From contig NZ_JAANNP010000005.1 in assembly GCF_011250635.1 (NCBI RefSeq), positions 55,876-119,875 on the forward strand: DNA of 64,000 nucleotides. Reading direction: 5' to 3'. This stretch comes from Motilibacter deserti (lineage in GTDB: Bacteria; Actinomycetota; Actinomycetes; Motilibacterales; Motilibacteraceae). Each line of letters starts with the position of its first letter. Within the stretch, counting starts at the first letter, position 1. Positions 1 to 64,000 of this stretch are shown here, piece after piece. The position numbers were made by a program, and so were the translations under genes. A model generated the notes under the pieces. The model did no database searches. It saw nothing but the letters and a program-made list of their open reading frames with translations, and was not told the DNA's origin.

Positions 1-1395
1 CGGGCCGGGAACGGCCGTTCGGGCAACGGCGGCGCGGCGAAGGGCAAGGGCAGGCCCGGTGGCGGTCGGCCGACGCGGCCGGGCCCCGGCCGGGGCGGCT
101 CCGGGGCTGGGCCGGCGTCCGGGGCGCCGGCGCAGGACGCCGCCCCCGCCTCGTCGGATGCAGGTCAGGCGGGAAAGGCTGCCGCTGCGGCAGTGGGCGC
201 GGGATCCGCCGTCGTGACGGACGGCGGGAAGGCCGCGGGCCGCACCCCGGCCAACGGGGACGCCACCTCGGCCGGAAGCAGGCCCGCCGAGGCCGAGTCT
301 GCGGAGCACGAGCGCGTGGAGGAGGCTGCCGCGGGCGAGCCGGTCGAGGGCACGGCAGCGGAGGAATCTGCCGCGGACGAGCCGGTCGAGAGCATCGCCG
401 CGGAGAAGACGGCTTTAGGAAACCAGGCCGCGGACGAGCTGCCCGGAAACCAGGGCGCGGACGACGAGCCCGCGCAGGACGAGCCCGCGAAGGGCGAGCC
501 CGCGAAGGGCGAGCCCGCGAAGAACGGAGCCTCGGCCGAGCCGACTGCGGACGCGCGGCCGCAGCCGCCTTCCGCGCCCTCTGCGCCGGGCACTTCGCAG
601 GAGACAGGCCCGCAGCCTGCACCGGACGTGCCTGCCGTCCCCGGAGCCGCCGGCGCGACACCGGCAGGCCGGCTCAGCGCGTTGCGGCCGCTGCTGGGCA
701 CGAACCGCCGCCAGATCGCCATCGCGGCCCTGCTCGCCCTGGTCGGGTTCGCCGGGGCGGTGCAGGCGCGCACAACCCATGACGCCGGGCTGACCGGGCT
801 GCGCCAGGCCGACCTCGTCCGGATCCTCGACGACGTCGACGAGCGCGCCGCGCGGCTGCGGGCGGAGGAGCGCGAGCTCGAGGAGTCGTACGAGCAGCTG
901 GCCAGCGGCTCGGGCGGCTCGGGCGCGGCGATCGAGGACGCGCAGCGCCGGGCCGACGTGCTCGGGATCCTCGCGGGGACCCTGCCCGCCCAGGGCCCGG
1001 GCATCGAGCTGCGGATCCCCGACCCCGGAGGGGCCGTGCCCGCCAGCCAGCTCCTCGACGCGGTGCAGGAGCTGCGTGACGCCGGAGCCGAGGCGATGCA
1101 GCTGGGCGACGTGCGCGTCGTGGCGAGCACGGCCTTCCTCGATGCCTCCGACGACTCGGGCCCCGCCGTCTCGGTGGACGGCGTACGGGTGGAGCCGCCG
1201 TACCAGCTGCGGGCGATCGGTGACCCGGACGCCCTGGAGTCCGCCCTCGGGATCCCCGGCGGTGTCCTGGAGTCGCTGCAGGCCGCCGGGTTGCGGCCCG
1301 ACGTGGCCCGCCGGTCCAGCCTGGAGATCGACGCGTTGCACGCCGAGAAGGACGCGCAATACGCTCGCCCGGCCGCCGACGAGTCGGGCGGGTGA
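1..1395 (+). CDS. DUF881 family membrane-anchored protein (5' end outside window)
   Basis: The reading frame is open from base 1, so the gene begins upstream; a GTG at 193 is only an internal candidate. Order in the visible part: a long low-complexity Pro/Ala/Glu/Gly-rich region presumed cytoplasmic (including three copies of a 15-bp repeat at 481-525 encoding EPAKG units), one transmembrane segment near 718-780, a coiled-coil (REELEE-type heptads near 830-900), then the DUF881 domain (GPGIELRI and QLLDAVQELRDAGAEAMQL-type segments). DUF881 genes commonly sit just upstream of gcvH and the FHA/MerR genes in actinomycetes and are linked to the division region, but the biochemical role is unknown. 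The family is secure; the function is not assigned. Confidence 0.85.
   Translation, partial: RAGNGRSGNGGAAKGKGRPGGGRPTRPGPGRGGSGAGPASGAPAQDAAPASSDAGQAGKAAAAAVGAGSAVVTDGGKAAGRTPANGDATSAGSRPAEAESAEHERVEEAAAGEPVEGTAAEESAADEPVESIAAEKTALGNQAADELPGNQGADDEPAQDEPAKGEPAKGEPAKNGASAEPTADARPQPPSAPSAPGTSQETGPQPAPDVPAVPGAAGATPAGRLSALRPLLGTNRRQIAIAALLALVGFAGAVQARTTHDAGLTGLRQADLVRILDDVDERAARLRAEERELEESYEQLASGSGGSGAAIEDAQRRADVLGILAGTLPAQGPGIELRIPDPGGAVPASQLLDAVQELRDAGAEAMQLGDVRVVASTAFLDASDDSGPAVSVDGVRVEPPYQLRAIGDPDALESALGIPGGVLESLQAAGLRPDVARRSSLEIDALHAEKDAQYARPAADESGG
481..525 (+). repeat. three tandem 15-bp units inside the DUF881 gene
   Basis: The unit GAGCCCGCGAAGGGC occurs three times head to tail (third copy ends AAC), encoding EPAKG-type repeats in the disordered N-terminal region. 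Seen directly; in-frame and likely prone to copy-number change. Confidence 0.8.
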
Positions 1396-1623
1396 CCCGG
1401 ATCAAAGATCGTCGGGGACGGCGAAAGGCTCCCGACGGACACGGGCAGGCTCCGGGCGGCGGCACCGAGGAGGGCTCCGGAAGGGCGCACACGCAGCTCC
1501 GTACGGGCGACCCACGGGTCCCGCACACCCGGCCGGCACGAGTGCGGCGCCTGACCGGCACAATCCCACCGCACAGACGAGGCGGCGCCCCAGCCGCCGC
1601 GACGCGACGACGAGAGGCGTGAC

Positions 1624-2001
1624 GTGCTGCCGCAGGAGCTCCGCTACACCCCCCAGCACGAGTGGGTCCGCGACGGTGGGACCGTCCGCGTGGGCATCAC
1701 CGACTTCGCCCAGGATGCGCTCGGCGACGTCGTCTTCGTCACGCTGCCCGAGGTGGGGGCGCAGGTGCAGGCCGGCGAGCCGTGCGGCGAGGTCGAGTCG
1801 ACCAAGAGCGTCAGCGACGTCTACTCGCCGGTGACCGGCACCGTCACGGCGCGCAACGAGGCGCTCGAGGCGACGCCCGAGCTCATCAACTCCGACCCGT
1901 ACGGCGACGGCTGGATGTTCGAGGTCGAGGCGGCCGACGCGGGCCAGCTGGACGGCCTGCTCGACGCCGACGCGTACGCGGCGCAGACCGGCGCCTCCTG
2001 A
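1624..2001 (+). CDS. gcvH: glycine cleavage system H protein
   Basis: A 125-residue lipoyl carrier protein of normal family length. It shuttles the aminomethyl group between the P, T and L proteins of the glycine cleavage complex in the cytoplasm. The lipoylation motif is [14 protein letters not shown] with Lys61 as the predicted lipoyl-lysine, and the N-terminus (YTPQHEWV) is typical. The GTG start follows GAGAGG by about 7 nt. gcvP lies 3 kb downstream behind a glycine riboswitch; gcvH itself shows no riboswitch. The 228-bp gap before it holds no gene I can support. Confidence 0.95.
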
Positions 2002-2112
2002 GCCGAGCGGCCGGGCGGGACGGCCCGTCCCGGTGACGCCTGCGCGACTCCGTCCGGACGGCGCAGATTTGTCCATGCCGCGGCGGGGCAGACCCTCACC
2101 CTCGACCTTCGG

Positions 2113-2141
2113 TTGACGGTCGGTGCCGCCAGCCTTAGGTT
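2113..2141 (+). promoter_or_regulatory. sigma-A-type promoter for the FHA gene
   Basis: TTGACG (2113-2118), a 17-nt spacer and TAGGTT (2136-2141) form a good housekeeping promoter. It would give a leader of about 50 nt that contains the FHA gene's GAGGAGG ribosome binding site. Confidence 0.7.
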
Positions 2142-2198
2142 GCGGCACTACGGTGGAGACTCGCTCACGACGAGGCCCACATCGAGGAGGCCCCACGC

Positions 2199-2732
2199 AT
2201 GCCGGTCTGCACGAACTGCGGACACGCGAACCCGGACGACGCGCGCTTCTGCAGCAACTGCGGGAGCTCGCTGCGCGCCGCAGGCGGCCCGGGTGGAACA
2301 GACATCACCTCGACCATGTCCATCTCCGGGCTGACGGTCGAGCCCGGCCCGGACACCGACACCGGGACGGAGCTGCCCGCGGTCTCGGCCGCCGACCTCG
2401 CCGCGGTCGAGGCGCTGCCCCCGGGGTCGGCGCTGCTCGTGGTGCGCCGCGGGCCGAACGCGGGCAGCCGGTTCCTGCTCGACGAGGACGTGACGACCGC
2501 GGGGCGCCACCCCCAGAGCGACATCTTCCTCGACGACGTGACCGTGTCGCGCCGGCATGCGGAGTTCGTCCGGTCCGGGCAGGGCTTCGCGGTGCGGGAC
2601 GTCGGCAGCCTCAACGGCACCTACGTCAACCGCGAGCGGATCGACGAGGTCGTGCTCAGCGACGGCGACGAGGTCCAGGTCGGCAAGTACCGCATGGTGT
2701 TCCTGCCCAGCGGTGGAGGAGCCGTGGCGTGA
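2199..2732 (+). CDS. zinc-ribbon + FHA domain protein (GarA/OdhI-like)
   Basis: 177 residues. Residues 4-25 form a CxxC...CxxC zinc ribbon (CTNCG...CSNCG). A Ser/Thr-rich stretch follows near 36-45 (DITSTMSI), resembling the phosphorylated TT motif of GarA. The FHA domain occupies about residues 85-170, with the phosphopeptide-binding residues visible in GRHPQSD, SRRHAEF and GSLNGTYVN. GarA/OdhI proteins are PknB/PknG substrates that tune 2-oxoglutarate and glutamate metabolism; whether this one does so is inference. The GAGGAGG ribosome binding site and ATG are clear. Its stop overlaps the next gene's GTG start, implying coupling. Confidence 0.88.
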   Translation: MPVCTNCGHANPDDARFCSNCGSSLRAAGGPGGTDITSTMSISGLTVEPGPDTDTGTELPAVSAADLAAVEALPPGSALLVVRRGPNAGSRFLLDEDVTTAGRHPQSDIFLDDVTVSRRHAEFVRSGQGFAVRDVGSLNGTYVNRERIDEVVLSDGDEVQVGKYRMVFLPSGGGAVA

Positions 2733-3475
2733 GACCGCTGCCCGCACATCTCGCGCAGACGCGCGGAGCAGCGACCATGAGCATCGGCGAGGTCCTGGCG
2801 GCGCTGCGCCAGGAGTTCTCCGACGTCACCATCTCCAAGATCCGGTTCCTCGAGGCGGAGGGGCTGGTCGAGCCGCAGCGGACGGCCTCGGGCTACCGCA
2901 AGTTCGCGCAGGAGGACGTGGAGCGGCTGCGCTACGTCCTGCGCGCCCAGCGCGACCGCTATCTCCCGCTGCGCGTCATCAAGGAGCACCTGGACGCGAT
3001 CGACCGCGGTCTGGAGCCGCCGGCCGACCTCGACGGCCCGCCGCGCGCGCCGCGCCCGGTGCCGGACGCCGGCGGCTTCCCCGGGCCGGAGTCGTTCCGC
3101 CGCGACGGCGCGGGGCTGCGGCTGGCCCGGGGCGAGCTCTGCGAGGCGGCGGGGATCGAGGACCAGCTGCTCCGCGAGATCGAGGGCTACGGCCTCGTGG
3201 CCACCACGTCAGAGGGCTATTTCGACGGGGACGCCCTCCTCGTCGCCCAGACGGTCGGGGAGCTCGCCCGGTTCGGGGTGGAGCCCCGACACCTGCGCCC
3301 GTTCAAGACGGCGGCCGACCGCGAGGCCGGGCTCGTCGAGCAGGTGACCCGGCCGCTGCTGAGCCAGCGCAGCCCGGAGGCGCAGGCCCGGGCCGAGGAG
3401 GCCACCCGGGAGCTCGGCGCGCTCTCGGTCCGACTGCACGCGCTGTTGGTGAAGGCGGCCCTGCACCGGGGATAG
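2729..3475 (+). CDS. ftsR: MerR-family regulator, FtsR/Rv1828 type
   Basis: Winged-helix MerR regulator with the characteristic core TISKIRFLEAEGLVEP...GYRKF near residues 30-60 and a C-terminal dimerisation region (GVEPRHLRPFKTAADREAGL). Homologues include Corynebacterium FtsR, an activator of ftsZ, and M. tuberculosis Rv1828. I chose GTG 2729 because GGAGGA (2715-2720) lies 8 nt upstream, it overlaps the FHA stop (GTGA), and Rv1828 also carries a short N-terminal extension; ATG 2777 is the alternative. Cotranscribed with the FHA gene. Confidence 0.87.
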   Translation: MRPLPAHLAQTRGAATMSIGEVLAALRQEFSDVTISKIRFLEAEGLVEPQRTASGYRKFAQEDVERLRYVLRAQRDRYLPLRVIKEHLDAIDRGLEPPADLDGPPRAPRPVPDAGGFPGPESFRRDGAGLRLARGELCEAAGIEDQLLREIEGYGLVATTSEGYFDGDALLVAQTVGELARFGVEPRHLRPFKTAADREAGLVEQVTRPLLSQRSPEAQARAEEATRELGALSVRLHALLVKAALHRG

Positions 3476-3548
3476 GAGTGCGGGACGGCGCTCGACAGGC
3501 CGCTCGACAAGGACCGTCTCGGGGGCCGCGCGGCCCGTCGGTGAGAGG

Positions 3549-3554
3549 TAGGGT
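3549..3554 (+). promoter_or_regulatory. -10 element (TAGGGT), probable leaderless start
   Basis: TAGGGT ends 6 nt before the GTG of the bifunctional nuclease gene, so transcription would begin at or next to the start codon. There is no ribosome binding site. Confidence 0.55.
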
Positions 3555-3560
3555 TGCGGA

Positions 3561-4049
3561 GTGCGCCAGCTCGACGTCGTCGGCGTCCGGGTAGAAATGC
3601 CCTCGAACCAGCCCATCGTCCTGTTGAAGGAAGCAGGCGGTGAGCGCTACCTGCCTATCTGGATCGGGGCGGTGGAGGCCACGGCCATCGCGTTCGCCCA
3701 GCAGGGGGTCGTGCCGGCCCGGCCGCTGACCCACGACCTGCTCCGCGACGTGCTCGGCGCGGTCGGCCGGGAGCTCGAGCAGGTCCGCATCACCGGCCTG
3801 CGTGACGGTGTGTTCTATGCCGAGCTCCGCCTCTCCGGCGGCGTGGAGGTCAGCAGCCGGCCGTCCGACGCGATCGCGCTGGCCCTGCGCACGGCGAGCC
3901 CGATCTTCTGCGCGGACGCCGTCCTCGACGAGGCCGCGATCGCGATCCCGGACGAGCAGGAGGACGAGGTCGAGAAGTTCCGCGAGTTCCTCGACTCCAT
4001 CTCCCCGGAGGACTTCGAGGCCGGCGGAGCCCCGGGCTCGCCCACCTGA
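3561..4049 (+). CDS. bifunctional nuclease family protein (DUF151)
   Basis: 162 residues covering the whole DUF151 fold. Hallmarks are the N-terminal VGVRVEMPSNQPIVLLKE, YLPIWIGAVEATAIAFA and SSRPSDAIALALR segments. Plant members have combined RNase/DNase activity; the bacterial role is unclear. The acidic C-terminus ends FREFLDSISPEDF, as in other actinomycete members. Located between two MerR genes, as in the Rv1828-Rv1829-Rv1830 arrangement of mycobacteria. GTG start, probably leaderless. Confidence 0.9.
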   Translation: MRQLDVVGVRVEMPSNQPIVLLKEAGGERYLPIWIGAVEATAIAFAQQGVVPARPLTHDLLRDVLGAVGRELEQVRITGLRDGVFYAELRLSGGVEVSSRPSDAIALALRTASPIFCADAVLDEAAIAIPDEQEDEVEKFREFLDSISPEDFEAGGAPGSPT

Positions 4050-4118
4050 TCCCTGCCGGCCCGCTGACGTCCACGACGTCGGTCGTCAAGACCGGCCGCG
4101 ACACGCCCGGGGAGCTCG

Positions 4119-4148
4119 TTGACCCCGGAGTTCGGACCCCCGTACCGT
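4119..4148 (+). promoter_or_regulatory. promoter upstream of the second MerR gene
   Basis: TTGACC (4119-4124), an 18-nt spacer, and TACCGT (4143-4148) fit a sigma-A promoter and would give a leader of about 105 nt before ATG 4259. Confidence 0.5.
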
Positions 4149-4258
4149 GCGGAGGGAAACGCCGTCGCTGTAGTTCCACCGGTGAGAGCAGCCCAGGTCC
4201 AACCCGGGATGTGCCGGTCCCCTGACTAGCGACCCACGACGGCTGGACGGAGGACGGC

Positions 4259-4873
4259 ATGGCCGGGAGCGGCTCGGACGGTGGCGCCACCGCGAGCGGT
4301 GCGGCCGGGAACGTCCCCGGCAGCCTGCCGCGGGCCACGCAGGAGATGCTCTTCCCCGACCAGCTGCCGACGCTGCCGGAGGACGTGGGCTACCGCGGGC
4401 CGACCGCGTGCGCCGCAGCCGGCATCACCTACCGCCAGCTGGACTACTGGGCGCGCACCGGGCTCGTCGAGCCGAGCGTGCGCTCCGCGGCCGGGTCCGG
4501 CTCCCAGCGGCTCTACTCCTTCCGCGACATCCTCGTGCTCAAGGTCGTCAAGCGGCTGTTGGACACGGGCGTCTCGCTGCAGAACATCCGCGCCGCCGTC
4601 CACCACCTGCGCGACCGCGGTGTCGAGGACCTGGCGCAGATCACGCTCATGAGCGACGGGGCGAGCGTCTACGAGTGCACGTCCGCCGACGAGGTCGTCG
4701 ACCTGGTCCAGGGCGGGCAGGGCGTCTTCGGCATCGCCGTCGGCCGGGTCTGGCGCGAGGTCGAGGGCTCCCTCGCCGAGCTGCCGGCCGTGCGCCCGGA
4801 CGCCGAGGACGGCACGGCGGCCGCCGACGCGACCGACGAGCTGGCGAAGCGGCGCGCGCGGCGCATCGGCTGA
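4259..4873 (+). CDS. MerR-family regulator (Rv1830 type)
   Basis: 204 residues: a disordered Gly/Ala-rich start, then the MerR helix-turn-helix (YRQLDYWARTGLVEP...GSQRLYSFRDILVLKVVKRLLD, about residues 57-105). The C-terminal part includes DLAQITLMSDGASVYEC and a GVFGIAVGRVWREVEG segment. This is the second MerR of the actinomycete gcvH-gcvP block; the mycobacterial homologue is Rv1830. DNA targets cannot be read from the sequence. It sits directly upstream of the riboswitch-controlled gcvP but with its own promoter. Confidence 0.88.
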   Translation: MAGSGSDGGATASGAAGNVPGSLPRATQEMLFPDQLPTLPEDVGYRGPTACAAAGITYRQLDYWARTGLVEPSVRSAAGSGSQRLYSFRDILVLKVVKRLLDTGVSLQNIRAAVHHLRDRGVEDLAQITLMSDGASVYECTSADEVVDLVQGGQGVFGIAVGRVWREVEGSLAELPAVRPDAEDGTAAADATDELAKRRARRIG

Positions 4874-4899
4874 CGCGCGCCTGCGCCGGCTCGCTCGGC

Positions 4900-4905
4900 T
4901 AGGGT
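4900..4905 (+). promoter_or_regulatory. -10 element of the glycine-riboswitch transcript
   Basis: TAGGGT at 4900-4905 is followed directly by the first aptamer strand, so the RNA would start near 4912. No good -35 is visible. Confidence 0.45.
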
Positions 4906-4911
4906 GGAGGC

Positions 4912-5165
4912 GTCGACGACCCCGGACGGGAGAGTCGGCGCCGCAGCCAGCGGTGCCGCGCCGAAGGAGCAATCCTCCCCACGAACCTCTCAGGCCCACG
5001 GACCGTTCGGGAAAGACGCCTCTGGAAAGCAGGCGATGGCTCCTCGTACGCGCGGTGCGGCGCGTACGGCCCCGGGGCGATCGGCTCGCCGACGGTGAAA
5101 GCCGGCCCTCGTTCCCGGGCCGGTGAAGCTCTCAGGCCCACGGACAGAGGGGGAGGCCCTGCCCC
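4912..5165 (+). ncRNA. tandem glycine riboswitch (gcvT element), two aptamers
   Basis: Two copies of the glycine aptamer core are readable. Aptamer 1 (about 4920-5035) has GGGAGAGTC, CGCCGAAGGAGCAA, CCTCTCAGGC and CTGGAAAG. Aptamer 2 (about 5070-5160) has CGGTGAAAGCC, GGTGAAGCTCTCAGGC and ACGGACAGAGGGGGAG. This order and spacing are those of the known tandem glycine riboswitch. In this class glycine binding generally turns on downstream gcv genes. It leads straight into gcvP, with the GGGAGG ribosome binding site about 10 nt past the second aptamer, so control of translation or of RNA accessibility is plausible. Confidence 0.93.
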
Positions 5166-5184
5166 GTCGTGCCCGGGAGGCCTC

Positions 5185-8097
<2,913 letters not shown>

Positions 8098-8108
8098 CGG
8101 GAGCGGCG

Positions 8109-8140
8109 GGTCGACCGCGCGGGGCGCTGGGCGGTCGACC
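8109..8140 (+). terminator. hairpin after gcvP
   Basis: GGTCGACCG (8109-8117) pairs perfectly with CGGTCGACC (8132-8140) across a 14-nt loop, 12 nt past the gcvP stop. No U-tract, as usual in such GC-rich genomes. Confidence 0.45.
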
Positions 8141-8224
8141 GGCTGACCCGGCGGGAAAGCCCCGCCTCTGCACGAGCGCGATGCGGCCTGGGCCGCGGGA
8201 CCGGCGCGGACGCCGGCCCGTGGC

Positions 8225-8419
8225 TCAGGCCGCGTTGCTCACGGCGCGGTGCGGGGCGACGGCCCGCCCGTTGGGCAGCAGGTGCCCGGTGTCGTCGAAG
8301 ATGACGACTCCGTTGCACAGCAGGAACCACCCCTGTTCAGGGTGGCCGGACACGATGGCAGCAGCCTCGTGGTCCAACGCGTCCGCCGCCGGACAGGCGG
8401 GGACATGGGTGCACTTCAT
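8225..8419 (-). CDS. DUF5999 family small protein
   Basis: 64 residues. The family signature is visible: CxHxPxCP...D.EAA at the N-terminus, then HPEQGWFLLCNGVVIFDDTG and LLPNG with PHRA near the end. These small Cys/His-bearing proteins are common in Streptomyces and relatives; their function is unknown. GGGAGG lies 7 nt before ATG 8419. Monocistronic, facing away from the rsbQ cassette. Confidence 0.88.
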   Translation of the reverse strand: MKCTHVPACPAADALDHEAAAIVSGHPEQGWFLLCNGVVIFDDTGHLLPNGRAVAPHRAVSNAA

Positions 8420-8825
8420 CGCACGCCTCCCTTCTTGGCTCGTGCCGAGCCACTCCAGAGTGCTCCTCGGCTGTGTGCTGCGCCACCTTCAACACGCCTG
8501 GCGTTTCCCGGCTTCCTTTCACCCAGGAGACGTGACCCACATCGCCGGATACGCCCGATCGGCCTAGCCCGTCCCGCGCCAGCGGGCTACGCCGGAGGGG
8601 GCTCAGCCGACCGGGGGCCAGGACGTGCGTCGACCTCGCATCCCAGGGCCGCACCCTGGCGGCCGCGTGCATGCCGGTGCTGGCGAGCCTGCGCCGCCTC
8701 GAGCCTGCGCCGCCTCCAGCCAGGGCCGCCGGAGGAGGCTGTCGCGGCAAGTCGTCGAGGTCGTCCGTCGGCCGGCGGGGACCGGCGCCGACCGAAGGGG
8801 CGCGAGCCCTGTCTCACCGGGCCGC
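8420..8825. other. intergenic region without a supported gene
   Basis: About 400 bp between the divergent DUF5999 and rsbQ-like genes. Long overlapping open frames here are GC-bias artefacts with no start signals or recognisable families. Apart from the ribosome binding site of the DUF5999 gene I see nothing specific. Confidence 0.6.
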
Positions 8826-8832
8826 TGCGTCC

Positions 8833-8838
8833 TAGTCT
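8833..8838 (+). promoter_or_regulatory. -10 element (TAGTCT) of the rsbQ-rsbP-STAS cassette
   Basis: TAGTCT ends 7 nt before GTG 8846 and there is no ribosome binding site, so a leaderless transcript is likely. Confidence 0.55.
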
Positions 8839-8845
8839 GTGCCTC

Positions 8846-9685
8846 GTGGACGTCGTGAGCAGGAACAACGTCGTCGTACGCGGCGCGAGCGACGCGCCTC
8901 CCCTCGTGTTCGCGCACGGGTTCGGCTGCGACCAGGGCATGTGGCGCTACGTCGCTCCCGCCTTCGAGGCGACCCATCGCGTGGTGCTCTTCGACCACGT
9001 CGGCGCGGGCCGGTCGGACCTCGCGGCGTACGACCCCTCCCGCCACGGCAGCCTCGAGGGCTACGCCCGCGACGTCCTGGAGATCCTCGACGCCCTGGCC
9101 CTGGGCGAGGTGACGTTCGTGGGCCACTCGGTGAGCGCCACGATCGGGCTGCTCGCCGCCGCCGAGCGCCCGGACCTGTTCGCGCGCCTCGTCCTGGTCG
9201 GGCCGAGCCCGCGCTACGTCGACGACGTGGGCTACCGCGGAGGGTTCGCCCGCGAGGAGATCGACGAGCTGCTGGAGACCATGGACGGCAACTACCTCGG
9301 CTGGTCTGCGCAGATCGCGCCGGCCATCATGGGCGTGCCCGAGCGGCCGGAGCTCGGCCGCGAGCTCGCCGACAGCTTCTGCCGCAGCGACCCGAGCATC
9401 GCGCGGGCGTTCGCACGCGTCACGTTCCTGTCCGACAACCGCGCCGACCTGGCCCGCGTGCGCACGCCCGCGCTCGTGGTCCAGTGCCGCGAGGACGTCA
9501 TCGCCCCGCCCGAGGTGGGGGCGTACGTCCATGCGTCCCTGCCCGGCAGCGAGCTGACCGTGCTGGATGCGACCGGGCACTGCCCCAACCTCAGCGCGCC
9601 GGGCCAGCTCGTCGCGGCGATCCGCGACTACCTGCGGCCGCGCTCCGACGTCAGCGCCGCACCACGGGTGGGCGCCACGCGGTGA
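8846..9685 (+). CDS. rsbQ: RsbQ-like alpha/beta hydrolase
   Basis: 279 residues, collinear with Bacillus RsbQ: SRNNV..., FAHGFGCDQGMW, RVVLFDHVGAGRSDLAAYD, GHSVSATIG, VQCREDVIAP and GHCPNLS. The predicted triad is Ser95, Asp217 and His245, an offset of about two from the triad numbering I recall for B. subtilis RsbQ. RsbQ works with the phosphatase RsbP in energy-stress activation of sigma-B, and a partner phosphatase is encoded directly downstream with a GTGA overlap. The same family includes strigolactone/karrikin receptors, so sensing by turnover of a small ligand is a reasonable inference. Start chosen by homology and the -10 position. Confidence 0.9.
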   Translation: MDVVSRNNVVVRGASDAPPLVFAHGFGCDQGMWRYVAPAFEATHRVVLFDHVGAGRSDLAAYDPSRHGSLEGYARDVLEILDALALGEVTFVGHSVSATIGLLAAAERPDLFARLVLVGPSPRYVDDVGYRGGFAREEIDELLETMDGNYLGWSAQIAPAIMGVPERPELGRELADSFCRSDPSIARAFARVTFLSDNRADLARVRTPALVVQCREDVIAPPEVGAYVHASLPGSELTVLDATGHCPNLSAPGQLVAAIRDYLRPRSDVSAAPRVGATR

Positions 9686-11622
9686 ACGCGTCGACGCCGT
9701 GGGACGACGCCCCGTGCGGCCTGCTGACGATGCGACTCGACGGGACCGTCGTCGCTGCCAACGCCACCCTGCTCGCGTGGGTGGGGCGTACCCGCGAGGA
9801 GGTCGTCGGGCGGGCGCGGCTCGCAGAGCTGCTCACGGTCGGGGGACGGATCTACTGGGAGACCCACCTCGCCCCGCTCCTCATCGTCGAGCGTCGGCTC
9901 GACGAGGTCGCGGTCGAGCTGCGCGCGGCCGGCTCCCGGCTCCCCGTCCTGCTGAGCGCGTCGGCCACTGCCGCCCGCCGTGACGGGCCGGCCGCGGCCG
10001 AGGATGCCGACGGCGCGCTCGTGCAGGTGGCTCTGACGCCGTCGTCGGAGCGGTCGCGCTATGAGCGGGAGCTGCTCGCCGCCCGGCGCGTGGCCGAGCA
10101 GTCGGCTGCGCACGTGCGGGCGCTGCAGGAGGTGACCGCCGCCCTGTCACGCGCCGTGGGGGTCGAGGCGGTGGCCGGGGCCCTGCTCTCCGCCGTGCTC
10201 GCGACGTTGCGAGCTCCCGCGGGGACCGTGTGGGTCGCCGAGGCGGGGGCAACGCTCGTGCAGCGCGCCAGCGCCGGTGAGGCGGGCGGCGCCGCGCCGG
10301 CGCCCAGCGCGCAGGAGCTGGCCGCGGCGGGCGAGCCGTGCCTCGACGGCGCCCGAGTCGTGGTCCCGCTGCACGGCCGCGACGCCCTGCGCGGCGTGCT
10401 CTCGCTCGTCCGGCCGAAGGGGCCCACCGCGCCGGCGCTCGACCGGGACGTTCTCGTGGCCGTGGGCCGTCAAGCCGGCCTCGCCCTGGACCGCGCGCAG
10501 CTCTACGAGCAGCAGGCGGGCGTCGCCCACGAGCTGCAACGCGCGCTCCTGGTCGGCGAGCCGCCGGAGGACCCGCGCTACGAGGTCGCCGCCGCGTACC
10601 AGCCGGGGGTGGAGGCTCTGGAGGTCGGCGGCGACTGGAGTGACGTCTTCCTCGCCCGCACCGGCGTGCTGGCCGTCGTCGTCGGCGACGTGGTCGGGCG
10701 CGGGCTCGGGGCCGCCGGGGCCATGGGGCAGCTACGCAGCGCCGTGCGTGCCCTGGCCGGGACGGGCGCGCCGCCTGCCCGCTTGCTCACGCTGCTCGAC
10801 GGGTTCGTCGCTCAGATCCCGGCGGCCTCGATGGCGACCCTGGCGTACGCCGAGCTGGATCTCGCGACGGGACTGCTGAGCTACGCGTGCGCTGGGCACC
10901 CGCCGCCGCTGCTGCTGCCACCGCAGGCGCCCGGGCTGCTGCTCTGGGAGGGCCGCTCCACCCCGCTCGGCGCGTTCGTGGGACGCGCGCCGAGGACCCA
11001 GGCGCGGGCCTGGATCAAGCCCGGCGCCAGGCTGCTGTTCTACACCGACGGCCTCGTGGAGCGGCGCAGACAACCGCTCGACGACGGCTTGCTGCGGCTG
11101 CGGGAGGCGGCCGATCGGGTGCGGGACGTCCCGGGTGCCGACGCCGTCGGCACGATCATCGGCACGCTGCTCGCCGACGCGGAGGCCCGGGACGACGTCT
11201 GCATGCTGTTGCTCACCTGGCTCGGGCCGACCCTGGCCGAGGAGCTGCCGGCCGATCTGCGCCGCCTGCCCGGGCTGCGGCGGTCGCTGGGGGAGTGGCT
11301 GGCGGCGCAGGGCGTGCCGACCCCGGTCTGCGGAGACGTCGTCCTCGCGGCGTCCGAGGCGGTGGCCAACGCCGTGGAGCACGGCTGCGCCGGAGGCCCC
11401 GGGTTGGTCCGGGTCTCTGCGGGCATCGAGCGGCACGCGGACCGGCCGCAGGTCGTCGTCACCGTGAGCGACGACGGACGTTGGCGCGAGGCGGGCGCCG
11501 CGGTTCCCGAGCGGGGGCGTGGGCTGCGCATCATGCGAGGGCTGATGGACGACGTGCAGGTCATGGCCGGGGAGGGCACCACCGTCGTGCTGCGCCGCGC
11601 GCTGGGAGGGGCGGTGCCATGA
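9682..11622 (+). CDS. rsbP: RsbP-like phosphatase: PAS - GAF-like - PP2C (SpoIIE) - HATPase
   Basis: 646 residues. A PAS domain (about 8-110, including LLAWVGRTREEVVGRARLAELL) is followed by a helical linker, a GAF-like region (about 155-280), then a PP2C/SpoIIE phosphatase with EVGGDWSDVF (Asp318, Asp321), VGDVVGRG (Asp335) and RDDVCMLLL (Asp504/505). The C-terminal 130 residues are an RsbW-like GHKL ATPase: N-box EAVANAVEHG (Asn563), SDDGR and RGRGLRIM. Bacillus RsbP has only PAS plus phosphatase, so the fused kinase-type domain is extra. The GTG start overlaps the rsbQ stop, and the stop overlaps the ATG of the STAS gene, so the three are coupled. Confidence 0.9.
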   Translation: MNASTPWDDAPCGLLTMRLDGTVVAANATLLAWVGRTREEVVGRARLAELLTVGGRIYWETHLAPLLIVERRLDEVAVELRAAGSRLPVLLSASATAARRDGPAAAEDADGALVQVALTPSSERSRYERELLAARRVAEQSAAHVRALQEVTAALSRAVGVEAVAGALLSAVLATLRAPAGTVWVAEAGATLVQRASAGEAGGAAPAPSAQELAAAGEPCLDGARVVVPLHGRDALRGVLSLVRPKGPTAPALDRDVLVAVGRQAGLALDRAQLYEQQAGVAHELQRALLVGEPPEDPRYEVAAAYQPGVEALEVGGDWSDVFLARTGVLAVVVGDVVGRGLGAAGAMGQLRSAVRALAGTGAPPARLLTLLDGFVAQIPAASMATLAYAELDLATGLLSYACAGHPPPLLLPPQAPGLLLWEGRSTPLGAFVGRAPRTQARAWIKPGARLLFYTDGLVERRRQPLDDGLLRLREAADRVRDVPGADAVGTIIGTLLADAEARDDVCMLLLTWLGPTLAEELPADLRRLPGLRRSLGEWLAAQGVPTPVCGDVVLAASEAVANAVEHGCAGGPGLVRVSAGIERHADRPQVVVTVSDDGRWREAGAAVPERGRGLRIMRGLMDDVQVMAGEGTTVVLRRALGGAVP

Positions 11623-11966
11623 CGATCCTCGGGCTGGCGGAGCCCGGGCCGGACGCGCCCCAAGTGCTCCACGCCTCCGGCGAGCTGGACGCCGCCACGG
11701 TGCCCGCGCTGCTCGAGCAGGTCCCGGACCTGCTGGCAGGCGCCTGCGGCGTCGTGCTCGACCTCAGGGACGTCACGTTCTTCGACAGCTCCGGCGTCCG
11801 CCTCGTGGACGTGGTGGCCCGGCAGTGCGCGCGCCGGGGAGTGCCCGTCGCGGCCGTGGCGCCGCCCGGGCACCTCGCGCGACGCGTGCTGGAGATGGTC
11901 GGGATGGCCGAGAGCTTCGTGGTGGACGGCATCGACGAGGCGTTCACGGCCGTGCGCCGGGGATGA
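11619..11966 (+). CDS. STAS-domain anti-sigma-factor antagonist (RsbV/SpoIIAA-like)
   Basis: 115 residues forming a single STAS domain. The phosphorylation motif FFDSSGVRLV is intact; Ser57 (after Asp56) is the predicted phosphoserine. It is the natural substrate for the phosphatase and HATPase domains of the upstream gene, giving a partner switch in one operon. ATGA overlap with rsbP. No sigma factor gene adjoins, so the final target is elsewhere or absent. Confidence 0.9.
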   Translation: MTILGLAEPGPDAPQVLHASGELDAATVPALLEQVPDLLAGACGVVLDLRDVTFFDSSGVRLVDVVARQCARRGVPVAAVAPPGHLARRVLEMVGMAESFVVDGIDEAFTAVRRG

Positions 11967-12048
11967 GCCCGGCTCCCGAAGGAGGAAGCGCTTTCCCCTG
12001 AGCCGCACTTCCTCCGCGGTCCGCCCGGAGAGGGCAGCACGACACGGC

Positions 12049-12828
12049 CTAGGCGTAGCCGCGCACGTAGTCGACGACGAGCTGCGGGACGGCTCCGGCG
12101 TCGTGCCCGTCGGAGCGGTCGGGGAAGTCGAAGACGGCGAGCATCAGCTGCATCGGGTACGTCGGCGGCGCGGCGCAGGCGCGCACCGCGACGCCGTCGA
12201 CGAGGAACTCGACCCGATCGCTCGTCCAGTCCACGGCATAGGTGTGGAAGTCGGCGACGTCGATCGGCAGCTGCGTGACCGCGAAGTCCTCGGGCACATG
12301 TGGGTCGCGGAACGAGTGCAGCCCGCACCCGACGCCGGCTCCCGAGCCGGGGACGACCGCGTCGCCGAAGACTTCTGCGACACAGATCTCCGCGCTCCGC
12401 GCGGGCACGTCCTCCAAGCCCACGAGCCACCACGCGACCATCGAGCGGGGTGTGATGTCCGCGCGGGCACGCATCTCCAGGTAGCCCGAGCTCGGAGTCC
12501 AGCCCCTGAACTCCGGCTGCTCCTGCTTCACGGTCAGCCCGGGCCGGAACGGCTGCTGGCCGCGTGTGGACCCGACGGGCCCGGACAGGCTCGCCGATTG
12601 CACGCCGGAGACGCGCAGGGGAGGGGAGTGCTCGTCGGCGCACCACAGCCCCTGGTCGGCCGGGATCGACAGCCGGAGGCAGGAGTCCTGGACCTCGTAC
12701 GTCGCGGCGCTCGTCGCGCGCGAGCTCCACTCCGGCAGGTAGTGCGGCAGCCACCGCGAGCGGTCGAGGCGCGGGGCGTCGAACTCCTCGGCGAAGACCA
12801 GCCGCGACCGGCCGGGCGGCGGGGTCAC
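12049..12828 (-). CDS. GH16-like glycoside hydrolase/lectin-fold protein, altered active site
   Basis: 259 residues with the GH16 jelly-roll pattern: an N-terminal FAEEFDAPRLDRSRW, SGYLEMRARADI, then the active-site strand and DFHTYAVDWTSDRVEFLVDG, ending MQLMLAVFDFP. The catalytic motif ExDxxE reads EICVAE, so Glu147 and Glu152 remain but the central Asp is Cys149. No signal peptide is visible. The GTG start overlaps the stop of the MscS gene (GTGA). A beta-glucan-active enzyme is the family default, but the substitution makes binding or altered chemistry possible. Confidence 0.8.
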   Translation of the reverse strand: MTPPPGRSRLVFAEEFDAPRLDRSRWLPHYLPEWSSRATSAATYEVQDSCLRLSIPADQGLWCADEHSPPLRVSGVQSASLSGPVGSTRGQQPFRPGLTVKQEQPEFRGWTPSSGYLEMRARADITPRSMVAWWLVGLEDVPARSAEICVAEVFGDAVVPGSGAGVGCGLHSFRDPHVPEDFAVTQLPIDVADFHTYAVDWTSDRVEFLVDGVAVRACAAPPTYPMQLMLAVFDFPDRSDGHDAGAVPQLVVDYVRGYA

Positions 12829-13952
12829 GGTGCCTTCTCGAGACGGTCGGGCGTATCGGCTTCGGCCGCCGCGGTGCCGGAAGGGGCCACGAGGAACGGC
12901 TGCCGGTCACCGCCGGGCTCGACCTCCGCACGTGTGCGGGGCAGGGCGTACGGATGGTTCTGCTGCAGCCAGGTCAGCAGCTGCTCGCGGATGTCGCACC
13001 GCAGGTCCCAGGCACTGGGCGCGTCGTGGGCGGAGGCGAGGACGCGCACGACCATGGTGGTCGGAGTCGTGTCGACGACCTGCAGCACCCAGTCGCGCCG
13101 GTCCCAGAGGGGCGACCCCTCGATCACCTCGCGCGCGTGGTGGCGCAGCGCGTCGAGCGGGGTCGCGAAGTCCAGGTGCAGCTGGACCGCCCCCAGCACC
13201 CGCGACTCCTGCCGCGTCCAGTTCTGGAACGGGTTGCTCGTGAACCAGCTCGTCGGCAGCACGAGGCGGCGCTCGTCCCAGAGGTGCACGACGACGTAGG
13301 TCAGCGTCAGCTCCTCGATGCGCCCCCACTCGCCCTCGACGACCACGACGTCGTCGATGCGCAGCGCGTCGGTGAACGCGAGCTGGATCCCGGCGAAGAC
13401 GTTGCCCAGCGTCGCCTGCGCGGCGAAGCCTGCGATCGCACCGGCGATGCCCGCCGAGGCGAGCAGCGAGGCGCCCACGGTGCGCAGGGTGTCGAAGGAC
13501 ATGAGGATCGCCCCGACGCCGACGGCCGTGACGACCGCCGCGGTGATGCGGCGCACGATCAGGATCTGGGTGCGCATCTTGCGGACGCGCCGGTTGTCGG
13601 TGACGTCGATGCGCAGCTTGGTGAAGGCGGCGTCCTGCGCGACGAAGAGGGCCTTGACGACGAACCACGAGACCGCGGCGATGGCCGCGATGACGAGCGC
13701 GTGGCGGACCACCCGCTGCACGTCGTCGTCGGGGAGCGGCTCGGCGTCGACCGCCTGCAGCAGGGAGAACGTGACGAGCGTCGACACCCAGGCGCGGTGG
13801 CACGCCTCGTGGACCCGCCGCGCGAAGCCCCGGTAGCGCTGGGGCGGCAGCAGCGTCACGGCCTTTCCGGACAGCCAGCCGGCGAACGCGGCGGCGACCC
13901 CGGTCGCGGCGAGCACGAGCAGGGTCCGCCAGAGGCTCTCGCCCTCGGACAA
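12825..13952 (-). CDS. MscS-family mechanosensitive channel
   Basis: 375 residues from a TTG start preceded by GGAGGA, about 5 nt upstream. Transmembrane segments lie near residues 7-28, 80-100 and 125-150; the pore helix is GIAGAIAGFAAQATLGNVFAGIQLAF, followed by the MscS beta domain (DALRIDDVVVVEGEWGRIEEL, LPTSWFTSNPFQNWTR). Such channels release osmolytes on membrane tension. The frame stays open upstream to 14111, but that overlaps the neighbouring HAD gene and lacks homology. Coupled to the GH16-like gene. Confidence 0.9.
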   Translation of the reverse strand: MSEGESLWRTLLVLAATGVAAAFAGWLSGKAVTLLPPQRYRGFARRVHEACHRAWVSTLVTFSLLQAVDAEPLPDDDVQRVVRHALVIAAIAAVSWFVVKALFVAQDAAFTKLRIDVTDNRRVRKMRTQILIVRRITAAVVTAVGVGAILMSFDTLRTVGASLLASAGIAGAIAGFAAQATLGNVFAGIQLAFTDALRIDDVVVVEGEWGRIEELTLTYVVVHLWDERRLVLPTSWFTSNPFQNWTRQESRVLGAVQLHLDFATPLDALRHHAREVIEGSPLWDRRDWVLQVVDTTPTTMVVRVLASAHDAPSAWDLRCDIREQLLTWLQQNHPYALPRTRAEVEPGGDRQPFLVAPSGTAAAEADTPDRLEKAP

Positions 13953-14026
13953 GCCTTCCTCCTTCCTCGCCTGCCGAGCGGCAGCAGCGGTACGACGAGC
14001 GCCGTGCCCGTCGGGGTGGGTCGGGG

Positions 14027-14548
14027 TCAGGTGCGCCCGTCGTGCTCCTGGGCCTCGAAGAGCGTCGCCTGCGCCCCCTGGTCGGTGCCCGCGCCCGGCT
14101 CGGTCATCCACGTCGCGTGCAGGACGGGGAAGCCGGCGGCGCGGACCGCGGCGACGACAGCTGCGTCGTCGTCGACGACCATCCCGACCGGCGCGTCCCG
14201 GGCCAGCTCGCGCAGCCGCTCGACCTTGACCAGGCGCGCCGGGCGGCGGTCACGGGTGGGCCGCAGCAGCAGCCGGCCGGGGGGAAGCCCGTGGCGCCGG
14301 AGCCAGTCCTCGGTGGCTGTTCGGCAGGAGACCGGCCGCCCGCTGAGGTAGACGACCTCGTGCTCGGCGGCGAGGGTCGCGGCTACGGCAGCCCCTTCGG
14401 CGAGCAGCTCGTCCTCCGGTGCCGCTGCGAAGAAGGCGGGCCAGTCCTTCGGCCGCTGGTCCAGGTGATGGAGCCGATGGCGTACGTCGGCCAGCACGCC
14501 GTCGATGTCGAGGACCGCATAGGGCCGCGCCGGGCGTTCGGTCGCCAT
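14027..14548 (-). CDS. HAD-fold phosphatase (polynucleotide kinase 3'-phosphatase-like)
   Basis: 173 residues. HAD motif I is YAVLDIDGVLADVRHRLHHL (nucleophile and acid Asp in DIDG); motif II is VVYLSGRP; KVERLRELA supplies motif III and VDDDAAVVAAVRAAG motif IV. The closest recognisable type is the phosphatase domain found in T4 Pnkp-like enzymes, often next to DNA-repair genes; here it follows sbcDC. ATG 14548 sits 7 nt after a TAGCGT -10 element, so a leaderless message is likely. Confidence 0.83.
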   Translation of the reverse strand: MATERPARPYAVLDIDGVLADVRHRLHHLDQRPKDWPAFFAAAPEDELLAEGAAVAATLAAEHEVVYLSGRPVSCRTATEDWLRRHGLPPGRLLLRPTRDRRPARLVKVERLRELARDAPVGMVVDDDAAVVAAVRAAGFPVLHATWMTEPGAGTDQGAQATLFEAQEHDGRT

Positions 14549-14558
14549 GCGCCCAACG

Positions 14559-18128
<3,570 letters not shown>

Positions 18129-18129
18129 G

Positions 18130-19281
18130 TCAGGCCTCCGCCTCCGCGCGGCGGGCCGCCTCGAGCGCCCGCTGCAGCAGGGCGGCCTCGTCCGCGGTCG
18201 CGGCAGCGCCGCGTACGTGCTCCACGAAGCCGCCGACGAGGGCCAGGTCGTCCAGCCCGCGCACGCGCTCGGAGTAGGACGTGACCGTGGCCCGGACGCT
18301 GCGCTCCGGCTCGTGGCCCAGCACGAGCACGTGGGGGAAGCGCGCGCGCAACCGCTCCATCGGCTCCCGCGGCCGGGCGGCGTCGGTCAGCGTCACCTGC
18401 AGGTAGGACTGCTCGTGCCGGGCCAGCACCGGGTCGGTGAGCAGCGCGTCGAGGCTGCCGCGCAGGCGGGCGAGCGGCCGCGGCACGGGGCAGGGCACGA
18501 GCTGCACCCCGCTGAGCCCGCCGGGGCCGAGGTCGACGAGGGCCACGGACTTGACGTGGCCCGCCTCGGAGAAGGAGTAGGCGAGCGGGGAGCCGCTGTA
18601 GCGCGCCCACGGCGAGACCGTCTGCGCCCCGTGCAGGTGGCCGAGCGCGGCGTAGTCGACGCCGGCGAACGTCTCGACCGGCACGACGCTCACCCCGCCG
18701 ACGGTGATGTCCCGCTCGCTCTCGGACGGCACCCCGCCGGCGACGAAGGCGTGCGCGGCCACCACGGACCGGGTGCCGGCCCCGCGACGGGCGAGATCGG
18801 CCCGTACGCGGCGCATGGCCTCCCCGAGCACGCTCGCGTGGCTGCGCGTCGCGCAGCCGAGCCGAGCCGCGACGGCGTCGGGCTCGAGGTAGGGCAGCGG
18901 GTAGAACGCGACCGGCCCATGGGCGTCCTCGACCAGCACCGGCTCGTCGATGCGCCCCGGGTCCGTGCGCAGGTGCACACCGGCGAGGTCCAGCAGCCGG
19001 GAGCCGAAGCCGAGCCGGGAGGCGGAGTCGTGGTTGCCGCTCAGCAGCAGCACGCGGGCGCCGGTCGCGGCCAGCCGGGCGAGCGCCTCGTCGAAGAGCT
19101 GCACGGCGTCCACCGACGGCAGCGCGCGGTCGTAGACGTCGCCGGCGACGAGCACCACGTCCACCCGCTCGGACCCGGCCAGGTCGACCAGGAAGTCGAC
19201 GAATGCGGCCTGCGGCCCGAGCATCCCCTCGCGGTGGAAGGAGCGGCCCAGATGCCAGTCGGAGGTGTGGAGCACTCGCAC
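18130..19281 (-). CDS. sbcD: exonuclease subunit SbcD (Mre11-like nuclease)
   Basis: 383 residues. Metallophosphoesterase motifs are present in order: HTSDWHLGR, AGDVYDRA, LSGNHDS, AHAFV and GHLHGAQ. The start is GTG 19281, which gives the standard N-terminus VRVLHTSDWHLG and lies 7 nt after a TACGGT -10 element; in-frame GTG/TTG codons up to 19311 are alternatives. Forms the nuclease of the SbcCD complex encoded with sbcC in one operon. Confidence 0.95.
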   Translation of the reverse strand: MRVLHTSDWHLGRSFHREGMLGPQAAFVDFLVDLAGSERVDVVLVAGDVYDRALPSVDAVQLFDEALARLAATGARVLLLSGNHDSASRLGFGSRLLDLAGVHLRTDPGRIDEPVLVEDAHGPVAFYPLPYLEPDAVAARLGCATRSHASVLGEAMRRVRADLARRGAGTRSVVAAHAFVAGGVPSESERDITVGGVSVVPVETFAGVDYAALGHLHGAQTVSPWARYSGSPLAYSFSEAGHVKSVALVDLGPGGLSGVQLVPCPVPRPLARLRGSLDALLTDPVLARHEQSYLQVTLTDAARPREPMERLRARFPHVLVLGHEPERSVRATVTSYSERVRGLDDLALVGGFVEHVRGAAATADEAALLQRALEAARRAEAEA

Positions 19282-19288
19282 GCCCCGC

Positions 19289-19294
19289 ACCGTA
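19289..19294 (-). promoter_or_regulatory. -10 element (TACGGT) of sbcDC
   Basis: TACGGT on the minus strand ends 7 nt before GTG 19281; no ribosome binding site is present, suggesting a leaderless sbcDC message. Confidence 0.5.
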
Positions 19295-19376
19295 GGAGGC
19301 CCCACTGACAAGACCCGGGAGGCGCGCGGCAGCCGGTGGGGGATTGCCTCATCTGCCGCACGGGGATCGGGGGGTC

Positions 19377-20852
19377 ATGGGCAAACGTGTCGAGCGGCAG
19401 GAGTTCACCCGCGAGGACCGCCGCCGCTACCGGCAGAAGGCCCATCGCTGCCTCGACGTCCTCGGCCTCATGCTGGCCGAGGACCGGTTCGACCGCGAGC
19501 GCCCGATGACCGGGCTCGAGGTGGAGCTCAACCTCGTCAACGGGCAGGGGCTGCCGGCGCTGCGCAACACCGAGGTCCTGGACCGGATCGCCGACCCGGC
19601 CTTCCAGACCGAGCTCGGCAGGTTCAACATCGAGGTCAACGTCGAGCCGCGCCGGCTCGACGGCGACAAGCTCGCCGGCCTCGAGCGCGAGCTGCGCGGG
19701 GCGCTGGACGCGGCCGAGGCGCGCGCCCGCGAGGCCGGCGCGGGCATCGTCATGGTCGGGATCCTGCCGACGTTGCGCGAGGAGGACCTCGGCCGCGGAG
19801 CGCTGTCGGAGGACCCGCGCTACGGGCTGCTCGACGAGCAGATCCTCGCCGCTCGAGGCGAGGACATCCCGCTGGAGATCTCCGGCCCGGAGGTGCTGTC
19901 GACGCTCGCGGCGACGATCGCCCCGGAGGCCGCGTGCACGAGCGTCCAGCTCCACCAGCAGGTGCGGCCGGAGCGCTTCGCGGCGCACTGGAACGCGGCG
20001 CAGGTCCTCGCGGGGGTCCAGCTCGCCATGGGGGCCAACTCGCCCTACCTGCTGGGCCGCGAGCTCTGGCGTGAGACGCGCATCCCGCTCTTCACGCAGG
20101 CGACGGACATGCGCAGCGAGGAGCTCAAGGCCCAGGGCGTACGCCCGCGGGTGTGGTTCGGCGAGCGGTGGATCACGTCGGCGCTGGACCTGTTCGAGGA
20201 GAACCTGCGCTACTTCCCGGCGCTGCTGCCCCTGTGCGACGAGGAGGACCCCGTCGCCGTCGCGGAGGAGGGACGGGCGCCGAAGCTCTCGGAGCTGGCC
20301 CTGCACAACGGCACGGTCTACCGGTGGAACCGGCCGATCTACGACACCGTCGGCGGTGTCGCCCACCTGCGCATCGAGAACCGCGTGCTGCCCGCGGGGC
20401 CGACGGTCGTCGATGTGCTCGCGAACGGCGCGTTCTACTACGGGTGCCTGCGCTCGCTCGTCGAGGCGCACCGCCCGCTGTGGACGCGGATGCCGTTCCG
20501 CGTCGCCGAGGAGAACTTCCTCGCGGCGGCGCGCCACGGCATGGGCGCGTCCTTCACCTGGCCCGAGGCGGGGCGCATCGCCGCGCCCGACCTCGTCCTG
20601 CGCCACCTGCTCCCGCTGGCCCACGAGGGGCTGGAGAGCGCCGGGGTCGACGCCGACGTACGCGACCGGCTCCTGGGCGTCATCGAGGGGCGTTGCATCG
20701 CCCGCCGCAACGGCGCGACGTGGCAGGTGCAGCAGTGCGCGCACCTCGAGCGCTCCGGCTGCGACAGGGGCACTGCGCTTCGGCTGTTGACCCAGCGCTA
20801 CGTCGAGCTGATGCACTCGAACCTCCCCGTGCACCAGTGGCCGGTGGGCTGA
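19377..20852 (+). CDS. glutamate-cysteine ligase-like protein (GCS2 superfamily)
   Basis: 491 residues from ATG 19377 behind a G-rich ribosome binding site. GCS2 features: MTGLEVELNLVNGQG near the N-terminus, FNIEVNVEPRRL, TSVQLHQQV, and HLRIENRVLPAGPTVVD. This is the long actinomycete subgroup, commonly labelled glutamate-cysteine ligase; real substrates are not established from sequence, and ergothioneine-type or other amide/peptide ligation are possibilities. Alone in its transcription unit, divergent from sbcDC. A shorter YbdK-type relative lies at 33220. Confidence 0.83.
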   Translation: MGKRVERQEFTREDRRRYRQKAHRCLDVLGLMLAEDRFDRERPMTGLEVELNLVNGQGLPALRNTEVLDRIADPAFQTELGRFNIEVNVEPRRLDGDKLAGLERELRGALDAAEARAREAGAGIVMVGILPTLREEDLGRGALSEDPRYGLLDEQILAARGEDIPLEISGPEVLSTLAATIAPEAACTSVQLHQQVRPERFAAHWNAAQVLAGVQLAMGANSPYLLGRELWRETRIPLFTQATDMRSEELKAQGVRPRVWFGERWITSALDLFEENLRYFPALLPLCDEEDPVAVAEEGRAPKLSELALHNGTVYRWNRPIYDTVGGVAHLRIENRVLPAGPTVVDVLANGAFYYGCLRSLVEAHRPLWTRMPFRVAEENFLAAARHGMGASFTWPEAGRIAAPDLVLRHLLPLAHEGLESAGVDADVRDRLLGVIEGRCIARRNGATWQVQQCAHLERSGCDRGTALRLLTQRYVELMHSNLPVHQWPVG

Positions 20853-20949
20853 GCGCTCCGCCACCGACGGGCGGCCCGGCGCCGGCAGGAGGTGTGCGCG
20901 AGGATGGGCCGGGCACCGGGCAGGTGCCTGCGACGTCGAGGGGGAGCCG

Positions 20950-21549
20950 GTGCGCGAGACGGGGCTGTCGGGGATCGAGCGGTTCCTGATCCTGCAGCGG
21001 GTGACGCTGATGGTGAACCGGTACGAGGTCCGTGCCGCGGGGTCCGACGGCACCCCGGGCGCGCTGCTGGCGCTGGCCGAGCAGAAGCGCCTGGCGTTCA
21101 AGGAGGAGGTCACCTTCTTCGCGGACGAGGCACGCCGGGTGCCGGTGTTCTCGTTCAAGGCGCGCTCGCGGATGGACCTCGGCGCGACGTACGACGTGCG
21201 CGACGCAGCGGGCACCCCGATCGGGCTGTTCCGCAAGGACTTCGGCAAGTCGTTGCTGCGCTCGACCTGGCACCTGGAGGCCGCGGGCGTCGCCGCGACC
21301 GGGACCGAGCGGAGCGCCGCCGTGGCGATCGGGCGCCGGGCGTGGGAGCTGCTCCCCGTCGTGGAGAGCCTGCCGTCGCCGTTCCGCTTCCACTTCGACT
21401 TCCGGGACGCTGCCGGCGACGTGGTGCTGAGCTCGCAGCGGATGCGCTCGTTGCGGGACCGCTACGAGGTCACCGTCCCCGGCGCGCGGGTGGACGGCCG
21501 GGTCGCTGCGGCGATGTGCGTGGCCTTGGACGCGCTGCAGTCGCGCTGA
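20950..21549 (+). CDS. LURP-one-related family protein
   Basis: 199 residues with the tubby-like LURP-one beta-barrel pattern: FLILQRVTLMVNRYEV, repeated strands AEQKRLAFKEEVTFFADEA and FSFKARSRMDLGATYDV, and WHLEAAG. The family binds lipids or acts as scramblase-like proteins in eukaryotes; bacterial roles are unknown. GTG start with GGGGGAG 5 nt upstream. No partner is apparent; the next gene is convergent. Confidence 0.82.
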   Translation: MRETGLSGIERFLILQRVTLMVNRYEVRAAGSDGTPGALLALAEQKRLAFKEEVTFFADEARRVPVFSFKARSRMDLGATYDVRDAAGTPIGLFRKDFGKSLLRSTWHLEAAGVAATGTERSAAVAIGRRAWELLPVVESLPSPFRFHFDFRDAAGDVVLSSQRMRSLRDRYEVTVPGARVDGRVAAAMCVALDALQSR

Positions 21550-21559
21550 CCCGAGGGGG

Positions 21560-22324
21560 CTAGTCGGCCGGGCGCCGGTGCACGTCGCGCGCCGTCGCCT
21601 GGTCCCGGGGGAACAGGTCGAGACGCGCCACCGACACGTGCGCCGGCCGAGTCACGGCCCACGTGACGACGTCGGCGACGTCCTCACCAGTGAGCGGCGT
21701 CATGCCGTCGTAGACCGCGTCGGCGCGGTCGACGTCGCCGGAGAACCGCACGGTGGAGAACTCGGTGTTGACCAGCCCGGGAGCGATCTCGATGACGCGG
21801 ACCGGCTCGCCCAGGAGCTCGAGCCGCACGGTGTCGACGACGGCGGCGGCCGCGTGCTTGGCGCCGGTGTAGCCGCCTCCGCCGACGTAGGTCTGGTGGC
21901 CCGCGACGCTCGTGATGACGACGATGCGCCCGTCGCCGGAGGCGCGCAGCGCCGGCAGGAACGCGTTGATGGTGCGCGGCAGGCTCAGGACGTTGGCTTC
22001 GTACATCCACCGCCACTTCTCCTCGTCCCACTTCTCCACGGGGTCGAGACCGAGCGCACCACCTGCGTTGCACACCAGGACCTCGCAGGACGTGACCCCG
22101 GCGGCGAACTCCTCGACGGAGGCCGAGTCGGTGACGTCGACGCGGCGCGTCCGAACGTCCACGCCGGGAATCCCGGCCGCCACCTCGGCGAGCCGGTCGG
22201 CGCGCCGCGCCCCGAGCAGGAGCGGGAAGCCGGCGGCCCCGAGCGCCCGGGCCGTCGCGGCGCCGATGCCGCTGCTCGCACCGGTGATGACTGCCGTGCC
22301 GCGCGTCGCCGCAGATGTGGTCAC
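21560..22324 (-). CDS. short-chain dehydrogenase/reductase
   Basis: 254 residues, classical SDR. TGASSGIG cofactor motif at 14-21, ARRAD favouring NADP(H), CNAGG, the active-site Ser in ITSVAG, and YTGAKH (YxxxK). It most resembles the YdfG/serine-dehydrogenase-like group of broad-specificity oxidoreductases; substrate unknown. GTG start 8 nt after a TACGGT -10. Confidence 0.87.
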   Translation of the reverse strand: MTTSAATRGTAVITGASSGIGAATARALGAAGFPLLLGARRADRLAEVAAGIPGVDVRTRRVDVTDSASVEEFAAGVTSCEVLVCNAGGALGLDPVEKWDEEKWRWMYEANVLSLPRTINAFLPALRASGDGRIVVITSVAGHQTYVGGGGYTGAKHAAAAVVDTVRLELLGEPVRVIEIAPGLVNTEFSTVRFSGDVDRADAVYDGMTPLTGEDVADVVTWAVTRPAHVSVARLDLFPRDQATARDVHRRPAD

Positions 22325-22332
22325 GGGGCAGA

Positions 22333-22338
22333 ACCGTA
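22333..22338 (-). promoter_or_regulatory. -10 element (TACGGT) of the SDR gene
   Basis: Minus-strand TACGGT ends 8 nt before GTG 22324; consistent with a leaderless transcript. Confidence 0.45.
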
Positions 22339-22349
22339 CGGCCCGCAGG

Positions 22350-23405
22350 TCAGAGCAGCGTCAGCTGGGCGGGCTCGACGGCCGGCTGCGGCCGGGACAG
22401 CCGTGCCCGCTCGTGGCCGGTGCGCCAGCGCGTGGTGGCCCGCCGTCCGATGCCGTGCTTGTCGGCCAGCTCGCGGACCTGCCGCGCGATGAGCTCCTGG
22501 TAGCCCTTCGGCGCGTATGACCCGGCGGCGTAGAGCGCCTGGTAGCGGGCGACGAGCTCGGGGTGCTCGCGCTCGAGCCAGGCCATCCACCACTCGCGCG
22601 CGCCGGGCCGCAGATGGAGCACGATCGGGGTGAGGTACGCCGCCCCCGCCGCCGCGGCGGCGGCGACCGTCTCCTCGAGCTGGGCGGGGGAGTCGGTGAG
22701 CCCGGGCAGGATCGGCGCCATCAGCACGCCGCACCGGATGCCCGCCTCGTTGAGGGCCGCGACGGTCTCGAGCCGGCGCATCGGCGCGGGCGTCCCGGGC
22801 TCGACCCCGCGCCAGACCGTCTCGTCGACGAACCCGACCGAGAGCGCGGTCGAGACGTCCGTGCGGTCTGCGGCGTCGGTGAGCAGGTCGAGGTCGCGGG
22901 CGATGAGCACGCCCTTGGTGAGGATCGAGAAGGGGTTGTTCGCGTCCCGCAGGGCGGAGATGACGCCGCGCATCAGGCGGTAGCGGCCCTCGACGCGCTG
23001 GTAGGGGTCGGTGTTGGTGCCGAGCGCGACGTGCTCGCCCTTCCACCGCCGCCCCGCGAGCTCGCGGCGCAGCACCTGGGCCACGTTGACCTTGACGAGG
23101 ACCTTGGCGTCGAAGTCGGCGCCGGAGTCCAGGTCGAGGTATTCGTGGGTCTTCCGGGCGAAGCAGTAGCGGCAGGCGTGCGAGCAGCCGCGGTAGGGGT
23201 TGACCGTCCACGAGAACGGCACCTGCGACGCGGCCGGCACCCGGTTGAGCGCCGAGCGGGCCTGCACCTCGAAGAAGGTCATCCCGCGGAACGCCGGGGT
23301 GTCGAACGTGCGGGTGACGGCGCCACGGGGGAGAAGCGGGAGCGCGCCGTCGGCGAGCCCGGCCCCCTCTTCGTCCGCGTCGAGGCGCAGGTTGTCCCAT
23401 CGCAC
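22350..23405 (-). CDS. Rv2578c-family radical SAM protein (SplB-like)
   Basis: 351 residues. The 4Fe-4S motif CxxxCxYC is CSHACRYCF, inside NPYRGCSHACRYCFAR, followed by LGTNTDPYQ and ALSVGFVDE; this is the pattern of the Rv2578c/spore-photoproduct-lyase-like family. Reaction unknown. Start GTG 23405 gives the typical VRWDNLRL N-terminus; the in-frame ATG 23423 would lie inside the LexA-like box. The frame stays open further upstream by GC bias only. Probably damage-inducible. Confidence 0.87.
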   Translation of the reverse strand: MRWDNLRLDADEEGAGLADGALPLLPRGAVTRTFDTPAFRGMTFFEVQARSALNRVPAASQVPFSWTVNPYRGCSHACRYCFARKTHEYLDLDSGADFDAKVLVKVNVAQVLRRELAGRRWKGEHVALGTNTDPYQRVEGRYRLMRGVISALRDANNPFSILTKGVLIARDLDLLTDAADRTDVSTALSVGFVDETVWRGVEPGTPAPMRRLETVAALNEAGIRCGVLMAPILPGLTDSPAQLEETVAAAAAAGAAYLTPIVLHLRPGAREWWMAWLEREHPELVARYQALYAAGSYAPKGYQELIARQVRELADKHGIGRRATTRWRTGHERARLSRPQPAVEPAQLTLL

Positions 23406-23413
23406 CGCATCAG

Positions 23414-23429
23414 TAGAACACATGTTCGA
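23414..23429 (-). promoter_or_regulatory. LexA/SOS-box-like operator
   Basis: On the minus strand TCGAACATGTGTTCTA matches the actinobacterial SOS box TCGAAC-N4-GTTCGA at 11 of 12 defined positions. It ends 9 nt before the GTG of the radical SAM gene, where it would overlap a promoter. Confidence 0.75.
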
Positions 23430-23594
23430 CTGAGGGCGCTGGGGCGGCGGGTCGGTTGCTGTGCGAGCAGGGGGTGCGCCAGGGTTGGCGGGTGAGGCAG
23501 CGCGAGCGAGGGCCGGTCCGCGAGCCGGCCGGGGAGCCCGGGTCGGCCCCGCCGCCCGCCCGCAGCGACGGTCGGCGGCGGTGACGGGCGAGCG

Positions 23595-24203
23595 ATGACC
23601 CGGAGCTTCCTGATCCTGCACGGGTGGCAGAACACCCGCCCGCCGGGGCACTGGCAGCGGTGGCTGGCCGAGCAGCTCGAGGCAGGTGGAGAGCGCGTCG
23701 CGTACCCGCAGCTGCCGGATCCCGATGAGCCACGGCTCGACGTCTGGACCGAGCACCTGCTCGCCGCCCTCGACACGCTGCCCGCGCAAGGCCGCACCGT
23801 CGTCTGCCACAGCCTCGCCTGCCTGCTCTGGCTGCACGCGGCCGCCCGGCCGTCGCCCGTGCCGCCGGTGGACCGGCTGCTGCTCGTCGCGCCCCCGTCG
23901 GGCGAGGTCCTGCGCCGGCACATCGAGGTGGCGGCGTTCGCCGGCCCCGCCGCCTCTGCGGCCGATGTCCGCGCCTCGGCCCTGAGCGAGGCCCGGCTGG
24001 TGGCGGCCGACGACGACCCCTACTGCCCGGCCGGCGCGGCCGGCGAGTACGCCCGCGCGCTCGAGCTCGAGCTCGACCTGCTGCCGGGCCAGGGCCACCT
24101 GAGCATGGACGAGGGCTACGGGCCCTGGCCCTCGGTGCTGCGGTGGTGCCTCGAGCCGGGGGTTCGCGTCGAGGCGCGGGCCGGGGCGATGCCGCCCGGC
24201 TGA
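23595..24203 (+). CDS. RBBP9/YdeN-type serine hydrolase
   Basis: 202 residues, small alpha/beta hydrolase. ILHGWQNT at the N-terminus, nucleophile elbow VVCHSLACLL (Ser near residue 76), acid in ADDDPYCP, and His in GQGHLSM. The family has esterase-like activity on uncertain natural substrates. The ATG lies in a G-rich context (GACGGGCGAGCG) without a strong ribosome binding site. Divergent from the radical SAM gene, sharing its 190-bp upstream region. Confidence 0.83.
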   Translation: MTRSFLILHGWQNTRPPGHWQRWLAEQLEAGGERVAYPQLPDPDEPRLDVWTEHLLAALDTLPAQGRTVVCHSLACLLWLHAAARPSPVPPVDRLLLVAPPSGEVLRRHIEVAAFAGPAASAADVRASALSEARLVAADDDPYCPAGAAGEYARALELELDLLPGQGHLSMDEGYGPWPSVLRWCLEPGVRVEARAGAMPPG

Positions 24204-24413
24204 CGAGTCCGGCTCAACCAGGCGGCTCGGCTGCCGATGAAGAAGCCAAGCGGCCGGAAGGGCCCGGAGCGGACGCGCAGCGGCTCCGGCGCCGCGCCGG
24301 CGGTGGGTCTGCGCGGTTGATGTGAGTACGCCGGTCCCGGCCTTGCCCTCGAGGCGCCGGGGCCGGCGTCGCCATGCACGAGCCGCTCACGACGAGCAGG
24401 AGGGGAGCACCAC

Positions 24414-24938
24414 ATGCGTACGTCGCCCGCCCGTCCGCTGCTCGCGGTGGGGCTGAGCCTCGCCGGCGCGGTGGCCGCGCTCGCCGCGGTCGTCGGCACC
24501 CCCGCGCAGGCCGACGTACGCATCACGCTGCCGCCGATCGGCTGGAACCACGGCACGGGCCAGCCGGGCACGACGACCCCCGCGCCGGCGTGCGACCCGC
24601 GCCAGCACGGCTACCAGGCCCAGGGCTCGCCCGGTGTCACGCCCGCAGCCGGCGCACTGGTCGTCACGTGGAAGCACATGAGGGACCCCGACGTGACGGC
24701 GTACCGCGTCGCCGCGGTGCCCAAGCGGCTGCGGACCGGCGCCCAGCCCGCAGTCAGGTGGACGACGGTGAAGCCGCCGAGCAGCTGCTACGCCACGATG
24801 AAGGTGACGATCCGCGGCCTCGACCGGAAGGCCCCGTACGACGTCTGGCTCGACGTCGTCGTCAAGCGGACCACCCCCGGGGTCGGCGGGACGCGCGACC
24901 TGAACCTGGGCCGTTCGGGTGTTGTCTGGACCCGGTGA
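24414..24938 (+). CDS. secreted protein of unknown function, beta-rich (fibronectin-III-like)
   Basis: 174 residues. A clear Sec signal peptide (RTSPARPLLAVGLSLAGAVAALAAVV, cleavage after AQA near residue 33) is followed by a Thr/Pro/Gly-rich spacer and about 100 residues patterned like a fibronectin-III domain (ALVVTWKH...DVTAYRVAAVP...KVTIRGLDRKAPYDVWLDVVV). Two Cys could form a disulfide. Ribosome binding site AGGAGGGG is good. Not recognised beyond fold level. Confidence 0.75.
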   Translation: MRTSPARPLLAVGLSLAGAVAALAAVVGTPAQADVRITLPPIGWNHGTGQPGTTTPAPACDPRQHGYQAQGSPGVTPAAGALVVTWKHMRDPDVTAYRVAAVPKRLRTGAQPAVRWTTVKPPSSCYATMKVTIRGLDRKAPYDVWLDVVVKRTTPGVGGTRDLNLGRSGVVWTR

Positions 24939-24983
24939 GGCCTGACTCCTCAGATTCGCGTGCGCGCTGTCGATGGCGGCGGC

Positions 24984-25148
24984 ATGGACCAGACCTCCTC
25001 CATCAACGCTGCCGGCTCGGGCGCTGCCGAGGTGCTCGAGCTCCGGCGTGCCCTCAGCGCGCTGCAGACGAAGGCGACTCAGCTGCTGGCGGCGCTTCCC
25101 AGTGACGCCGAGGCGACCGCCCCGACCAAGCCCGGGCTCTATCTCTAG
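24984..25148 (+). CDS. small protein, paralogue A of a tandem pair
   Basis: 54 residues (MDQTSSIN...KPGLYL). Shares with the next gene the pattern MD.xSS, a helix V-LELRRAL/LMLRRVL, QLLAALP/QLLAVLP and a C-terminal PGLYL. A weak resemblance to YjfB-type putative motility proteins (short helix plus ALP-like motif) is only a guess. The start ATG is inferred from alignment with the paralogue; GTG 24960 is an alternative. Confidence 0.6.
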   Translation: MDQTSSINAAGSGAAEVLELRRALSALQTKATQLLAALPSDAEATAPTKPGLYL

Positions 25149-25252
25149 GCGTGCTTCCGTACTCGTGCTTCCGGTGTCCGCGGCGCTGCTCCGACCGGGT
25201 GGACACCGGCGCGGAAGCGTCAGCCGCCCGGCCAGCGGACCGATGAGGAGGC

Positions 25253-25414
25253 ATGGACGGAATCTCCTCGGTCGACGCGAACCCCGGCGCCGCTCAGGTG
25301 CTCATGCTGCGACGCGTGCTGGACTCTCGCCAGGACGCGGCGGCTCAACTGCTCGCCGTGCTGCCGGAGCTGCCGCCGGCCGTCGCGCCGCAGCGCCCGG
25401 GCCTCTACCTCTGA
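25253..25414 (+). CDS. small protein, paralogue B of a tandem pair
   Basis: 53 residues, too short for usual ORF cut-offs. ATG 25253 has GAGGAGG 2-5 nt upstream. Aligns end to end with the preceding gene (MDGISSVD..., VLMLRRVLDSRQDAAAQLLAVLP, PGLYL end). No transmembrane or signal segment. Duplication with conserved ends argues for selection; function unknown. Confidence 0.6.
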   Translation: MDGISSVDANPGAAQVLMLRRVLDSRQDAAAQLLAVLPELPPAVAPQRPGLYL

Positions 25415-25452
25415 GCAGGGCGTGACGCGCGCTCGGCCCTGACGGACGCCGG

Positions 25453-28104
25453 TCAGGAGCGGCCCGCCTCGGCCGCTCCGCCGAGCGCTGTCGGCAGCTC
25501 GGCCCGGGTGCTGATGCCGAGCTTCTGGTACGCCCGGTTGAGGTGGTTCTCGACCGTGCGCGGCGACAGCACGAGCTGCGCGGCGATGTCACCGCTGCGC
25601 AGGCCTTTCGCCGCGAGCAGGGCGATCTCGCGCTCGCGTCCGGTGAGGGCGGTCATCGCGGGAGTGTCGGCGAGGGCCGGTGTGGCCGCACCAGCGGTGG
25701 TCGCAGCCCACGTGTCGGCGAGCCGCCGGCACGCGCCCGCTCGCCGCGAGTCGCGGGCGCGCGCGTAGGCCGCCGCCGCCAGGGTGGCGGCCTCGCGGGC
25801 GAGCAGGCACGCGCCGAGTGCGCCGAGCCGATCGGCGCACCGCTGCAGACCGGCCCCCTTGCCCGCGGCCGCGGCTGAGGCGAAGTCTGCTTCCGCCGTC
25901 ACGAGGGGGGACCCCAGCGCGCGGGAGAGCTCGCCGAGGCGTGGTGCCGCTGCGCCGGCGTCCCCGATCCGCGCGAGGTCGGTCAGCAGCAGGATCTCGG
26001 CGGCGTGCAGCCCGGCCTCGCGCGCGCGGCCGGCTGCCGCGGCGAGGACGGAGCGCCCACCGGCGAGGTCGCTACCGGCGACGGCGGCCCACGCTCGCCC
26101 GCGCTCGACGAGGTCCAGCTCGAGCAGCACCCACTCGCCCCGCTCGGCAGCGTCGAGCTCGGCGACCGCGTCGGCGGCGACGTCCGGCTGGCCGAGCTGG
26201 CCGGCGGCCAACGCGATGCCACCGAGGCACCAGCGCAGCGCGGCGGGGTCGTGGAGCTTGCGGTTGGTGGCCGCTCCCTGCCGGGCCACGGCGAGCCCCT
26301 CGCCGAGACTGCCCTGCGCCAGCAGCGCCCACATCAGCACCAGGGAGCCGGTGGCCTGGAGCTCCTCGTCGTTGGTGGCGGCGGTCACCCGGACGAGCTC
26401 GCGGGCGTGGCCCACGGCTTCTGCAGCCCGCCCGGTGGCGGCCAGGGCGAGCACCCGCGGCACGAGCTGCACCTCGGCGGGCATGTGGCTCGCCCCGCTG
26501 ACGCGGTGGGACCGCTCACCCGCCTCGCTCACGGCGATGGCCTCGGCGAAGCGGCCCTGCATCCACAGCGCGAGCGCAGCGGGGTAGGAGCTGCGGGCGA
26601 AGTCCGGGGAGGACTCGTCGAGGAGCGGCTCGAGCGTGCGGGAGGCGAGCGCGGGACGACCCGCGAAGACGTGCTCGAAGGCGAGGCGCTGCACCAGCAG
26701 GGCTCGGGTCTTGGGCTCGGAGATCGTCGGCAGTGCTCGCTCGACGGCCGCGACGGCGTCGGCGTAGCGGCCCAGCTGGTTGGACAGCAGGTAGGCCTGG
26801 CCGTTGATGACGCGCACCCGCTGCTCGTCGTCGACGGCCAGCGGGAGGAGCGTCTCGAACAGCTCCAGCGCCTCGTCGCGCCGGCCCTGCTTGAACATCG
26901 ACTCCGCGAGCCGGATCCCGGCGGGAACGCCGGCGCCCGCCTCCCACGCGGCCGCCGCGACGCGCTCGGTGACCGTCCAGTCCAGGCCGACCGTCGCCTC
27001 CTCGGCGGCGCGCGCCAGCACGGCCGCCTCGCCGGGAAGCCCCGCGTCGAGCTGCCAGAGGGCCAGCCGGAGCGCGTCTCCGCGGCGGCGGAGCCGGCCG
27101 TCGGCGAGCGAGTCCGCGAGGACGCGGCGTACGCGCCGGGCGCGCAGGGCGGGCAGCCGGGCCCGCGCGACCTCGCCGAAGAGCGGGTGGGCCAGCCGGA
27201 CCTCGTGCCGCCGGCCGTCCACGTGCAGCTCGACCAGCCCAGCCTCCTCGAGCTGCTCGAGCGCCTGCTCCCCGGTCTCGGCCTCGAGCCACGAGAGGCC
27301 GAGCGAGCCGCCGACGGCGAGCAGGTTGACGGCCGACTGGGCGCGCGTGTCCAGTCGGTCGAAGCGGGCGGCGAGCAGCTCGACGAGGGCGGCGGGGGCC
27401 GGCGGCGGGCCCGACAGGCGCCATACTCCGCCCGCCTCCGTGAGCAGGCCGGCCGCGGTCGAGCTGCGGATCAGCTCGTGCAGATAGAGCGCGTTGCCCC
27501 GGCTCAGCTCCGCGAGGACGTGGGCGGCCCGGACGTCGACGGGGCCGCCGAGCGTGGCCGCAGCCAGCTGGCCGACGTCGGCCTCGGCGAGCACGGACAC
27601 GTCCAGCCGGTGCACCCAGGCGTAGCGCGTCAGGGCCGACACGGCGTCGGGCGCCGGCGCCCCGGAGCGGACGGTGGCGACCACCGGCAGCTCCCGGTCG
27701 GCCACGACCTGCTGGAGCAGCGCGGCCGATGCGTCGTCCAGCAGGTGGGCGTCGTCCACGACGAGGACAGCCTGCGCCGTGCGGCCTCGCTCGGCCAGCC
27801 GCTGGCGCGCCGCGCGCAACAGATCTAGCGAGCCGCCGGCGCCCTCGAGGTCGCCGGTGAGCACTCCGGCGAAGGCGCCCAGCGGGATGGTGCGGGCCGC
27901 CTCGCTGCCGACCGCGAGCAGCGGCTCCGCCCGGTCGCCGAGCGAGCGGCAGGCCTCCTGGGCCAGCCGGGTCTTGCCCACGCCGGGGTCGCCGCTGAGC
28001 AGGACGGCCTCCGCCGGGCGGCGCCGCAGGGCTGCGGCCACGGCGCTCAGCTCGGCCTCTCTGCCGACGAGCGGGCTCTGCTGCACGGCGCTCAGTCTCG
28101 GCAA
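25453..28104 (-). CDS. LuxR-family ATPase regulator (LAL/MalT-like)
   Basis: 883 residues. N-terminal AAA/STAND ATPase: LVGREAELSAV, Walker A SGDPGVGKTRLAQE (Lys near 44), Walker B VLVVDDAHLLDDAS. A long TPR-like helical middle (about 330-800) leads to a LuxR helix-turn-helix at the C-terminus (LTGREREIALLAAKGLRSGDIAAQL...TVENHLNRAYQKLGI). Such large ATP-dependent activators respond to unidentified ligands. TTG 28104 or GTG 28086 may be the start; neither has a strong ribosome binding site. Confidence 0.87.
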   Translation of the reverse strand: MPRLSAVQQSPLVGREAELSAVAAALRRRPAEAVLLSGDPGVGKTRLAQEACRSLGDRAEPLLAVGSEAARTIPLGAFAGVLTGDLEGAGGSLDLLRAARQRLAERGRTAQAVLVVDDAHLLDDASAALLQQVVADRELPVVATVRSGAPAPDAVSALTRYAWVHRLDVSVLAEADVGQLAAATLGGPVDVRAAHVLAELSRGNALYLHELIRSSTAAGLLTEAGGVWRLSGPPPAPAALVELLAARFDRLDTRAQSAVNLLAVGGSLGLSWLEAETGEQALEQLEEAGLVELHVDGRRHEVRLAHPLFGEVARARLPALRARRVRRVLADSLADGRLRRRGDALRLALWQLDAGLPGEAAVLARAAEEATVGLDWTVTERVAAAAWEAGAGVPAGIRLAESMFKQGRRDEALELFETLLPLAVDDEQRVRVINGQAYLLSNQLGRYADAVAAVERALPTISEPKTRALLVQRLAFEHVFAGRPALASRTLEPLLDESSPDFARSSYPAALALWMQGRFAEAIAVSEAGERSHRVSGASHMPAEVQLVPRVLALAATGRAAEAVGHARELVRVTAATNDEELQATGSLVLMWALLAQGSLGEGLAVARQGAATNRKLHDPAALRWCLGGIALAAGQLGQPDVAADAVAELDAAERGEWVLLELDLVERGRAWAAVAGSDLAGGRSVLAAAAGRAREAGLHAAEILLLTDLARIGDAGAAAPRLGELSRALGSPLVTAEADFASAAAAGKGAGLQRCADRLGALGACLLAREAATLAAAAYARARDSRRAGACRRLADTWAATTAGAATPALADTPAMTALTGREREIALLAAKGLRSGDIAAQLVLSPRTVENHLNRAYQKLGISTRAELPTALGGAAEAGRS

Positions 28105-28136
28105 TCAGGCGAGGGGCACGCAACCGGCGGGGAGCG

Positions 28137-28799
28137 TCAGACGAAGACGAGCCCGGCCGGCAGGGCGGCCCCGGACGGGACGCCCGGCGCGGGCACCGGC
28201 GGCCCCTGCGTCGTCCGCAGGGGCACGACCCCTGCCCAGTAGGGCAGCGTCAGGTCGGCCTCGTCGTCCGCCACGCCGCCGGCGCGCTGCTTCAGGCTGG
28301 CTTCCTCGATGTCCAGCGCGAGGACTGCGGTGGCGGCGAGCTCCTTCGCGTCGGCGGGGCGGCACTCGCGCGACCGGCCGGGCGAGACCGCCTCGAGCAG
28401 CGCGTCGAACGCCGCCCGCTTGGAGGCCTCGTCCTTCATCAGGCTCAGTGTGCCGTGCACGACAGCACACCTGAAGTTCACCGAATGATGCATCGCTGAA
28501 CGCGCAAGCACGAGTCCGTCGACCGTCGTCACGGTGAAGCCCGCCGCGATGCCCGTCCCGCGCGCGGCGAGAGCCGCCGCTCCGCCGGTGGACCCGTGCA
28601 GGAGGAGGCGGTCGCCGTCCCGGGCGTACAGCATCGGCAGCGCCTGCGGGGCCCCGCGCGCCACCCACGCGAGGTGCCCGAGGTATTCGCTGTCCAGGAA
28701 GCCGTAGAGCGCCGTGCCGTCGTGGGTGACCCGGTCACGCAACCGCGTCGCGGAGCTGCGTGCGCCCGCGAGACCTGTGCTAGTACATTGTGTCGTCAC
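28137..28799 (-). CDS. pyridoxamine 5'-phosphate oxidase-like flavin-binding protein
   Basis: 220 residues, split-barrel PPOX/NimA type: GFLDSEYLGHLAWVARG, LPMLYARDGDRLLLHGSTGG and YWAGVVPL. These bind FMN or related cofactors; the exact reaction is unknown. It is divergent from a MocR regulator with 23 bp between starts, and MocR proteins often control the adjacent PPOX- or PLP-linked gene. GTG 28799 lies inside the candidate operator. Confidence 0.83.
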   Translation of the reverse strand: MTTQCTSTGLAGARSSATRLRDRVTHDGTALYGFLDSEYLGHLAWVARGAPQALPMLYARDGDRLLLHGSTGGAAALAARGTGIAAGFTVTTVDGLVLARSAMHHSVNFRCAVVHGTLSLMKDEASKRAAFDALLEAVSPGRSRECRPADAKELAATAVLALDIEEASLKQRAGGVADDEADLTLPYWAGVVPLRTTQGPPVPAPGVPSGAALPAGLVFV

Positions 28800-28800
28800 A
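28789..28800. promoter_or_regulatory. inverted repeat between PPOX and MocR genes
   Basis: TGTG-TCGT-CACA forms a short inverted repeat in the divergent promoter region; a plausible operator for the MocR-type regulator, though it also overlaps the PPOX start codon. Confidence 0.35.
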
Positions 28801-28822
28801 CCTAGGACGATAGGAGCGTGGC

Positions 28823-30151
28823 ATGGGCGCTGTCGAGGGGTTTGCCGAGGCGTCGGCCATCTCCGGGCGGACTGCCGCGGCGATCGCCGACAGCATCGAG
28901 GCCGGCGTACGGGGTGGGCAGCTGCCTGCCGGAGGCCGGCTTCCCGCCATCAGGGCACTCGCGGCACACCTCGGCGTGAACCCGAACACCGTCTCGGCGG
29001 CCTATCGCCTCGGGCGCGAGCGCGGGCTGCTCGAGGCCGCCGGCCGGTCAGGTACGCGGGTGCTGGCCCGCCCCGCCACCGCCCCCCGTGGGCAGGTCGG
29101 CCCCGACCTCCCGCCCGGGGTGCTCGACCTGTCGCGGGGGGAGCCGGACGGCGCGCTGCTGCCGCCGCTCGAGCTGCCCGCCTCCCGGCCGGCACGCAAC
29201 TACTCCGACGCGGCCGGCGCTCCGGTCCAGGCCGACCTGGCCCGGGTGGCCCGAACCGCGCTGGATGGCGCCGGCGTGCCGGCCGAGCACGTCACGTGCA
29301 CGTCGGGGGCGCTGGACGCGATCGAGCGGACGCTCCTGGCACACCTGCGGCCGGGCGACCGGGTGGCCGTGGAGGACCCGGGCTGGCCGAGCCTGCTCGA
29401 CCTGCTGGCGGCGACCGGGCTCGTGGCCGACCCGGTCGCCGTCGACGACGAGGGGCCGCGCGCCGAGGGGCTGACGGCTGCGCTGCGCCGTGGTGCGCGC
29501 GCCGTGGTGGTGACGGCCCGCGCGCAGAACCCGACCGGGGCCGCGATCTCCCCGGCGCGGGCGCAGCTGCTGCGCCAGGTGCTCGCAGCGGCGCCGGGCG
29601 CGCTCGTGGTGGAGGACGACCACGGGGCCGGCATCACCGGCGCGGCGCTGCAGACGCTGGCCGGCGCGACGGATGCCTGGGCGCACGTGCGGTCGGCCTC
29701 GAAGGCCAGTGGGCCCGACCTGCGGTGCGCCGTGCTGGCAGGCGATGCGACGACCGTCGCGCGGGTGACCGGACGGTTGCGGCTGGGGCCCGGCTGGGTC
29801 AGCCACCTGCTGCAGGAGGCGACCGCGCGGGCCTGGGGTGCGCCCGGCTTCGGCAGCGCGACGGCGGTGTACGACGCGCGCCGGCAGGCGCTGCTCGACG
29901 AGCTGGCGGCACGCGGCGTGGGTGCGGCTGGCCGCACCGGGCTCAACGTCTGGGTCCCGGTGCCCGACGAGGCGGCCGTCGTGAGCGGGCTGCTCGCCCG
30001 CGGGGTCGCGGCCGCCCCCGGCAGCCGCTTCCGCCTCTCCGCGGCGCCGGGGGTGCGGCTGACATCGGCCGCGCTCGCCGTCGAGGACGCGCCCGGGGTG
30101 GCGGCAGCGGTGGCGGAGGTGCTGCGCCCCCGGGCGTACCTCGGGGTCTGA
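28823..30151 (+). CDS. MocR/GntR-family regulator with aminotransferase domain
   Basis: 442 residues. The N-terminal winged helix (about 15-80) includes GGQLPAGGRLPAIRALAAHLGVNPNTVSAAYR. The class-I aminotransferase-like domain follows, with PLP lysine Lys294 in SASKASGPDLR. MocR proteins sense PLP or amino compounds and regulate rather than transaminate. ATG with TAGGAG 7 nt upstream. Divergent from the PPOX-like gene, its likely target. Confidence 0.88.
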   Translation: MGAVEGFAEASAISGRTAAAIADSIEAGVRGGQLPAGGRLPAIRALAAHLGVNPNTVSAAYRLGRERGLLEAAGRSGTRVLARPATAPRGQVGPDLPPGVLDLSRGEPDGALLPPLELPASRPARNYSDAAGAPVQADLARVARTALDGAGVPAEHVTCTSGALDAIERTLLAHLRPGDRVAVEDPGWPSLLDLLAATGLVADPVAVDDEGPRAEGLTAALRRGARAVVVTARAQNPTGAAISPARAQLLRQVLAAAPGALVVEDDHGAGITGAALQTLAGATDAWAHVRSASKASGPDLRCAVLAGDATTVARVTGRLRLGPGWVSHLLQEATARAWGAPGFGSATAVYDARRQALLDELAARGVGAAGRTGLNVWVPVPDEAAVVSGLLARGVAAAPGSRFRLSAAPGVRLTSAALAVEDAPGVAAAVAEVLRPRAYLGV

Positions 30152-30153
30152 CG

Positions 30154-30765
30154 TCAGCGCGAGTAGTGCTCGACGACGAGCTGCTCCTCGCAGACCACGG
30201 GGACCTCGGCGCGCTCGGGCATGCGCAGCAGCCGGGCCTCGAGGTCGGCGAGGCGCACCTCGAGGTAGGGAGCGGTCCGCTCGCTGGCGTGGGCGCCGGC
30301 AGCGGCCACGGCGAACGGCTGCTTCGCGCGGCTGCGCTCCGCGATGGACACGACGTCGCCGGGGCGTACGCGGAACGAAGGCTTGTCCACCCGGCGGCCG
30401 TTGACGACGACATGCCGGTGCGTCACGGTCTGACGCGCCTGGTAGATCGTGCGGGCGAAGCCGGAGCGGAGCACGACCGCGTCGAGGCGGGTCTCCAGGT
30501 CGGCGACCAGCGCCTCGCCGGTCTTCTGGCCCACCACCTTGGACGCCTTGTCGAAGGCGTTGCGCAGCTGCTTCTCGCTGATGTCGTACTGCGCGCGCAG
30601 CCGCTGCTTCTCCAGCAGCCGCACCTTGTAGTCCGACGTCTGCTTGCGGCCGCGGCCGTGCTGGCCGGGCGGGTAGGGGCGGGCCTCGAAGTACTTCACG
30701 CACTTGGGCGTGAGCGGGATCCCCAGGGCGCGGCTGCGCTTGACCTTCGGGCGGGACGTGTTCAT
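30154..30765 (-). CDS. rpsD: 30S ribosomal protein S4
   Basis: 203 residues. Matches actinobacterial S4 throughout: [56 protein letters not shown], and the S4 RNA-binding domain [34 protein letters not shown]. Only one Cys is present at the N-terminus, so it is the zinc-free form. ATG 30765 is preferred over 30777, because the sequence between them is the GAGGAGGAG ribosome binding site. It stands alone, as in Streptomyces, outside the main ribosomal operon. Confidence 0.95.
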
Positions 30766-30781
30766 GCTCCTCCTCATCGAC

Positions 30782-30800
30782 TAAGGCAAGGCTAACCTAT
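30782..30800. promoter_or_regulatory. IdeR/DtxR iron-box-like site in a divergent promoter
   Basis: TAAGGCAAGGCTAACCTAT matches the iron-box consensus TTAGGTTAGGCTAACCTAA at 15 of 19 positions, with the right half nearly perfect. It contains TAACCT 7 nt before ATG 30806 (plus strand) and TAGGTT facing rpsD (minus strand), so part of the symmetry could simply be two back-to-back -10 elements. Confidence 0.5.
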
Positions 30801-30805
30801 CCGTG

Positions 30806-31546
30806 ATGAAGGAGCTGCTCGTGCCGATCTCTGCTGCTGCCGCCGGCTCGCCCACCGGAAGGCCCCGCCTGTCCGCCCCCGAGCGCGTGCGCTCGGTCGT
30901 GCAGGCCGCCGGCTCCGTGACCCTGGTCACCGGCACGCACCGGGCGCACCTCGAGGGGCTCCACGCGGTCGCCCCCGACGGCGGGCTGCTCCTCGCGCTT
31001 CCCGAGGACTCCACCATCGCCGCCGAGGCGGCGCAGGAGGGCGGGCTGCCGGCGCACGTGGAGCTGACCGACGTGGCGCCGGTAGCGGTCAAGGACCGGG
31101 TGCGCGCCCGCGTCCTGCTCGCGGGCTGGCTCGAGACCGAGGACGTGCTGGACGACGCGCCGCAGTGGCGGCTCACCCCGGTCGAGGTCACCCTCGAGGA
31201 GGAGGGGCGGCGGGTCGAGCTCGACGGCGAGGACTACGCCGCAGCCAGCCCGGACCCGCTGTGCTGCCTCGAGGCCGAGCTGGTCTCCCACCTCGACAGC
31301 GCCCACGGCGCCGAGCTCGACGCGCTCCTGCACGCCTGCCCGCCCGCGCTGGACGGCGGCCGCCGGACCCGCCCCCTGCGGCTGGACCGGCACGGCCTCA
31401 CCCTGCGGGTCGAGCGGCTAGCCGGCTCGTGCGACGTGCGGGTCCCGTTCCCGCGACCGGTCCGCGACGTGGAGGAGGCGGGCGCCGCCCTCCGCGCGCT
31501 CACCGCCGCTGCGCTCGCGGCCCGGCTCGACCGTCCCGACGCCTGA
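30806..31546 (+). CDS. DUF2470 domain protein (HugZ/PPOX-like)
   Basis: 246 residues. An N-terminal split-barrel-like region (about 20-120) precedes a DUF2470 domain (about 125-220), recognised by SPDPLCCLEAELVSHLDSAHGAELDALL. DUF2470 occurs in haem-utilisation proteins such as HugZ and its plant relatives, so a haem or iron link is an inference, consistent with the iron-box-like site upstream. ATG 30806 is probably leaderless; GTG 30803 is the alternative start. Confidence 0.8.
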   Translation: MKELLVPISAAAAGSPTGRPRLSAPERVRSVVQAAGSVTLVTGTHRAHLEGLHAVAPDGGLLLALPEDSTIAAEAAQEGGLPAHVELTDVAPVAVKDRVRARVLLAGWLETEDVLDDAPQWRLTPVEVTLEEEGRRVELDGEDYAAASPDPLCCLEAELVSHLDSAHGAELDALLHACPPALDGGRRTRPLRLDRHGLTLRVERLAGSCDVRVPFPRPVRDVEEAGAALRALTAAALAARLDRPDA

Positions 31547-31599
31547 GCCGGGACCAGGGCCCCGCTGCGCCCCCTCGCGGGCCGCGCACCCCCTGCGCC

Positions 31600-33060
31600 T
31601 CAGCCGGCGACCACCCGGACCGTCTCCATCGACGGGTCCGCGGCGTCCGGGATGAGCATCCCGGCCTTCGCCCCCGAGACCAGGTAGTCGATAGCCTCGG
31701 CCGTGATGAGCTCGCCGGGAGCGAGGACGGGCACTCCCGGCGGGTAGGGGGACACCATCTCCGCGGCGACCCGCCCGACCGCCCGCTCCGCGGGCACCTG
31801 CTCGACGGGCCCGAAGAACGCGTCCCTCGGCAGCATCACGGTCTCCAGCTCGAGGGCTCCGGCAGAAGGCAGCTGCGCCTGCGGCTGGGGCGAGATGCGG
31901 TTCCGGTCGCGTACGAGCCGCTGGAAGCCCTCCACGAGGGCCTGGACCGTTGCGTCGTCGTCCCCGTGCGTGATGCGGGCGCTGACCCGGCACTGGTCCA
32001 TGGACCCGAGGTCGAGGTGGTACTCGGCGCGCATCCAGTCCGCAGCCTGGTAGCCGGAGATGCCGAGGCCGCGGACGTCGACGGTGACCGCGAGCGGGTC
32101 GATGTCGAACGCGCCCTGCGGCCGGACGACGTCGCGCCCCATCAGCGCCAGATGCGGGATCGAGCCGATCTGCGCGCGGGCGCGCTCGGCGCGGCGCAGC
32201 GCGCCGCCCAGCAGCTCGCTGCCCTGCTCGGCCATCTGCCGCCGCCAGCCGTCGAGCGAGGCGTAGACCAGGTTGGAGGAGCTCGTCGTGCCGAGCAGGT
32301 CCTCGCGCTGCTTCAGCACCGTCGGGTCGATCCGGTCGCCCTGCAGGTGGAAGACCGAGCTCTGCTCGACCGCCGAGCCCATCTTGTGCACGCTCGTGAC
32401 GACGAGGTCGGCCCCCGCGTTCATGCCCCAGGCGGGGAGCCCCTCGTGGAACGGCAGGTGCGCCCCCCACGCCTCGTCCACGATCAGCGCCACGTCGTGC
32501 TCGCGGCAGACCTCGGCCACGCCGGCAATGTCCGCGCACGTGCCCCAGTCAGTAGGCGTGATGAGCAGCATGCCCTTGGCGTCGGGGTTCGCCTGCAACG
32601 CACGGCGGACGTCCTCCGGCTCCGGCGGGTGCGCGAGCGCCAGGTCCTCGTCCCAGTGCGGGTGGACCCACACCGGCCGGGTGCCGTTCACGATGACGCC
32701 CGCGATCACTGACTTGTGGGCGTTCCGGGAGATGAGCAGCTTCTCGCCCGGCCCAGCGACGGCCAGCATCGCGGTCTTGACCGACAGCGAGCTGCCGCAC
32801 GTGGAGAAGAACGCGACGTCGGCCCCTACAGCGTCGGCCATGAGCTCCTCGGCCTGCGTCAGGACCCCCTGGGACTCGCGGCGGTCGTCCAGCCCGTTGA
32901 GGGTGAGGACGTCCGAGCTGAAGACGCCTTCGCCCATCACCTCGAGCACGCGCGGGTCCACCCCGCGGCCCTGCTTGTGCCCCGGGGGCCCGAAGACGAG
33001 GTCGCCTCGACGGCGGAACTCCTGCAACGCCTCGAGCACCGGCACTCGCGACTGGTCCAC
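31600..33060 (-). CDS. Orn/Lys/Arg decarboxylase-family PLP enzyme
   Basis: 486 residues. The fold-type I decarboxylase signature is intact: FGPPGHKQGRG, STCGSSLSVKTAM, LIVDEAWGAH (Asp195) and SVHKMGSA with PLP-lysine Lys226; the small C-terminal domain ends with the PYPPGVPVLAPGE motif. It lacks the N-terminal receiver-like wing of the inducible enterobacterial enzymes, as in the short Gram-positive SpeA-like group. GTG 33060 follows AAGGAG by 6 nt. Substrate (Arg, Lys or Orn) cannot be read from sequence. Confidence 0.88.
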   Translation of the reverse strand: MDQSRVPVLEALQEFRRRGDLVFGPPGHKQGRGVDPRVLEVMGEGVFSSDVLTLNGLDDRRESQGVLTQAEELMADAVGADVAFFSTCGSSLSVKTAMLAVAGPGEKLLISRNAHKSVIAGVIVNGTRPVWVHPHWDEDLALAHPPEPEDVRRALQANPDAKGMLLITPTDWGTCADIAGVAEVCREHDVALIVDEAWGAHLPFHEGLPAWGMNAGADLVVTSVHKMGSAVEQSSVFHLQGDRIDPTVLKQREDLLGTTSSSNLVYASLDGWRRQMAEQGSELLGGALRRAERARAQIGSIPHLALMGRDVVRPQGAFDIDPLAVTVDVRGLGISGYQAADWMRAEYHLDLGSMDQCRVSARITHGDDDATVQALVEGFQRLVRDRNRISPQPQAQLPSAGALELETVMLPRDAFFGPVEQVPAERAVGRVAAEMVSPYPPGVPVLAPGELITAEAIDYLVSGAKAGMLIPDAADPSMETVRVVAG

Positions 33061-33219
33061 GACCCGCTCCTTGCACGCTTCGGAAGCTGTTCGACGGTCC
33101 AACCTGCCCTGTCGTCGCCGGGCTACGCACGTCGAGCGCCCGGCCCGTTCGGCGTGGGCAAGGCCCTGCCCGGGGATGCTGGCGACACCACTCCCGCCAG
33201 CGACGCCGAGGAGCATCAG

Positions 33220-34362
33220 GTGACGACGCTCGCCCCGCTGCCGGACGCCGTGCCGGAGCGCCCTGCTGCCGCCGTCACGGTCGGCGTCGAGGAGGAGTAC
33301 CACCTCGTCGACGCCGAGACGCTCGCGCTGCGCGACTCCGCCGAGCTCAACGACGCGGCGCTGCACGGCCGCATGGGCCCGCAGATCCAGGCTGAGATCG
33401 CGACGACGCAGCTCGAGACCGCGACGGCGGTCTGCCGCACGGCCGGGGAGCTGCGGCAGCAGATCGTCCACGTACGCACGGAGGCCGCCGCTGCGGCGGC
33501 GACCGCCGGGAGCGCCCTGCTCGTGGCGTCGACGCACCCGTTCGCGACGTGGGACCAGCAGCGGCTGACGGCGCGCCCGCGCTACATCGAGCTCTTCGAG
33601 CGCTGGGGCCTGCTCGCGCTGCAGCAGGTCATCTGCGGCTGCCACGTCCACGTCTCCGTGCCCGACCTGGACACCGCCGTGGCGGTCATGGACCGCGCCA
33701 GGGCGTACCTGCCGACCGTGCTCGCGATGACCGGGAGCTCACCGTTCCACGAGGGCACCGACACCGGCTACGACAGCTACCGCACCCAGTGGTTCGCCCG
33801 GTGGCCGATCACCGGTCCCACCGAGCCGCTCGGCAGCGGCACGGCGTACCTCGAGCTCGTGGAAGGGCTGCGGCGTGCGGGCGTGATCGAGGACTCCTCG
33901 AGCCTCTACTGGGACGTCCGGCCATCGGCGAAGTACCCGACGGTTGAGTTCCGGGTGGGCGACGTCTGCACCGAGGTCGACGACGTGGTCCTGCACGCGG
34001 TGCTGCTCCGGTCGCTCACCCGCGTCCTTGCGGCGCAGGCCGAACGGGGCGTGCCGGCCCCGGAGATACGTCCGGAGCTGCTGCGTGCAGCGCGCTGGCG
34101 GGCAGCCCGGCACGGGCTGTCGGAGTCGCTCTTCGACGTCCTGCAGGGCGACCTCGTGCCGGCGCCGGTGGCCGTCGAGCGGCTGCTCGCCCTGCTGCGG
34201 CATGACCTGCAGGACGCGGGGGAGTGGCAGGAGGCGAGCGAGCTGACCACCCGGCTGCTCGCCCGCGGCACCTCCGCCCAGCGCCAGCGGGCGGTCCTGC
34301 AGCGCACCGGTGACCTGCGCGCGGTCGCCGCCTCCGTGGTCCTGCGCGCCGGCTCCGCCTAG
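33220..34362 (+). CDS. ybdK: carboxylate-amine ligase, YbdK type (GCS2)
   Basis: 380 residues, the normal YbdK length. VGVEEEYHLVD (metal-binding Glu residues), AEIATTQLETAT, ICGCHVHVSVPD, SSPFHEGTDTGYDSYR and PTVEFRVGDVCTEVDD are typical. E. coli YbdK shows weak glutamate-cysteine ligase activity; the physiological substrate is unknown. GTG 33220 with GAGGAG 6 nt upstream. Divergent from the decarboxylase and followed by an M20 peptidase. Confidence 0.88.
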   Translation: MTTLAPLPDAVPERPAAAVTVGVEEEYHLVDAETLALRDSAELNDAALHGRMGPQIQAEIATTQLETATAVCRTAGELRQQIVHVRTEAAAAAATAGSALLVASTHPFATWDQQRLTARPRYIELFERWGLLALQQVICGCHVHVSVPDLDTAVAVMDRARAYLPTVLAMTGSSPFHEGTDTGYDSYRTQWFARWPITGPTEPLGSGTAYLELVEGLRRAGVIEDSSSLYWDVRPSAKYPTVEFRVGDVCTEVDDVVLHAVLLRSLTRVLAAQAERGVPAPEIRPELLRAARWRAARHGLSESLFDVLQGDLVPAPVAVERLLALLRHDLQDAGEWQEASELTTRLLARGTSAQRQRAVLQRTGDLRAVAASVVLRAGSA

Positions 34363-34401
34363 CCCCGAGCACTGATCGAGCAGACGACACGGGAGCGGCA
34401 C

Positions 34402-35799
34402 ATGGCACAGGACGTCGACCGGGTCCGCGACTGGGTGCGCGACCAGGAGCAGGACCTGCTCGCGCACCTCATCGGCTGGGTACGCCTGCGGCCGGTGGCT
34501 GCCGAGGAGGAGCACGCGGTCGACCTGGAGCGGTCGGCGAACTGGCTCGCCGGAGTCCTCCGGGAGACCGGCTTCCCCACGGTCGAGCTGTGGCGCTCCG
34601 GCGGTCCGCCGGCGGTCTTCGCCGAGTGGCGCGCCGAGCCGGGCGCACCGACCGTCCTGGTCTACAGCCACCATGACGTGCGCGCGGCGAAGGACGACAC
34701 GTGGACGGAGTGCCCGCCGTTCGAGCCGGCGTTGCGCGACGGGCGGCTCTACGGGCGCGGCGCCTCCGACGCCAAGGGCCAGGTCCTCTGCCACGTCTGG
34801 GCGCTCCGGGCCCACCTTGCGGCCACGGGGCGCGACCGCCCGGCGGTCAACGTCCAGTTGCTGGTCGAGGGGGAGGAGGAGGCCTCCTCGCCCCATCTGG
34901 CCGCGCTGCTCGAGCAGCAGCGGGACCGGCTCGACCCGGACTTCGTGATCGTCTCGGACACGATGTTGTGGGCGGCGCACGCTCCTGCCGTCTGCGTCGG
35001 GGTGCGCGGCATGCTCGAGGCCCATCTCGAGGTGATGGGCCCGCGGACCGACATCCATGCCGGAGCCGTGTCGGGGGTCGTCCCCAACCCGATCGTCGAG
35101 CTCTCCGCCCTCCTGGCCCAGCTGCGGGACGAGCGCGGGCGCGTCACGCTGCCCGGGTTCTACGACGACGTCGCGGACGCCTCTCCCGAGGAGCGGGAGC
35201 AGCTCGCGCAGCTGCCGCAGGACGAGGACGAGTGGCTCGAGCGCACGGGTGGGCGGAGCGTCGTCGGCGAGGCCGGCTACACCCTGGCCGAGCGGCTCTA
35301 CGTCCGGCCGTCCGTCGACGTGACCGCGTTCCTCGCCGGCGACCCGACGGGCGCGTCGCGCGGAGCGGTCCCGTCCATGGCGGCGGCCGACGTGAAGTTC
35401 CTGCTGGTGCCCGACCAGACCGTCGAGCGCGTCGCCGAGCAGGTCCGCCGCTGGGTGGACGAGCGCATCAGCCCGCACGTCGCGTACGAACTCACGCTCA
35501 GCGAGGAGCTCGGCCAGCAGCCGTACGTGACCCCACGCCACCACCCGGCCCTGGCCGTCCTGCGCGCCGCCATGGAGCAGGGGTTCGAGCAGCCCGTGGG
35601 GCACATGCGCAACGCCGGCGGCGCGCCCGCCGCCCTCCTCGCGAGCACGCTCGGCACGCCGGTGCTCTTCTTCGGCACGGGCCTGCCGGAGGACCGTTGG
35701 CACGACAGCAACGAGAGCGTGCTCGTGGACGTGCTGTTGAAGGGCGTCGTGTCGATGGCGGTCTTCTGGGAGGAGCTGGCCGCGAGGGGGACGGGCTGA
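34402..35799 (+). CDS. M20-family metallopeptidase (dipeptidase-like)
   Basis: 465 residues. The dizinc site is visible: SHHDV (His90, Asp92), GASDAKG (bridging Asp123), EGEEEASS (catalytic Glu158, metal Glu159), and the C-terminal metal His. The lid domain contains RTDIHAGAVSGVVPNP and LLVPDQTVERVAEQVRRWV. Closest type is the M20 dipeptidase/CNDP-like group. No signal peptide. It lies 39 nt after the YbdK-type ligase gene with GGGAG before its ATG, so cotranscription is likely; a shared peptide or gamma-amide pathway is inference. Confidence 0.9.
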   Translation: MAQDVDRVRDWVRDQEQDLLAHLIGWVRLRPVAAEEEHAVDLERSANWLAGVLRETGFPTVELWRSGGPPAVFAEWRAEPGAPTVLVYSHHDVRAAKDDTWTECPPFEPALRDGRLYGRGASDAKGQVLCHVWALRAHLAATGRDRPAVNVQLLVEGEEEASSPHLAALLEQQRDRLDPDFVIVSDTMLWAAHAPAVCVGVRGMLEAHLEVMGPRTDIHAGAVSGVVPNPIVELSALLAQLRDERGRVTLPGFYDDVADASPEEREQLAQLPQDEDEWLERTGGRSVVGEAGYTLAERLYVRPSVDVTAFLAGDPTGASRGAVPSMAAADVKFLLVPDQTVERVAEQVRRWVDERISPHVAYELTLSEELGQQPYVTPRHHPALAVLRAAMEQGFEQPVGHMRNAGGAPAALLASTLGTPVLFFGTGLPEDRWHDSNESVLVDVLLKGVVSMAVFWEELAARGTG

Positions 35800-35825
35800 C
35801 GTGGGAGGCTGCTTGGAGCCGCCCG

Positions 35826-36464
35826 CTAGTCCAGCCGCGACTCCAGCCGTGCCTTGACCGTCGGCCACTCGTCCCGGAGCACGCTGAAGACGACCGTGTC
35901 GCGGAAGGTGCCGTCCTCGCGCCGCATGTCGCGGCGCAGCACGCCCTCGCGCACGGCGCCCAGCCGGGCGATCGCCGACTGCGAGCGCGTGTTGAGGGCG
36001 TCGGTCTGGATCTTCACCCGGCCGTAGCCGCACTCCTCGAAGCAGTGCTGCAGCAGCAGGAGCTTGCACTCGGGGTTGACCTGGCTGCCCCACCACCGCC
36101 GGCCGTAGAGCGTCGAGCCGACGTGGATGCTCTCGTTGAGCACGTGCGGCTCGAGCAGCGAGGTGGTCCCCACCAGCTCGCCGCGCCGCCCGAGCGCGCT
36201 GCCCCCGACGAGCCGGACCGCGTACGCCATCCGCCCGCCGCCGCTCCCGTCCAGCCGGCCCTGGCCGCCGAGGAACCGCTCCCGGGCCAGCAGCACGCTG
36301 TCGTCGGCGGAGGACGGGCGCCGGTGCATGACGTAGCCGTCGGCGTAGATACCTGGGTCGGCCAGGAGGAGCCCCACCTCGGGAAGGTCGGCCTCCGTGA
36401 GTGGTTGGAGCCGGACGTAGCGACCCGTCAGCTCCTGCCCGTCGGGAAGGCGGGCGCCGCTCAT
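35826..36464 (-). CDS. GNAT acetyltransferase (RimJ/RimL-like)
   Basis: 212 residues. YVRLQPLTEADLPEVGLLLADP at the N-terminus, a core strand VGTTSLLEP, STLYGRRWWGSQVNPECKLLLLQHCFEECGYGRV (acetyl-CoA loop variant) and ALNTRSQSAIARLGAVREGVLRRD (NxxSxxxxxKxGF-like end) place it with GNATs that modify proteins or small molecules. Convergent with the peptidase gene. Substrate unknown. Confidence 0.85.
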   Translation of the reverse strand: MSGARLPDGQELTGRYVRLQPLTEADLPEVGLLLADPGIYADGYVMHRRPSSADDSVLLARERFLGGQGRLDGSGGGRMAYAVRLVGGSALGRRGELVGTTSLLEPHVLNESIHVGSTLYGRRWWGSQVNPECKLLLLQHCFEECGYGRVKIQTDALNTRSQSAIARLGAVREGVLRRDMRREDGTFRDTVVFSVLRDEWPTVKARLESRLD

Positions 36465-36504
36465 CGCTCGACCGGAAGCGAATGCGTGCTATGCGATGCG
36501 TGCA

Positions 36505-37980
36505 TCAGCCTTCGTGACCGACGTGGTCGACCGGCGGAGGCGCGATGTCTCCCGGCCGGCCGCCCTTCGGGACGATGTCGAACGTCGCCATCATCCCGAG
36601 GTCGGAGTGAAGCACGATGTGGCAGTGGAAGACGGACCGTCCGATGAAGTCCCGGATCGGCATGCGGAACGTGATGCTGCCGCCGTTCGGGGTGACGGGG
36701 TAGGTGTCCTCGTAGCTCTGCCGCTCGACCGGCTGCCCGTTGACGTGGGTGAGCTGGAACGGGTTGACGTGGATGTGGAACGGGTGGAGCAGGACGCTGT
36801 TGTTCACGATCGTCCACTCCTCGATCGTGTCCAGCTCCATGGTGATGTCGCAGCGGTCGGGGTCGAAGACCTTGCCGTTGATGGTGAAGCCGCCGGTCAT
36901 CGAGAAGACGACCTCGCGCTTCGTGTCGACCTTGGCCTGACGCAGGTCCTCGAACGGGCGGAAGAACGGCGTGGTGCTGCCCGGGAGCACCACCTTGTCG
37001 CGGCGGGTCACGATGGTGGCGACGTCGTGGTCGGGGGTGAAGAACCCGGCGCCCATGTTGTAGGGGAGGGCGCGCAGCCGGTACGTCCCGGGCGCGGCGG
37101 CCTTGACCAGCACGTCCGCGCGCTGGCCCGGGGTGAGCGAGAGCGTGTCGATGGGCACGGGCTTGGCGAAGGGGTGCCCGTCGGCGCCCACCTGGACCAT
37201 CGAGTGGCCCTCGAGCTGCAGGTGGAAGGCGGGGTCGGGCGAGGCGTTGACGATCCGCCACCGCTCCGTCTGGCCGGTCGACATCTCGAGCGCGGGGACG
37301 CGCTGGCCGTTGATGTGAGCCACGGTCTTGCGCACCAGGGTGGCGGTGAACGGCACGAGGCTGCCGGCAGCGTCGAACTCGGGGCTCTGCAGCACGAGCA
37401 CGCGCTCGGGGATCCGCTTGGTCAGGACGTTGTCCTCGGCGGGGTCCCGCACGATCAGCGCCCCGGCCATGCCGCCGAACAGCTGCAGCACGCCGTTGCC
37501 GTGCGGGTGGGGGTGGTACCAGTTGACGCCGCAGAAGTGGTCGTGCGGGATCTCGAACTCGAAGTCGAAGGTCTCGCCGGGCGCGATGTGCAGCAGCACG
37601 TTGTCGGCACGCCCCTGCGGGGAGATGTGCAGACCGTGCGTGTGCAGGTTGGTCGACTCGTCGAGGTTGTTGACGAGCTTGATGCGCAGCGTGTCGCCGG
37701 GGTAGACCACCAGCGTCGGCCCCGGGACCCTGCCGTTGTAGGTGTAGGTCGTGACCGGCTTGCCCGCCACGATCGTCTGCTTCTTCTCGCAGACGAGGGT
37801 GACCTCGAGCAGGCCGTTGCTGCTGCGCAGGACCTCGGGCTGGGTCAGCGGGTTGCTGACCGCTGCCTCGACGTCGGCCGCGAAGGGGTCCGTCAAGAGC
37901 CAGGTCGCCGCGGTGGCGACACCGAGCCCGAGCAGGGCACGGCGGGACATCGGAAGCCGGTCGACCTGGTGCTCGCCCAT
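36505..37980 (-). CDS. Tat-exported multicopper oxidase
   Basis: 491 residues. A twin-arginine signal (MSRRALLGLGVATAATWLL, residues 11-29) is followed by three cupredoxin domains. Copper ligands: HTHGLH, WYHPHPHG, HPFHIHVNPF and the type-1/3 signature HCHIVLHSDLGMM, with Met as axial ligand. Laccase/CueO/bilirubin-oxidase-like; oxidation of Cu(I), Fe(II), Mn(II) or phenolics are all possible. ATG 37980 is chosen because AAAGG lies 7 nt upstream; ATG 37986 is too close to it. Confidence 0.92.
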   Translation of the reverse strand: MGEHQVDRLPMSRRALLGLGVATAATWLLTDPFAADVEAAVSNPLTQPEVLRSSNGLLEVTLVCEKKQTIVAGKPVTTYTYNGRVPGPTLVVYPGDTLRIKLVNNLDESTNLHTHGLHISPQGRADNVLLHIAPGETFDFEFEIPHDHFCGVNWYHPHPHGNGVLQLFGGMAGALIVRDPAEDNVLTKRIPERVLVLQSPEFDAAGSLVPFTATLVRKTVAHINGQRVPALEMSTGQTERWRIVNASPDPAFHLQLEGHSMVQVGADGHPFAKPVPIDTLSLTPGQRADVLVKAAAPGTYRLRALPYNMGAGFFTPDHDVATIVTRRDKVVLPGSTTPFFRPFEDLRQAKVDTKREVVFSMTGGFTINGKVFDPDRCDITMELDTIEEWTIVNNSVLLHPFHIHVNPFQLTHVNGQPVERQSYEDTYPVTPNGGSITFRMPIRDFIGRSVFHCHIVLHSDLGMMATFDIVPKGGRPGDIAPPPVDHVGHEG

Positions 37981-37986
37981 GAGCAT

Positions 37987-38343
37987 GCCTTTCGATCTGC
38001 GCGCCCGTCTTTGGGTCGCCACTGACAAAAGTTCTGTGGCCCGTGCAGTATCACCATCAAGAGGCGGCCGGGCAAGCAAGATCACAGGATTGCCGTCACC
38101 CGGTCGCGCTTCGCGTCCGTCCCGGGCGGGCACCTGTGTCAACGTCGCTCGGCAGGGCTTCATTCCTGCTGGGCGTGGGGCGCAACTGATGCGTAAGCCA
38201 CTGATGCATCTGAGGTGGGACCCGCTGGCGTGCTCCGGTGCGCACGCGTCACCCTCGTTCGCCGCCGACGCGCGCGCCTGCGAAGGTGGACGAGGAAGGT
38301 GTCCCGCCGCAGGCGGGGCCGGGTTGTGGAAGAGGGTTGCAGG
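37987..38343. other. gene-free divergent region, long leader of the cold-shock gene
   Basis: 357 bp between divergent starts. It is more A/T-rich near 38020-38070 than the rest and holds a direct repeat ACTGATGC at about 38188 and 38206. A long structured leader would suit cold-shock genes, but I cannot place a promoter with confidence. Confidence 0.5.
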
Positions 38344-39273
38344 ATGCAGGGCAGCGTGCGGTGGTTCAACGCGGACAAGGGCTTCGGCTTCATCACCCCT
38401 GACGACGGCGGCGAGGACGTCTTCGTCCACTTCTCCGCCATCGCCGACGAAGGAGGGTTCCGCACCCTGGACGAGGGCCAGCGCGTCGAGTTCGACGCGG
38501 CCCCCACCGACCGCGGCCTGCACGCCTCGAACGTCCGCCCCCAGGGCGGCCGGCCCGCCGGCCGCGGGGACACCCGGCGCGACGTCCGGGACGAGCCGCG
38601 GCGGGACACGCGCGACTACCGCGATCAGCCGCGACGTGACGGACGGGACAGCCGGGAGAGCGGCCGGGGCTTCCGGGACCAGCCGCGTTCGGACTTCGGG
38701 CGCGGACGGGACCGCGGCTCCTCCGGCGGCGGGGGCCGAGGCGGCGTCGTCACCGGGACCGTGCACTGGTTCGACGGCGAGAAGGGCTACGGCTTCATCA
38801 CCCCCGACGACGTCTTCGTCCACTTCTCGGCGATCCGCAGCGGCGGGTTCCGCTCGCTCGACGAGGGCCAGCGCGTGGAGTTCGTCGTGACCGAGGGCGA
38901 GCGCGGCCTGCAGGCCGAGGAGGTCAGCGTCTTGGACGAGCGGCCGGCCCGCCGCGAGCGGCGTGAGGACGACCGCTGGGGCCGTGACCGTGACGCGGCG
39001 CCTCGCACCCGGGAGCCGCGGCGCCCGGTCGAGCGCAACCCCGCCAACGACGTCCCGGGCGGCCTCGTGCAGGGCACGGTGCAGTGGTTCAACGGGCAGA
39101 AGGGGTTCGGCTTCATCACCCCGGACGACGGGGGAGAGGACGTGTTCGTGCACTTCTCCGAGATCGACGACGCGTCCGGATTCCGGTCCCTGGAGGAAGG
39201 GCAGCGCGTCGAGTTCGGGCGCACGTCCGGCGAGCGGGGGCTGCAGGCCGTCGACGTCCGCCCCGTGGGCTGA
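38344..39273 (+). CDS. triple cold-shock-domain protein with Arg/Asp/Gly-rich linkers
   Basis: 309 residues with three cold-shock domains. CSD1 spans 1-66 ([15 protein letters not shown]...VFVHF), CSD2 136-197, CSD3 241-309. RNP1 (KGFGFI/KGYGFI) and RNP2 (VFVHF) are intact in all three. Linkers 67-135 and 198-240 are basic, disordered and rich in RD/RG. CSD2 lacks the GGED residues between RNP1 and RNP2 found in CSD1 and CSD3. Ordinary bacterial Csp proteins have one domain. A role in binding several RNA or single-stranded DNA segments is inferred. Confidence 0.92.
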
Positions 39274-39314
39274 TCGGCCGCGAGGGCCCCTGGCATGCCG
39301 GCGGGCCGCAGCGA

Positions 39315-39351
39315 GCGGGAGGGGCGGCCCTGTCGGGGCCGCCCCTCCCGC
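39315..39351. terminator. strong bidirectional hairpin
   Basis: A perfect 15-bp GC-rich stem (39315-39329 with 39337-39351, 7-nt loop) lies between the convergent cold-shock gene and the diiron-protein operon. Confidence 0.8.
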
Positions 39352-39362
39352 CCGTTCGGCCG

Positions 39363-40385
39363 CTACGCGTCGGCGGCGTGCTCGGGCAGCGGCCCGACGA
39401 GCGCCGACCGGCCTGCGTGCCAGGCGGCCAGGACGTGGTCCGACAGCCGCGCGTCGAGCAGGTTCGCCGCCTGCATGCCGAAAACCACCGCCTCGGCCAT
39501 CGCCGGGTCGCCGGCGACGAGCGGCGCGAGGATCCCGTGCCGCACCACCTGCTCGTGCACGGCGTCCGCCTCGACGTGCTCGGCGTAGAACCCGATCGTC
39601 GCCGGGCCGCAGCCGAGCCGTTCGGCTGCGCGGACGAGCCGGTCCGAGCCGGGCGACGACGTGAGCTCCACCACGGCGAACTGCCCGACCAGGGCGCCGC
39701 GCAGCGCACGGTGCAGCCCGCTCATGGACATGAAGTTGACTTCGGCGATCACCGGCGCCGGCGCCACGTCGACGTAGGCGCCGTAGCGGTCGGAGAGGCC
39801 GAGCTCGCGCATCATGTCCGCGAAGAGCTGCGCGTGCATGCGCTCGCCCCGCCCGGCGCCGTACTCGTCGTGCTCGACGGACACCAGCGCGGCCTTCGCC
39901 TCGCCCTCCAGCCGCGGGATCACCCACGCCTGCGGGTCGGCCTCCTTGAGGTGGTAGAGCGAGCGGAGCGCGATGTACTCGCGGAACTGCCAGAGCTCCC
40001 CGCGCCGACGCAGGTGGCGGGAGACGCCGGGGGCGTCCACGTGCTCGACCAGCAGGGGCTCGATCTCAGCGGCCACGTCGCCGCCGCCCGGGACCTCTGC
40101 CCGCAGCGCGGCGAGGAAGGCCGCCTCGAGCCGGCGGCGCAGCCCGAGCAGGGCCGGGTCCCACTCGAGGTCGTCGTCCACCCCGGCGAAGCCGCGGTAG
40201 TGCAGCTCGTAGCAGACGTAGAGCGCGAGCTGGAGGTCGTCGCCGAACGGGTCGGCGCCCTCGACGTCCAGCTCGTCCGGAAGGGGGCCGCCGCGCAGCG
40301 CCGCGAGGACCGCGGCCGACAGCGGGCCGCGCGCCAGGGGCAGCGCCGGAGCCGAGAGCGCGGGGGCGGTGGGGGTGGTCGTCAT
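39363..40385 (-). CDS. iron-containing redox enzyme family protein (haem-oxygenase-like diiron)
   Basis: 340 residues, all helical. The conserved acidic/His set of haem-oxygenase-like diiron proteins is seen in VSVEHDEYGAGRGERMHAQLF and FYAEHVEADAVHE. Known relatives of this fold carry out N-oxygenation, desaturation or C-C cleavage; the product here is unknown. Its ATG overlaps the stop of the CDGSH gene (ATGA), and it is the last gene of a three-gene operon with an MTQ2-like methyltransferase. Confidence 0.83.
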   Translation of the reverse strand: MTTTPTAPALSAPALPLARGPLSAAVLAALRGGPLPDELDVEGADPFGDDLQLALYVCYELHYRGFAGVDDDLEWDPALLGLRRRLEAAFLAALRAEVPGGGDVAAEIEPLLVEHVDAPGVSRHLRRRGELWQFREYIALRSLYHLKEADPQAWVIPRLEGEAKAALVSVEHDEYGAGRGERMHAQLFADMMRELGLSDRYGAYVDVAPAPVIAEVNFMSMSGLHRALRGALVGQFAVVELTSSPGSDRLVRAAERLGCGPATIGFYAEHVEADAVHEQVVRHGILAPLVAGDPAMAEAVVFGMQAANLLDARLSDHVLAAWHAGRSALVGPLPEHAADA

Positions 40386-40606
40386 CGTTCCTCCTCACGG
40401 GCGGACCGGACACGGCGCCGGTGGCTCGTGTCGCAGAAGGGGTAGCGGCGGCTGTTGCCGCACACGCAGAGCGCCGTCACCGGCCGCTCGGACACGGCCT
40501 TGCGCCCGTCGGGCAGCTCGACCTCCACCGGTCCCTCGACCAGGATCGGGCCGTCCGCGGTGACCACCACCCGGTGGGGGAGCGCCTCAGGCGGCACGCT
40601 CGGCAC
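40382..40606 (-). CDS. CDGSH iron-sulfur domain protein
   Basis: 74 residues. The 2Fe-2S motif reads CVCGNSRRYPFCDTSH, i.e. CxC...CDxSH with three Cys and one His ligand (mitoNEET type). The N-terminal part is a small beta region (GPILVEGPVEVELPDGR) common in bacterial members. Overlaps both neighbours by a few bases, so translation is coupled. Likely supplies electrons or Fe-S to the diiron enzyme, an inference from linkage. Confidence 0.87.
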   Translation of the reverse strand: MPSVPPEALPHRVVVTADGPILVEGPVEVELPDGRKAVSERPVTALCVCGNSRRYPFCDTSHRRRVRSAREEER

Positions 40607-41309
40607 CTGCCGCTGCCTCGGCCCCCGCCGGCCGGCGGACGTCCACCTCGACGAGCGCCGGGCGCCGGGCCTCGATGACGACGAGCTCCTCGTGCTGCTG
40701 GCCCGGCTCCACCAGCCCGCGGGCTGCGAGCATGTCGGCGCGCTTGCGCATCACCGGCCCGAACGGCTCGAGAGCGCGCTGCACGACGGACGCCTCGAGC
40801 CCGGCCTGCTTAAGCCGCTCGACCGTGAGCCGCTCGTCCGCGAGCGCGGAGTGGGTGAGCAGGAGCACCCCGTCCTCGGCCAGCACGTCGCCCACGTCCG
40901 CGCAGATGCGGTCGAGCACCGCGCGCCCGTCGCGGCCCGCGTCCCAGCACCGCCCCTGCCGGTGACGGGGCAGCTCGTCGCTCGCCGCGGGGACGTACGG
41001 CGGGTTCGCGAGCACGAGCCCGAACCGCTCCCCGCGGACGGGCGCGAACAGGTCGCCCTGCCGGACCGTGATCGGAGCCCGGTTGAGCCTGCTGTTGAGT
41101 CGGGCGGTCATGACCGAGCGCAGGGACAGGTCGACCGCGGTGACGGCGGCCGCCCCCGCCTTGGCGGCTGCCAGCGCCAGCGCTCCGCCCCCGGTGCCGA
41201 CGTCGAGGACCCGTCGCCCGGTGGCGAGGTCACGGCGCCGCAGGGTCTCCGCGAGGAGCCTGGTGTCGCCCTGTGCTGGATAGGTGCCCGGTAGGCGCAG
41301 CAATATCAC
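40587..41309 (-). CDS. HemK2/MTQ2-like class I methyltransferase
   Basis: 240 residues. SAM site VLDVGTGGGALALAAAKAG and the amide-N-methyltransferase motif NPPYVP are clear, as in glutamine methyltransferases of the PrmC/HemK2 type. Target unknown; the genomic partners are a CDGSH protein and a haem-oxygenase-like diiron enzyme, so a small-molecule substrate is also possible. GTG start with AGGAGA upstream. Promoter not identified. Confidence 0.85.
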   Translation of the reverse strand: MILLRLPGTYPAQGDTRLLAETLRRRDLATGRRVLDVGTGGGALALAAAKAGAAAVTAVDLSLRSVMTARLNSRLNRAPITVRQGDLFAPVRGERFGLVLANPPYVPAASDELPRHRQGRCWDAGRDGRAVLDRICADVGDVLAEDGVLLLTHSALADERLTVERLKQAGLEASVVQRALEPFGPVMRKRADMLAARGLVEPGQQHEELVVIEARRPALVEVDVRRPAGAEAAAGAERAA

Positions 41310-41427
41310 GATTGAGAAGTCTCCTGGCTCCGAGTCGTTTCCGCTCGCCGGAGCTTCTGCCCACCTCGACGCGGCTCAACAGCCCCCGTACCCAGAAGAT
41401 CATCGAGGTGGGCGGTCCACCGTCGCG

Positions 41428-42603
41428 TCAGCGCCCCGGCGGGAGCGGGAGCGGGTCGACGCTCTGGTCGTCGTCGGTCAGGTCTATGCCGAAGTCGGAC
41501 GCGAACACGTTGTGCGTCTCGACCAGCGCGCCGTCCACGCGCTCGTCGAGGGTGAACACCCGCGCGCCGCGCAGGCGGTGGTTCGCGGCTCCGCCGAGGC
41601 CGTACGTGCCGAAGCCCGTCCCGGGCCCGTAGCCGAGCAGGACGCCGTAGTAGTTGCCGACGTAGGTGTTGACGTGGTCGTGGCCGCAGAAGACGCCCTT
41701 GACGTCGCCGCGGTGCTGGATCGCCGAGAACATGCCGGAGTTGAACGGTCCCGGGCACTCCTCCTCGTTGCGCTCTCCGACGATGGAGTGCTTCTGCACC
41801 GCGCGCTGGTGGTCGGCGTCGGTGCGGCTGTCGACCGAGGCGTACCACATGAAGCGGTGCTCCCAGAGCGGGATGTGGATGAACATCAGGCCGGGCACCT
41901 TGCGGCCGTGGCGCTTCTCCAGCTGGGCCGACTCCTCGAGGTACCAGCCGATCTGGTCGCCGCGCAGCCAGTCCCAGTCGGGGTAGCCCCCGAAGTCCTG
42001 CCCCGCGATGGTGTCCGGCGCGTAGCGGCCGCTGTCCAGCATCCACACGTTGAACGCCGGCGCGATGCCCTGCGAGTCGTCGATGAGCAGGCTCATGTTG
42101 CCCGTGCCCGTGATGTCGCGGGCGCCCTTGTCGTTGACGTTCCAGCGGTAGCCGCGGAAGAAGTCGAGCATGGCGGGCTCGTCGAAGCCGGTGCGGCCGG
42201 TCGAGTCCTCGTCGTGGTTGCCGAACGTCGCCGCCCACGGGATCTGCCGGCTCTCCATCGGCTGGATCACGTTGTTGAGCGCCTGCTTCATCTCCGACGT
42301 CGTGCGCGGCCCGCCGTTGATGTTGTCGCCCACGAGGACGACGAGGTCGGGCTGCTCGGAGTCGAGCACCCGGCCCATGAGCTCGAGCGTCCGCCGGTCG
42401 GTCCGGGCGTCGTCCTGCGTGTCGTTGAACTCGACGATCTTGAACCTGCCGTCGGCGTCGAACCGCAGCCGTTTGGGTGCCCGCTCCTGCTTCGCCTCGG
42501 CCGCTGCCGGGAAGCCCGTGCCCATCGCCAGGGCGAGGGCGCCGGCGCCTCCCGCCCGGATGAGGCTCCTGCGGTCGATGCCGCGCTCGGTCGTGCCGTC
42601 CAT
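41428..42603 (-). CDS. Tat-exported calcineurin-like metallophosphoesterase
   Basis: 391 residues. The twin-arginine signal RRSLIRAGGAGALALAMGTGF lies near residues 11-32. Metal-site motifs are EFNDTQDD, LVGDNINGG, TFGNHDE, IHIPLWEH and GVFCGHDHVNTYVG. Resembles the Dcr2/purple-acid-phosphatase-like group of secreted phosphoesterases. ATG 42603 has GGAAGGG 6 nt upstream; the frame extends further upstream without support. Stands alone. Confidence 0.88.
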   Translation of the reverse strand: MDGTTERGIDRRSLIRAGGAGALALAMGTGFPAAAEAKQERAPKRLRFDADGRFKIVEFNDTQDDARTDRRTLELMGRVLDSEQPDLVVLVGDNINGGPRTTSEMKQALNNVIQPMESRQIPWAATFGNHDEDSTGRTGFDEPAMLDFFRGYRWNVNDKGARDITGTGNMSLLIDDSQGIAPAFNVWMLDSGRYAPDTIAGQDFGGYPDWDWLRGDQIGWYLEESAQLEKRHGRKVPGLMFIHIPLWEHRFMWYASVDSRTDADHQRAVQKHSIVGERNEEECPGPFNSGMFSAIQHRGDVKGVFCGHDHVNTYVGNYYGVLLGYGPGTGFGTYGLGGAANHRLRGARVFTLDERVDGALVETHNVFASDFGIDLTDDDQSVDPLPLPPGR

Positions 42604-42863
42604 GGTGGCCCTTCCTCGAGGTCTTCGGGGTCGGGCCATCACGCTGGGTGAGAAGCGTGAGCGCAACGTGAACCCGGGTCAGCGCCCGGGGGAAGCCGGG
42701 GTGACGGGCGCCCTGCACCGGGGGCTCACGTCCGGGCAGGGTCGTGCAGGCGCGGGGCCAGGCCGATGCCCGAGTGCACCATCATCTGCAGCCGATTGCG
42801 CGCACTGTGATTCAGCCCCGAGGCGTCGGCCTCGCGGGCGCCGGCGAGCGGTGCCCGGCTGCG

Positions 42864-43037
42864 TCAGTCCCCGTCGTCGGCGCCGCCGTGTCCGCCGTCG
42901 GCCCAGGCGGGCACGAGGCCGCCGGTGAAGAAGGCGGGGACGGCCGCCACCGGCACGCCGGCCACCCATGTCGCCGCCGGAGGACGGGCGTCGCGCAGCA
43001 GCTGCTCGAGCGGGACCGCGTAGGGGGAGCGCTCCAT
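42864..43037 (-). CDS. small hypothetical protein
   Basis: 57 residues from ATG 43037 (or 74 from GTG 43088). The sequence MERSPYAVPLEQLLRDARPP...PAFFTGGLVPAWADGGHGG is not recognised. Codon third positions are GC-rich and the C-terminus is acidic/Gly-His-rich. Could be a minor real gene or chance; nothing nearby supports a role. Confidence 0.4.
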   Translation of the reverse strand: MERSPYAVPLEQLLRDARPPAATWVAGVPVAAVPAFFTGGLVPAWADGGHGGADDGD

Positions 43038-43461
43038 GCCCTCAGGATGCCCCTGCGGGTGATCGTCAGTCCAGTACGCCCCGGGCACGAATGTGGGGAT
43101 GGCCCGGAGTGCTCTGCGGCCGAGCCGGCCACCGGGCGGCGTGCGAGGCGGAGGTGCCCCGCAGGTGGACCGGGAACGCCGGCGCCCGAGCCGACGTCAC
43201 CGTCCCAACAAGAGGCGTTGCGCCCGCCGTCCTCCTGGCACTGAACGCGATCGTCGTGGTGAACGGCTCGATGCCGTCGCGGCTCGGCGGGATGCACTTC
43301 CTTGGGTGTGCGTTCACGTCGCATTAACAATTCTCGGTCCACCAGCGCAAATCTCGACATTGGCTGCGAGTAGCCCTAGCCTGACGCCGCGTGTGCTGCG
43401 TGGTGCGAGCCACCACGCGCCCCGCACACGGACGACGTGAACTTCGGCTTTCGGAGGGGCA
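43038..43461. other. intergenic region upstream of the haloperoxidase-like gene
   Basis: 424 bp with no supported gene. It contains the promoter at 43354-43382; 43200-43380 is relatively A/T-rich for this genome. Confidence 0.55.
43354..43382 (+). promoter_or_regulatory. promoter of the haloperoxidase-like gene
   Basis: TCGACA (43354-43359), a 17-nt spacer and TAGCCT (43377-43382) give a good sigma-A promoter about 75 nt before GTG 43462. Confidence 0.6.
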
Positions 43462-44286
43462 GTGGGCACGATCACCACCGCGGACGGCACGGAGATCTTC
43501 TACAAGGACTGGGGGAGCGGGCAGCCCATCGTCTTCAGCCACGGCTGGCCGCTCTCGGCCGACGACTGGGATGCCCAGCTGCTGTTCTTCCTCGGCCACG
43601 GCTACCGCGTCATCGCGCACGACCGGCGGGGGCACGGCCGTTCCTCGCAGACCAGCGATGGCCACGACATGGACCACTACGCCGCCGACCTCGCGGCCCT
43701 CACCGAGCAGCTGGACCTGCGCGAGGCCATCCACGTCGGGCACTCCACCGGTGGCGGCGAGGTCGCGCACTACGTCGCTCAGCACGGTGAGGACCGCGTC
43801 GCGCGCGCGGTCCTCATCAGCGCCGTGCCGCCGATCATGGTGCAGACGGAGAGCAACCCCGGTGGCCTGCCGAAGAGCTTCTTCGACGACCTGCAGGCGC
43901 AGCTGGCCGCAAACCGGTCGGGCTTCTACCGCGAGCTGGCGGCGGGGCCGTTCTACGGCTTCAACCGCCCCGGCGTCGAGTCCTCGGAGGCCATCATCCA
44001 GAACTGGTGGCGCCAGGGGATGATGGGCGGGGCGAAGGCCCACTACGACGGCATCGTCGCCTTCTCCCAGACCGACTTCACCGATGACCTGAAGAAGATC
44101 ACGGTGCCGACGCTGGTCATGCACGGCGACGACGACCAGATCGTCCCGTACGCGGACTCGGCGCCGCTGTCCGCGGAGCTCCTGCAGAACGGCACGCTCA
44201 AGACCTACGCCGGGTTCCCGCACGGCATGCCGACGACGCAGGCCGACACCATCAACGCCGACCTGTTGGCCTGGCTGCAGTCCTGA
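43462..44286 (+). CDS. cofactor-free haloperoxidase-like alpha/beta hydrolase
   Basis: 274 residues, matching non-haem chloroperoxidases/aryl esterases over the full length: [37 protein letters not shown], nucleophile [12 protein letters not shown], acid in [10 protein letters not shown] and His in FPHGMP. In vivo these are usually esterases or perhydrolases, with halogenation an in vitro side reaction. GTG start behind CGGAGGGG. Monocistronic, closed by a perfect hairpin. Confidence 0.92.
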
Positions 44287-44313
44287 CGCCGTCGTCCCTG
44301 CCGGGCTCGTCGA

Positions 44314-44357
44314 CAGTTGGCGTCAGCGGTTGCTCCGGCAGCCGCTGACGCCAACTG
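44314..44357 (+). terminator. perfect 16-bp hairpin after the haloperoxidase-like gene
   Basis: Arms 44314-44329 and 44342-44357 (CAGTTGGCGTCAGCGG and its complement) are perfectly complementary around a 12-nt loop, 28 nt past the stop codon. Confidence 0.75.
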
Positions 44358-44389
44358 CTGCGCTCACGGTCCTCGCGTCCCGCCGCGGG

Positions 44390-44395
44390 TAGGCC
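44390..44395 (+). promoter_or_regulatory. -10-like element (TAGGCC) before the DUF2238 gene
   Basis: TAGGCC ends 6 nt before GTG 44402. The last base deviates from TANNNT, so this is a weak member of the leaderless-start series. Confidence 0.3.
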
Positions 44396-44401
44396 AGGGG
44401 C

Positions 44402-45037
44402 GTGGACACACGCACGCTGCTGCTCGGTGACTGGAGCCCGGTCGTACGCGACGGCATCGACCTGCTCCGGATCGGGATCCTCGCCGGCGCCGCCGGGTTC
44501 GCCCTCGCTGGCGATTGGGGCGCAGCGGCGGTCCTCGGGGTCCTCGGGGCGCTGACCCTGCTGGCGCGCGCCCTCAACCTGCCCCGGGTCTACGACCTGT
44601 GCTTCACGGCCGCGATGGCCCTGCAGGGCTACGGGGAGGCGTTCGCCGTCTACGACAGGCTCGTCCGCTTCGACGACCTGGTGCACTTCACGCTCCCGCT
44701 GCTCACCGCCCCCGTGGCCTACATCGCCCTCGCCCGGGCCGAGGTCGTACCGGACCCCAAGGACGAGACGCGGCTCCCGCACTACGTGGGCATCTTCGTC
44801 GTGACGCTCGCGCTCGGGACAGCGCTCGGCGCCGTGTGGGAGATCGTCGAGTGGCGCTCGGACGCCTGGCTGGGCTCGGACCTCTCGATCAGCAACGACG
44901 ACACCGTCGGAGACCTGGTACGCGACACGGCCGGATCACTGGTCGGAGCGGCGCTGCTCGTGGTCTGGGCCCGATGGGGCTGGGGGTCCGTCCGGCGCGT
45001 GCCCGGGGTCAACACGCACGAGGACGTGGACGCGTGA
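44402..45037 (+). CDS. DUF2238 (YjdF-like) integral membrane protein
   Basis: 211 residues, about six transmembrane helices. Family hallmarks are the conserved polar residues within helices, FDDLVHFTLPLL, GAVWEIVEWRSDAWLG and DTVGDLVRDTAGSLVG. Function unknown. GTG start, possibly leaderless. Convergent with the VOC gene. Confidence 0.83.
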   Translation: MDTRTLLLGDWSPVVRDGIDLLRIGILAGAAGFALAGDWGAAAVLGVLGALTLLARALNLPRVYDLCFTAAMALQGYGEAFAVYDRLVRFDDLVHFTLPLLTAPVAYIALARAEVVPDPKDETRLPHYVGIFVVTLALGTALGAVWEIVEWRSDAWLGSDLSISNDDTVGDLVRDTAGSLVGAALLVVWARWGWGSVRRVPGVNTHEDVDA

Positions 45038-45052
45038 GAGCGCCGAGCTTCC

Positions 45053-45784
45053 TCAGCCGCGGCCCAGCACGCAGAACTCGTGGCCCTGCGGGTCGGCCAT
45101 GACCGTCCACGGCACCGAGCCCTGGCCGACGTCGAGGCGGCTCGCGCCGAGTGCCTCGAGGCGGGCCACCTCCGCGTCCTTCGCCTCGACGGGATCCGGC
45201 ACCAGGTCGATGTGGATCCGGCTCCAGGCACCGTGCAGATGGGACGTGCGCAGCAGCTCGAGGTAGGGCCCGACGCCCAGGGGAGACCGCAGCAGGGCGC
45301 GGTCGTCGCTCACCTCGAGCAGGCGCCAGTCCAGCGCCTCGTGCCAGAACCCGGCCATGGCGCGCGGGTCGGGGCAGTCGACGACCACGGCGGCGATCGG
45401 CCCGGTGTCGCGGTGGGCGTCCGCCGGCTCGCGCACGCAGAACAGGTTGCCCTCGGGGTCCGCGAGGACGGTCCAGGGGAGGCCCGCGGAGTCGGCCGGT
45501 GTGGCACCGAGCTCCCTCAGGCGGGCGACGAGCTCGGCGTGGTGTGCGGTCGAGGTGGACGCCAGCTCGAGGTGTACGCGGTCGCGTACGGCCTCCGGGT
45601 CGGGCACGGCCACGAGGTCGATGCACACGGCGGTGGGGTCGGGCCAGGAGAGCCCGACGGGCTCGAGGTTGGTCACGCCCGGCCCTTCGCTCGAGCTCTC
45701 CCAGCCGAGAGCCTCGGCCCAGAACCGCCCGAGCGCCGCGTCGTCGCGCGCCTTGATGTTCACCTGCACGAGCTGCAGAGCCAT
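45053..45784 (-). CDS. tandem VOC-domain (glyoxalase/dioxygenase-superfamily) protein
   Basis: 243 residues made of two VOC modules, about 1-115 (LVQVNIKARDDAALGRFWAEALGW...TVLADPEGNLFCV) and 125-243 (AVVVDCPDPRAMAGFWHEALDW...TVMADPQGHEFCV). Such double-module proteins in actinomycetes are usually of unknown substrate, sometimes resistance or detoxification related. ATG 45784 sits 7 nt after TAGGCT. Confidence 0.87.
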   Translation of the reverse strand: MALQLVQVNIKARDDAALGRFWAEALGWESSSEGPGVTNLEPVGLSWPDPTAVCIDLVAVPDPEAVRDRVHLELASTSTAHHAELVARLRELGATPADSAGLPWTVLADPEGNLFCVREPADAHRDTGPIAAVVVDCPDPRAMAGFWHEALDWRLLEVSDDRALLRSPLGVGPYLELLRTSHLHGAWSRIHIDLVPDPVEAKDAEVARLEALGASRLDVGQGSVPWTVMADPQGHEFCVLGRG

Positions 45785-45791
45785 GACGCGG

Positions 45792-45797
45792 AGCCTA
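45792..45797 (-). promoter_or_regulatory. -10 element (TAGGCT) of the VOC gene
   Basis: Minus-strand TAGGCT ends 7 nt before ATG 45784; leaderless start likely. Confidence 0.55.
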
Positions 45798-45825
45798 TTG
45801 CTGTTGGGTGCGGGCTGGTCGAACG

Positions 45826-45862
45826 CGACCGGCCCGAGCCTGGATAAGGCTCGGGCCGGTCG
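45826..45862 (-). terminator. terminator hairpin of the small membrane-protein gene
   Basis: A perfect 15-bp stem (45826-45840 with 45848-45862) and 7-nt loop lie just past the stop at 45909 on the minus strand. Confidence 0.8.
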
Positions 45863-45908
45863 TCTCTGGCGCGAGGAGTGTCGTCGCCTGCTCGCGGGAC
45901 TGCGAGGG

Positions 45909-46445
45909 CTACCGGTAGCTCGGGGCGGGCTTGAAGAAGCGGTTGGACTCGGGCTTCCAGAGCAGGAAGATGACCGCGGCCGCGACGACGACCTGGACGG
46001 CCCCGAGGACCAGCGACAGCGCCGTCTGCTCCTGGGTCAGCCCCACGAGCCAGAAGAGCACCGCGAGGCCGCCGAGCACCGTGCCGAAGATGCGCGACCA
46101 GTTGGCGCCACGACCGCAGAAGACGGCGTTGAGGATCCAGAGCGCCGCTCCGACGACCGCTCCGATGATCCCGACCGTGACCCCGACGGCGACGGCGGTG
46201 TCGATCTCCGAGGCGGTGAGGTCGCCCTGGTCCTCGAGCTGCTCGCGGATCGCGTCGATGCCGAGCAGCGAGGCCAGGATGGACAGCGCCGAGAGCGCTG
46301 CGCCGACGTACATCAGCTTCACCGCCAGGTCGACCGACTTCGGTCGCGGGCCGCGCTGCTGCTGCTCCGGCGGCGCGGCCGGGGCGTTCGGCACGCCGTA
46401 CTGGTTGAAGCCACCGGGGGGAGGGGCGGAGGGATAGTCCGTCAT
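45909..46445 (-). CDS. membrane protein with Pro-rich N-terminus, unknown function
   Basis: 178 residues: a Pro/Gln/Tyr-rich cytoplasmic start (SAPPPGGFNQYGVPNAPAAPPEQQQ), then four predicted transmembrane helices (about 43-62, 85-108, 120-137, 143-163) and a short basic tail. Common architecture in actinomycetes; no family I can name. ATG 46445 is 8 nt after TAGGGT. Confidence 0.8.
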   Translation of the reverse strand: MTDYPSAPPPGGFNQYGVPNAPAAPPEQQQRGPRPKSVDLAVKLMYVGAALSALSILASLLGIDAIREQLEDQGDLTASEIDTAVAVGVTVGIIGAVVGAALWILNAVFCGRGANWSRIFGTVLGGLAVLFWLVGLTQEQTALSLVLGAVQVVVAAAVIFLLWKPESNRFFKPAPSYR

Positions 46446-46453
46446 GGGCCTTC

Positions 46454-46459
46454 ACCCTA
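46454..46459 (-). promoter_or_regulatory. -10 element (TAGGGT) of the membrane-protein gene
   Basis: Minus-strand TAGGGT ends 8 nt before ATG 46445, another leaderless-type arrangement. Confidence 0.5.
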
Positions 46460-46531
46460 GGGGGCGAAGCGGGCGAAAGTCGCGCGCCGCCACGGTCGTT
46501 GCGAGAACAGCCTCGACGGCATGACGGCCGG

Positions 46532-46877
46532 ATGCGACGTGGGAAGATCCGCCTGGTGATTTCGCTTCAGTGCAAGCGAGTGAGGCGAACAGGCGTCCTC
46601 CCGGGGTGGCGGTCCGCAATGACCAGGCCAACGCAGTCGCGCAACGTCTGGGTTGGGGCGTGGCGTGGTCACCGTGGTGCCCGTGACCGGCAACACGACC
46701 AAGCTGCTCCCCTCTCAGGTGCTGCTTCCGGCCGAGGACACGGGCTTGCACGTGGACTCGAAGGCGCAGGCCGAGCAGGTGTGCAGGCGAGCTGACGCCA
46801 GCTTCGCCCATCGCGAGGCTCGCCTAGGTCGAACGGTCAGTGGTGGCAAGCGTGTGGTGCGGGCACCAGTCCGCTAG
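46532..46877 (+). pseudogene. degenerate MazF/PemK-type toxin gene
   Basis: Three reading frames together spell a MazF-like protein. ATG 46532 opens MRRGKIRLV; a different frame then gives VQASEANRRPPGVAVRNDQANAVAQRLG (about 46570-46660), and a third gives VVTVVPVTGNTTKLL and SQVLLPAEDTGLHVDSKAQAEQV (about 46665-46780). The second shift coincides with a 5-bp tandem duplication (GCGTGGCGTG near 46659). The C-terminal part no longer resembles MazF. No antitoxin gene is recognisable upstream. A dead toxin-antitoxin remnant. Confidence 0.8.
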
Positions 46878-46944
46878 CAACTGCTGCCAGAAGGGGGGAT
46901 CAGCCTTCTGTGGCCCGCCGCGGCTGTGTGGGTGAGACGCTGGG

Positions 46945-47457
46945 GTGGTGTTCCAAAGAACTCGGCTGTCTCTGGTCGTGCCTGCCGTCTTGCTCGCGCT
47001 CGCAGGCTGCACCGGGGGAGACTCCGCACCTTCCTCGGACGCTGCTTCGGTTCCCTCGGCATCACCAACGTCCGAGAGGCTTGTCTCGCCTGCGCCGGAG
47101 GGCCGCCCGGTTGAGACTCTTCCGCCACTCGAGCAGGGCCTGTCGGACACTCGACCGGTCCTGGACCTGGCTGGACGCAGCGGGTCGCGGACCTACCGGG
47201 TCCGCGCTTCTGATCCGACCCGAGAGCTCGCCGCTCGAATTGCATGTGTAGGGGCCGGCGGCAGCGTCAAGCTGGAGTTAGAAAGTTTCGATCAGCTCGC
47301 GACGTCCGAGGGCCAGTGCGACGGGACGCCGTCCGACTACGTTTCCTTGGACGCGCGACAGGCGTCGGTCACGGTGACGACGACTGATGGTGTGCGGTGG
47401 TCGCTACTTGTCGAAGATCCCGAGACCAGCCTGTTCGAGGACACCGACACTCGATAA
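46945..47457 (+). CDS. putative lipoprotein of unknown function
   Basis: 170 residues. Signal peptide with lipobox LAGC (Cys about residue 22), a Ser/Pro/Ala-rich spacer, then a beta-rich domain (SRTYRVRASDPTRELAARIACVGAGGSVKLELESF...VSLDARQASVTVTTTDGVRWSLLVEDP). Predicted to be membrane-anchored outside the cell. Start GTG 46945 lacks a strong ribosome binding site. GC is lower than the flanking core genome. Not recognised. Confidence 0.72.
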   Translation: MVFQRTRLSLVVPAVLLALAGCTGGDSAPSSDAASVPSASPTSERLVSPAPEGRPVETLPPLEQGLSDTRPVLDLAGRSGSRTYRVRASDPTRELAARIACVGAGGSVKLELESFDQLATSEGQCDGTPSDYVSLDARQASVTVTTTDGVRWSLLVEDPETSLFEDTDTR

Positions 47458-47854
47458 ATCACAGTGTCGCTACTCTTCCGTCTTGCTCCTTCCGATGACT
47501 GCGAAGGAACTCACAGAACGTTTGGCGACTTGTCAGCCCGGACTCCTGAGAATTCCCGGCGGTGCGCACTCAACCGGGGGCGGCGGTCGGACGGCTTCGG
47601 CGTGCGGCGTATGCGCCCCAGGTGGCGCCGGCGTGCCGTGCGGGGGTCTCGGCGATCTGTGGCCGTAGCCGAGGGCTGAGCAGCGACCGCTGGCGAATCC
47701 GCACTGGTTGACAGGTAGCAGCCGGTATCAGTAGGGGACGTATCGGGCGAACGTGCAGGAGTCTCCCGATGTAGGCCGCCCCGGTGACGATGGGATGCAC
47801 GCAAAGCAGTGATCTCAGTCCGTGTGACAAGGTGAACGATGCGATGATGGCCGT
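47458..47854. other. gene-free stretch, lower GC
   Basis: About 400 bp with no start/stop structure or family match in any frame. The base composition is visibly less GC-rich than the core genes. It reads like decayed sequence. Confidence 0.55.
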
Positions 47855-48195
47855 GTGTCGCACGACTCTCTCATCCTCAGACCTAGCGAGAACCAGAAGA
47901 GGCGGTCTCGATCACGCGCTGCTCTCGGCCTCAACGCGTGGCGCGCCGGTGCCGTTGCCGTCGTTGTTGGAGTTCTGGCCGTCCTCTCGTGGTGGGTTCT
48001 GGCACTGAAGCTGGGCGAGGCCAACCTCGTGGCCTACGACGGGGATGCTCCCGTCTATGACGTCTTCCACGTCAGCAAGTCGATCGTGGCGTGGGCGGCG
48101 GTCGCCGTCACGAGCACGTTGTGTCTGTCGCGCTTGCGCTGTTCGCAGCCATCGTTCGCGCGATCGTGGCGCTCGACTATGCGCGCGACGCGTGA
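47855..48195 (+). pseudogene. frameshifted small membrane protein gene
   Basis: From ATG or GTG near 47855 the frame codes a basic N-terminus (ENQKRRSRSR), a transmembrane helix (AVAVVVGVLAVLSWWVLAL) and SKSIVAWAAVAVTST. After about 48118 this frame turns into Cys/Arg/Ser-rich junk running to 48256, whereas the -1 frame continues sensibly as a second helix (SVALALFAAIVRAIVALDYARDA) and stops at 48193-48195. A one-base loss near 48111-48121 would explain it: real mutation or sequencing error. Not recognised as a family. Confidence 0.55.
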
Positions 48196-48256
48196 ATGTC
48201 GGGATGAACGAGGAGGCGAATCCGACGGCTCTGAGCTAGTGTTTGGGCTGGCGTAG

Positions 48257-48602
48257 TGTCTTGAAGGAGAAGCGGAACTCGGCCTCTCTGTAGGTGCGAG
48301 CGGGGTGCCCCATCGAAGGCCACCCCGCCTCACTCGCATCGGATGCACGAGTTGGTCATCAGATGCAAGTCGCTGCAGCGACATCTGGAGGCACCTCAGC
48401 GAGAGTCCGTGCGCCCTCAGGGCAGGGGAGCTACACGGGACGGGCCATCGTGCACCTGACGCCAGACAGGCTCCGTCCAGGTTGACATAATCTCTCTTAT
48501 CGGCGGGGGCTCGGGGGCTTACCCACCCCTGGCACGCAGGCCCGTGACACAACCAGGCGCGCACGTCGCTCCAGATCGGACCCGTCATCCCGCTCCAGTC
48601 GA
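48257..48602. other. gene-free stretch carrying the dif-like site
   Basis: 346 bp with no supported coding sequence; the notable content is the Xer-like site at 48480-48507. Confidence 0.55.
48480..48507 (-). other. dif/Xer-recombination-like site
   Basis: Read on the minus strand the 28 bp are an 11-bp XerC-like arm CCCGCCGATAA, a 6-bp centre GAGAGA, and an 11-bp XerD-like arm TTATGTCAACC. The arm ends ATAA...TTATG, the arm lengths, and the 6-bp centre all fit bacterial dif (E. coli arms GGTGCGCATAA and TTATGTTAAAT). It lies in non-coding, decayed sequence. It may be the chromosomal dif or a dif-like site of an integrated element. Confidence 0.6.
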
Positions 48603-49364
48603 CTACTTGAGCACCTCGTACTCGACCCGCAAGGTCGCAGTGTCTGGCCCGAGGGCCTTCGGCGTAGGCAGCGGGTCGATCAACTGGCCCGTCCACTTCC
48701 CTTCGACGAGCAGGCCTCGAAGGGGGTCAGTCACGCGTTCGCTGGGCAGCATGTCAGTGGTTGCGCTGTTGTCGTTCGCGTCGACGAGGCGTACTCTGAA
48801 TCCGTAGTGAACAGTGCGCCGTTCCCCCGAGATGCTGACGGTTTGAGAGACAGTGTTTTCCACGGAACGTATGACACCCTCGTATCGGAACGTGCTTCCC
48901 TCGTACGTACCGTCACTCTGTCGGAACAGGGTGACCCCCGTTGACGGAAGAGGAGGAGGGGGAGCAGGGCGCTTGTAGACATTCAGTGCGATACCGTCCT
49001 CGTTCTTCGCGAGAATCGTCATCACGCGTTCCCCTCCGCCATTCGGCTCCCCGCGAACCCATTCACCGTGGGGATTCCAGCCGATCCGGTCGAACCGCAC
49101 CTTGTCGTCCGCATAGTCATCGTGTTGCCATAGAAAGAACCTGCCGCTCTCCGTGCCGTCGTCGCCCGATCCAATCAGTTCAACGTGGTGACTGCGGAAG
49201 TCCGCTCGCTTGGTGGCCCAAGGCACCCAGAAGTAGACGTCCTTCTCGGCGTACGGCGGGATGAGCCCTCGATCGCCTTTCGTATCACTAGGCGTCTCAT
49301 GGTTGATGACTCGCCAGGTGAACTGAGTCTCGTTGTACACCCGGTGCACCGCTGTCACCTTCAT
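48603..49364 (-). CDS. hypothetical protein, two beta-rich halves
   Basis: 253 residues, not recognised. Residues 1-130 are rich in aromatic and charged residues (YNETQFTWRVINHETPS, DVYFWVPWATKRADFRSHHVELIG, FFLWQHDDYADDKVRFDRIGWN). A PAPPPPLPS linker follows, then a second beta-rich half with alternating hydrophobics (TFRYEGVIRSVENTVSQTVSISG). No signal peptide or membrane segment. GGGGAGG lies 5 nt before ATG 49364. Lower GC and unusual composition suggest acquisition from outside. Confidence 0.72.
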   Translation of the reverse strand: MKVTAVHRVYNETQFTWRVINHETPSDTKGDRGLIPPYAEKDVYFWVPWATKRADFRSHHVELIGSGDDGTESGRFFLWQHDDYADDKVRFDRIGWNPHGEWVRGEPNGGGERVMTILAKNEDGIALNVYKRPAPPPPLPSTGVTLFRQSDGTYEGSTFRYEGVIRSVENTVSQTVSISGERRTVHYGFRVRLVDANDNSATTDMLPSERVTDPLRGLLVEGKWTGQLIDPLPTPKALGPDTATLRVEYEVLK

Positions 49365-49672
49365 GGGGCCTCCCCTTCTGCAAGGTTGACACCATGGAAG
49401 TCCCGCTGGGCCAGCCAGTCAACACCACGAGGAACCGGTGTGATTGAACCTCGACTGCCAGCTCGAGGCCGCGCCGCCAGTCGGCGGCCGCGTGTCGGCG
49501 CTCTGGACCGAGTGGATCGACCTGGTCAGCACCCATCCACTACGTGACCGGCTTCGCGGCTTCGCAAGAGATGGACGCCTTGGCGACCTCTCGGGCGCGT
49601 GGCTGCTCTCGACGCGATGCTTAGCCCCGCCGACATCACCGCCGAAACTGACCCGAGGGGCGCTCCCCGCGT
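49365..49672. other. gene-free stretch
   Basis: About 308 bp. GTTGACACC near 49385 and CAGTCAACACC near 49420 form an imperfect inverted repeat upstream of the 48603-49364 gene. Nothing else is supported. Confidence 0.5.
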
Positions 49673-49965
49673 TCAGCGCTTCGCCTCGTACTTGGTCAAC
49701 AGCTCGCCGTCGGGGAACGCCCGCGTCTTCACCAGTTCCAGGCGCGCCCAGTTGTCCAGAGCCAGAAAGAACGGCGTGCCGCCGCCGACCAGGGCCGGGT
49801 GGTGACCAACCGCGCTGGGCGTCGAGGAGAGCACGATCTTCGGCATGTCGCGCCAGCGCTGGGCGTACTCGACCGTCGCCGGTGTGGCGCCAGGCTGCTG
49901 GTCGGCCGTCGGCCAGTGAACCCTCCCCGGGCCTGCGCGCCCGTACAGCGCCAGCCCCGGCCCGC
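49673..49965 (-). pseudogene. internally deleted RibD-C/dihydrofolate-reductase-family remnant
   Basis: The minus frame spells LALYGRAG..., PATVEYAQRWRDMPKIVLSS and then HPALVGGGTPFFLALDNWARLELVKTRAF before a stop at 49673. These are, in order, the LYGRR, EYAxxWRxMPKxVxS and HPxxxGGGTPFF...LELVxTRxF segments of small RibD C-terminal/DHFR-family proteins, but the 60-70 residues normally between SS and HP are missing and the N-terminus is lost. A clear gene fossil. Confidence 0.75.
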
Positions 49966-50051
49966 TCACGCAGCTCGTCCGGCTACTTCCTCGGTGCTGG
50001 CACTGACCCACTCTCCCGTGGCTTCAGCGCCTCCACCAGACCCGGGGCGGT

Positions 50052-50240
50052 TCAGTTGAGCGTGACCGCGGTGGCGCCGACCGGCGCAAGACCGCGGCCG
50101 GCCGGGCCGATCACAGGGAGCCGCAGCGTGGTGTCCGGGCCGACGGGCCTGGCAGGTGCTCCGGTGCCGATGGCCATCAGTGCCGCAACGGCCAAGGCCG
50201 TCAGCGCGAACATGGTCCGGCCGTTCAGGCGTGGCACCAT
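50052..50240 (-). pseudogene. truncated secreted-protein remnant
   Basis: 62 residues: signal-peptide-like NGRTMFALTALAVAALMAIGTG, then TTLRLPVIGPAGRGLAPVGATAVTLN and a stop. The tail matches the beginning of the VPAGATAVVLNVTVT repeats of large secreted actinomycete proteins, which normally continue for hundreds of residues. Probably the 5' stub of such a gene; a genuine tiny secreted protein cannot be excluded. Confidence 0.5.
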
Positions 50241-50510
50241 GAGGTCTCCTCGTCGAGATCAGGCTATTTCCGCCAGGCGTCATTTCACGATGGCGCGTCC
50301 TGGGCCTCGTCGATACCGATCCCCGGCTTACGGGCTTCTTACGAGGTAGGCCACCGAACCAGGCATCGGGTGGGAGGGCATCGGCCACCCTTGATGCGCC
50401 ATGTGTTCGGTGGCAGCGTGCCTTCTACACTGCTGCTCGTTGGAGCAGCGCGGGGTCGTGGCCCTGACGGCGACGCGGGCAGGCCGCCTCCGTCACACCG
50501 GGAGGGTTCC

Positions 50511-51029
50511 ATGTCGATCCTTCCTCAGGTTCGCCTCGTTCCTGCCACCGTGCCGTTGCTGACGGCGTTGCTCCGCGACCGCTTGCTATTCGGCGAACTG
50601 ATCGGCTCGCCGGTGCCCGACGGGTGGCCCGAGTTCCCCGAGGCGATCGATTTCACGCTGCAGCATCTGCGGGAGGCGCCGGAGGCTGACCGGGCATGGT
50701 CGATGCAGTTCTTCGTCGACCAGGTGACCGGGCGGCTGCTCGGCTCGGGCGGGTTCGCCGCGCCACCAGTGGACCGGACGGTCGAGATCGGCTACGAGAT
50801 CGCCCCGGAGTTCCGCGGCCAGGGGTTCGGCGCCGCCGCGGCCCGCGCGCTCGTCGAGCGCGCCGTGGCCAGCGGCGAGGTCGACCACGTGCTCGCTCAC
50901 ACGCTGCCCGGCCCGAACCCCTCGACGGGTGTGCTCGTGTCGATCGGCTTCGAGCACGTCGCCGACCAGCATGACTCCGAGGTCGGGACGGTCTGGGAGT
51001 GGAGATGGACCCGGCCGCTCGCGCCGTAG
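50511..51029 (+). CDS. GNAT acetyltransferase
   Basis: 172 residues. Core strand RLLGSGGFAAPP, acetyl-CoA loop EIGYEIAPEFRGQGFGAAAARALVERA (RGxGxA type) and NPSTGVLVSIGFEHV (NxxSxxxxxxxGF) are intact. Substrate unknown. ATG 50511 has GGAGGG 5 nt upstream; the open frame upstream is not coding. Marks the return to core-like composition after the decayed region. Confidence 0.87.
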   Translation: MSILPQVRLVPATVPLLTALLRDRLLFGELIGSPVPDGWPEFPEAIDFTLQHLREAPEADRAWSMQFFVDQVTGRLLGSGGFAAPPVDRTVEIGYEIAPEFRGQGFGAAAARALVERAVASGEVDHVLAHTLPGPNPSTGVLVSIGFEHVADQHDSEVGTVWEWRWTRPLAP

Positions 51030-51355
51030 CCCGGTAGGCGTTCCACCCGCGCGCAACCTCGTGCCCCGGACGTCTTGCGGGGAGCGGCCGGGCGCGCTAC
51101 ACCTACGAGGGAGGCCGCCGCAAGGGACGGCTCGGCTCCGGCCTCCCACGACGTACGCGGCCTCCCCGGCCGGTGCGCTTCGAGACGCCTCGCCCGCAGG
51201 CTTCCGACGCCCCTGTCGCGCCGGAACGACGCGCGCCCTCGTCCCGTCTCTCCCCGCGCACCATTCGGCAAGAACACGTACGTGGAGAGCGCCTTCAGCT
51301 CTCTTCCCGGCACAGGTCTCTTCCCACAGCGGAATGATCCGAAAGGAGACGGCCA
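51030..51355. other. intergenic region
   Basis: 326 bp before the metzincin-like protease gene. AAAGGAGA at about 51341-51348 is its ribosome binding site; nothing else supported. Confidence 0.5.
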
Positions 51356-53653
51356 GTGACCCAAAGCATTTCCGACCCGAACGGCCTGGAGATCGTTGAT
51401 TCCGACGTCCAGCTCGAGCCCGAGGGTGTCGCGCCGGCACCCGCAGCGGGGCTCGCCCTGGCGGACGGCGTCAGCTCGATCCCGATGCAGGCCAGGGGCG
51501 ACCCGAACGGCGAGGGCACGGTGGCCACCCTGTCCCTCGCTCCTCCCGATGTCGCGGAGGAGCAAGCCTCGGCACCACCGATCCCGATCCCTAGGCCCAT
51601 CCCCGTCCCGATCCCCATCCGACGGAAGACCGTCAGCGGGCGCTACCGCAGCTCGACCGTCGGGTTCCAGCTCGAGCTCCGGGTGGACGTCGACGGCGCG
51701 ACCAAGCTCAACAAGGTGAGCGGCGACTACTACTCGGTGTCCGGCTCGACCACGGCCTACTTCGGCTCGTGGCGCATCGCGGCGCCGACGGTCTCCGTCA
51801 GCGCCACGACGGTGACCGTGGAAGGCATCGCCGAGTGCACGTGGAACACGGCGTTCACGAAGGCGCGCATCACGATCCCCCGCGTGCTGATCCTCCAGCC
51901 TCAGGCCAACGCGACCCTCACCTGGTTCAACGCCGCCGGCGCGCAGGGGGCGACGTACGTCTGCGCCTGGGAGTCCAGCGCCTTCCGCACCATCCAGTGG
52001 GAGCAGGACTCGGTCACCGGCACGGTGCCCTTCGTGTCCTACGACACCGGCTCGCTCCCGCAACCGGCCAGCAGCCCGGCGCGCACGCTCTCGGTCGTCA
52101 CCGCGTTCGCCGAGGCCCGCATCCAGCTGCTCACGGCTGGCGCGCCGAACGTCATCACCAACGCGCTGGCCGGGGCCGACGCGCGCTGGGACGAGGCCGA
52201 GCTGCACGCCGCCATGCAGGCGAACTTCAGTCTGTGGGCGAACGTCCCGCAGTGGAAGGTCTACACGCTGGTCGCGACGAAGTTCGCCGAAGACGGCGTG
52301 CGCGGGATCATGTACGACGCGTCGGGCGTCAACCAGCGCCAGGGCATGGCCGTCTTCTACGACGCCATCAAGGGAGCGGACGCGGCGACGCAGCGAGCCC
52401 AGCTGCGCACGTACGTCCACGAGCTCGGCCACTGCTTCAACCTCCTGCACTCCTGGCAGAAGGGCCTCGCCCAGCCGCCACAGCCGCTCGGGCCCAACGG
52501 CGGGCTCGGTGACCTCTCGTGGATGAACTACGCGTGGAAGTTCCAGCCACCGGCCCCGGCGCCCGGCGGGGAGGCGGCCTACTGGGCGGCGTTCCCGTTC
52601 CAGTTCACCGCCAGCGAGCTCGCGCACCTGCGCCACGCGATGCGGGGCCACGTCATCATGGGCGGCAACGCCTTCGGCACCAACGCCGCCGAGGTCGACC
52701 CCCTGCTGTTCGCGGACCGGGAGGTCGACAACTCCGACCTCGCGCTCGAGCTGAAAGCCGAACGCAGCTACCTGCTCGGAGCTCCTGTCGTCGTCGAGCT
52801 CAAGCTCTCGTCGACGAGCCGGAAGCCGGTGCGCACGCACGGCCGGCTGCATCCGCGCGACGGCCTCGTGCACATCGCTGTCCAGGAGCCGTCCGGCCGC
52901 GTGAAGGCGTACCGGCCGCTCATGCCCCGTTGCGCCGACGACGCGCAGCTCCTCGAGCTCGACGAGCAGCGCCCGTCGGCGTACGAGAGCGCCTACATCG
53001 GCTACGGCCAGGACGGCTTCACGTTCGAGCAGATCGGCACCTACCGGCTCCGGGCGGTCTACGTCGCCGACGACGGCTCCAGCGTCGTGTCGCCCACCCT
53101 CACCCTGCGCGTGCGGTCACCGCTGTCGCCCGCGGACGAGGAGGTCGCCGACCTGTTCACGGTGGACGGCCAGGGCGAGCTGCTCTACCTGCTCGGGTCC
53201 GACGCCCCGGCGCTCGCGCCGGCGCGAGCCGCAATGGACGAAGTGCTCGACAGGCATCCGGACCACCCGCTCGCGGTCTTCGCGCGACTCGTGCAGGGCG
53301 TCAACGACGAGCGCACCTTCAAGACCGTCACGTCGGACAAGACGCTCGAGCTGCGGTCCGCGCGGACCGACGAGGCGGTCGGCCGGCTCGGCTCCGTCAT
53401 CGAGGCGTCGTCCGACGGTGGCGGCGTCGACAACATCACCCTCAACCTCGTGATGCGCCGGCTGGCCCGGGCCGAGGCGAAGGCGGGCGACGTCGACAAG
53501 GCGACGGCGACCCTCCAGGCGATGCCCAGAGCGTTCGCCGACAAGGGCGTGAAGCCGTCGGTGGTCAAGGTGATCGCTACCCAGGCGAAGCAGGAGAAGG
53601 CCCGCCTGCTGCACGAGGTCCTGGGCCAGACCGGGGATGACGGCGAGCGATAG
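51356..53653 (+). CDS. metzincin-like metalloprotease without signal peptide
   Basis: 765 residues. A Pro/Ile repeat (PIPIPRPIPVPIPI) near residues 75-90 precedes a beta-rich domain (about 95-270). The catalytic domain has HELGHCFNLLH (His355, Glu356, His359, His365) and a Met-turn candidate WMNYAW (Met390), i.e. the HExxHxxxxxH metzincin layout. An Ig-like domain (about 455-590) and a helical repeat-like C-terminus (about 600-765) follow. No Sec or Tat signal and no transmembrane helix are visible, unusual for this class. GTG start with AAGGAG 7 nt upstream. Confidence 0.82.
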   Translation: MTQSISDPNGLEIVDSDVQLEPEGVAPAPAAGLALADGVSSIPMQARGDPNGEGTVATLSLAPPDVAEEQASAPPIPIPRPIPVPIPIRRKTVSGRYRSSTVGFQLELRVDVDGATKLNKVSGDYYSVSGSTTAYFGSWRIAAPTVSVSATTVTVEGIAECTWNTAFTKARITIPRVLILQPQANATLTWFNAAGAQGATYVCAWESSAFRTIQWEQDSVTGTVPFVSYDTGSLPQPASSPARTLSVVTAFAEARIQLLTAGAPNVITNALAGADARWDEAELHAAMQANFSLWANVPQWKVYTLVATKFAEDGVRGIMYDASGVNQRQGMAVFYDAIKGADAATQRAQLRTYVHELGHCFNLLHSWQKGLAQPPQPLGPNGGLGDLSWMNYAWKFQPPAPAPGGEAAYWAAFPFQFTASELAHLRHAMRGHVIMGGNAFGTNAAEVDPLLFADREVDNSDLALELKAERSYLLGAPVVVELKLSSTSRKPVRTHGRLHPRDGLVHIAVQEPSGRVKAYRPLMPRCADDAQLLELDEQRPSAYESAYIGYGQDGFTFEQIGTYRLRAVYVADDGSSVVSPTLTLRVRSPLSPADEEVADLFTVDGQGELLYLLGSDAPALAPARAAMDEVLDRHPDHPLAVFARLVQGVNDERTFKTVTSDKTLELRSARTDEAVGRLGSVIEASSDGGGVDNITLNLVMRRLARAEAKAGDVDKATATLQAMPRAFADKGVKPSVVKVIATQAKQEKARLLHEVLGQTGDDGER

Positions 53654-54176
53654 CGGCCTCGCTCCCCTGCGCCTGCGGCTGCAGGTGCCGCCGGGACCGG
53701 CTCACCGCGGGGAGCCGGTCCCGGTGCGGGTCGAGGTCGAGAACACCGGTGCCTCGCCGGTCCCCTGCGTCGGCGTGCTCGACGGGTCCGAGTCGGGCCT
53801 GCGCTACCCGCGCTGGGCCCCGGTCGTACGCCGCGGCTCGGAAACGGTCGCCCGGCCTGGGCCCGTCGAGGACCCGCTCGTCGGCCCGCTCCGCCGAGCG
53901 GACGTCGTCACGCTCTCCCCCGGCGGAACGTTCGACCCGACGAGCGCGGAGGGCGGCCGCGCGTACCTGCCGCTCTCGACCTTCGCGGCGTTCCGTCCGG
54001 CCGCCCCGGGGCGCTACACCTTCGAGCTGGCTCTCGACACGCGCGAGCCCGAGCCCGAGCGCTGGCTGGGGCGCTTCGGGCAGGGGACGGACGCCGAGCG
54101 CGCCGGTCTGCTCATGGCCGTACGCCGCATCCCAGCCGTGCTGCTCGTCGCGACCGTCGACGTCGACGTGGGGTGA
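53637..54176 (+). CDS. beta-rich small protein coupled to the metalloprotease
   Basis: 179 residues, overlapping the protease gene by 17 bp, so translation is coupled. The sequence (LRLRLQVPPGPAHRGEPVPVRVEVENTGASPV...PAAPGRYTFELALDT) is patterned like a CARDB/intracellular-proteinase-inhibitor-type Ig fold and resembles the Ig-like domain inside the neighbouring protease. A partner or inhibitor of the protease is a reasonable guess, not shown. Confidence 0.7.
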   Translation: MTASDSGLAPLRLRLQVPPGPAHRGEPVPVRVEVENTGASPVPCVGVLDGSESGLRYPRWAPVVRRGSETVARPGPVEDPLVGPLRRADVVTLSPGGTFDPTSAEGGRAYLPLSTFAAFRPAAPGRYTFELALDTREPEPERWLGRFGQGTDAERAGLLMAVRRIPAVLLVATVDVDVG

Positions 54177-54224
54177 CTCCGACCGCTGAGCAGGTTCCGG
54201 GGGATCACAGCCACTCTGCGCCCG

Positions 54225-54253
54225 TTGACACCTATTTGTGCCCTCTCTACGTT
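54225..54253 (+). promoter_or_regulatory. strong sigma-A promoter of the esterase gene
   Basis: Consensus TTGACA (54225-54230), a 17-nt spacer, and TACGTT (54248-54253), about 47 nt before GTG 54300. Confidence 0.8.
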
Positions 54254-54299
54254 CGAGCCGTCGTCGAGTCCGTGCACACCCCGATGGAGAGGTGGCTAC

Positions 54300-55940
54300 G
54301 TGAAGAGGCTCCGTTCCCTCGCCGGCTTGACCGGCGCCGCACTGCTCATGGCGATCCCGTACGCGGCGGCCCCCGCGCAGGCCGCTGTGCCCAAGCAGGT
54401 GGACTCCGCGGTGATCGTGACCGAGTCCCTGCCGCTGGGGCACTTCGTCACCGCCGTCGCGATCAAGTACACGACCCGGGTGGACACCCTCGGGGCGCCG
54501 GTGCCGACGTCCGCCTTCACCGTCGTCGGGACGCGTACGTCGTCGGTGAACGGCGCGGTCACCACCGCCCCGCGCACCGTGGTCCGCGCCTACACCAATG
54601 ACGAGCCCGAGCGCGCGGCGCAGGGCACCCGCGGCAAGTACCTCATCCTCGAGCTCAGCACGGACGACGCGAACGCCGGCGCACTGCAGTACACCGGTGG
54701 GATCAACAATCCCTACCAGCTGTCGTACTCCGTGACGCAGACGGCGGACGTCCTCGACGCGCGCGGCCGGCTCGAGCTGGCGGCGTCGGCCCTTCCGGTG
54801 ACGACCACGAGCACGGTCACGCCGATCGTCGACGACTTCCTCGCCGCCACCTTCACCAGCACCGCGGGGCAGGCGCTGAACTACCGGCTCTTCGTGCCCG
54901 AGGCCTATCGCGACAAGCCGCGGGCGAAGACGTTCTACCCGATGGTCGTCTTCCTCCACGGCGGCGGGGAGCGCGGGCTCAACAACCTGTCCCAGATCAC
55001 GGCCAACCAGGGCGCCACCGCGTTCGCGGACCCGTCCCGCCAAGCCACCGACCCGAGCTTCGTCCTCGCCGCGCAGGTGCCCGCTCCCCCGGCTGGCCAG
55101 GGCTGGACGACCCCGGCGATCCAGGCCGCGCTGATCCAGCTGATCGACTCGCTGGTCGCCGACTACCCCGTCGACCCCGACCGGCTCTACCTCACCGGGC
55201 TCTCGCTCGGCGGCATCGGCAGCTTCGACATCCTGCCGAGATACCCGACGAAGTTCGCCGGCGCCATCATCATCGCCGCGTCGGGGGACCCGGCGCGGAT
55301 GCCGCTGATGAAGGACGTTCCGATCTGGGTCACGCACTCCGTCGACGACCCGACCGTGAGCTACACCAACGGCAGCCTGCGTCTCGTCAACGCCTTGGAG
55401 GCGGCCGGGTCGGTGGTCGTCCGCGACACCTGGCCCGGCAACCTTCCCGAGCCGGAGGCGGACGCACGCGCCCTCGCGCTGTGGCAGCAGGCTCAGGCCG
55501 CGGGCAGCCACACGCTGTTCACGACGTACGCCGCGGGCACCACGCCGGTCAGCGCGCACTGGTCGTGGGTCCCGACCTACCTCAACGACACGATGATCGA
55601 CTGGCTCTACGCGCAGGAACGCGCGAACGGCGCTTCCTGCGACGCAACTGTCCGGACGTCTTCGTGGAGCGGCGGCTTCTCGGGAGCCGTCGTCGTCACC
55701 AACACGGGGACCAAGCCCATCGCCGACTGGACGGTGAGCTGGCAGGCCGGCGCCGGGCAACAGGTCACCAGCGCCTGGCCGGGCACGTTGAGCCAGTCCG
55801 GCACGACGGTCACCGTCAGCGCCCCGGCGTTCAGCAGCTCGATCCAGCCGGGCAAGTCGCTCTCGATCGGCTTCAACGCCACCGGCACGGCGGGGACTTC
55901 CGCCCCTGCGGTGACGGTGAACGGCGCGGTCTGCGGCTGA
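54300..55940 (+). CDS. secreted esterase (PHB-depolymerase/feruloyl-esterase-like) with CBM2
   Basis: 546 residues. Signal peptide RLRSLAGLTGAALLMAIPYAAA (cleavage after AQA near 29), a beta-rich N-terminal domain (about 35-175), then an alpha/beta-hydrolase: YPMVVFLHGGGERG oxyanion segment, nucleophile TGLSLGGIGSF (Ser302), acid in HSVDDPTVSY, His in AHWSWVP. The C-terminal 95 residues are a family-2 carbohydrate-binding module (WSGGFSGAVVVTNTGTKPI, DWTVSW). Likely acts on plant-wall esters or polyesters near cellulose. GTG start with GGAGAGG upstream. Confidence 0.9.
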   Translation: MKRLRSLAGLTGAALLMAIPYAAAPAQAAVPKQVDSAVIVTESLPLGHFVTAVAIKYTTRVDTLGAPVPTSAFTVVGTRTSSVNGAVTTAPRTVVRAYTNDEPERAAQGTRGKYLILELSTDDANAGALQYTGGINNPYQLSYSVTQTADVLDARGRLELAASALPVTTTSTVTPIVDDFLAATFTSTAGQALNYRLFVPEAYRDKPRAKTFYPMVVFLHGGGERGLNNLSQITANQGATAFADPSRQATDPSFVLAAQVPAPPAGQGWTTPAIQAALIQLIDSLVADYPVDPDRLYLTGLSLGGIGSFDILPRYPTKFAGAIIIAASGDPARMPLMKDVPIWVTHSVDDPTVSYTNGSLRLVNALEAAGSVVVRDTWPGNLPEPEADARALALWQQAQAAGSHTLFTTYAAGTTPVSAHWSWVPTYLNDTMIDWLYAQERANGASCDATVRTSSWSGGFSGAVVVTNTGTKPIADWTVSWQAGAGQQVTSAWPGTLSQSGTTVTVSAPAFSSSIQPGKSLSIGFNATGTAGTSAPAVTVNGAVCG

Positions 55941-55946
55941 GCGCGC

Positions 55947-55979
55947 GAGGCCCCGGTGCTCGCGGAGCACCGGGGCCTC
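55947..55979. terminator. bidirectional terminator hairpin
   Basis: A perfect 15-bp stem (55947-55961 with 55965-55979) around a GCG loop lies between the convergent esterase and catalase genes. Confidence 0.85.
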
Positions 55980-55996
55980 GTCCGGACGTGCAGATG

Positions 55997-58207
55997 TCAG
56001 GCGGGAACGTCCTCGGTCCCGCTGCGCGTCCAGTGCCGGTGGGCGACGACGGCGTCGATGAACGCCGGAGCCGTGGAGGCCGCCGTGCGGCCGACGACGA
56101 CGCCCGGCTGACCGCTGCGGCTGCCGAGGGCGGCGGTCAGGAACGCCTCCCCGTCACCGTCGGCGCCGATCGGCTTGTAGTGCTTGTACGCCTCCCGCAC
56201 GAAGTGCAGCGCCTCCGCGTTGGTCCGCAGCGCACCCGCGCCGCTCGGGACGTAGACCGCGTCGTACTGCACCGACTCGCTGTTGAAGAAGGTCGCGTTG
56301 ACCGCGACCTCGCTGCCGCCCGCCGCCGCGACCGTGCCCAGGTGCGGCGCGATCACGTGCGACGCGGCCTTCGCCTTCGTCACCGCGGCCTTGAGGGCGG
56401 TGACGTCCGCGCCGTCGACGCCGTCCGCCACGAGGATGGCGACGAGACGGCCCTTCGCCGAGGGGCGGGGCAGGCTCTCCTCGCTCAGCGCCGGGGAGGT
56501 GCCGATCGCGGTGTTCGGCCGGCCAGAGGGTGCCGGCATACCGAGGGCGGCGGCGACCTCGCGGACGAGCCGGGTGTCGATGTTGGCCAGGTGGCCGAGC
56601 ATGCGCTGCCTGACCGCTGCGGACTGCACCTTGCTCAGCTCGAACTGCAGGGCCATGACGATGTGCTTCTTCTCGCGCTCGGTCTGGCTCTGGAAGAAGA
56701 GCGTCGCCTGGCTGTAGTGGTCCCCGAACGACTCCGCGCGGGTGCGGGCTTTGCGCCCCGACACCGGGGCGGCGTACGAGACGAAGCCGCCCTGCGCCGC
56801 GTTGGCCTCGTCAGCGCGCGCTCCCAGCGAGTTCGGCTCGTAGTTCACCTTGCCCGGCCGGTTGTTGTAGCGCATGAACCCGTCCTGGTTGAACGTGTTC
56901 ACCGCCGACTTCGGCTGGTTGATCGGGAGCTGGGAGAAGTTCGGGGTGCCGAAGCGGTTGAGCTGGGTGTCGAGGTAGGAGAACAGCCGGCCCTGGAAGA
57001 GCGGGTCCTCCGTCGCGTCGATGCCGGGCACGAGGTGGCCGATGTGGAACGCCGACTGCTCGGTCTCCTCGAAGAAGTTGTCCGGGTTGCGGTTGAGCGT
57101 GAGCCGCCCGACCCGCTGGGCCGGGATCAGCTCCTCGGGCCAGATCTTCGTGGAGTCGAGCACGTCGAACGGGGCCTTCTCGGCCTCGGACTCGGGCAGC
57201 AGCTGCAGCGCCAGCTCATACTCGGGGTAGTTGCGCGTCGCGATGGCGTCCCAGAGGTCGCGGCGGTGGTAGTCCGCGTCGATCCCCATGAGCTTGTGGG
57301 CCTCCGGCCACACGAGGGAGCTGATGCCGAGGAGCGGCTTCCAGTGCCACTTCACCAGCGTCGACTCGCCTCGGGCGTTGACCAGCCGGAAGGTGTGGAC
57401 CCCGAAGCCCTCCATGGTGCGGTAGCTGCGCGGGATCGCGCGGTCCGACATGGTCCACATGACCATGTGCATGGACTCAGGGGTGAGCGAGATGAAGTCC
57501 CAGAAGTTGTCGTGCGCCGTCGACGCCTGCGGGATCTCGTTGTGCGGCTCCGGCTTGAACGCGTGGACGAGGTCGGGGAACTTGATCGCGTCCTGGATGA
57601 AGAAGACCGGGATGTTGTTGCCGACTAGGTCGAAGACGCCCTGGCTGGTGTAGAACTTCGTCGCGAACCCGCGGGCGTCCCGCGCGGTGTCGGCCGAGCC
57701 GCGGGACCCGTTGACCGTGGAGAAGCGGACGAACACCGGCGTGGTCGCCGACGGGTCGGTGAGGAATGCCGCCGTCGTATATTGCGACAGCGAGCGGTAG
57801 ACACGGAAGACCCCGTGCGCCCCGGAGCCACGCGCGTGCACCGCCCGCTCGGGGATGCGCTCGTGGTCGAAGTGCATGATCTTCTCGCGGAAGGCGAAGT
57901 CCTCCAGCAACGACGGCCCACGGGCGCCGGCGCGCAACGTGTTCTGGTTGTCGGAGATGCGGACGCCCTGGTTCGTGGTGAGGAACCTGCCCGACGCCAC
58001 CGGCGGGTCCGCTGCCGGCACGGCAGCCGCGGGGGCGACGCCGGACTCGGCGGCGGCCGCCTCTCCCCCGTGCATCGCCGCCCCGACGGCGATCGCGCCG
58101 GCCGCCGCTCCGGCCCCCTGGATGAGCTGGCGCCGGCTCAGCCCACCACGATCGCTTTCCTCCGGCGTGCCGGAGACTGCTGTCCCATCTGTTGGCCCTG
58201 CGGTCAT
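55997..58207 (-). CDS. katE: Tat-exported large-subunit catalase (clade 2, KatE type)
   Basis: 736 residues. A twin-arginine signal (SRRQLIQGAGAAAGAIAVGAA, from residue 24) precedes the catalase core: His124 in RAVHARGSGAHG, the catalytic Asn in FDLVGNNIPVFF (197-198), and the haem Tyr in RLFSYLDTQLNRFG (around 410). The C-terminal DJ-1/GATase-like domain (about 600-736) marks the large-subunit clade. It dismutates hydrogen peroxide, here outside the membrane. ATG 58207 follows GGAGG by 7 nt; an in-frame ATG further upstream lacks support. Confidence 0.93.
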   Translation of the reverse strand: MTAGPTDGTAVSGTPEESDRGGLSRRQLIQGAGAAAGAIAVGAAMHGGEAAAAESGVAPAAAVPAADPPVASGRFLTTNQGVRISDNQNTLRAGARGPSLLEDFAFREKIMHFDHERIPERAVHARGSGAHGVFRVYRSLSQYTTAAFLTDPSATTPVFVRFSTVNGSRGSADTARDARGFATKFYTSQGVFDLVGNNIPVFFIQDAIKFPDLVHAFKPEPHNEIPQASTAHDNFWDFISLTPESMHMVMWTMSDRAIPRSYRTMEGFGVHTFRLVNARGESTLVKWHWKPLLGISSLVWPEAHKLMGIDADYHRRDLWDAIATRNYPEYELALQLLPESEAEKAPFDVLDSTKIWPEELIPAQRVGRLTLNRNPDNFFEETEQSAFHIGHLVPGIDATEDPLFQGRLFSYLDTQLNRFGTPNFSQLPINQPKSAVNTFNQDGFMRYNNRPGKVNYEPNSLGARADEANAAQGGFVSYAAPVSGRKARTRAESFGDHYSQATLFFQSQTEREKKHIVMALQFELSKVQSAAVRQRMLGHLANIDTRLVREVAAALGMPAPSGRPNTAIGTSPALSEESLPRPSAKGRLVAILVADGVDGADVTALKAAVTKAKAASHVIAPHLGTVAAAGGSEVAVNATFFNSESVQYDAVYVPSGAGALRTNAEALHFVREAYKHYKPIGADGDGEAFLTAALGSRSGQPGVVVGRTAASTAPAFIDAVVAHRHWTRSGTEDVPA

Positions 58208-58391
58208 TTCCCGACCTCCTGCGCCTGGCCACCCTGCTCTGGATGGCTGCCCCGAGATGTGATCCCGCGCGAACTCTAGGGCCATTGGCAAGGGGTCGCT
58301 GGAGGGGTTTTCGGTTACGGATCCCTAACGTCGCGCCGGTGTTTCGGCAGCCGCGGACCAGGGAAAAAAGGGTGGCGCTCGTGCGCGGACA

Positions 58392-58437
58392 GGCCGGAGG
58401 CCGGGCGGGGGCTCATGCCTCCGTCCGGCCTCCGGCC
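58392..58437 (-). terminator. terminator hairpin after the serine protease gene
   Basis: Arms 58392-58403 and 58426-58437 (GGCCGGAGGCCG and complement) form a 12-bp stem, with further partial pairing inside. It lies 40 nt past the stop on the minus strand. Confidence 0.55.
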
Positions 58438-58476
58438 GTACCTGGTCCCGGTCCCATCCGGGTCGCTCGTCGCGTC

Positions 58477-60333
58477 CTAGAGGTCGCGCACCCCCTGCGA
58501 CCGCGGACCGAAGCCGAACGGCGCGGCCGGGTGCTCCGGCTGGGCTGACGCGTCGTAGGCCGGCTGGGCCGGGACCTGCGGCGCCGGGGCCGGGGTGGGC
58601 GCCGGCGGGTACTCGTGGCCCAGCGGCTGGAACGGCGCCGGCACGTGCGGACGGTCCTGGTGCGCGGGCTGCGCCGGGACGGGCGCGGTCGGGTGGTCCC
58701 CCTGCGGTGCGGTGGCGTGCGGGTAGCCGTCGGCCACCGGCGCGGCGGGGTAGGCCGGGGCGTACGGCCCCTGCGGCTGCTGCGGGAACTGACCCTGGGC
58801 CGGCATCGCCGGGTGCTGGCCGGCGGCGTACACGGGAGCGCCTTGGGCAGCGGGGCCGTAGCCGCCGGCGGGAGCCTCGGCGTAGCCGGCACCGGGCGCG
58901 CCGACGGGGAACACCTGCTGGGCGGCGGCTGCGGCCCGCTTGCGGCGGCGGCGCAGGACGACGGCCAGGACCGCGCCGAGGACGACGAGCAGCGCCGCAG
59001 CCGCGCCGCCGAGGATCAGCGGCAGAGAGCTCGACGAGGGCGTCTCGTCCTGGCCGGCGGTGATCGCGGTCTGGCTGTCGCTGATGTAGCGGTCGGCGTA
59101 GGCGTGCGAGGGGAAGAGGTCCTTCACCTCACGGAAGAGCGGCAGCGCACGCTTGTAGTAGTGGTTGAAGTAGTCCTCCAGCGCGGTGTTGTACTTCGTC
59201 GTGGTGACGCTCGTCGCCGGGGTGACGTTGTTCGCCCGCAGCTGGTCCTGCAGCACCTGGCCCTGCTGGCAGAACTGCTGTCCCACCGAGACGCCGCGGT
59301 CGTCGATCGCGCCGGAGACCAGCACGCCGATCACGGCGCCGCTCTCGTCGAGGCAGGCACCGCCCGAGCTGCCGGGCGAGGCCTTCGCGTCCGTCTGCAG
59401 CAGCGGCACCCCGGACTCGGTCGTCTTGGTGGCGGTGATGGTGCCGGCCGAGATCGTGGGCTGCAGGGTCGCGGCCTCGCTCATGCCCTGGATGTAGGTC
59501 GCGTCCGCCGGGAACCCGCTGACGTACACCTTGCTGCCGACGGCCATGGTGTTGCTGTCGCCCATGGCGACGGTCGGCAGGTTCTCGTAGCCGCGGATGC
59601 GCAGGAGCGCCGTGTCCTCCCCGGAGTCCTGGGCCGACGAGGCGAGGACGGTCGCCGGGACCGGCTTGCCCTCCCGGGTGCCGCCGTTCGCGGCGACCCC
59701 CATGAGGACCTCGACCTTCGGGGCCTTCATCGAGACCTTGACGTGCGTGCTGTTGTAGGTCGCGACCGCCTTCTGCATGGCGGTGATGGCCTCGTCGGAG
59801 AGGTCGAGCTCCTCGAGCTCGAGCGAGGTCATGTCGGCGGTGGAGAACTCCTCCGCCGCCATCGACGCGAACTGCTCCTTCGTCGCGTCGTCGGCGGTCA
59901 CCACGTGGGCGGCCGTGCCCAGGACGCCGTCGGGCGTCAGCACGAAGGCGCTCCCGACGGCTTGCAGCTCGTAGCTCTTCGAGCGGCTCTTGCCCGTCGT
60001 CTTGATATAGCTGTCCGGGTCCCGTGCGAAGCGCGTGGTGATGTAGTCCCACATCGCGGACTCGTCCGCGCCGATGCCACCGGTCAGCGCCTTCTGCACC
60101 GCGAGGGTGACCAGGTCGTTGAACGCCGGCGCGAGCGTCCACTCGCGCTGGGCCACCGTCGCCGCGTACGTCGTCACCACGGCCTGCACGGCGGGGTTCG
60201 TCCGCTCGGCGACCCGGGTCTCGGGCCGGACCGACGCGGCCTCGTCGGCGGCGAGGGCGGGGGCGGCGCCGAGGGTGCCGGCCGCGATCGCCGCCGCGGT
60301 ACCGGCGAGCAGCATGCGGGATCGTGCGTTCAC
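58477..60333 (-). CDS. secreted, membrane-anchored trypsin-like serine protease
   Basis: 618 residues. Signal peptide RMLLAGTAAAIAAGTLGAAPALA; trypsin-like domain with His143 (TAAHVV), Asp240 (SGEDTALLR) and Ser323 (SPGSSGG); a helical segment; one transmembrane helix (about 435-460, followed by RRRRKR); then a 150-residue Pro/Ala/Gln-rich cytoplasmic tail. A helical insertion (about 150-200) sits between His and Asp. No PDZ domain. The topology puts the protease outside and the tail inside. GTG 60333 with GGGAG 8 nt upstream. Confidence 0.88.
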   Translation of the reverse strand: MNARSRMLLAGTAAAIAAGTLGAAPALAADEAASVRPETRVAERTNPAVQAVVTTYAATVAQREWTLAPAFNDLVTLAVQKALTGGIGADESAMWDYITTRFARDPDSYIKTTGKSRSKSYELQAVGSAFVLTPDGVLGTAAHVVTADDATKEQFASMAAEEFSTADMTSLELEELDLSDEAITAMQKAVATYNSTHVKVSMKAPKVEVLMGVAANGGTREGKPVPATVLASSAQDSGEDTALLRIRGYENLPTVAMGDSNTMAVGSKVYVSGFPADATYIQGMSEAATLQPTISAGTITATKTTESGVPLLQTDAKASPGSSGGACLDESGAVIGVLVSGAIDDRGVSVGQQFCQQGQVLQDQLRANNVTPATSVTTTKYNTALEDYFNHYYKRALPLFREVKDLFPSHAYADRYISDSQTAITAGQDETPSSSSLPLILGGAAAALLVVLGAVLAVVLRRRRKRAAAAAQQVFPVGAPGAGYAEAPAGGYGPAAQGAPVYAAGQHPAMPAQGQFPQQPQGPYAPAYPAAPVADGYPHATAPQGDHPTAPVPAQPAHQDRPHVPAPFQPLGHEYPPAPTPAPAPQVPAQPAYDASAQPEHPAAPFGFGPRSQGVRDL

Positions 60334-60591
60334 TGTCGTCTCCCTGAGAAGGTTTCCGCTCGGCGCCCGGAGCACGAGCCGCTGGGGGTCGCTCGTGGCC
60401 GGACCGCCGTCACGTGGGGGTGTCGGTCGGGGCAGCGGGTCGCGGGTGGGTCGGGGCCGTGGTGCCCCGGTCCGTCCCGCCGCCCTTGCCGAGGGTTAGG
60501 AAGGGCCGGGCCCGCTCTGAGATACGCCCAGGTCAGGAAGATTTCGGCAGCGGTGCCGTGCCACCGCGGCGAGATCGGAGGCGAGCGCTTG

Positions 60592-61230
60592 TCAAGGGCG
60601 CTGGCCGGGCGGCGTCGTGGGTGCCGGCACCCCCTGAGCGAGGCCGAGACTGCGCAGCTGCATCGCCGCCAGAGCCCGGGCGGCCGACGGATCGCCGTCC
60701 CGCCACCCGCGCACGGTCCCGGCGGGCAGGGCGGCCAGGTCCGCGAGGGGGCGCTGCGCCAGGGCGCGGACCGCGAGGACCTCGAGGCCGTCGGGCCCGA
60801 GCGTCAGACGACGGGCGACGGCCGCCTCGCGCACCCAGCCGATCCGGCGCGGCAGCCAACGGGCCAGGACCGCTGCGGCCGGGAGCAGCAGGACCAGGAC
60901 GGCGAGCAGGAGCGCGAGACCGCTGACTGCGTCCTGCTGAGTACGCCCCGCCTCTTGCAGGGCCGACCCCGCCCCGCTCGCCCCCGTCAGCGCATCGCGC
61001 AGCCGGTCACCCACCAGCGGCAGGCCGCCGGCGGAGTCCCCGGCGGAGGTGAGCCTGCGCGTCAGATCGCTGCCGGCCTGCTCGATCTCCCGCCCCGGCG
61101 CGCCGAGCCGCTCGACCTGCTGGTGGGTCTCGTACGCGACCCGGGCCCACAGCAGGATCCAGGCCAGGACGAGCGCGTCCCCGAGTGCCTGCCGGAGCCG
61201 GTGGGAAGGGTCGTCGGCATAGAGCTTCAT
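60592..61230 (-). CDS. membrane protein of unknown function
   Basis: 212 residues with two transmembrane segments, about 16-35 (LGDALVLAWILLWARVAY) and 105-130 (LALLLAVLVLLLPAAAVLARWL), separated by an external helical loop containing a GLPLVGDRLRDAL motif typical of this actinomycete family. The C-terminal 80 residues are cytoplasmic. Its ATG overlaps the candidate ATG of the divergent frameshifted gene by 2 bp, so one of the two starts may be wrong. Confidence 0.75.
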   Translation of the reverse strand: MKLYADDPSHRLRQALGDALVLAWILLWARVAYETHQQVERLGAPGREIEQAGSDLTRRLTSAGDSAGGLPLVGDRLRDALTGASGAGSALQEAGRTQQDAVSGLALLLAVLVLLLPAAAVLARWLPRRIGWVREAAVARRLTLGPDGLEVLAVRALAQRPLADLAALPAGTVRGWRDGDPSAARALAAMQLRSLGLAQGVPAPTTPPGQRP

Positions 61231-61596
61231 GGACGCACAGTTCCCGAACCAGGTCTCCTGCTACTCAGTACGGGCGACGAGAAGGAAGCCGTGGGCGCCG
61301 CTCGTCGTCGCCGTGGCGGTCGCCGGCACGGGGCTGGGGGTCTCGTCGGTCGCCGCGAACTCCGTGGGGACGGACGTCGAGGAGGCGCTCACCGGCAGCG
61401 CGACGGGCATCGTCAACACGGGGGCGCAGCTGGGCACCCCGCTGGGGTGGCCGCCGCCGTCCTTCTCGCAGCAGGGGGGCCGTACGGCCCGCTGTCCGGC
61501 ACCGCCGCCGCGTGGGCGGCCTGCGCGCTGGCCGGCGGGGCATGCGCGGCCTGCACGGCGGCGGGCGCGCGGCAGCCGATAGGTTCGCACCGGTGA
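61229..61596 (+). pseudogene. frameshifted small membrane protein gene upstream of lycopene cyclase
   Basis: The first frame (61229-61446) codes a hydrophobic helix WAPLVVAVAVAGTGLGVSS and NTGAQLGTPLG with almost only G/C third positions. After the G run at 61444-61447 that frame degrades, and the -1 frame continues well (VAAAVLLAAGG, AAAWAACALAGGACAACTAAG) to a TGA at 61594. That TGA overlaps the GTG of the next gene. One missing G restores an about 121-residue protein with two or three helices. Mutation or homopolymer sequencing error. Function unknown. Confidence 0.6.
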
Positions 61597-62831
61597 CGAC
61601 GCAAAGCCCGGCGGTCCCGGGACGGGAGCGGGTCGACGTCCTCGTCGCCGGAGCAGGACCGGCGGGGCTCGCCGCGGCGGCGGCGTGTGCGCGCGAGGGG
61701 CTGCAGGTCATCGTCGTCGATCCGCTGCACGCTCCGTGGCGGCCCACCTACTCCCTCTGGCACGACGAGGCGGAGGCGGCGGCGTCGGCGTTGGGCCTCG
61801 GGACCGCCACGACGATCAGCTCGGCGTTCGACCGCACCCTCGTGCGCACCGCACGGTCCGAGCTGACGCTGGCCCGGCGCTACGCCGTGCTGGACAACAC
61901 CGCTGCCCGGCAGGCGCTGCTCGACGCCGCGACCCGCCGCGGCGCGCAGCTCGTCACCGACCGGCTCGTCGCCGTCTCGCCGGACGGGACCGGCCGCCTC
62001 GCCTCCGGCCGCCGGATCGACGCCGCGGTGGTCCTCGACGCGACCGGGCCCAGGCCACGTCGCGGTGCGGCCGGCCCGGCGCAGCGGGCCTGGGGCGAGC
62101 TGGTCGAGGGCGCCGACGCACTGGTGGCAAAAGGCGAAGCCCTTTTCATGGACTGGGCTACGCCGAAGCGCGTTTCAGCCGACTTCCCTTGGTTCCTCTA
62201 CGCGCTCGACCGCGGCGACGGCTCGACGCTGCTGGAGGCCACCTCGCTCGCGGCGGCCCCGCCCGTCCCGCTGCCCGCGTTGCGCGCGGCGCTGCACCAA
62301 CTGCTGGCCCGGCACGCCTTGCGCCCGGTCGGGCCGGCCGAGCGCGTCTCGATCCCGCTGGGAGACCCTCCCCCGCCCCGCCGCAGGACGACGGTCCCCC
62401 TCGGCGCGGCCGCAGGCCTGGTCCATCCTGCGACGGGCTACAGCGTCGCCGCGTCGCTGCTGCTGGCGACCCCGCTCGCCGGGGCCGTGGCCGCCGCCGT
62501 GCAGGCCGGGGACGCTGCCGGAGCGCGGCGCGCGGCGGAGCGGACGACGTGGCCGACCTCCCGCCGTCGGGCTTGGCCGCTGCTGCGGCTGGGGCTCGAC
62601 GTGCTGCTGGGGCTGGACGCGGACGGGCTCGACGCGTTCTTCGCGGCCTTCTTCACCCTCCCCGAGCACACCTGGGCGGGCTACGCGGCGGCCGACCCGC
62701 ACCCCACCGCGGTGACGGCGGCGATGCGCAGCACGTTCATCGCGCTCCCGTGGCGGCTGCGGCGGGACGTGCTCGCCGCGTGCGCCACGCCGCCGGGCGC
62801 GCGGCTGCTCGTGCGCGCGGTCACCGGGTAG
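61593..62831 (+). CDS. crtL: lycopene cyclase, CrtL type
   Basis: 412 residues, FAD/NAD-dependent. Dinucleotide motif VLVAGAGPAGLAAA (residues 15-28), YSLWHDE, the AQRAWGELVEG and FMDW segments, FPWFLYALDRGDGSTLLEATSLA, and AAAGLVHPATGYSVA together match the plant/cyanobacterial-type lycopene beta/epsilon cyclase family. It would close lycopene ends to form beta- or related rings in the membrane. No other carotenoid gene is in the window. GTG start is coupled to the upstream frameshifted gene (GTGA). Confidence 0.87.
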   Translation: MTTQSPAVPGRERVDVLVAGAGPAGLAAAAACAREGLQVIVVDPLHAPWRPTYSLWHDEAEAAASALGLGTATTISSAFDRTLVRTARSELTLARRYAVLDNTAARQALLDAATRRGAQLVTDRLVAVSPDGTGRLASGRRIDAAVVLDATGPRPRRGAAGPAQRAWGELVEGADALVAKGEALFMDWATPKRVSADFPWFLYALDRGDGSTLLEATSLAAAPPVPLPALRAALHQLLARHALRPVGPAERVSIPLGDPPPPRRRTTVPLGAAAGLVHPATGYSVAASLLLATPLAGAVAAAVQAGDAAGARRAAERTTWPTSRRRAWPLLRLGLDVLLGLDADGLDAFFAAFFTLPEHTWAGYAAADPHPTAVTAAMRSTFIALPWRLRRDVLAACATPPGARLLVRAVTG

Positions 62832-62974
62832 CACGTGCAGGCGCCCTGGGCGGCCGGCCCGGGCGCGCGCAGCGTGGGGGAAGCGGGCAACGACGGACAG
62901 CGGCGCGGGTCGCGGCAGTGCGGTTCGTCACGCAGACGCGTCGAGAGACGTCCCGTGGGGCACCCTACATAACA

Positions 62975-63002
62975 GGGAATCGGTTCCGACGGTGATGCGT
63001 TG
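62975..63002 (+). promoter_or_regulatory. sigma-R (SigR/SigH-type) promoter of rbpA
   Basis: GGGAAT (62975-62980), exactly 18 nt, then GTTG (62999-63002): the consensus of thiol-oxidative-stress sigma factors of the SigR/SigH group. rbpA is a known member of that regulon in Streptomyces. The start would fall near 63009, giving a leader of about 46 nt. Confidence 0.85.
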
Positions 63003-63054
63003 GATCAGGTGCTGGGGAGAGTCCCGGTCCCCTATGTGAGCGAGGAGGCATCCG

Positions 63055-63411
63055 ATGGCTGAGCGAGCGCTACGCGGCTCGCGTCTCGGCGCGCAGAGCT
63101 ACGAGTCGGACACGGGCGTGGACGCCGCCCCCCGACAGCGCGTGGAGTACGACTGCGCGGCAGGACACCGGACGTCCGTCCCGTTCTCCACCGAGGCCGA
63201 GGTCCCACTGGTGTGGGAGTGTCGGGTCTGCGGCCAGGAGGCGCTGCAGGTCGACGCCTCCCGCCCCGAGCCGAAGCGGGCCAAGCCCCCGCGGACGCAC
63301 TGGGACATGCTGATGGAGCGCCGGACCGTGGCCGAGCTCGAGGAGCTGCTCGCAGAGCGGCTGGAGCTGCTGCGGGCGCGGCGCGGCGAGACGACGCGCA
63401 AGAGCGCCTGA
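63055..63411 (+). CDS. rbpA: RNA polymerase-binding protein RbpA
   Basis: 118 residues, full length. MAERALRGSRLGAQSYESDTGVD, the zinc-ribbon-like core with C...H and CRVCG, and the C-terminal sigma-interaction domain PRTHWDMLMERRTVAELEELLAERLELLR are all present. RbpA binds the RNA polymerase/sigma-A holoenzyme and stabilises open complexes. GAGGAGG lies 7 nt before the ATG. Paired with fxsA (convergent), as commonly in actinomycetes. Confidence 0.96.
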   Translation: MAERALRGSRLGAQSYESDTGVDAAPRQRVEYDCAAGHRTSVPFSTEAEVPLVWECRVCGQEALQVDASRPEPKRAKPPRTHWDMLMERRTVAELEELLAERLELLRARRGETTRKSA

Positions 63412-63428
63412 CCTGAGCTGACAGGAGG

Positions 63429-63457
63429 AGGGCCCCGGGGCGACGCCCCGGGGCCCT
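63429..63457. terminator. terminator after rbpA
   Basis: A stem of 12-13 bp (63429-63441 with 63445-63457) with a 3-nt loop, followed by TTCT, 18 nt past the rbpA stop. Confidence 0.8.
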
Positions 63458-63522
63458 TCTGCGTGCGCGGGCCGCTGCGGGCACCCACCGGCCCAGGCGC
63501 CTCGGCCCACGCAGCGTCGCCG

Positions 63523-64000
63523 CTACCGCTCCTTCGCGGGGCCGTCGTCCGGGTCGACGACCTCGCCCTCGATCACCCGGCCCGGACCGGCCGCCCCGCC
63601 GCCCCGCCGCGCTCCGGGCCAGCCCGGCGGCACGGGCCCCGGCGGTGCCGAGCCGGGCGGCGCGGCCCCCGGCGGCCACACGCCGCCACCGGCGGCCGCG
63701 GCGCGCAACGCGGCGGGCGAGAGCCCGAGCCGGCGCGCCACTCGGCGGGTGAGCAGCAGGACGAACGCCGACCGGGCGAGCGCTCGCGTCGGCGGGAAGA
63801 GCAGCAGCAGCCCGACGACATCGCTGAGGAAGCCGGGCACGGACAGCAGCCCTGCGCCGAGCAGCACGAGCGCAGCGTCGGCGAGCTCCCGGCCGGGCAG
63901 CTGGCCGCCGGCCATCGACCCACGCAGCGCGCTCCAGGCGCGTACCCCTTCCCGCCGCAGCAGCCACAGCCCGAGCAGCGACGTCGCCAGCAGCAGGAGG
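63523..64000 (-). CDS. fxsA: FxsA family membrane protein (5' end outside window)
   Basis: The frame continues to the end of the window with no stop (LLLLATSLLGLWLLRREGVRAWSALRGS upstream of the internal Met at 63915), so the start lies beyond base 64000. ELADAALVLLGAGLLSVPGFLSDVVGLLLLFPPTR is the FxsA signature (two membrane helices around PGFxSD). The tail is Gly/Pro-rich and ends VIEGEVVDPDD. In E. coli FxsA relieves phage T7 exclusion by F; the general role is unknown. Confidence 0.9.
   Translation of the reverse strand, partial: LLLLATSLLGLWLLRREGVRAWSALRGSMAGGQLPGRELADAALVLLGAGLLSVPGFLSDVVGLLLLFPPTRALARSAFVLLLTRRVARRLGLSPAALRAAAAGGGVWPPGAAPPGSAPPGPVPPGWPGARRGGGAAGPGRVIEGEVVDPDDGPAKER

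Follow-up and report, generated by a model that had tools for sequence, protein, structure and literature searches.

Bacillus-type spores irradiated with UV are the known source of the spore photoproduct, and the spore photoproduct lyase (SPL) of Bacillus and Geobacillus (PDB 4FHC) requires a fourth cysteine as hydrogen donor (C140/C141). SplB-like radical SAM genes also recur in the SOS regulons of bacteria without endospores. SOS regulation of splB has been predicted in alpha- and betaproteobacteria (PMC3323433) and in Bacteroidetes (PMC8565304), and comparative work whose species included M. tuberculosis and Acidothermus counts a radical SAM protein as part of the core LexA regulon of Gram-positives (PMC7739468). 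In Streptomyces venezuelae, the radical SAM protein gene vnz_31145 is a LexA ChIP target that is induced 20-fold by mitomycin C (PMC9380542). In view of these reports from Gram-positives, Streptomyces, proteobacteria, and Bacteroidetes, LexA control of radical SAM/splB genes is already known, and the original prediction of such control at the locus described below is correct but mostly not new.

The closest described gene is the Streptomyces member of the Rv2578c family (SVEN_6313, SCO6481, SAM40697_5543). In S. venezuelae this is SVEN_6313, located at 6.89 Mb (PMC12924846), and by map position vnz_31145 is probably the same gene, i.e., an Rv2578c orthologue. This identity rests on map position because the published 14-nt vnz_31145 box could not be located ahead of an Rv2578c-type start: together with an RTGCGNTGG start, it occurred in none of 395 Streptomycetaceae-like genomes, and the nine matches obtained in named genomes included no Streptomyces. 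When the literature naming Rv2578c was searched, nothing on LexA was found. The Streptomyces gene is also the attB site of phage Samy (PMC12924846), and this prophage therefore integrates into an SOS-controlled gene. S. ambofaciens carrying the prophage-disrupted gene shows no clear fitness loss, which counts against the repair reading, and a 2026 paper considers the repair role of the Streptomyces member still speculative (PMC12924846). In archaea, SplB-like genes adjoin nreB; the related NreA is a PCNA-binding protein required for mitomycin C repair, and crosslinks have been suggested as the lesion for archaeal SplB (PMC4929162).

We analyzed a 64,000-nt stretch of Motilibacter deserti DNA, referred to here as the window, in which the gene and its upstream element are placed as follows.

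22350 to 23405, minus strand: Rv2578c-family radical SAM gene with a GTG start, 351 aa (NF038135; Radical_SAM PF04055; SPL-like fold)
23414 to 23429, minus strand: putative LexA operator (SOS box) TCGAACATGTGTTCTA (11/12 consensus; orthologue conservation; box at the genome's own lexA)

Read on the minus strand from 23429 to 23414, the box agrees with TCGAAC-N4-GTTCGA at 11 of 12 positions and is separated by 8 nt from the GTG, which begins at 23405. It is the sole window site with just one mismatch; when two mismatches or fewer were allowed, the window contained five matches against 2.26 expected, a number reached by 7 of 100 shuffles, and pattern searches of the whole genome at this threshold gave 431 matches per strand compared to 258 for the reversed motif. 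The genome contains one lexA (G000:C234:595154-595783, 257.9 bits), itself with an 11/12 box, TCGAACACATGTTTGA, 90 nt upstream. The GTG at 23405 was judged to be the right start because Met(Val)-Arg-Trp opens 51/51 aligned orthologues at that codon and the NF038135 model begins there; an in-frame ATG within the box (23423-23421) was rejected in favor of this conserved start. Taken alone, a single SOS-box match in the window is weak evidence, and what settles the box as real is its conservation before orthologues.

For this comparison, NF038135 was searched in 60 relatives and then in 297 genomes of the class, and 200 nt upstream of the starts were scored, the orthologue set comprising 126 Rv2578c-family (NF038135) gene starts from 18 actinobacterial families. 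A box matching at least 9 of 12 positions was present upstream of 124 of the 126 starts, with 9 for the reversed-motif control, and at a threshold of at least 10 of 12 the corresponding numbers were 101 and 1. All 18 sampled families have an upstream box, which starts at -23 to -25 in 91 orthologues, as exemplified by TCGAACTGCTGTTCTA at -24 in Nonomuraea gerenzanensis. Upstream of the gene in the family to which the window belongs, nothing but this box and the gene start itself is clearly conserved. The Streptomycetaceae-like orthologues have a box in 28/28 cases, mostly GGGAACANNTGTTCTA at about -46, and that of Streptomyces sp. BHT-5-2 is GCGAACATGTGTTCTA; the Streptomyces gene combines this more distant box with a Shine-Dalgarno-like leader, whereas the window has the leaderless -24 layout. 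The original prediction, which made the gene a candidate DNA-damage-response enzyme and named box conservation before orthologues as a check, is thus supported across the 18 families, with the box at the same distance in the 91 orthologues mentioned above.

Because the radical SAM gene and a hydrolase gene at 23595 diverge from about 190 bp that includes the box, the box might instead govern the hydrolase. We regard this as exceedingly improbable, since the hydrolase was present at no other orthologue locus, same genus included, while both the box and its spacing from the start of the radical SAM gene are retained; the hydrolase was rejected as the target on these grounds. By these comparisons, the radical SAM gene of the window is almost certainly under LexA control. 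A variant operator was noted, together with locus L149, on a Tsukamurella tyrosinosolvens plasmid (L201), whose Rv2578c gene has the box TCGAAC-GAGAT-GTTCGA; its 5-nt spacer accounts for its low score against a fixed spacer, and LexA binding there may be impaired.

Aligning the 91 promoters with a box at -23 to -25 on the box itself gave a logo from which the core promoter elements at the window locus were placed.

23412 to 23417, minus strand: -10-like hexamer TCTACT, composed of the box 3' end and two further bases (orthologue logo)
23435 to 23440, minus strand: -35 position, AGCGCC here with no recognizable -35, TTGAC in orthologues (orthologue logo)

In the logo, TTGAC occupies box positions -11 to -7 (T at -11 in 91%) and is followed, after a 17-nt spacer, by a -10 hexamer TC[GT]A[AC]T, which spans +12 to +17 and consists of the box end and the next two bases; its first T is present in 100% of the promoters and its last T in 98%. 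TTGAC-like words were found at the -35 position in 52/91 promoters, compared to 3/91 for reversed words. The predicted transcription start coincides with the start codon in this layout, and we infer that the promoter is leaderless and that the LexA operator covers the spacer and the -10 element. The earlier claim that the box overlaps the probable core promoter therefore holds for the orthologue logo but is less clear at the window locus, where a consensus promoter scan found no promoter, the -10-like part being kept and the -35 being poor. Given the lack of a good -35 and the negative scan, the window promoter may be weak or reliant on other features. Altogether, near-universal LexA control in Actinomycetota and the fixed operator-promoter layout make a DNA-damage role of the Rv2578c-family enzyme very likely.

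The encoded protein is a true member of the family, as had been proposed, scoring 504.2 bits on NF038135 (cut-off 430) with residues 1-319 aligned to positions 1-316 of the 317-position model; on the PA0069 model NF033668 it reached 239 bits (cut-off 360). Its radical SAM signature is located as follows.

23163 to 23186, minus strand: radical SAM cluster motif CSHACRYC (C74, C78, C81), invariant in 51 orthologues

AlphaFold (mean pLDDT 84 overall) gave a confident core of about residues 29-322 between disordered ends (1-28 and 323-351), and each of the six best PDB matches was an SPL structure (E about 1e-9, TM 0.61, 15% identity), with which the protein shares its overall fold and the C-x3-C-x2-C motif. 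These matches, and the frequent annotation of such proteins as SplB, would be compatible with a genuine SPL that repairs 5-thyminyl-5,6-dihydrothymine. The active site makes this very unlikely: a search for a fourth invariant cysteine in the 51 orthologues found none besides C74, C78, and C81, the next best being C225 (35/51), and the hydrogen donor of SPL is thus without a conserved counterpart in the Rv2578c family. Since the surroundings of C140 in the SPL fragment could not be aligned confidently to the family with hhalign, the hydrogen-donor test rests on this absence of any invariant fourth cysteine. Moreover, Tyr98 of SPL, next to the cluster, aligns with an invariant Phe82, identity is low, and many of the hosts form no Bacillus-type spores. 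With no conserved donor cysteine and Tyr98 replaced by Phe82, the window protein is predicted to be SPL-like in fold, yet not SPL proper on the catalytic features tested; accordingly, the description SplB-like in the original prediction stands for the overall fold and not for the catalytic residues. Many orthologues (L121, L124, L140, L145, L038, L072, and most f20 loci) are 490-716 aa long, with extra sequence inserted into the radical SAM domain, which is consistent with the intein-containing subfamily NF038136.

Beyond the end of the NF038135 model, the protein continues into a linker and a conserved tail.

22368 to 22439, minus strand: variable disordered linker ahead of the tail (pLDDT <50 from residue 323; low conservation)
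22353 to 22367, minus strand: pentapeptide QLTLL, putative beta-clamp-binding motif (strict pattern at 88/122 orthologue C-termini versus 1/504 other ORFs at the same loci; also in alphaproteobacterial PA0069 tails)

The linker has an information content of about 0.5-1.6 bits, against 2.8, 1.9, 1.7, 3.3, and 2.0 bits at the last five positions, and shuffled tails showed the strict pattern in 0.28% of cases. Tail variants among the orthologues include QLTLL (window), QLSLL, QMTLL, QDALF, QPTLF, QATLF, and QLALPGF, with tails of the QLTLL type at 28/28 of the Streptomycetaceae-like loci. About a quarter of the orthologues depart from the strict pattern (e.g., APTLF, QLALPGF, and PSALF), and the tail is wholly missing in L031, L037, and L038. 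The bacterial clamp-binding motif has the form QLxLF (PMC4549789), and clamp motifs of this kind are found in the actinobacterial repair proteins ImuB (QLPLWG; PMC10421592) and NucS (KLRLF; PMC11109965). These proteins resemble the window protein in their short clamp-binding peptide, and ImuB also in its link to the DNA-damage response, but unlike it they are not radical SAM enzymes. Our literature search on the clamp together with radical SAM or SPL, with limited coverage of subscription papers, returned no report of the tail, and within the literature searched the C-terminal tail of the Rv2578c family is unreported.

Related proteins outside the family were compared using 32 alphaproteobacterial PA0069-family (NF033668) genes. 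The tail pattern was present in 25/32 of their products, the remaining seven being near variants such as QFSLF and QLSFL, and the LexA box GTTCN7GTTC was found at 8/8 within 150 nt in 25/32 genes, whereas the reversed control never exceeded 7; in one further gene (L167) the box lies at -199. The S. meliloti pSymB copy, for example, has the box GTTCTTGCTTTGTTC and the tail QLSLL, and a Legionella plasmid copy has the tail QLDLF without a recognizable SOS box. The SOS-regulated splB genes of alpha- and betaproteobacteria and Bacteroidetes (COG1533; NF033668) resemble the window gene as a related radical SAM family under LexA control, with the same C-terminal tail in the alphaproteobacterial PA0069 proteins, but differ in belonging to another equivalog family, in their N-terminal region, and in the LexA motif (GTTCN7GTTC in alphaproteobacteria). 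Within the actinobacteria, an SOS box is also conserved before a paralogue in family f17, most copies of which have TCGAATGCGTGTTCTA; the tail of this paralogue is QLALV or QLSLL. This second Rv2578c-like paralogue scores below the cut-off and was seen with its own SOS box in the f17 genomes L043, L044, and L152-L156, which can thus carry two SOS-boxed copies. No such tail was present in nine less closely related radical SAM proteins (mobile pair proteins and Firmicute, Bacteroidetes, and haloarchaeal proteins) or in L047, an actinobacterial protein of another branch.

Short motifs such as the tail pentapeptide can mislead at times, and a LexA-regulated enzyme could use these residues for packing on its own core or for docking another protein. 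The tails of family f36, which mostly lack Gln (PSALF and APTLF), fit such a use better than clamp binding. Set against this, a Q-x-x-L-[LF] sequence at the extreme C terminus past a disordered linker is the standard bacterial clamp form, and the motif recurs in alphaproteobacteria despite their different LexA motif; we therefore think a non-clamp tail unlikely, though worth some weight. QLTLL is of the QLxLF type and would form an accessible C-terminal site after its disordered linker, and we predict with good confidence that the window enzyme docks on the DnaN sliding clamp via this tail.

An SOS-induced radical SAM enzyme might also modify tRNA, protein, or a metabolite in a stress response, given that radical SAM enzymes of similar fold have many substrates and that MiaB, RlmN, and lipoyl synthase were among the matches, weaker than SPL. 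That a substrate other than DNA is involved appears decidedly unlikely, since the SPL branch is the best match, the clamp-type tail points to DNA, and the SOS regulation is found in several phyla. Our preferred reading, which we hold to be likely, is that the window protein is a radical SAM enzyme that is induced in the SOS response, docks on the clamp, and acts on damaged DNA; a role in processing lesions, taken by itself, is probable. From the comparisons above we infer how the window locus is repressed, that the enzyme binds the clamp and acts on DNA, and what the lesion might be, in the following form. In an undamaged cell, LexA would sit over the spacer and the -10 element and block transcription; upon DNA damage, RecA filaments would trigger LexA self-cleavage, releasing the gene for leaderless transcription. 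The flexible QLTLL tail would then dock the enzyme on DnaN and so place it at stalled forks or repair patches. There, the 5'-deoxyadenosyl radical would act on a lesion in the DNA, which may be a crosslink within or between strands. In more general terms, we see even chances that the SOS-regulated SplB-like enzymes of Actinomycetota and Alphaproteobacteria form a class of clamp-docked radical DNA repair enzymes for lesions other than the spore photoproduct, possibly crosslinks. The clamp-type tail, common to the alphaproteobacterial relatives, offers a concrete, testable mechanism for SplB-like enzymes.

Downstream of the radical SAM gene, an SDR gene (21560-22324, minus strand) starts about 25 nt past the radical SAM stop and is possibly co-transcribed with it; a conserved operon of the two was rejected because the pairing recurs in the same genus only. 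An SDR gene is also next downstream of the Legionella plasmid PA0069 gene. Another DNA repair system is located farther along the same strand, some 3 kb beyond the end of the radical SAM gene, where the window contains sbcD and a putative sbcC ORF of 1189 aa (14559-19311, minus strand).

Follow-up and report, generated by a model that had tools for sequence, protein, structure and literature searches.

For 66 of 66 Actinobacteria with a single chromosome, a XerCD dif site has been predicted (Kono et al. 2011, PMC3025954). Mobile elements that are comparable with the locus described here fall into several groups. Classical IMEXs exploit the XerC/XerD recombinases of their host and carry no recombinase of their own (PMC5357621, PMC9765430). 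Tn554-related transposons of actinobacteria encode a pair of catalytic tyrosine recombinases with one long member of 611-828 aa, and dif is not mentioned in their description (PMC3414803). Strand-biased circularizing elements (SEs) and GInts combine a tyrosine recombinase with accessory proteins and are described from Proteobacteria; the 6-bp spacer in the core of SE/Tn554 elements need not be identical at both ends (PMC10214605). The locus analysed here very probably consists of a chromosomal dif and, on its XerD side, the remnant of a mobile element (an operator, followed by the start codon of what was a recombinase gene), with insertion of the element and subsequent deletion of its recombinase as the most likely history. 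The element stump beside dif is what is new in this analysis.

The window, meaning the whole stretch of 64,000 nucleotides of Motilibacter deserti that was analysed (G000:C6:55876-119875), carries the site at C6:104355. Its parts are as follows:

48480-48507, minus strand: dif site, reading CCCGCCGATAA GAGAGA TTATGTCAACC.
48497-48507, minus strand: putative XerC-binding arm CCCGCCGATAA, aligning position for position with GCCGATAA of actinobacterial dif.
48491-48496, minus strand: central hexamer GAGAGA, which is atypical, most centres being NNNACA.
48480-48490, minus strand: putative XerD-binding arm TTATGTCAACC, matching the actinobacterial dif arm TTATGTCAA.

The first-pass annotation had proposed a 28-bp dif layout here, in a stretch of lowered GC content. 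Its coordinates are borne out exactly, with a minus-strand dif orientation and a match to the motif of the phylum, and GC content is indeed about 0.64-0.68 around dif versus about 0.74 elsewhere. The sole open reading frame overlapping the dif stretch (48055-48696, minus strand) is unconvincing. The site resembles the XerCD dif of other actinobacteria in its 28-bp layout, its arms (GCCGATAA/TTATGTCAA), its single copy and its terminus position, as well as in the presence of genes for XerD, an XerC-like protein and FtsK-gamma in the host genome. It differs from the usual form by its centre, which is GAGAGA instead of NNNACA, and by the element stump carried on its XerD side. Each base of GAGAGA is found at its own place in other dif centres, and the centre in the relative G024 is GAGACA.

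The XerD-side flank is most easily introduced through G003, another relative. In this genome, the sequence on the XerD side is common to both dif-like sites and continues as a 3.65-kb repeat contig, which encodes a 368-aa tyrosine recombinase (PF00589), a 114-aa Cro-type HTH protein and a 506-aa protein, named Zn-finger-like here because of the many Cys pairs towards its N-terminus. These three genes are referred to below as the trio. Overlaps between contig ends give the order C17 - dif (TGAACA) - repeat - C3 (50 kb) - dif' (CGTTGC) - repeat - C10, and a second recombinase, 62% identical, follows in C10 (contigs C17, C6, C3 and C10 of G003 are loci L167, L184, L168 and L183, respectively). 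This order can be read as tandem elements at dif or, alternatively, as a circular copy of the repeat plus C3. The 506-aa protein was also considered as a second recombinase, and this was rejected, as it gave no profile-profile match to the 368-aa recombinase and no Pfam, NCBIfam or PDB hit.

Three features of the window lie past the XerD arm of dif:

48328-48368, minus strand: operator-like double palindrome of 41 bp (GCATCTGATGA and GCATCCGATGC, spaced by 20 bp), upstream of where the lost recombinase gene began, 35 of 41 positions identical to the G003 element.
48306-48401, minus strand: alignable with the sequence that precedes the G003 recombinase gene and with its start codon (here GTG at 48323), the rest of the gene being absent.
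48452-48462, minus strand: GCGTCAGGTGC, possibly a decayed copy of the element-end palindrome, lying 17 bp beyond the XerD arm (the family palindrome GCATCNGATGC stands at +15).

Judged by its sequence, the XerD-side flank of dif represents the stump of an element from a family that encodes a tyrosine recombinase itself. The local score of the stump against the G003 repeat is 37.8, versus at most 31.4 for 1,989 pieces drawn at random from the same contig. The palindrome pair itself, at 48366-48336 and 111 bp from dif, occurs with its 20-bp spacing in only 3 of 98 genomes, namely the window genome, G003, where it lies in the terminus 5' of the second recombinase, and G023, where it is intergenic with no convincing trio gene near. 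The match of GCGTCAGGTGC to the family palindrome is weak (two mismatches and a 2-bp offset). In G001, which belongs to the same genus, TCATCTGATGG stands at exactly +15 past the XerD arm, and no recombinase of the trio family was found in that genome. A search of the window past the start codon found no remnant of the recombinase, of the HTH protein or of the Zn-finger-like protein. Two matches in the window had been considered as fossils of the element and were rejected: the recombinase match is the xerD gene of the host, and the Zn-finger match is weak (E 0.02) and far from the stump.

Among 118 actinobacterial dif loci picked by dif sequence alone, trio genes were found in 10 (L003, L010, L011, L035, L037, L068, L069, L094, L098 and L105), always directly beside dif and reading away from it, three of them on the XerC side. 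Seven of these loci have recombinases about 210-355 bp from dif, and the other three hold truncated remnants. Since the trio or its remnants stand beside 10 of the 118 loci, dif appears to be a repeated target of elements that encode a recombinase of their own; no report of the trio family at dif was found in the open-access papers searched. The family is not confined to dif, as its relatives are also present on 192 plasmid records and in 39 of the 395 genomes that represent the class, and many copies have no recognisable dif core upstream. In the core of a Paenarthrobacter plasmid copy, the XerC half is intact and the XerD half has diverged, which suggests that dif-like secondary sites may be used too. 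On the conjugative plasmid pCZY (L294, NZ_CP068014.1), the trio is accompanied by a dif-like core; the XerD half of this core has diverged (GCCGATAATGCAGATTCCGTCAG), and GCATCTGATGC follows at a short distance.

On 45 viral contigs (L249-L293), which are possibly Xer-dependent actinophages, an actinobacterial dif core was also observed, and its centres vary widely among them. A phage origin shared with the trio elements was considered and rejected, as none of these contigs encodes the trio in the stretch fetched.

It is unlikely that the site is an ordinary chromosomal dif whose flanking palindromes are accessory or regulatory DNA of the host, with no element stump at all. The absence of any trio gene body and the degenerate state of the palindrome at +17 are in keeping with such an explanation, but palindromes belonging to the host would have to be reconciled with their distribution: GCATCNGATGC, with at most one mismatch, follows the XerD arm at a distance of exactly 15 bp in 8 of the 151 dif places scanned, is absent from most dif sites, and is found at this distance mainly where the trio or its remnants occur. 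The pair with 20-bp spacing, moreover, directly precedes the recombinase gene in several unrelated copies from independent genomes, and the homology between the window and G003 extends into the start codon. These observations argue for the stump.

Under the preferred reading, of dif with an element remnant, an element of the trio family would have inserted at dif by means of its own recombinase, so that a usable dif was retained where the element ends, and the recombinase would later have been lost by deletion; the homology of the stump is the directly observed part of this history. The insertion may be placed in an ancestor of the genus, with most of the element deleted since. An open reading frame near dif (46945-47457) encodes a lipoprotein-like protein of 170 aa, 84% identical in G001. 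The homologue in G001 lies much nearer dif, and the gene may be cargo of the element or an old neighbour. Further away, self-comparison showed that 38345-39280 is self-similar, with internal matches of about 200 bp that are 71-80% identical.

The identification of 48480-48507 as the chromosomal dif of an actinobacterium, and of the window as spanning the terminus, is supported by its uniqueness, its conservation in relatives, its synteny with canonical dif sites and the position of the motif opposite dnaA in eight relatives. The pattern SNNGCCGATAA-N6-TTATGTCAA gave a single match at up to three mismatches in the window scan and none in 100 dinucleotide shuffles. In the whole genome (4,993,991 bases, or 4.99 Mb, in 269 contigs; 98.7% complete, not closed), exactly one match was obtained at this threshold, both for the 20-mer and for the arms-only pattern; the search for further copies that had been proposed thus yielded none beyond 48480-48507. 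Across the phylum, CGCCGATAA-N6-TTATGTCAAC matches at least 118 genome contigs, nearly all from Actinomycetota, with one site per stretch. The comparison with actinobacterial dif, also proposed earlier, came out in favour of the site, as its arms fit this phylum motif, which is found at up to two mismatches in 49 of 60 relatives (only a few for a reversed control pattern). In eight relatives with dif and dnaA on one long contig (G029, G047, G033, G041, G030, G007, G016 and G051), the distance between the two is 0.42-0.54 of the rounded genome size, and the motif therefore marks the point opposite the origin. A better dif elsewhere, together with a lack of conservation of this one, had been named as the outcome that would speak against the site; both were looked for, and neither was found.

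Extra dif-like sites with odd centres exist in relatives, at G004:C1:917256 (CTGTTC), G002:C14:3626 (TTTGTC) and G002:C4:50801 (TAATCC). The one in G004 is only 403 kb from dnaA, i.e., away from the terminus. As such odd-centred sites can be secondary, the synteny of the window dif was examined, and it defines the following region:

24221-61185, no strand: variable terminus region containing dif; the conserved blocks on either side (5095-24221 and 61185-64000) also flank the dif of relatives.

The canonical dif of G002 lies between orthologues of C6 61-77 kb and C6 119-143 kb, and that of G004 is flanked by two blocks with orthologues at C6 120 kb and C6 79 kb. In G003, contig C17 with dif continues into orthologues of C6 117-122 kb, while contig C10 on the other side, reached via contig overlaps, holds a block orthologous to C6 51-80 kb. 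In G001, where only one flanking block is readable, the dif contig continues into orthologues of C6 112-172 kb. Wherever gene order is readable, the window dif thus occupies the interval that holds the canonical dif in the four members of the family that were sampled. The claim that the window spans the chromosome terminus is upheld by this synteny and by the position of the motif opposite dnaA in the eight relatives, the genome of the organism itself being unclosed. The interval holding dif measures about 16 kb in G002, 37 kb in the window genome, 84 kb in G004 and an estimated 135 kb in G003, and this variation in size, from about 16 to about 135 kb, marks the terminus as an insertion hotspot.

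A secondary dif-like site, derived from a plasmid or an element, with the true dif hidden in an assembly gap, is very improbable. The unusual centre GAGAGA, the odd-centred secondary sites of G002, G003 and G004, and the draft state of the genome, with its 269 contigs, would all suit it; the near-completeness of this genome, in which no second site was found at up to three mismatches, and the syntenic position with the canonical dif of relatives speak against it. Chance resemblance of 28 bp to dif is refuted by the absence of matches in shuffled sequences and by the conserved, syntenic motif in relatives, and its probability is negligible.

The machinery required by a chromosomal dif is encoded in the host genome. 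The XerD gene, scoring over the cut-off, is on the same contig as dif, 84 kb distant; an XerC-like protein with the catalytic residues fits TIGR02224 best, at 303.6 bits (under the cut-off of 335.15 bits), and an FtsK-gamma domain is also encoded. By analogy with the known system, XerC would bind CCCGCCGATAA and XerD TTATGTCAACC, FtsK would join two sister copies of dif at division, and strand exchange across the 6-bp centre would convert a chromosome dimer to monomers. On the 172-kb contig, GC skew is weak, with a local peak at dif and no clean switch, the genome being in 269 contigs. The KOPS-like octamer GGGNAGGG is counted 22:9 left of dif and 9:9 right of it, a weak signal that is polar on the left only. 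These two results, the atypical centre, the odd-centred site of G004 away from the terminus and the failure to find any trio remnant beyond the start codon are the points that weigh against a chromosomal dif with an element stump.

Compared with described elements, the trio elements resemble IMEXs as mobile DNA ending in a dif mimic, inserted at dif and with a usable dif at the junction, and their position beside dif points to integration at dif. They differ from IMEXs by the predicted tyrosine recombinase (PF00589) that they encode beside dif and by palindromic sites outside the dif core. The earlier remark that such a place may be one where Xer-dependent mobile elements integrate is broadly right as to mobile elements, but not as to their class, since the family has its own tyrosine recombinase and is not Xer-dependent in the classical sense. 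With the Tn554-related transposons (PMC3414803), they share a recombinase of about 350-370 aa beside a small protein and a longer partner, and occurrence on actinobacterial plasmids and chromosomes. Compared by description, the long partner of the trio has 506 aa versus 611-828 aa and no detectable recombinase domain; only the 368-aa INT is recognisable as a recombinase, its partner giving no Pfam, NCBIfam or profile match. Like SEs and GInts, the trio elements have a tyrosine recombinase, accessory proteins and a core with a 6-bp spacer, whereas SEs and GInts have another gene set and are described from Proteobacteria, and the passages of PMC10214605 consulted show no dif targeting. If the spacer behaved as in SE/Tn554 elements, centres as unusual as GAGAGA and CGTTGC would be accounted for.

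On balance, the data favour a widespread actinobacterial trio family that would use dif as an attachment core, together with its own recombinase and palindromic accessory sites. Such elements would integrate next to dif and build up as tandem copies in the terminus region, and they may exchange the hexamer at the centre of dif. The window dif, with its GAGAGA centre and its stump, would be a site altered in this way. This raises the question of how the recombinase of an element shares dif with XerC/XerD without disturbing dimer resolution. For the organism itself, the dif site fixes the terminus of the host chromosome, and this position explains the variable, low-GC insertion zone around it.
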